From IMG/VR virus record IMGVR_UViG_3300032360_001532, positions 1-22,566 of that record: 22,566 nt of DNA. One strand, written 5' to 3'. The notes below the pieces were generated by a model. The model ran no database searches, was not told where the DNA came from, and saw nothing but the letters and a program-made list of their open reading frames with translations. Of the stretch, positions 1 through 22,566 are shown piece after piece (within the stretch, counting starts at the first letter, position 1; each line of letters begins with the position of its first letter). The position numbers were made by a program, and so were the translations under genes. The DNA is from a virus.

Positions 1-44
1 TGGAGCGCTGACCGTATCCGCGCGTCGGGGCGAGAGTCAAGCAT
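1..44 (-). CDS. Possible 5' end of a gene downstream of terL (partial)
   Basis: On the minus strand an ATG at 44-42 overlaps the terL stop TGA (46-44) by one base, giving the TGATG arrangement typical of translationally coupled phage genes. The frame stays open to the window edge and reads MLDSRPDARIRSAL. Only 14 codons are visible, so neither function nor family can be judged. A small terminase subunit or another packaging gene would be a natural neighbour, but that is a guess. No clear Shine-Dalgarno sequence precedes the ATG, which fits coupling to terL translation or a chance ATG. Confidence 0.3.
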   Translation of the reverse strand, partial: MLDSRPDARIRSAL

Positions 45-1345
45 CAGACCACAATTTGTACCCGGCTTCGCTTTCCGTAGCCGAGACCGGCGGCCTCCGT
101 GAAGCATCCAGCGGTGGCATCGACCTGATCGTCGTGCCATTTTGACTCTGGGAAGGATGACATCTCGTCTAGGAAATCCGAAATCCATGGCCCCCGAACA
201 AGGCGGACGTTGGAATTGGCGACCGCTGCGGCGAACGGCTTGGCCCGAGTGATTTTGTCGCCGGTGGATCTGATTCCGATGAAATCGCATCCGGGTAGGA
301 CGTAACGGGCGTACTGATCAACGAGGTTCTTTCCGCTGCTGCCCGGTTCTTGTTCCATCCTGATGGAAACGTGAGGACCGTCTATCTGGGCGGTCTCCGC
401 TATCAGACGCTCCACTTTGTCGCCTTTCCCGCGGATGCGCTGTATGTCGATGAGATAGAACACGCCCTGATCGAACACCCCGAGAGTGCCGACGGTGTAG
501 TCGGGGTCGGGGTTGACATGAGATGGTTCGGTGGAGGCCAGATCCCAGAACCGAATATATTTAGGTTGTTTGAAGTCTGGCAGGTCCGAGGGTTCGATGA
601 CGACAAACGCCTCGCGGTCGAACATGCTCCCGGTCGTTGCCGCCCACCAATCGCCGTTCTCCAGTCGCTGACGCTCCACTGGGTCGATTTCTTGGAGTGC
701 CCGCCGGTAGGAGTCTGGGTCGATGCCGGGGTTGTCGTCCAAGAAACTTGGGACAAAGATTCTGCCGTTCTCTTTGCCTTCTACGATGAACCGCTGTCTG
801 ACCCAATTTGGTGCTGGGTTGGATGCTGTCCGCATGCGAAGTGGAACCTTGGAGAGAGGGCCAGCGTTGGGACGACGCAAACGAGAGAATAGGTATCGAT
901 AGTCAAATTCACGAATTTCAGTTACCTCATCCATGCCAATGAATTGGAACTCAGAAGACTTATAGCGGAGATAGTCGTTCTGATTGTTGAGGTATCCGAA
1001 TGTTATTCTTGCGCCCGATGGAAATGTTGCAACATAGGTGGCGCCATTCCAATGGATGTCGTCGTATTCTTTTACCCACGCTAGGAAACGATCCATTAGC
1101 GCGCCCGGCAAAGCAAGGTCAGCGTATGTGCGTCGGAAAAGGATTGCGGAATAGCCACCGACATCAACGAATTGGAGGGCAGCCATGAGGAGAGCGGATG
1201 ATTTACCGCCACCGGCGGCGCCTCCGAAGAGCGCTTCTAGTCCTTGTGTGCGGAGAAATGTCTTTTGTGTGAGAGATGGCGCTTCAGGACAGAATAATGG
1301 CGCCTTTGGCTGGAGGAACTCATAGATGTCGGACCAATCTTTCAT
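44..1345 (-). CDS. terL: Phage terminase, large subunit (ATPase/nuclease)
   Basis: This is the packaging motor that pumps viral DNA into the prohead and cuts the concatemer. The 433-residue length is normal for the family. The N-terminal ATPase domain has a Walker A loop GGAAGGGKSS (residues 41-50), a Walker B strand FQFIGMDE (133-140) with the catalytic Glu at 140, and a TASNP coupling motif (173-177). The C-terminal RNase H-like nuclease has the expected acidic residues: D268 in RFWDLA, E331 in MEQEPGSSGK, and D405/D406/D409 in HDDQVDA. All key residues are present, so it should be active. It is transcribed away from the portal and the other head genes, which is unusual because terL normally precedes portal on the same strand. 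The ATG at 1345 has no obvious Shine-Dalgarno. I see no small-subunit gene beside it. Confidence 0.95.
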   Translation of the reverse strand: MKDWSDIYEFLQPKAPLFCPEAPSLTQKTFLRTQGLEALFGGAAGGGKSSALLMAALQFVDVGGYSAILFRRTYADLALPGALMDRFLAWVKEYDDIHWNGATYVATFPSGARITFGYLNNQNDYLRYKSSEFQFIGMDEVTEIREFDYRYLFSRLRRPNAGPLSKVPLRMRTASNPAPNWVRQRFIVEGKENGRIFVPSFLDDNPGIDPDSYRRALQEIDPVERQRLENGDWWAATTGSMFDREAFVVIEPSDLPDFKQPKYIRFWDLASTEPSHVNPDPDYTVGTLGVFDQGVFYLIDIQRIRGKGDKVERLIAETAQIDGPHVSIRMEQEPGSSGKNLVDQYARYVLPGCDFIGIRSTGDKITRAKPFAAAVANSNVRLVRGPWISDFLDEMSSFPESKWHDDQVDATAGCFTEAAGLGYGKRSRVQIVV

Positions 1346-1441
1346 GATGAGTTATGATACCACTGACCTTTCCTGCCATGATGGGATTTGATTGTGTTTT
1401 TTATCAGGCTGTTCACCCGAACTAACATTGCTCATGCGTGC
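1346..1441. other. Intergenic region between divergent terL and portal operons
   Basis: About 96 bases separate the terL start from the possible small ORF at 1442, or 215 bases to the portal ATG. Promoters for both directions would be expected here. There is a T-rich tract at 1397-1402, but I could not find a -35/-10 pair with good spacing on either strand, nor a convincing terminator. It is marked so the reader knows where divergent control should lie. Confidence 0.4.
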
Positions 1442-1558
1442 ATGGCATCTTCTGTAATACTATTAGGAGTAGGTTTAGGACAATTTCATATCGGCTGGGG
1501 ACTCGTAGGATTCGGCGCGGGTTGCGGGCTGTATGGCTATCTTCTGGGTGCTGAATAA
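1442..1558 (+). CDS. Possible small glycine-rich membrane peptide (38 aa)
   Basis: An ATG frame at 1442-1558 encodes 38 residues beginning MASSVILLGVGLGQF and ending GLYGYLLGAE. Nearly all of it is Gly, Leu, Val, Ile and aromatic residues, without a charged residue until the penultimate-region Glu, so it could form one membrane-spanning helix with GxxxG-like packing. The stop lies two bases before the portal ATG, as in a tightly packed operon. Against it: no Shine-Dalgarno precedes the ATG and the frame is short enough to arise by chance. If real, it may be a small holin-like or structural membrane peptide, but I recognise no family. Confidence 0.35.
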   Translation: MASSVILLGVGLGQFHIGWGLVGFGAGCGLYGYLLGAE

Positions 1559-1560
1559 AT

Positions 1561-3795
1561 ATGGCGTGGAATATTGGCAATAAAGCGATAGGGGCTACTG
1601 AGGGTAAGGTTATCTCAGTTGGTGCCCCCATAGCATATAACGCTGGCCTAGTCGGCAAGCCTTATACAGACGGCTGGGATATTGAACGTGCATACCGTGA
1701 AGGTCTAGCCAAGGTTACATGGGTTTATCGTGCTATCGATGTAATTGCGAGTAATCAGGCCCGTCTTCCTATGACGTTTCTACAGAATAACTCTCCGTTT
1801 GGTGAGATTGTTCCAAAGGAAGATCACAATAAAGAAATAGCGACTCTCTTAAATCAGCAATCCAACATGGGCGAAAGTGCTTTTGCTTTCCGTTACAGGG
1901 TTTCCGCGCAGTTGCTCATGAGCACTAGGGGTGTTTTCATTGAGATCATTCGTGGCCGAGGGGGGATGCCGACAGCGTTACACATCCTTCCCCCACAAAG
2001 CACTGCTCCGATTCCTGATCAGAAGAAGTTTGTCGCTGCCTTTGAGGTTGAACTTCCCAATGGGAAGAAGCAGCGTTTGAATCCAAAGAACGTTATGTGG
2101 ATTCGGCGTCCACATCCGTTGGATCCTTATTTGTCAATGACTCCGATGGAGTCAGCAGGCGTTGCGATTGAAACCGAGACGCTAGCGAAACTCTATAACA
2201 GGAACTTTTTGCTCAATGACGGTCGTCCCGGCGGTCTGTTGGTTCTCAGAGGACAGATCGATGACGACGACAAACAGGAGTTGCAGGCCCGGTTCCGAGG
2301 GAATCTTGCCCGCAGTGGGGGTATCGGGGTTATCTCCTCAGATGACGGTGCCGATTTCGTAGACACGGCGGCCAGTCCACGCGACGCCGCCTACGGTGAG
2401 TTGAGAAGTTTGACGAAGGAAGAGATCTTGGCCTCATTCGGTGTTCCTGAATCGGTCATCGGAAATGCTTCGGGGCGAACATTCTCAAATGCGGCAGAAG
2501 AGGGAAGAGTGTTTTGGTCTGAAACGATGGCGCCACATTTGGAGTTGCTGTCTCGCGGGTTTGACGTATTGGATGATAACTACTATGTAACATTTGATAC
2601 CTCTACGGTTCCTGTGCTGGTTTTGAGCAAGCAGGAGCGGGAACGCTCCCTCTTGACAGAGGTTCAGCAGGGTTTGATCACTCCGAACGAGTATCGGGAA
2701 AGTACCGGTCGGGAGAAGGTTGACGCCTACCTGTCAGATTCGATGTTGGCCAATCCGAACCTTGCGCCTATCGGCAATACTGAAGAGGCAATGCCGAAGG
2801 AAGAAGCAATGCCGGAGGCACCGGGCATGCCGGGGGCCATGGGTGGTGGTGAACCGGTTCCACCGGGCGCAGCGGCTCCGGGCGGCGAACCGCCGCTTCC
2901 GCCGGGGGCACCACCGATACCGCCTCCGGAAGCAGGCGTAGCACCGGAACTCCCTCCGGGCGAGTTCCCAATGATACCTAAAGATCTTCAGGATGCGTTG
3001 GACGAATTCGATGTCAAGCATTTCAGTCTCAATGGCGAGTGGGAAAGCAAGGCGTTTCAGGACATCGACCGTTGGGAAGCGATCTTCAAGCGCTCTTTGG
3101 AGCGTTACTTTGAACGACAGGAGAGGGTTGTAACCGAAAAGGTGTCTGGGGCTAAAGCAAAGCGGCTTTTGTCTAGTGACGAATTGACGGTGGAGAGCAT
3201 CTTTGATCAAGAGGTTTGGAACAAACAACTCCGTGATGATCTAGTACCGCTGGTGGAGGGCGCAATGATTGAGGCTGCGGGGACAGCCTTGAGTGCTTCG
3301 GATGAGCAATTGGACACCAAAGATGACGATGTTCAGAAATATATCGAAAGTCAAATGGTTAGGGCGGAGCATGTTAACGAAACCACCAAAAAGGAACTCG
3401 CTGGTGCGATTCTTTTAGCGACCCTCCTTTTGGGGGACGACGGAGACGATGCCTCTTTGGCAGCGAAGGTGGCGATTCTTGGGACGGCTGTTGCTGCCGT
3501 ATTTGCGGCACTTCTAACCAAGCGTCTAGTGAATATCGCTGAGGTTGAAAGCACTGGGGCTTATAACGCAGGCATGTACCACGGTGGGACGCGTGCCGGA
3601 GTGCAGACCAAAACGTGGATCACGCGCAAGGATTCAAAGGTTCGTGCTGCACACGCCGCCTTGGAGGGCAAGACCGTTGGGATTAAAGAGGGATTTAAGG
3701 CCGGAAATGTAGTCCTACGTTTTCCGGGTGATCCGTTGGCGCCACCGGAGATGGTAATCAATTGTCGATGCTTGCTTAAGTTTGGCAAGTCGTAG
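1561..3795 (+). CDS. Portal protein fused to Mu gpF-like minor head domain
   Basis: A 744-residue two-part head protein. Residues about 45-395 look like a HK97-family portal, the dodecameric ring at the capsid vertex through which DNA passes: VTWVYRAIDVIASNQARLP near the start, a central stem and clip region, and LLTEVQQGLITPNEYRE (364-380) at the end of the portal part. Residues 411-472 are a Met/Pro/Gly-rich linker. The C-terminal part (about 480-744) ends with a Phage_Mu_F (PF04233)-type signature: DSKVRAAHAALEGK (691-704), FPGDP (721-725) and INCRC (733-737). That domain normally belongs to a separate minor head protein made just after portal; here it is one polypeptide. A hydrophobic stretch (613-655) precedes it. 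There is no clear Shine-Dalgarno before the ATG. The portal and MuF assignments are confident; the exact domain border is approximate. Confidence 0.9.
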   Translation: MAWNIGNKAIGATEGKVISVGAPIAYNAGLVGKPYTDGWDIERAYREGLAKVTWVYRAIDVIASNQARLPMTFLQNNSPFGEIVPKEDHNKEIATLLNQQSNMGESAFAFRYRVSAQLLMSTRGVFIEIIRGRGGMPTALHILPPQSTAPIPDQKKFVAAFEVELPNGKKQRLNPKNVMWIRRPHPLDPYLSMTPMESAGVAIETETLAKLYNRNFLLNDGRPGGLLVLRGQIDDDDKQELQARFRGNLARSGGIGVISSDDGADFVDTAASPRDAAYGELRSLTKEEILASFGVPESVIGNASGRTFSNAAEEGRVFWSETMAPHLELLSRGFDVLDDNYYVTFDTSTVPVLVLSKQERERSLLTEVQQGLITPNEYRESTGREKVDAYLSDSMLANPNLAPIGNTEEAMPKEEAMPEAPGMPGAMGGGEPVPPGAAAPGGEPPLPPGAPPIPPPEAGVAPELPPGEFPMIPKDLQDALDEFDVKHFSLNGEWESKAFQDIDRWEAIFKRSLERYFERQERVVTEKVSGAKAKRLLSSDELTVESIFDQEVWNKQLRDDLVPLVEGAMIEAAGTALSASDEQLDTKDDDVQKYIESQMVRAEHVNETTKKELAGAILLATLLLGDDGDDASLAAKVAILGTAVAAVFAALLTKRLVNIAEVESTGAYNAGMYHGGTRAGVQTKTWITRKDSKVRAAHAALEGKTVGIKEGFKAGNVVLRFPGDPLAPPEMVINCRCLLKFGKS

Positions 3796-3813
3796 TTTAC
3801 TTAAACTACTTTT
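3792..3813 (+). terminator. Hairpin with T-run at the end of the portal gene
   Basis: GTAGTTTA (3792-3799) and TAAACTAC (3802-3809) form an 8-bp stem closed by two bases, followed directly by TTTT. The hairpin straddles the portal stop codon (3793-3795). The stem is A/T-rich and therefore weak. A competing 7-bp pairing, GTTTACT (3795-3801) with AGTAAAC (3814-3820), cannot form at the same time. It could be a partial rho-independent terminator or an mRNA-end stabiliser between portal and protease. Confidence 0.35.
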
Positions 3814-3847
3814 AGTAAACCTTCCGTTTCTGTGAGATACCCGGATG

Positions 3848-3877
3848 TAGACTTTTGCACGATCGCGATCGTATAAG
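3848..3877 (+). promoter_or_regulatory. Possible promoter with a palindrome in its spacer
   Basis: TAGACT (3848-3853, four of six matches to TTGACA) and TATAAG (3872-3877, five of six to TATAAT) are 18 bases apart. The spacer is almost filled by the perfect 14-base palindrome ACGATCGCGATCGT (3859-3872), an operator-like position. Transcription would start next to the protease ATG at 3886, giving a leaderless or nearly leaderless mRNA. Against it: the -10 overlaps the ribosome-binding site, and a nearly identical GATCGCGATC string occurs inside coding sequence near 11030. Confidence 0.25.
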
Positions 3878-3879
3878 GA
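3875..3879 (+). promoter_or_regulatory. Ribosome-binding site that fixes the protease start
   Basis: AAGGA lies six bases before the ATG at 3886, an ideal distance. The TTG at 3880 in the same frame is only one base after it and cannot use this site. The protein therefore most likely begins at 3886. Confidence 0.7.
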
Positions 3880-3885
3880 TTGCCT

Positions 3886-5148
3886 ATGCCAACTATGACT
3901 CTTTCAGAAGAAGAAACTGACATTCAATTTAAGGCCCGTGCTGGTCAGGTCAATATTGATCAGGCAAAGGGCATTGTTGAGTGCTTTGTCGCTGCCATTG
4001 GGAATAAAGATTCCGTAGGCGACATTATTATTCCGGGTGCTTTTGATGGTTCCCTCAAACGACGGAAGCCACGAGTGGTGTGGGGACACAACTGGAATGA
4101 GCCGATTGGGAAAGTTCTAGATATTTTTGAAGTTCCTCCCAAGGACCGGCGACTACCCCAGAAGATGTTTGCTGCTGGCGTCGGCGGCCTATTTGCGAAG
4201 GTTCAGTTCAATTTGAATGCCGAGCGGGGCAAGGAAGCGTTTGCGAATGTTGCCTTTTTCGGTGAGGAACAGGAGTGGAGCATTGGTTACAAGACCATTG
4301 ATGCTGATTACGACCACACTCATCAGGCGAACATCCTGAAAGAAGTAGAACTTTATGAAGTTTCGCCAGTCCTGCATGGTGCCAACCAGTTGACAGGGAC
4401 CATGTCTGTGAAGGACAACGAAGCATCCGAGTGCGGTAGGGACGGAGAGTTGTGCGCTGTTAAAGATCTAACTGGTGATCTTGAGCCTCAGGAGTCAGCA
4501 GCGACTTTGCTAGCAGAAGCGGTCAAGGTTGCTTTTGATCAAGATATTGAGTTGGTGGACTTTGACGACAATCGGGCCATTGTTTCTAAGGGTGATGAGG
4601 CGTGGGTTGTTGGTTACCATTTTGACGAGACCAATTCTGAGTTTCTATTTGCCCAACCTAAGCAGGTGGTTTTGGAAACTGTTGTGCGAGTGGTCGGAGA
4701 AGAAGCCAAGACCGGTTGTGGCTGTGGTGGAACTTGCGGTGGAGAGAAGACCTTAGAGGAGGATATTGAAACGAAGGTCGGTCGGAAGATTTCCTCTCGC
4801 AACGTCACAAAAATCGCTCAGGTTGTTGAAGTTCTTCAGAGCATCATCAACGAGGTAATGCCTTCTGAGGGTCCGTTGGAGCGCAAGGATCCAGAGGAGA
4901 AGGCTTTTATCCCCGGCAAGTATTCCGAGTTTTCTGATTCGATTTCGTTTGAATGCACTTCGGAGGATGAAGTTGTCGATGTCGTTGAGGCATTGTCCGG
5001 CGTTGGGGTTCCGGTGAGGTTCCCCACTCCCGAGTTGTTTGCTGCCGGAGTTAAGACTTTGGATGTCTTGATGCCGGTAGATAATCAAGAAGAATTTGTG
5101 AATGCAATGGGCAAGGCTTTGTCCAACGTCGAATCTCTTAAGGAGTAG
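3886..5148 (+). CDS. HK97-type prohead protease with long C-terminal extension
   Basis: A serine protease (family S78/U35) that cleaves head proteins inside the immature capsid so the shell can mature and DNA can enter. The catalytic domain is roughly residues 10-170 of 420. The expected catalytic His is H68 in WGHNWNEPIG and the Ser is S132 in EWSIGYKT, followed by EVSPVLHGANQLTG (158-171), the usual end of the domain. The start is the ATG at 3886, because AAGGA lies six bases upstream. About 250 extra residues follow. They include a Cys-rich CGCGGTC (278-284), a segment GRKISSRNVTKI resembling the 'GRxLSxxN' tail helix seen in many of these proteases, and an acidic C-terminal domain with no recognised family. 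The next gene starts two bases after the stop with its AAGGAG inside this one, so expression is coupled. No capsid gene follows, contrary to the usual order. Confidence 0.9.
   Translation: MPTMTLSEEETDIQFKARAGQVNIDQAKGIVECFVAAIGNKDSVGDIIIPGAFDGSLKRRKPRVVWGHNWNEPIGKVLDIFEVPPKDRRLPQKMFAAGVGGLFAKVQFNLNAERGKEAFANVAFFGEEQEWSIGYKTIDADYDHTHQANILKEVELYEVSPVLHGANQLTGTMSVKDNEASECGRDGELCAVKDLTGDLEPQESAATLLAEAVKVAFDQDIELVDFDDNRAIVSKGDEAWVVGYHFDETNSEFLFAQPKQVVLETVVRVVGEEAKTGCGCGGTCGGEKTLEEDIETKVGRKISSRNVTKIAQVVEVLQSIINEVMPSEGPLERKDPEEKAFIPGKYSEFSDSISFECTSEDEVVDVVEALSGVGVPVRFPTPELFAAGVKTLDVLMPVDNQEEFVNAMGKALSNVESLKE
5140..5145 (+). promoter_or_regulatory. Strong ribosome-binding site for the acidic head protein
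   Basis: AAGGAG ends five bases before the ATG at 5151 and lies within the last codons of the protease gene. This is the best Shine-Dalgarno match in the window and suggests the acidic protein is made in quantity. Confidence 0.7.
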
Positions 5149-5150
5149 AA

Positions 5151-7268
5151 ATGTCAGAAGAGATCAATACCGAAGAATTAGAGACGGTCGTAGAGGAATC
5201 TCTGACTGAAGAGAAGTCTCTGGAAGACCAGATCGCCGCCTTGGAGGAGGTCGCGTCTCAAATTGAGACCGAAGTCGAAGAAAAGGCCGTTGAAGATGAG
5301 ACCGAGGTCAAGTCAGAGGACGATGGTGAGGCCGCCGAAGAAGGCGCTGAAGAGGATGTTGAGGTTGAGGCCGAAGACGAGACTGAAGAAAAGGGTCTTG
5401 GTGAGGCTGATCATTCCGAAGAGGATTGCAAAGACGCGAGTTGCAAGTGGCACGGTGTTGATGCCAAAGAGGCGGAAGAGTCTGATGGCGAGGAAAAGGC
5501 CCACCCAGTAGCGACTGGTTATCCATATGACGCTGTTGTGTTACAGCCGGGTGATCCCGAGTTTGATGAAGAAGAGGATGAGAAGACTCAGGTGCCAAAG
5601 AAGCGACAGATTGTTGTTGTCGAAATGGACCCCGAAGAGGTTACTGATGACATGAAGGCTTATGTCGTTGAGGTTGATGACGATGAAAACGACGAGGAAG
5701 TGCCGACCTTAGATGACGAGGAGAAGCCGTATCATGAAGGAGACGAAAAGCGCAGGGTGCGTGTTCCGATGCCGGACGACGATGAGGCTCTCCCCGGACC
5801 GCCGCCCGCTCCCACAGCCATGGCCCCTCCCCCACCCGATGCCCCTCCCTCACCCGCACCCCCTGCCGCGCCCCCCCGTCCAGCCGTTCCTCCCGCAGCC
5901 GCGGCACCGGACGGTCCACCGCAGGCGAATCCACGGTTAGCACGGTTGCTGGAGCAGGCCCGGAATGGCCCCTCGCCAGATGGGCCTTCTTTTGGCCCGC
6001 CGGATGGTCCGCCCCCCGGTCCGCCGGACGATGATGAGGACGAGGCACCTCGTAGGCGTTTCAGGCCAGCGACGATGGTTGGCAAGAAAGAAGATGAGCC
6101 TGCGTCTGTGAAGGATCTCTTGGATAAAGATGCCTTGATTAGCAGGATGCAACGTCTTGGGTTGACTAAGCGAGAAGTTAGTGAACTTGGAGATGACGAC
6201 TTCCTGTGTGCCATTGAGCGCAAGGTTCTTTCAGGCGATGTCTGCAACTTCTGCCGCGGTGGATGCGCTAGCGAAAAGGGTCTTCCCGGCCTGCTTGAGA
6301 TTGAGGTCATGGCGGAGAAAGAGTTTGAAGGTCATGTGGTCGATTCTGGCTACGCACCCAAGGATGACATCTTTGTTCTTGATTTGAAGACCGATCGTGG
6401 ACCCATTGAGACCTATTACTCAGGTGCGGGTGCAACGTTGGGTTGGATTGCCCTTGCCGAGAGCATCGAAGAAAAGTCCGCCGATAACGAAGGGGTACAC
6501 ATTGTCTCGTTTGCCGAGGCGGAGATGATCGCTCTTCAACACTGCAAGGGCGAGTCGCTTGGCGTCGATGCCGATCTCTTCCAAGGCGAAGATGCCTACG
6601 TCGTTGAGATCAATGGCAAGGATGGCAAGTCGTATGACGCCTACGTTTCAGTAGACGGCAACTTCCTTGGCACAGACATGATCGAACTGACCGATGAAGA
6701 GGAGGAGGAGATCAAGGAACTGATGCTTGAAAAGGCAGCCCTTGAAGCCGAGGTCAGGATCAAGCGTGTCTACACGACTGAAAAGGCCACGGAGTTGGTT
6801 GATCAGGGTATGGCCCTCACTGGCGGAAGGTTCCCGATCGTCACCCACGAAGATTTGGAGAATGCCATTTTGGCTGCCGGTCGGGTGAAGGACGACAACG
6901 AGGTCAGGGAGCATATTGCTAAGCGCGCTGAGGAAATGGAAAAGACCGACCTTCTACCAGAAGATTGGGATGGCAAGAGTGCCGTTGAAGAAGCGGAGTT
7001 TGTTGCTTCTTTGATGGAACTTCAGATGCTTGAAGCAGAATTTCCAGCCGATGAGAAGCGTGTCTACACCGACGAGACTCGCCAAGAGTATGCCGAGCGT
7101 GGAGTGGCCATGGAAGATGGGTCATATCCGATTCGTGACGTTGGTGATTTGAAGAACGCCATTCAAGCATTCGGTCGGTCAAAAAATCCCGACGCCACTA
7201 AGAGGCATATAAAGAAGCGCGCAAGGGCTTTGGGCGCAACAGACCTGCTTCCAGACAATTGGGAGTGA
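5151..7268 (+). CDS. Acidic, proline-rich head-region protein with PepSY-like and tandem DUF6582-like domains
   Basis: A 705-residue modular protein of unknown role. Residues 1-200 are extremely Glu/Asp-rich and include C93, C98 and H101 in a CKDASCKWH motif. Residues 215-294 are a Pro/Ala/Gly-rich linker. A Cys cluster CNFCRGGC (C365, C368, C372) opens the next part. A segment around 378-433 and a better one at 451-508 (SFAEAEMIALQHCKG ... YDAYVSVDGNFLG) have the helix-then-strands look of PepSY domains. The C-terminus has two copies of a roughly 72-residue domain (535-606, 634-705) with the pattern 'RVYT...G.A...G.[FY]PI...DL.NAI.A.GR...HI.[KR]RA...TDLLP[DE][ND]W', which I associate with DUF6582-like domains in phage head genes. 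It follows the protease directly, so a scaffold, decoration or internal head role is plausible. No transmembrane segment is seen. Confidence 0.75.
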   Translation: MSEEINTEELETVVEESLTEEKSLEDQIAALEEVASQIETEVEEKAVEDETEVKSEDDGEAAEEGAEEDVEVEAEDETEEKGLGEADHSEEDCKDASCKWHGVDAKEAEESDGEEKAHPVATGYPYDAVVLQPGDPEFDEEEDEKTQVPKKRQIVVVEMDPEEVTDDMKAYVVEVDDDENDEEVPTLDDEEKPYHEGDEKRRVRVPMPDDDEALPGPPPAPTAMAPPPPDAPPSPAPPAAPPRPAVPPAAAAPDGPPQANPRLARLLEQARNGPSPDGPSFGPPDGPPPGPPDDDEDEAPRRRFRPATMVGKKEDEPASVKDLLDKDALISRMQRLGLTKREVSELGDDDFLCAIERKVLSGDVCNFCRGGCASEKGLPGLLEIEVMAEKEFEGHVVDSGYAPKDDIFVLDLKTDRGPIETYYSGAGATLGWIALAESIEEKSADNEGVHIVSFAEAEMIALQHCKGESLGVDADLFQGEDAYVVEINGKDGKSYDAYVSVDGNFLGTDMIELTDEEEEEIKELMLEKAALEAEVRIKRVYTTEKATELVDQGMALTGGRFPIVTHEDLENAILAAGRVKDDNEVREHIAKRAEEMEKTDLLPEDWDGKSAVEEAEFVASLMELQMLEAEFPADEKRVYTDETRQEYAERGVAMEDGSYPIRDVGDLKNAIQAFGRSKNPDATKRHIKKRARALGATDLLPDNWE
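6753..6968 (+). repeat. DUF6582-like domain, copy 1
   Basis: Residues 535-606 of the acidic protein. Key landmarks are KRVYTTEK, GGRFPIVTHEDLENAI, AAGR and TDLLPEDW. It is the more diverged of the two copies: the basic HIKKRAR helix of copy 2 reads HIAKRAE here. Confidence 0.7.
7050..7265 (+). repeat. DUF6582-like domain, copy 2
   Basis: Residues 634-705, ending the acidic protein. Landmarks are KRVYTDET, DGSYPIRDVGDLKNAI, FGRSKNP, KRHIKKRARALG and TDLLPDNW. It is closer to the form I know from other phage head proteins. A 27-residue helix-rich spacer separates the copies. Confidence 0.7.
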
Positions 7269-7278
7269 GGGATTGGTG

Positions 7279-7686
7279 GTGTCCGGCGAGCAGGCTAAGG
7301 CGATAGTACGGGTTCTTCCTGACGGCACGACGAGAAATATGGGCGGCACTGTTCGTCCTTTGCGTCGTGTCGTGCCGCATGACGCCCCTGATACGGGGAA
7401 GCCCCAGATCTGTGCGCGGCAGCGCGCTCAGATTGTCGCTTACAAATTGATCGCTCGTACTGCTGGTCAATGGGAAAGGGACGCCAACAACGAAGGCGCT
7501 CACTACATTGACAAGCATCCCTTTAGAGATGAGGGGATTGTATGTGCGAATTGTGTGTTCTATAGGGGACCAAGGGCGTGTGAAATCGTCAAGGGTGAAA
7601 TAGACCCTATGGGAATATGCAAGTTATGGGTTATACCCGACATGTATTTGAAATCCGACAACGGAGGTAATGAATCCAATGCGTAA
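7279..7686 (+). CDS. Small four-cysteine protein with HiPIP-like motif
   Basis: About 135 residues. The C-terminal third contains C-A-N-C-V-F-Y (C89, C92), then C101 and C114 in MGICKLW. The order 'CANCxF ... C ... G ... CxxW' with spacing C-x2-C-x8-C-x12-C closely resembles high-potential iron-sulfur proteins (HiPIP), which bind one 4Fe-4S cluster. The loop between the second and third Cys is shorter than in classical HiPIPs, so a zinc site is the alternative. No signal peptide is visible, although true HiPIPs are usually exported. The start is ambiguous among TTG 7273, GTG 7276 and GTG 7279. I chose GTG 7279 because AGGGA ends six bases before it. It starts just after the acidic protein's stop and overlaps the next small gene by eight bases, so it belongs to the head operon. 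Its role in a phage is unknown. Confidence 0.7.
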   Translation: MSGEQAKAIVRVLPDGTTRNMGGTVRPLRRVVPHDAPDTGKPQICARQRAQIVAYKLIARTAGQWERDANNEGAHYIDKHPFRDEGIVCANCVFYRGPRACEIVKGEIDPMGICKLWVIPDMYLKSDNGGNESNA

Positions 7687-7801
7687 AAAGAATCAGTTTG
7701 ATCCGAATCGTGGCACGGTCGTAGGCGAGCCGGAGCCTGCTCCGAAGCCCGCTCCGAAGCCCGCTCCGAAGCCAGCACCGAAGGATAGCAAGAAGAAGTA
7801 A
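7679..7801 (+). CDS. Small Pro/Lys-rich peptide (40 aa)
   Basis: A 40-residue, strongly basic peptide: an MRKKNQFDPNRG head, then repeats of Ala-Pro-Lys-Pro, then DSKKK. The ATG at 7679 overlaps the previous stop in the string ATGCGTAA, an arrangement typical of coupled genes. An in-frame ATG at 7670 is only two bases from GGAGG (7663-7667), too close, whereas 7679 is eleven bases away. The extended Pro/Lys tail recalls DNA-binding histone H1-like tails or TonB-type spacers, but the peptide is too short to assign. It may be a packaged DNA-condensing peptide, which is only a guess. Confidence 0.55.
   Translation: MRKKNQFDPNRGTVVGEPEPAPKPAPKPAPKPAPKDSKKK
7739..7783 (+). repeat. 12-base tandem repeat, about 3.75 copies
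   Basis: GCTCCGAAGCCC occurs exactly at 7739-7750 and 7751-7762, with one change at 7763-7774, then a partial copy to 7783 (one change). Each unit encodes Ala-Pro-Lys-Pro. Copy number may vary between relatives by slippage without breaking the frame. Confidence 0.9.
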
Positions 7802-7818
7802 CCACGTTAGGGAGTGTC

Positions 7819-10800
7819 ATGCTTGATGCTGATCTTGAGGTCAAACTACCTCAAGACTTAATTGACATAATCCCACAGGAACGGATCACCGGAGATATTC
7901 TCCGTGGTCACGGTCCGCGTCGTGGGAATCTTGAGGCACTCCTTAAATATTGGCGTCCCATAATGCGGAAGCCGGGGGGCTTTCGGCGCTGCATCGTCAT
8001 TCTGGCCAACCATCCAGAGTTGTATCCATTACAACGAATTTGTGCGTGGTTGCATCACGAAACTACCGGCAAGTGGCCGAATGAGGGTAATCACCATGGC
8101 CGTCGTGCTGGCCGCGTGGCAGGCCGGGTGGCTCGTCGGGCCATTCCGGGCAAGCGCAAGCGTCGTAGAAAGAGTGAGCCTGATGGCGGGGTTGAGATCG
8201 CTGGATGGCGACTCTATCGACGGCTCTCGCGTATGTCGGGAGGAATGAGCACTCGTCCCATTGGAAAAGATCTAAATGCTGTTGAATATAAGGCGGCGCG
8301 CTTCAAGCAGGGACATCGGTCGATTCCTATGCCCGGATCCTTTGATTGGGATGAGGAATTCGACTGGGACAGGGAATACGAAGAAAAAGTTGGTTTGGTC
8401 AACAGTCATGGTCGGATGGGCAGAATGCTCCAGAGCATGGCCTCGTTCTTCATCCCCGGCGATATGGGCAAATTCCGTAGTCCTATTCGTTCTGCCATTT
8501 ATGGTTCGCTAACTCCGGGCGGAGGCGGTGCGGGCGGTCGTGGAGGAATCGGAGGGGGCGGTGGTCTACCAAGTATTGGTGGTGCTGCGTTGCGCTGTCC
8601 GTCAGGCTATGAAAACGGGGGCCGTTTCGCAGAACAGAATCTGAGGAACTGTGGTGGCGTTGTCTTTGATGTCCCCGGCAGGGGTCCGGGTGCTGTATCT
8701 GCTGCCGACAGAAGCAAGTTGACTCGTAGATTTGAGGGCACTACGGCGGCCGACTATCCCGATGTGGTTCGGGATGTTGTAGCAAAAAAGCCGAAGGGCG
8801 ATCCGTTTGCCGTAGTTCGTGAAGCGGCGATGCCGGGGAAGACAAAGCCGAACATTGCCCGCCGGGATTCGGCGGTTGCGGATGTGGTCGAATACGCAAA
8901 AAAGAATAGAAATACAACGCGTGTGATTCGACGGGATGGTGTGGTCTTTGAACCGGCTGCCACCACGGAGGATCTGTTGTCGATGGAAAATCACGACAAC
9001 ATGCGAGAAGCCGTGTATGTCACTTCCAGAATTAAGAGCGGAGGCATCGCCGGTGATGAGATCCGGCTACTGACCAAGGGTGCCGCATCGATTGAGTATG
9101 TGTATCCCGAAGGATCAGTGCGGGTTCTGCGTAAGGGACCGTTCAGCGAAGCGCAAGCAGCAAAAATGAGAACTCGCTGGGCAGGCATCCAGCGTGATCC
9201 AGAAGTTCTGATCAACCCATATGTTGCTATTGAGAAGTTGGTCAAAGCGTTTCCGAAGAATCTGTCAGTTAAACCGACATTCAAGGAGATTCCAGACGCA
9301 GAGCAGCGGATCGTTGTGTACACCGTCGGCGGTGATCGCACGATGGTCCCCAAGTGGGTGTTTACTTTGTACCTGTCGGAGAGGGCGCCTCGCCGGGTGA
9401 GCGGTAAGCCCGCGTATTATCTTGCTCCGCCGACAGCGCGTTACGGAATGGAGAAGGCGCTTTACTGGCGACCAGAGCGTGACGAGTACCCGGCTCTGTT
9501 CGCTCAGCAGAAGGCACTTGCGTTGCGGGCCGATCCGATTCCGGGGCGTAAAAGAAACGTGTCGGACATTCGGATTAGTCAAACATCTGGGCTGAACAAA
9601 GACTCACTAATTGACATCAAGGCTGCCCGCTTTGACGCATCTGCGGATGACATTTTCATGGCGTTCAAAGTGTTTGGCCGACGGGGTGGTATCGGTGGTC
9701 GCCTTGGGGCTGCGGCTCGCCGGGTACCCAAGGTGGTTCCGTACAATCCTGACGCCAGAGATGCCGATAATGACGGTTTGGTTCAGGAGGGCACCATCTG
9801 GGAGCGGCCTTCTGGTGCTCTATTCCGTGGCCTCGCCCGTGGGGCACGGAAATTGGCTGGGTCCGTTCAGTTGGTGGATGCCAACGGTAAGAAGATCGAT
9901 TACAAACCGGGTGATCATGACAGGTCGCCTTTGCGCCGACCGGCAGGCCGATTCCGTGGGGCAATTGGTCGGGGAGCGGGGGCTGTAGAGAGGGATCAGC
10001 GAGGCAGGATTCGTAGGCGTGACCGTGAGTTGGGCGCTGAGGCTGACTTCACTGAACTTGAGCGTCGTCGCTTGTTGCGTCGGGCGAACCGTCGTCGGGA
10101 CAGGTTGGTGCAAGAGATCGATCGCATTCAGGGTCGTGAAGGTGGACCTCAGCAGCGTCGTGAGGGCCGTGCCGACCGTCGTGATCGTCGGGCGGAACGC
10201 TTGGAGAGGCTTGGCGAGCGTGATATCGGAAGGGCAGACGAGTTGGCTGATCTGCGCCGACGACGCGAAGACTTTGATGCCGAGCGGCGTGAACTAGAAG
10301 AGCGACAACGACAGGAACGTGAGGAAATGGAGGGTCGTGACCCACGCGGTGAGCGGGGTCGTGAGCGGCGTGATCGACGGGTGGTGCGACGCGATGAACG
10401 TCGTCGTCGTATTCAGGAGGGCGCTGAGCGTATTAGGGAAGGTCAGGCGGAGAGGATCCGTGAGCGTGATCGCGAGATGGGCGCTGAAGTTGATTTCGAC
10501 GCAGAGAATGCTCGTCGTGACGCTAGGCGGGAACGCCGTGCGGCTAGGGGCGATCGCAGGGAAGAGCGGCGTAACGATCGTGCCCAACGGGTTCAGGAAC
10601 GGATGGCTCGGATAGAGGAACGTCAACAAGAGCGAATTCGTGAGCGTGATAGGGCAGAGGGCGCAGAGATTGACTGGGGGCGAGACGAAGAACGGATAGC
10701 GCAAGCGCGCGCCTTGGGCCAACGGATTCGTGAGATTTTCGGTCGCCGTGGCGAACAGGCGGTTAGGGACGACGACGAGGCAAGGATTCAAGAGGTAACT

Positions 10801-13800
10801 GGTAAATCACGGGAGGAGATAATCAAGGAAGTTGCAGAGGGTCTCGTTCCTGAGGTTTTGAAGAGAACTGACGAGGACGATGCCGCTATCGGTCAGGCGC
10901 TGATAAATCTCATTCCAGAAGAAGAAAGTTTGCCGGACGATCGTTCCCGCCGGAACGTCAGGAATCGATTCCGGCATCGGCTACCAGAGCGTGCGTTTTG
11001 GCGTGAAGACGGTTGGGATCCCGGCGGCGATCGCGATCGTGATGCGGACATTGCGGAACATGAGGAGCGTTTCGGTCGGTACTACGACGACGATGGCAAT
11101 ATAAACATTCGTGGCCGGGTGGTCAACGAGCAGTTGCGCGCTGAGCGCGACGGGAAGCCGATGGTCACGGAACGGCGGCCCGACGACCGATCTCCTCCCC
11201 GCACTCCTCCGGGGGAGGGTCGCACCCCTAACCAGTATGGCCCGGTACCCGAGTTTGAAGAGGGTAGAGATTGGGGTGAACAGGCGGAGGAATGGACCAA
11301 CCAGCAGCGGTTGGCGTGGCTTGATGCTGACGGCCTTGGGCCTCCACCTCATCATGAGGTTCCGTCGCATCGTCGGGCAGTAGAGCGTGCGCTATTTGAT
11401 GATTTGGTTTCCCATCAAGAAGGCGATGTTCGACTCAAGAATGGCAGCGGATACCCGCTTGATCGATGGTCTGAACTGGAATTGAGGGTTGCCGAACGCC
11501 GGATGGCGCAGGATCGTCACATCGAACGGATGGGTGGCGAACCGTTGATGCGAGAGATTCAGGCAGAGTTGGGGAGGAGGCGTACCGCTCCCGGCGACTT
11601 GCCTCCCGGTGAGAACCGAGATATTCACGAGGTGATGGCGGATGCGTTTCCTGTCCGACCTGCCGACATGGGCGTTAGAGACATAGAACTGCAACTGCGG
11701 GAGATTGAAGATGCTTGGCCCGATCCTTTGGATCGTCCGTTCTTGCAAGAACGTCGGTTTGCAGAGTTGGAGGAAGAACTGGATGCTCTAGGCATCGACC
11801 GTGACGAGGCACGCGTGTGGGGGACTGCGGGTCTTGTGCCAAGGCCGCATGAAGAGGGTATCGATGTGGCAGAACTTGAGGCCGAGCGGGCAGAGGGAGA
11901 GCGAGTCAGGGAAGAAATATCAGCGATTCTGAACGCCAATCAAGCAGAGGCTCAACGGGTGATGCCCAACTTTGGCGAAATGTCAGCGATTCGTGAGTAT
12001 CTGGCTGAAATGGACTCTGATTTGTTGCAGGTATTGCGGGTTGGACTCCATAGGGACCAGTCATACATCCGGCGGCGAGAAGAAGGCGATCATATCCAAG
12101 CGCTTAGGGATCATGGGTGGCGTGATGATCTTGACGCTCTCAAACAACTGGAGGATTTGTTAAACGGAGAACTTGTCCGTCGGGGCGAGGCCCGTGAGAG
12201 GCCGCTTGGACGGACAGCGCAAGAGGTGGCTGACGCTCAGGCGATGGCTGATGAAGATTTTCCCGTGCGGGGTGCAGCGCCGCGGGAATTTGTGGGGTGG
12301 CGTAATGACCCTGACAGAGACCGGGCCGAAGGCACGCTGGCTGACGGCTCATTTGTCGCTCAGGTTAAGGATTGGAGCGATGAGGAGTTGCAGGCATGGA
12401 TAAACGCTCCAAACCATCCACCGGAATTGACGGATTTTAGTGATGCCTTTAGGAATGCTCGTGTGGCGGTTCAGGATGAACTGCTAAGCCGAGGTTTGCT
12501 AGATCTTGATCGCCCGTTGAGTCCAGACGGAGACGGCCGAACGCCGTTACCGCTAGATGGATTGATTGATCTGTTGGGCGGTGAAGGCGCTGCTGATCAG
12601 GCTCATATGGAACGAGTCGCTAAGGCGGAGCAGATTGCGGACAGGGTTTGGAACGCAGCACAGCGGTTGAGGGATGATCAGGGTCGAAACAGGATTGCCG
12701 ACCTGTTGGACGCTGCGATTGCAAACTGGGAAGATGATATGGATCGTGGTGTCAATCCGGGCTTGGAACTACGGAATCTGGCTGCCGCCGTTGACGACAT
12801 GGGTATCTTCGGTGACGATTACGACAGGGTGCTTGATTTCAATAAGAATGAAATGTTGGCTCAGTTGTTTCACGATCCGGAGATTTGGGGTGGTGATGCA
12901 CCAGTTGAAGTGTTGGCTGCCACCAACTTGGCAGACATGCTGACCGCAATAGAGAGTGCAATGAGGTTTGGAGGCGACGACGGCGAGCGGGTTCTCAATC
13001 GTCCAGAACTTTTGCATACCAGACTGAATGATGTACAGAAAGCGTTTAAAGCCGTTGAGTTACAAGACCCAATCGACTTGATTGCTGAGGCTAGAAGGGC
13101 TTGGGAGCAGGATCGTGGTGACACGGTTGCGTTGAGGCGATTGGCTAGAGCGCACTTCTACGGGCATTTACATGAAAGGGCACAGGGCCGACTTGATGGT
13201 CCCCTGCGTCAAATGGAGAGCATGTTGGGAAACCTTGGCGACATACCTCATGTTCGTGCGATTGATAACCCACCGGATGCGCCAGAACCATCGATTCCAG
13301 AAGAAGATGATGTCTTTTTGCAGGAGATAGTGCAACGAATCGTTCAGCGTCGCACGAACCTTGTTGAGAATGTTTGGCGTCGGAGGGGCCAGATGCCTCG
13401 GTTGGGTTGGGCGGCTTACGGTCTTGACATCGATGACTTGATGGGTCGATTGGGCCGTGGGGAAGCACTCTCCAAAATAGATAAGGCTGCTATTACGGAG
13501 GCGGTCGCGGAGGCTTTCTCTCTGGGTCCGCGCCGAACATGGGAGGGAAAAGACGGATACCTTTGGAGAACCGTTGGCACGGCTGGAAGGGACATACCAC
13601 CGATTAGTATTAGTGGCGATGGCAACGGATTATTCATCGATGTTGGCACCGGGGACTCTGCGATAATTCAGTTTAAGCCACCTACGGATGTTTTCGATGC
13701 GGATGGGAATCTGATGGCGAGAGCCGGTGAATGGACTCAGCCGGGTTCCAATTCTCATTGGAAGAGAAGGATTAATTTCAAGCGGGATGCTCAGGGCAAT

Positions 13801-15684
13801 GTGAAGGGGCACATAGAGAACGATCATCTTTGGATAGACACGGTTGAAAAGTATGGAGTGAAAGGCAAGGGGTTCCAAACCTTCTTTAATCACAACGCTT
13901 GGATGCACTTTCAAGCGTTGAATGTGAAGACCGTGCATCTGACTGCGGTAGATGATGGTTCCGTTGTGTGGGGGATGATGGGCTTCAGCGATCCGTGGAA
14001 GGTTGAAGCGATGATCCAGCGTTTCGGTCTGGAACTTGCCGAATATGCCGCAGGTCGTGAGTCGATCATTATGGATGATCGCATGAATTTAGAAATGGAA
14101 CGGTTGGTACAGGCTTGGGGTAGGAATCACGATTCGGTGACATTGTTGCACGGGCATGGAGTTCTCAATCGTGGCGGGAAACATCCGTGGAGAGAGATCC
14201 TGCCGTTCGGCGGCCCGCTGGAAGGCGGTGAGGGGGAGCAGGCCAACAAGTACGGAACTTGGTGGATAGATCATGCCCATTTTTCCGGTGGGAATATGGT
14301 TATTGATCCCGATCAGTCTGATCTTGGAAAACTGATTAGAAATAGTGGTCTCAGGTTGGGTCCGAACAGGGGCTTTAGGCCCCACAGGGATCCGATTGAA
14401 GAGATGAGCGATTATGAGATTCGCGAACAATTTGACGTATATGACGCGATGATAGAGGGTTTGGAAATTAACAACATGGACGTTTCGCCTGAGATGCGGG
14501 ATCGTCATAAGGCTCTTGGAGAGGCATTAGGGGTACTGGAAGTAGCGGCGGTGCCCGGTCGGGATCTTAGAGGTGGGTTACAACGTCGCGTTGATCGTGC
14601 AATCAATATGGACAATCTGATTGAACCCGGAGTCGATTCGACTCAAGATCTCGGTGGTCGTCAAGCGTTGAGGGTTGTTCCGACGCCTGCGGGCTTCACC
14701 GCTGATGACGCTATTGAGTTGATTAATCGAAGGGATAACGATGGTAATTACATAACGCCGTTGACTGATATTCCTTCTGAGTTCATAGCGGAAGCCCTGC
14801 GTGGGGCATCGTCAGAATTGAGTAGAGATCCGGATACGCGCTTCAGGCGGATAGAGGGAGACCTTGGTATTAGCGATCCAGTGCTCTACTTCTTGCGTGG
14901 TGCGGATGGAAAAAAGACGGTGCAGGGAGTGATCGTAAAGAAAGCCGACACAGGTTGGGATCGGGATGGCTTTGACTCCCAGTCCGCTGAGTTGATCGGT
15001 ATGGAACTAGCAGGGTTGATGGGCTTTGGGTGGGGAGGGACCATGGCCAACGGGTCGGATCGTATGCGTCCAGTGATTGTTGCTGAGTTGGGCGGCAACG
15101 TTGTGGACGTTGATTCGGTTATGACTGTCGCTGATTTCATTGACGAAATTAACGCTGGTGCGCGCGCTGTATCGGAGATACAAACCCCTGCGGCCGTATT
15201 GGCGAGACTGGATAACGTGTTGTTGAATTACTCATTGGGTGCCACAGATCGACACGAATGGAACTCTATGGTTCTCGGTGATGGCGAAGGCATGCTTCCG
15301 ATCGATTTCGGTAGAACGTGGTGGTCCAATAACACTGATTTTCTACGGTATTTGGGAGAAGAAATGGGTAGTGAGGATGGTGGCCATTTCGATCTTCTAG
15401 AAAACTTGAGGAACGCGATACTTGGTGGGGAATTGACAAGAGAACAGGTACAGGAGAGTCTTGAATCGTGGACATTCCGTTTGAGAGCAGCGCTTCTTCA
15501 GAATTGGGATGCGATCGTAGAAGATGCCCGGCTACTTCAGAACACTGGCGGACTTGTCCAGACTCCGGCTGATGTGATTGCGTTCGATCGGATGATGGCA
15601 AGCAACAAGGAGAAGTTGGACATTCGTATAACGCACCTTGAAGATGACATAGATGACATTGTAAGTGGCTTGATAGGACATTAG
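7819..15684 (+). CDS. Giant multidomain head-region protein (2,621 aa) with GNAT-like and kinase-like C-terminal domains
   Basis: AGGGAG four bases before the ATG supports this start. In order: a conserved-looking N-terminal domain (about 1-92) with WRPIM, PGGFRRC and ICAWLHHETTG; a basic tract (95-118); a Gly-rich linker (233-252); a two-Cys segment CPSGY...CGGVVFDVP (260-286); a mixed domain to about 600; an Excalibur-like calcium motif D648-x-D650-x-D652-G...E657; an Arg/Glu-rich coiled-coil region (about 720-960); helical repeats (about 1140-1520); more helices; a GNAT-like acetyltransferase domain (about 1930-2075); and a kinase-like domain (about 2255-2560) with K2374/K2375, E2391 or E2396, DRHEWN (2477-2482) and IDFG (2495-2498). 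I recognise no single family for the whole protein. Its place next to the head protease, and this architecture, suggest a head-packaged 'polyvalent' protein. A tape measure is less likely, because enzyme-like domains sit at the end and no long apolar repeat is present. Confidence 0.85.
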   Translation: MLDADLEVKLPQDLIDIIPQERITGDILRGHGPRRGNLEALLKYWRPIMRKPGGFRRCIVILANHPELYPLQRICAWLHHETTGKWPNEGNHHGRRAGRVAGRVARRAIPGKRKRRRKSEPDGGVEIAGWRLYRRLSRMSGGMSTRPIGKDLNAVEYKAARFKQGHRSIPMPGSFDWDEEFDWDREYEEKVGLVNSHGRMGRMLQSMASFFIPGDMGKFRSPIRSAIYGSLTPGGGGAGGRGGIGGGGGLPSIGGAALRCPSGYENGGRFAEQNLRNCGGVVFDVPGRGPGAVSAADRSKLTRRFEGTTAADYPDVVRDVVAKKPKGDPFAVVREAAMPGKTKPNIARRDSAVADVVEYAKKNRNTTRVIRRDGVVFEPAATTEDLLSMENHDNMREAVYVTSRIKSGGIAGDEIRLLTKGAASIEYVYPEGSVRVLRKGPFSEAQAAKMRTRWAGIQRDPEVLINPYVAIEKLVKAFPKNLSVKPTFKEIPDAEQRIVVYTVGGDRTMVPKWVFTLYLSERAPRRVSGKPAYYLAPPTARYGMEKALYWRPERDEYPALFAQQKALALRADPIPGRKRNVSDIRISQTSGLNKDSLIDIKAARFDASADDIFMAFKVFGRRGGIGGRLGAAARRVPKVVPYNPDARDADNDGLVQEGTIWERPSGALFRGLARGARKLAGSVQLVDANGKKIDYKPGDHDRSPLRRPAGRFRGAIGRGAGAVERDQRGRIRRRDRELGAEADFTELERRRLLRRANRRRDRLVQEIDRIQGREGGPQQRREGRADRRDRRAERLERLGERDIGRADELADLRRRREDFDAERRELEERQRQEREEMEGRDPRGERGRERRDRRVVRRDERRRRIQEGAERIREGQAERIRERDREMGAEVDFDAENARRDARRERRAARGDRREERRNDRAQRVQERMARIEERQQERIRERDRAEGAEIDWGRDEERIAQARALGQRIREIFGRRGEQAVRDDDEARIQEVTGKSREEIIKEVAEGLVPEVLKRTDEDDAAIGQALINLIPEEESLPDDRSRRNVRNRFRHRLPERAFWREDGWDPGGDRDRDADIAEHEERFGRYYDDDGNINIRGRVVNEQLRAERDGKPMVTERRPDDRSPPRTPPGEGRTPNQYGPVPEFEEGRDWGEQAEEWTNQQRLAWLDADGLGPPPHHEVPSHRRAVERALFDDLVSHQEGDVRLKNGSGYPLDRWSELELRVAERRMAQDRHIERMGGEPLMREIQAELGRRRTAPGDLPPGENRDIHEVMADAFPVRPADMGVRDIELQLREIEDAWPDPLDRPFLQERRFAELEEELDALGIDRDEARVWGTAGLVPRPHEEGIDVAELEAERAEGERVREEISAILNANQAEAQRVMPNFGEMSAIREYLAEMDSDLLQVLRVGLHRDQSYIRRREEGDHIQALRDHGWRDDLDALKQLEDLLNGELVRRGEARERPLGRTAQEVADAQAMADEDFPVRGAAPREFVGWRNDPDRDRAEGTLADGSFVAQVKDWSDEELQAWINAPNHPPELTDFSDAFRNARVAVQDELLSRGLLDLDRPLSPDGDGRTPLPLDGLIDLLGGEGAADQAHMERVAKAEQIADRVWNAAQRLRDDQGRNRIADLLDAAIANWEDDMDRGVNPGLELRNLAAAVDDMGIFGDDYDRVLDFNKNEMLAQLFHDPEIWGGDAPVEVLAATNLADMLTAIESAMRFGGDDGERVLNRPELLHTRLNDVQKAFKAVELQDPIDLIAEARRAWEQDRGDTVALRRLARAHFYGHLHERAQGRLDGPLRQMESMLGNLGDIPHVRAIDNPPDAPEPSIPEEDDVFLQEIVQRIVQRRTNLVENVWRRRGQMPRLGWAAYGLDIDDLMGRLGRGEALSKIDKAAITEAVAEAFSLGPRRTWEGKDGYLWRTVGTAGRDIPPISISGDGNGLFIDVGTGDSAIIQFKPPTDVFDADGNLMARAGEWTQPGSNSHWKRRINFKRDAQGNVKGHIENDHLWIDTVEKYGVKGKGFQTFFNHNAWMHFQALNVKTVHLTAVDDGSVVWGMMGFSDPWKVEAMIQRFGLELAEYAAGRESIIMDDRMNLEMERLVQAWGRNHDSVTLLHGHGVLNRGGKHPWREILPFGGPLEGGEGEQANKYGTWWIDHAHFSGGNMVIDPDQSDLGKLIRNSGLRLGPNRGFRPHRDPIEEMSDYEIREQFDVYDAMIEGLEINNMDVSPEMRDRHKALGEALGVLEVAAVPGRDLRGGLQRRVDRAINMDNLIEPGVDSTQDLGGRQALRVVPTPAGFTADDAIELINRRDNDGNYITPLTDIPSEFIAEALRGASSELSRDPDTRFRRIEGDLGISDPVLYFLRGADGKKTVQGVIVKKADTGWDRDGFDSQSAELIGMELAGLMGFGWGGTMANGSDRMRPVIVAELGGNVVDVDSVMTVADFIDEINAGARAVSEIQTPAAVLARLDNVLLNYSLGATDRHEWNSMVLGDGEGMLPIDFGRTWWSNNTDFLRYLGEEMGSEDGGHFDLLENLRNAILGGELTREQVQESLESWTFRLRAALLQNWDAIVEDARLLQNTGGLVQTPADVIAFDRMMASNKEKLDIRITHLEDDIDDIVSGLIGH
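9724..9936 (+). repeat. Shared module A, copy in first giant protein
   Basis: Residues 636-706, beginning VPKVVPYNPDARDADNDG and ending KIDYKPGDHDRSPLR. It contains D648, D650, D652, G653 and E657, matching the Excalibur-type DxDxDGxxxE calcium-binding pattern. The matching copy is at 16324-16551. The core GLVQEGTIWERP is identical in the two proteins, and their DNA over those 36 bases differs at four third positions only. Confidence 0.85.
10012..10050 (+). repeat. IRxRDRxxGAExD[FW] motif, copy 1
   Basis: Reads IRRRDRELGAEAD then F. It is the first of three copies of a 14-residue motif in the Arg/Glu-rich region of the first giant protein (others at 10456-10497 and 10636-10677). It falls where a long charged helix is interrupted, so it could mark a segment boundary or cleavage site. 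Confidence 0.6.
10456..10497 (+). repeat. IRxRDRxxGAExD[FW] motif, copy 2
   Basis: Reads IRERDREMGAEVDF, 149 codons after copy 1. The flanks are long Arg/Glu helices. Confidence 0.6.
10636..10677 (+). repeat. IRxRDRxxGAExD[FW] motif, copy 3
   Basis: Reads IRERDRAEGAEIDW, 60 codons after copy 2. The codons differ from copy 2 (AGGGCA for CGCGAG), so the likeness is held at protein level. Confidence 0.6.
11062..11121 (+). repeat. Shared module B, copy in first giant protein
   Basis: Residues 1082-1101, EERFGRYYDDDGNINIRGRV. It matches EEKFGKYYDGDGVLNERGKL at 17650-17709 in the second giant protein, with half the positions identical and most others conservative (R/K, V/L, I/L). Confidence 0.8.
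11239..11397 (+). repeat. Shared module C, copy in first giant protein
   Basis: Begins GPVPEFEEGRDWGEQAEEWT and ends RRAVERALF, with QQRLAWLDAD between. The second giant protein has GPSPQLEEGRDW, QQRAWLHAD and RRAVERALF at 20731-20901. A series of two-helix repeats follows in both proteins. Confidence 0.8.
13621..14055 (+). other. GNAT-like acetyltransferase domain in first giant protein
   Basis: Residues about 1935-2079. A beta-rich start is followed by the strand HLWIDTV (2003-2009), the loop-helix VKGKGFQTFFNHNAWMHFQ (2014-2032) in the place of the acetyl-CoA-binding motif A, the strand VKTVHLTA (2036-2043), and VVWGMMGF (2049-2056), resembling the 'GGYxWxxxGF' end of GNAT domains. The order of elements fits GNAT folds found in phage and toxin proteins. 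The substrate is unknown. Confidence 0.5.
14581..15500 (+). other. Kinase-like (PI3/PI4-kinase-type) domain in first giant protein
   Basis: Residues about 2255-2560. VQGVIVKKAD (2368-2377) offers the nucleotide-binding Lys (K2374 or K2375). SAELIGMELAGLMGF (2389-2403) offers the helix-C Glu (E2391 or E2396). ATDRHEWNSMVL (2475-2486) is a DRHxxN catalytic loop, and PIDFGRTW (2494-2501) a DFG metal-binding motif with D2496. DRHxxN followed by IDFG is the PI3/PI4-kinase and PIKK arrangement; HipA-like and Fam20-like kinases are alternatives. All catalytic positions appear intact. Confidence 0.55.
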
Positions 15685-15687
15685 ACA

Positions 15688-15990
15688 ATGGCTGAATTCT
15701 TGATATTCCCAAAGATGGATGATTTCGATGAAGTGGAGGGTGAACCCACCATTGTGGTGGCTGATGGTGCAGGCGATTATTTGGTAGAAGGGAATGCGAG
15801 TAAGGGAGAAGGAGTCGCAACTCGCTTGCGATCCTATGAAAAGGATCTCAAAGATGTTCCTTATGAAGGGCGTATCAAGTTCTATCGTGATAGTGCTGTC
15901 ATGTTGGCTTTTAAGTCGAAATATGGGAATACCGATAATCCTGAAGACGCTAAGATTCTAGAAAAATACAGGGCGATGATCGATGGGTAA
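15688..15990 (+). CDS. Hypothetical small protein between the giant genes (100 aa)
   Basis: A 100-residue soluble protein with no recognised family. The N-terminal half is acidic and probably beta-rich (MAEFLIFPKMDDFDEVEGE, TIVVADGAGDYLVEG). The C-terminal half looks helical (ATRLRSYEKDLKDV, FYRDSAVMLAFKSKYG, EDAKILEKYRAMIDG). It starts three bases after the giant gene's stop, with a weak AGGA nine bases upstream, and overlaps the following gene by eight bases. Co-transcription with both giants suggests a partner, chaperone or small structural protein. No signal peptide, Cys motif or catalytic motif is visible. Confidence 0.75.
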   Translation: MAEFLIFPKMDDFDEVEGEPTIVVADGAGDYLVEGNASKGEGVATRLRSYEKDLKDVPYEGRIKFYRDSAVMLAFKSKYGNTDNPEDAKILEKYRAMIDG

Positions 15991-16225
15991 CGTAAGCGAA
16001 AACACTCTGGACGATATGCGGAATTTTATTAAGACCCGCAATAACGAAACGCGTATCGGAATCGTGGAGATCGTTGCTCAGTATGTTTTGGAAGACTTCC
16101 CGCCGGAAAAGGACAAGGAAGAAGCCCTAACCCTCGCTCGTTATTACCTGTCTACGGATAAAGGTATAGAAGACTTGAAGGCGTTGTATCCGCAGGCGAT
16201 GGCATGGTTGGAGTCAGTGCGATGA
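15983..16225 (+). CDS. Hypothetical helical protein (80 aa)
   Basis: An 80-residue, probably all-helical protein: NTLDDMRNFIKTRNN, IGIVEIVAQYVLEDFPP, DKEEALTLARYYLSTD and DLKALYPQAMAWLESV look like four helices. I recognise no family. AGGG lies nine bases before the ATG at 15983, which sits inside the end of the previous gene. Its stop overlaps the next start in ATGA, so translation is coupled to the second giant protein. Together with its neighbour it forms a small two-gene cassette between the two related giant genes; a co-folding or adaptor role is possible but not shown. Confidence 0.75.
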   Translation: MGNVSENTLDDMRNFIKTRNNETRIGIVEIVAQYVLEDFPPEKDKEEALTLARYYLSTDKGIEDLKALYPQAMAWLESVR

Positions 16226-19200
16226 GGACTAAAACTCCCGACTCGTTTATGAATGAAATCGCCCTGAGAGCGCGTGTCTATAACAACTATCCGATCGAAG
16301 TGAAGATTCGGGCGATCGGCAAAATTCCAAAGGTGGTTCCCTACGACAACAATGCTAGGGATGCCGACGGCGACGGCTTGGTTCAGGAAGGCACCATTTG
16401 GGAGCGTCCTGCCGGTAGTCGTTTCATAAGCAAGTTGGGGCAGGCGATTGCTGCTGGGATGCGAGCCATGCCATCAAGTGCGTCGCTGGTAGATGGTGAT
16501 GGTAGGAAGATTACCTATAAGCCCGGTCAGCACAGGAACTCTCCTTTGCGTGGCGGTCGCCGTGAGCGCCGGATTCGTGGCCGGGGTCAACGCAGATTGC
16601 GGCGGGCTGAGCGTGGTCGCGCTCGCGCTGAAGGGGATCGGGCACGAGTGGAGGAAGCCCGCGAAGAGATCTACGAACTTGACGAACAGATACAAGTTTT
16701 GCAGGGGGCAACCAGCGAAGCGAGTCTTGCGCGTTTGCTGGAGGCCGAAGCGGCCCGCGGTGATGAACCAATGCCTGAAAATTATCGGGGGTTTTGGGAT
16801 TCGTTTATTGCTGCTTTCACCGGGGTTCAGCACACTAGGCGTCGAAGGGATCGCAGTTTGAAGGACCGCAACGCGGCGGACGTTGCGGGGGGTGCGGCGA
16901 TCCGTGCCGAAGGTGCCCGTCGTCAGGCTGGCGCTGAGAATGAACCCGATCGTGAAAGGGAAATGGAGTTTGATGATCAGGTACTGCCGCCCGACGTTGA
17001 TCGTGATGAACACCGTCGCAAATTGGATGAGGACGACGAGTACGCAGAAGAGTGGCTGAGGCGACTGCTGGAGTATGCGACAGGCAAAAGGGAAGGGTAT
17101 GTGAATCCCCCCGATCGCGAAGAGGACGCGTCGGTTCGCCCGGACCGGGCGGGTTCGGATGTTGCGCCATCGGGAGACGACGCTGACTCTGGGATTCTTA
17201 TTGATATTGATCTTGCTACTGATGAGCAGATCGACGCCCACATCAAGGATCAGGAGTATTTGCAGGGCTTGACGGGTGAGCGTGAAGGTGGCCGACCTCA
17301 TAACCCTGAATATCTTGGACAGTTGACAGCAGAAAGAAATGCTCGTAGGTCGCAGGGCGAGTGGGAGGATCCTGCGGTTACAAAACGCAACCGGCAGTTG
17401 CAGGAGCGTGTGGATTCTGCCCGCCAGAGGCTTGTCGAAGTTTTCCGAGATGCTGAGAATAGGGGCGTTCGTGCGCCGAATCAGCGGGAAGTTGATGAGG
17501 CCAATCGCCGCTTCCCGGTCGGTCAAAATGCTGATCGTCCTGTTGGGATGCCAGCACAGGCATGGTGGCAAAGACGGATCGTCCACCGTTGGCGGCGGGA
17601 TGGTTTTGAAGGGCGGGCTGTTCATCTTGAGCGCGAATCGGCTGAACTTGAAGAGAAGTTCGGAAAGTATTACGACGGGGACGGGGTTCTGAATGAGCGT
17701 GGCAAGTTGTTGGACGCCGTGCGGAGAGAGTATTTGGATTACGAGATTGCGAGAGCGGAATTACGAGGAGAAGACGGTCCGGTAATCGATGCCGGTCAAC
17801 AGGCGATCAACGAAGCCGAAGAACGGGTTGCGTATTGGCTGAATCGTCGGTACTCGCCTCAAGACGATCCAGAGTTTGACGGGAATCTAGAGGCTTGGAA
17901 TAGACGGCTCGATAGACGGGTTGCGGAAAGCATGGCGGAGTTGAACCGCCTACAGGCCGAGCATGGAGATCCTGATCCGCTTCCACCCGATCCGGATGTT
18001 GGTGGACGTTCCAGAACGCCGGGTTGGATGGAGATTATTGATGCTCCGGCTGAGGACATTCTTCCGGCCCGTGGAACATTCACCCCACCGGCCCGTCCGG
18101 GCGTTGATACCCGACTGGATGAGATTCGGCAGCAGATCGAACAGGGTGTAGAAGGGGACATCAACCGGCAGGAGCGGCTGATTCAACTCCTTGTCGCTGA
18201 CTTATTTGAACAGGGTGATGAGCGGGAGCAGTTGGAACGGCTGGCGGAGGTTGTTGAGGAGGCTGTGGCGGTCAACGACGGGTTTGCTCATAATCGTTTG
18301 AGGCGGCCTTATCAGGGTCGTTTGAACCAGTTGCGGAGGGAGTATGTAAATCCTCCTGATCGTGATGAAGACGCTATTCCTGATGAAGCCTTTGACCGGG
18401 ATGATTGGGATGGCAACTTCGCTAACGAACCCGATCCTCTAGAGCGGGGCAGAATGCTGCTCAACGTGGCGGAGGATTGGGACGAGAATCGCATATATCT
18501 CGCTCGGCGGACGGCAAGCATCTTGGGTGCCGACGACCGGTCAGCGGCCGACGGGGAGATGGCGTTACTGCTTCAATCTCGTTTGGATAATGATGGTCAG
18601 GATCGTGCAAGGGTATGGACACCCGGTGAGCGTCCTGTTACCGATGTTGGTCAAGAGGAAGAATTTGAGGCACTTCTCGGTGCCCGCGATCCGGACTTGT
18701 TCTGGCCGTATGAGGACTGGGAGACGCCACGGCTTTTGGAATCAAGGGACGAGATTTTTGACGGCTACGTCAATGGTGATTACGAGATGGAAGACGAAGC
18801 CCCCACGGGTGTGCTCTATTACGTCCAACATATGATGCTTGAAAATGAACTACGGGTAAGAGAAGGTGAACCGCCGCTGCACGACGCTGAAGACTATAAG
18901 CGAGAACTTGCACTAGGAAAGCGAATAGCACTAGGGCAACGTGAAGGAACTCCTGAAAGTCAAGGAGGCGGTGATCCTGATCCTGATGCTTCTCTGCCCG
19001 AGCGACCGGATCTTATTAAGTGGTGGCAATGGGCCGCCAGAGAGATAGCCGAAGATCACATGGCCGAGGGCGGCGAGCGTGGTCGGGAGCGCATGGAAGC
19101 GCTTCTTGAGGAAGGCCGAGGTGGTGCAGACGAGTTCGCAAGACTGGCCGTAATGCTGGAGACCATACGGGAAGTAGTTCCCGCCGGTGACCGTCGTGGA

Positions 19201-22200
19201 CCGTTGGTAACCGCGATTCATCATCGCATGAATGACCTCAGGCGGGGAGTCGATCGTGAGAGAACGCCTTCTCATCGCAGGCGCGCCCGCGAGATCAATC
19301 GTCGTCTTCTTGGGGAAATGAACCGGAATGCTAGGGAAGAATTGGGTTCAGATGGAACTCCGTTTGAGTTCTTAGATGATGAGGATGATGTGTTTGACGG
19401 TCTCAGCGCTGCGGAGATCGACGCTGAATTTGACCGGATCCGGTTAGCGTTTCCCGGCGGTTGGGAATGGGTAGACGACGGAAACGGCAATATGATTATC
19501 CGAGATCAGGAACACGACCTGTCGGATGCTGTTAAAAATTACATGGTGCGCTTGGAGGATCGTCGCCACCTGTTGGATCAGGGTTGGGCGAACGATACGC
19601 GTGTCGCCATGATTCTTTCAGATACCGCTGATGACAACGTTGAATCGTTGGCGGCTCGCCAGTGGCGTCTTGACAATTTCAAAAGAGTTCTAGCGCATGA
19701 AGATATTCAGTTGCCCGAAACTCGCATCGAAGAACTCAACGAAGAGATAGATCATCGTCAGGCTTCCATTAGGGATCGCTTGAATGATTTGCAGCCAGAG
19801 CGTGATCCCCGAATTGCCGAAGTAGACGCCGAGGTGGACCCCGATGATCCGGAAGGTCGGGTTCGGGCCGATCGTGCCCAGTCGCTTCTGGATGAACCGG
19901 ATGCGTGGACTCAAGAGCAGATAGACGAGGCCGTAACGCTGGCTCAAGGGTTGGCGCGTGTGCCGCTCATTGACGAGGACAGCCGATGGGATCGGTTTGA
20001 GAGGTTGGAACAAGAAATTCTGGTGCGGTTAGATAACGACGCAAGACTTGATGCTGATCGTCGTCTGCCACAAACTCCAGATTCGGGCGTCGATGAAGTT
20101 CGTTTCTTTAATGATGCTCAATTTGAGGCTGCATTAAGGGGAATATCTGAAGAGGATCTTGGACGCATCATTAGAAATGAGGATGCTGGCTTTGAACGCA
20201 GGAGAGACGAGGGGGGGTTGGGCCTGAGAGCAGACGCCCTACAACGTGGAGACCGTGCAGCGATTCAACGTTTGGCTCGTTTGGAAGTGGACCGCCGACG
20301 CGAAGCCGCCACTCCGGGTAGGACCAAAGTTGATCTGGCAGATTTAAGCGATGATGACTTGAATGCGAGGATTACACGGTTGCATTTGGCTGATCCCGTA
20401 GGCAATAACGAACAGGTCTCTGCCGCGCTGGAGGGGGCCTTGCGGGAGCGAGACCGCAGGGCCGCAGGGGATCCGATTGCTACGAGGCGGATTGAGGCTG
20501 TATCTGATCTTGACGACGATCAAATTGCTAATGAGATTGACGCGTTGCCGGGTCAGATAGATGCTTTGGGAGTGGGCCGACCGAATATAGCGGTTGAATA
20601 CCTTCAGAATCGTTTGTTGGATCTTCTTTCTGAGAGGAATCGTCGGGGGTGGGAACAACGAGAAGCCGAAGGTGGAGGGGTAGTAGTCGATCGGGTCGCG
20701 GCTGATCTCCTGCCGAATTTGAATCCCTTCGGCCCGTCGCCGCAATTGGAAGAAGGTCGTGATTGGGAATCTCAAGCGAGGGACTGGACGCTTGATCAGC
20801 AGCGGGCGTGGCTTCATGCGGATCAGCGCCGCCTTGGTGATGACTTCTCTCCCGATGGTGAAGTTGAGATGGAGCGTCGGGCAGTGGAGCGGGCGTTATT
20901 CCAGAACTTTGTTTATACAGACGGTGGCGATGTAGCCGATGATCCATTGTCTGTTCCTCTTGACGAGATAATTGATCAAGATTTAGTCGCTATTCGCCGG
21001 AGGCTGATGGAGGATGGTTGGCTTAATTTTGGCCCGAATGGTCCGGCTCTGTTGGACATGATTGAGGTGGAGCAACTTCGTCGGCTGTTTCCGGATGAAG
21101 GCCGGACAACAGGGCGGGTACAGCGACAACGTCGTGATCATGCTGCCAAACGTCGGGAGCGTGTCATGAGGCCGTACAGGGATCTGTTGGACCAACGGCC
21201 GGGCTTTGACGAGACCATGGATGAGGATTGGGAAGAACGGTTTAGGAAATACGAGGAGGATCTAGAGGAACAACATACGTTGGAGACGGTTCTGAGGGCG
21301 CAGGCTGCGCTTGAAGATTTACAAGACGCTGTTCGCGCCAATGTCAACATGACTGAGATGGAGAAACAGGCACTTATAGCCGAGCATGGGGTTGCATGGA
21401 ACAAACTTGGCGATCTGGTTGACGATTTACGCAACCTACTAGGTGACGGTGATCGTGCAATTGCTGACGGTCAGCGTGCCGAAATTCTTCTTGAGAGGCT
21501 CGTTTGGAATGATCGACATGCGGAACTAGCCGAACACTTATTGCAAGACATAATGCCGGGCTTTGCTGGTCATCTGGATCCGGGGATCAAGAGGAGGTTG
21601 AAGGAACGGCTCTCTGAGCGTCGCCCGGATGACAGGGCGCAGGCGATTCTTTCTGAGGAACATGCAAATCTGTATGAGGAACTTGTAAGGCTTCCGGTTG
21701 GCGAACGACGGATCGCAGCCGCTGATCTGCTGCGTAAGGTTGGGATGGCTAATGGCAATGGAGATTTTGACGGCCATTCAGAATCTGAGGTGAGGGGGTT
21801 ACTTGCTGAGATTGAGGAAATTGATTACGACGAGCGTGTGATAACTCATTTGGATCGTTTGGAGAACGCCCCATACGGGAGGGTCGATGAGATCGATGCG
21901 ATAGATAATCATGCTATGAGCATTGTTAATTACGCAGCCGCTGGAAGATTGACGCCGGAGTTGATTGATGCTGCCATTGAGTCTTTGGGAAAGTTTGAAG
22001 GTGGACCTGATGCAGATCTACCCGCCAATCGACATGGTCGATTCATCAGGAGACTTCGGAGGAAGAGGGGCGAACTAATAGTCCTGTCTGACTTGTTGAA
22101 GAGGGAGGAAGAGCATCCGATGGGTGCTGGCTATAACCGAATGGTGGATGCTCTTACTCCGAAGGAGTTGTTGGCATTGGATGCCGATGGAATAAAAGAT

Positions 22201-22566
22201 CATGCCCGTGCTCGTCTTTCGGTATTACAAGAGAATGTTGCTTGGCTTACGCGGTATGCCCGCGTCGGCCACCGTAGGGGGCAAACAATACCCGGAATCC
22301 GCACTGAGGCTGAGCGTGACGAGGTGGATGGGCATATCAAGAATATCGAAATGTTGATTCCTGAGTTGGCGGAAATCAGGAACGCACTGTTTGCCAAGCG
22401 AGACATCCGGAATTTGATGAACAGACCCCGGATAGAGACAGACATTGGGATTGAAGTTGGTAAGGCACTTTCGCGGGTGGAGCCGTTTGAAAGAGAAAAT
22501 CGCTTTATTCCGGGCCGGGGAGCGCAGTTGGATCCGATCAACGATGTTCCACAGGTGGACTTCCGC
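16222..22566 (+). CDS. Second giant head-region protein, related to the first (partial, at least 2,115 aa)
   Basis: The frame is open from the ATG at 16222 to the last base with no stop, so the 3' end is missing. GGAG lies eight bases upstream and the ATG overlaps the previous stop (ATGA). It starts about 35 residues before module A (D47, D49, D51, G52, E56; GLVQEGTIWERP), lacking the N-terminal 600 residues of the first giant. An Arg-rich region follows (about 110-140), then module B (477-496), long Arg/Glu/Asp-rich helical stretches with the repeated REYVNPPDRxEDA motif, module C (from residue 1504), and two-helix repeats of the 'LSDDDLNARI...ALEGALRER' type (about 1225-1625). Almost no Cys and no transmembrane segment are seen. 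No enzymatic domain is visible in the sequenced part; by analogy one may follow beyond the edge. Function unknown; probably a packaged multidomain protein. Confidence 0.85.
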   Translation, partial: MRTKTPDSFMNEIALRARVYNNYPIEVKIRAIGKIPKVVPYDNNARDADGDGLVQEGTIWERPAGSRFISKLGQAIAAGMRAMPSSASLVDGDGRKITYKPGQHRNSPLRGGRRERRIRGRGQRRLRRAERGRARAEGDRARVEEAREEIYELDEQIQVLQGATSEASLARLLEAEAARGDEPMPENYRGFWDSFIAAFTGVQHTRRRRDRSLKDRNAADVAGGAAIRAEGARRQAGAENEPDREREMEFDDQVLPPDVDRDEHRRKLDEDDEYAEEWLRRLLEYATGKREGYVNPPDREEDASVRPDRAGSDVAPSGDDADSGILIDIDLATDEQIDAHIKDQEYLQGLTGEREGGRPHNPEYLGQLTAERNARRSQGEWEDPAVTKRNRQLQERVDSARQRLVEVFRDAENRGVRAPNQREVDEANRRFPVGQNADRPVGMPAQAWWQRRIVHRWRRDGFEGRAVHLERESAELEEKFGKYYDGDGVLNERGKLLDAVRREYLDYEIARAELRGEDGPVIDAGQQAINEAEERVAYWLNRRYSPQDDPEFDGNLEAWNRRLDRRVAESMAELNRLQAEHGDPDPLPPDPDVGGRSRTPGWMEIIDAPAEDILPARGTFTPPARPGVDTRLDEIRQQIEQGVEGDINRQERLIQLLVADLFEQGDEREQLERLAEVVEEAVAVNDGFAHNRLRRPYQGRLNQLRREYVNPPDRDEDAIPDEAFDRDDWDGNFANEPDPLERGRMLLNVAEDWDENRIYLARRTASILGADDRSAADGEMALLLQSRLDNDGQDRARVWTPGERPVTDVGQEEEFEALLGARDPDLFWPYEDWETPRLLESRDEIFDGYVNGDYEMEDEAPTGVLYYVQHMMLENELRVREGEPPLHDAEDYKRELALGKRIALGQREGTPESQGGGDPDPDASLPERPDLIKWWQWAAREIAEDHMAEGGERGRERMEALLEEGRGGADEFARLAVMLETIREVVPAGDRRGPLVTAIHHRMNDLRRGVDRERTPSHRRRAREINRRLLGEMNRNAREELGSDGTPFEFLDDEDDVFDGLSAAEIDAEFDRIRLAFPGGWEWVDDGNGNMIIRDQEHDLSDAVKNYMVRLEDRRHLLDQGWANDTRVAMILSDTADDNVESLAARQWRLDNFKRVLAHEDIQLPETRIEELNEEIDHRQASIRDRLNDLQPERDPRIAEVDAEVDPDDPEGRVRADRAQSLLDEPDAWTQEQIDEAVTLAQGLARVPLIDEDSRWDRFERLEQEILVRLDNDARLDADRRLPQTPDSGVDEVRFFNDAQFEAALRGISEEDLGRIIRNEDAGFERRRDEGGLGLRADALQRGDRAAIQRLARLEVDRRREAATPGRTKVDLADLSDDDLNARITRLHLADPVGNNEQVSAALEGALRERDRRAAGDPIATRRIEAVSDLDDDQIANEIDALPGQIDALGVGRPNIAVEYLQNRLLDLLSERNRRGWEQREAEGGGVVVDRVAADLLPNLNPFGPSPQLEEGRDWESQARDWTLDQQRAWLHADQRRLGDDFSPDGEVEMERRAVERALFQNFVYTDGGDVADDPLSVPLDEIIDQDLVAIRRRLMEDGWLNFGPNGPALLDMIEVEQLRRLFPDEGRTTGRVQRQRRDHAAKRRERVMRPYRDLLDQRPGFDETMDEDWEERFRKYEEDLEEQHTLETVLRAQAALEDLQDAVRANVNMTEMEKQALIAEHGVAWNKLGDLVDDLRNLLGDGDRAIADGQRAEILLERLVWNDRHAELAEHLLQDIMPGFAGHLDPGIKRRLKERLSERRPDDRAQAILSEEHANLYEELVRLPVGERRIAAADLLRKVGMANGNGDFDGHSESEVRGLLAEIEEIDYDERVITHLDRLENAPYGRVDEIDAIDNHAMSIVNYAAAGRLTPELIDAAIESLGKFEGGPDADLPANRHGRFIRRLRRKRGELIVLSDLLKREEEHPMGAGYNRMVDALTPKELLALDADGIKDHARARLSVLQENVAWLTRYARVGHRRGQTIPGIRTEAERDEVDGHIKNIEMLIPELAEIRNALFAKRDIRNLMNRPRIETDIGIEVGKALSRVEPFERENRFIPGRGAQLDPINDVPQVDFR
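16324..16551 (+). repeat. Shared module A, copy in second giant protein
   Basis: Residues 35-110: IPKVVPYDNNARDADGDG through KITYKPGQHRNSPLR. The Excalibur-like acidic residues D47, D49, D51 and E56 are all present. It lies at the very N-terminus here, against residue 636 in the first giant protein. Confidence 0.85.
17089..17130 (+). repeat. REGYVNPPDREEDA motif, copy 1
   Basis: Residues 290-303 of the second giant protein. A near copy is at 18337-18375. Both follow an Arg/Leu-rich helix and precede a very acidic stretch. Confidence 0.6.
17650..17709 (+). repeat. Shared module B, copy in second giant protein
   Basis: Residues 477-496, EEKFGKYYDGDGVLNERGKL. It is the partner of the copy at 11062-11121. 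In the second protein about 1,000 residues separate B from C, against about 40 in the first. Confidence 0.8.
18337..18375 (+). repeat. REYVNPPDRDEDA motif, copy 2
   Basis: Residues 706-718 of the second giant protein. It differs from copy 1 by loss of one Gly and a Glu-to-Asp change. Codons differ (AATCCTCCT against AATCCCCCC), so the copies are old. Confidence 0.6.
20731..20901 (+). repeat. Shared module C, copy in second giant protein
   Basis: Starts GPSPQLEEGRDW at residue 1504 and ends RRAVERALF near 1560, partner of 11239-11397. The preceding two-helix repeats (from 19906) share the 'acidic residue, D/E-L, R' start pattern with those after module C in the first giant. Confidence 0.8.

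Follow-up and report, generated by a model that had tools for sequence, protein, structure and literature searches.

A phage head operon encodes a small protein with the fold of the high-potential iron-sulfur proteins (HiPIPs), which are bacterial electron carriers. We propose, with a probability of roughly 0.6, that this product is a PioC-type [4Fe-4S] HiPIP that is made together with the head proteins and enters the prohead, most likely as a redox-active internal head protein. If this is true, hundreds of phages would link a redox protein to the machinery of head maturation, which would make it a new class of head component, and the idea of iron-carrying virions would take a concrete, testable form. 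A name and a fold would also be given to a domain that is common in prohead proteases but carries no annotation. HiPIPs, the internal proteins of T4 and the automatic annotation of HiPIP domains in phages are already known. In the literature searched (most subscription journals were outside its reach), we found no paper on phage HiPIPs, and the link between the HiPIP domain and head maturation appears to be undescribed there.

The HiPIP gene and its neighbors

The window is the whole stretch of DNA that was analyzed, all 22,566 nucleotides of IMG/VR virus record IMGVR_UViG_3300032360_001532. Its relevant features are as follows.

44-1345, minus strand: terminase large subunit (PF17289, 2.7e-12)
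1561-3795, plus strand: portal protein with C-terminal MuF domain (PF04860, 1.4e-48; PF04233, 1.7e-9)
3880-5148, plus strand: prohead (S78) protease, the head maturation protease (PF04586, 1.3e-13)
5151-7268, plus strand: acidic 705-aa protein, possible scaffold
7279-7686, plus strand: HiPIP-fold protein, 135 aa; confident domain, residues ~41 to 120
7504-7506, plus strand: codon of Tyr76, family-invariant, aligned with the conserved HiPIP Tyr
7543-7545, plus strand: Cys89, predicted cluster ligand 1
7552-7554, plus strand: Cys92, predicted cluster ligand 2
7579-7581, plus strand: Cys101, predicted cluster ligand 3
7618-7620, plus strand: Cys114, predicted cluster ligand 4, within GxCxxW
7819-15684, plus strand: 2621-aa protein directly downstream of the HiPIP gene, no Pfam match

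An earlier note on this DNA had placed the gene between head genes. Upstream, this description holds, as shown by the portal-MuF and S78 protease genes; downstream, the 2621-aa neighbor has no Pfam match, so in the window head genes are shown on one side only. The location in a head operon is itself strengthened by the protease fusions and capsid-targeting sequences of relatives, described below. The acidic 705-aa protein shares its C-terminal domain with a HiPIP-bearing protein of phage DSL-LC01. A second giant open reading frame (ORF) of the window (16204-22566; at least 2121 aa) also lacks a Pfam match and is partly similar to the first (7819-15684; blastp, E 4e-21).

The 135-aa frame, for which alternative TTG/GTG starts lie in frame at 7273 and 7276, contains CANCVFYRGPRACEIVKGEIDPMGICKLW. 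The C-x2-C-x8-C-x12-C spacing, with CANCxF and GxCxxW, from which a likeness to HiPIPs had been proposed, is thus confirmed exactly; a fifth cysteine, Cys45, lies outside the motif. By chance, residue-shuffled ORFs would yield this spacing 0.005 times per window, and it was absent from 20,000 shuffles of ORF 7279-7686 itself.

The four cysteines are retained wherever full-length relatives were inspected. They were found in a set of 26 relatives (one with a longer last loop), in 44 sequences plus a few relatives with an x7 variant, across 41 distinct sequences (one of the 41 truncated) and in all 46 distinct sequences of the cyanophage branch described below. No homologue lacking one of the four, which the earlier note had named as grounds for rejection, was present among the full-length relatives inspected. 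The first cysteine was absent from every degenerate, alignment-derived search pattern, so its conservation is not an effect of selection by the search. In an alignment of 26 sequences, only one Tyr column and the four Cys columns are invariant. Around the last ligand, the window has GICKLW at GxCxx[WYF], and some relatives have Ala in place of Gly or of Trp. Three close pairs of sequences showed low dN/dS (dN, 0.02 to 0.06; dS, 0.29 to 0.47).

One HiPIP feature varies between branches. The Trp immediately before Cys4 of HiPIPs is well conserved but not universal (PMC7462912). This position is Ile113 in the window and mostly I, L, V or Y in the window's branch, whereas it is Trp in the cyanophage branch. 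The residue is frequent rather than defining, and its absence weakens the redox claim more than the claim of membership; in the window's branch, it may mean a lower potential or stability of any cluster held.

Relationship to the HiPIP superfamily

Several comparisons place the phage family, very probably, in the HiPIP superfamily. In the profile search proposed in the earlier note, the window protein alone reached 16.9 bits against PF01355, below the Pfam gathering cut-off of 22, and three relatives (S-SRM01, L073 and LR756508) passed that cut-off. With phmmer, the best match of the window protein in the PDB was HiPIP 3h31 (E 3.5e-4). A profile of 26 members had seven PDB matches up to E 10, all of them HiPIPs (3h31, 3.3e-7; PioC, 1.3e-6; 1hlq; 1hpi; 1isu; 2hip; 1pih), and a profile of the cyanophage branch matched PioC with an E value of 2.3e-13. 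The NCBIfam model of the iron oxidase Iro (NF041615) matched the window protein (6e-4) and the S-SRM01 protein (3e-10), both under the model's equivalog cut-off.

Whether the cysteines alone drive these matches was tested with a 46-column core in which the Cys columns were fixed and the other columns were shuffled. The unshuffled core found seven HiPIPs (best, 1.1e-4) with weak unrelated matches mixed in. Neither of two Cys-fixed shuffled profiles had a HiPIP match up to E 10, and an artefact of cysteine composition was rejected on this ground.

The predicted structure agrees with the profiles. AlphaFold2 modeled residues 41 to 120 of the window protein with a pLDDT of ~95, and the best seven Foldseek matches in the PDB were all HiPIPs (3h31, E 0.007 and probability 0.96; PioC, TM-score 0.67 by target length). 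The model of the cyanophage branch was poor (pLDDT 46), and no part of the fold claim rests on it. In a viral structure library, 17 phage proteins matched the AlphaFold model at E <= 0.001. Two were BFVD/UniProt entries named automatically "High potential iron-sulfur proteins family profile domain-containing protein," so the domain is already recognized by machine; others were named prohead protease, SppA, XkdF or Zeta toxin. A zinc ribbon, the fold that had been set against the HiPIP reading, was not predicted, and it had no significant match in the PDB, Foldseek or Pfam searches (one relative had a weak Zn_ribbon_5 match, E 0.14). The closeness to HiPIPs claimed from the motif is therefore backed by sequence profiles, by the Cys-fixed control and by fold comparison. 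We consider it probable that members of the family hold an Fe-S cluster in vivo.

Distribution and genomic context of relatives

Among the 600 pattern matches listed in IMG/VR, at least 559 were confirmed as relatives. In 84,980 genomes of bacterial and archaeal species, a single-sequence query found no relatives, and a tighter alignment found six small contigs of metagenome-assembled genomes (MAGs; two pattern scans), most of which carry head genes; these contigs are probably phage DNA. At the sensitivity of pattern scans, the family is thus essentially viral.

A head gene was present in 111 of 120 loci. This count comes from HMMs built on head proteins that Pfam had identified in some of these very loci, and phage contigs of any kind often contain head genes. 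At 56 of 63 nonredundant HiPIP loci, head genes share the strand of the HiPIP gene, typically with the portal gene on one side of the HiPIP and the protease or major capsid protein (MCP) gene on the other; the commonest orders were terL-portal-HiPIP-protease-MCP (24 loci) and portal-HiPIP-protease-MCP (9 loci). At 38 of these 63 loci, HiPIP and protease share one open frame (31 with S78, 6 with S78 plus the major capsid protein and 1 with an S49/SppA-like protease).

Individual loci illustrate the range of arrangements. By Pfam/PHROGs, L021 encodes a portal, a HiPIP-S78 fusion (9e-40) and an HK97 capsid protein (2e-59), and L016 encodes an S78 protease with HiPIP. A single 940-aa frame (L023:4869-7691) joins HiPIP, a weak S78 match (0.022) and an HK97 capsid domain (1e-33). 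At L029, the HiPIP forms the C terminus of a protein read as S49-like by its SppA-type motifs and adjoins a lambda-type portal and a GpA terminase, and at L010 a 111-aa HiPIP is followed by an HK97 capsid protein. Because terminase and portal types differ among the loci, the association of HiPIP with the head has either recurred or been kept across lineages. PHROGs gave no usable match for the HiPIP domain of the prohead proteases. At L011 (7298-9544), the head operon encodes a fusion of an XkdF-type protease with a Zeta-toxin domain, beside a HiPIP-bearing protein.

In the flank fetched for seven loci, L037 to L041 included, head genes were absent. L037 to L041 encode standalone HiPIP-like proteins of 122 to 213 aa near genes for a DNA methyltransferase, a TauD-like dioxygenase or a ribonucleotide reductase.

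Other HiPIP-like motifs were also observed. A second, longer motif, CxNC...C...GYC...C...TCxxW, occurs in L006:5080-5814 (phage DSL-LC01), MW202879, MW202701 and MW202462; it is annotated "high potential iron-sulfur protein," lies near head/packaging genes in DSL-LC01 and MW202701, has no Pfam match and looks unlike the window's family. A 299-aa protein (L005:9200-10099), outside any obvious head operon, ends in two tandem HiPIP-like Cys motifs. In a 484-kb phage (LR756508.1), a 131-aa HiPIP-like protein (L008:2791-3186) with a Cys2-Cys3 loop of x13 scores above the Pfam HIPIP cut-off and adjoins genes that appear RuvC-like and primase-like rather than a head operon.

Matches to the T4 capsid-targeting sequence in the cyanophage branch

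A second branch of the family belongs to T4-like cyanophages, with Synechococcus phage S-SRM01 as an isolated member. These HiPIPs are 66 to 67 aa long and start with MKSFQEFLSE, MKSFQEFLFE or MKSYQEFIAE, followed by the HiPIP domain; the N terminus of T4 IPII and IPIII is MKTYQEFIAE. To be packaged into the T4 head, IPIII requires only its first ten residues, of which 4 and 7 are important for targeting and 8 and 10 for processing, and gp21 cleaves after L/I-x-E (PMC9026906). The corresponding capsid-targeting sequence (CTS) pattern, M-K-x-[FYLW]-x-x-[FYW]-[LIV]-x-E, was matched by 46/46 distinct cyanophage HiPIPs. Among S-SRM01 ORFs, it was expected 0.06 times and observed four times, the HiPIP being one of the four; among 4,607 ORFs of non-T4 loci, it was not found.

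S-SRM01 also encodes a gp21-type S77 protease (PF03420, 8e-37). The predicted cut in its HiPIP falls after E10 and gives the neo-N terminus EEKSSKATAEYQNEPK, so that an isolate with a predicted cleavage site opens the question to mass spectrometry. The predicted mature cyanophage HiPIP is a basic protein of 57 aa (pI about 9), and in this style it resembles the T4 internal proteins, which touch DNA through lysines (PMC3012670). Since the cyanophage HiPIP has a packaging tag of its own, the domain there would be cargo and not a targeting device. This evidence belongs to the cyanophage branch and not to that of the window, whose protein begins with VSGEQAKAIV and shows no recognizable CTS with L/I-x-E.

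Three other S-SRM01 proteins, of 102 aa (L091:26582-26890), 440 aa (L092:15428-16750; cytidylyltransferase-like) and 447 aa (L092:26324-27667), start with the CTS-like peptides MKSFKQFISE, MKNFHQFITE and MKSFSQFLEE, respectively, and are candidate internal head proteins. A 947-aa protein (L067:4690-7533) has a nucleotidyltransferase-like N terminus, a HiPIP domain and further domains behind it; I-S-E precedes the HiPIP domain exactly where the short proteins have their CTS cleavage site, and the product is possibly a packaged polyprotein.

Proposed role and alternatives

In the model that we favor, the four invariant cysteines of a small HiPIP fold would hold one [4Fe-4S] cluster. The protein would enter the prohead through the protease/scaffold system, either separately, as in the window, or built into the prohead protease as one of its domains; in T4-like cyanophages, the N-terminal capsid-targeting peptide would carry it in and be cut off by the prohead protease. 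The protease/capsid fusions of one branch and, independently, the capsid-targeting peptide of the other indicate a location within the prohead, and we therefore favor an internal head protein that would bear a [4Fe-4S] cluster. Cellular HiPIPs are usually exported to the periplasm as holoproteins by the twin-arginine (Tat) system. By eye, no twin-arginine signal with a hydrophobic stretch was seen at the N terminus of the window or S-SRM01 protein, and the lack of a Tat signal is expected if the site of action is the prohead. The phage HiPIP is probably assembled into the prohead as internal cargo: from the sequences, we regard a location inside the prohead as likely for the family and as still more likely for the cyanophage branch. 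Once inside, it might protect packaged DNA during assembly or storage, or it might be ejected with the genome. That the protein stays in the mature virion and is redox-active is a more tentative proposal, somewhat short of even odds, and the protease-fused domain could be lost along with the protease on maturation. Equally tentative is the broader suggestion that several tailed-phage lineages pack a HiPIP in the capsid and keep it at maturity, its cluster protecting the DNA or passing into the next host.

The most serious alternative, which we judge unlikely though by no means negligible, is structural: the fold could be a docking module, stabilized by metal (Zn or Fe-S), that connects protease or scaffold to the shell and has lost electron transfer. 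A metal-stabilized minidomain would fit docking, as would fusions in which the protease precedes or follows the domain (S78 in either position, S49-like in front) or the major capsid protein is included, and the window's branch lacks an aromatic residue before Cys4. However, each cyanophage member brings its own targeting peptide and lacks a protease or shell domain, which makes the protein cargo there; moreover, the Tyr and the aromatic residue after Cys4 are retained, and the closest relative of known structure is a [4Fe-4S] protein. The sharing of one open frame by HiPIP and protease at 38 of 63 nonredundant loci could instead reflect a redox switch, by which oxidation or loss of the cluster alters the fused protease and the oxidation state of the cell times or blocks maturation. 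We consider this improbable, since the genes are separate at the remaining loci and the HiPIP of T4-like cyanophages is a predicted substrate of the protease rather than a domain of it.

An auxiliary electron carrier of the host cytoplasm, placed in the head operon simply for late expression and without a link to the virion, would be in keeping with the ferredoxin, peroxiredoxin and glutaredoxin genes of S-SRM01 and with the few relatives among methyltransferase, TauD and nucleotide-reductase genes, but it leaves the protease/MCP fusions and the capsid-targeting peptides unexplained and seems very improbable. A chance pattern of cysteines without kinship to HiPIPs, to which the single-sequence Pfam score below the cut-off might point, is refuted for practical purposes by conservation in all relatives, by profile matches to HiPIPs only and by the negative controls.

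Comparison with known systems

PioC of Rhodopseudomonas palustris TIE-1 (PDB 6xyv, 7a4l and 7a58), the smallest HiPIP, resembles the phage family in the x2/x8/x12 spacing, the upstream Tyr and the GxC at the last ligand. Its [4Fe-4S] ligands are Cys22, Cys25, Cys34 and Cys47 (PMC7462912). PioC itself is cellular and is encoded in the photoferrotrophic pio operon, whereas the phage family is encoded alongside head genes, often with a capsid-targeting peptide or in fusion with prohead proteases. Classical HiPIPs (PF01355; e.g., 3h31 of Rhodothermus marinus) and Iro share the four Cys, the Tyr, the fold and the profile matches with the phage family; in comparison, the phage proteins have a shorter Cys2-Cys3 loop and another genomic setting, and the window's branch has no Trp before Cys4.

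T4 IPII and IPIII are like the cyanophage HiPIPs in their nearly identical first 10 residues, the L/I-x-E site and the basic mature part. They differ in that the cyanophage cargo is a HiPIP domain, and the window's branch has no recognizable CTS. Phage tail tips are known to contain Fe-S clusters, in the lambda gpL-type tail-tip hub (PMC10276861, citing Tam 2013). The hub resembles what is predicted here in having a four-Cys Fe-S cluster in a phage particle; it is another protein, located at the tail tip and essential for tail assembly, whereas the phage HiPIP is linked to the head.
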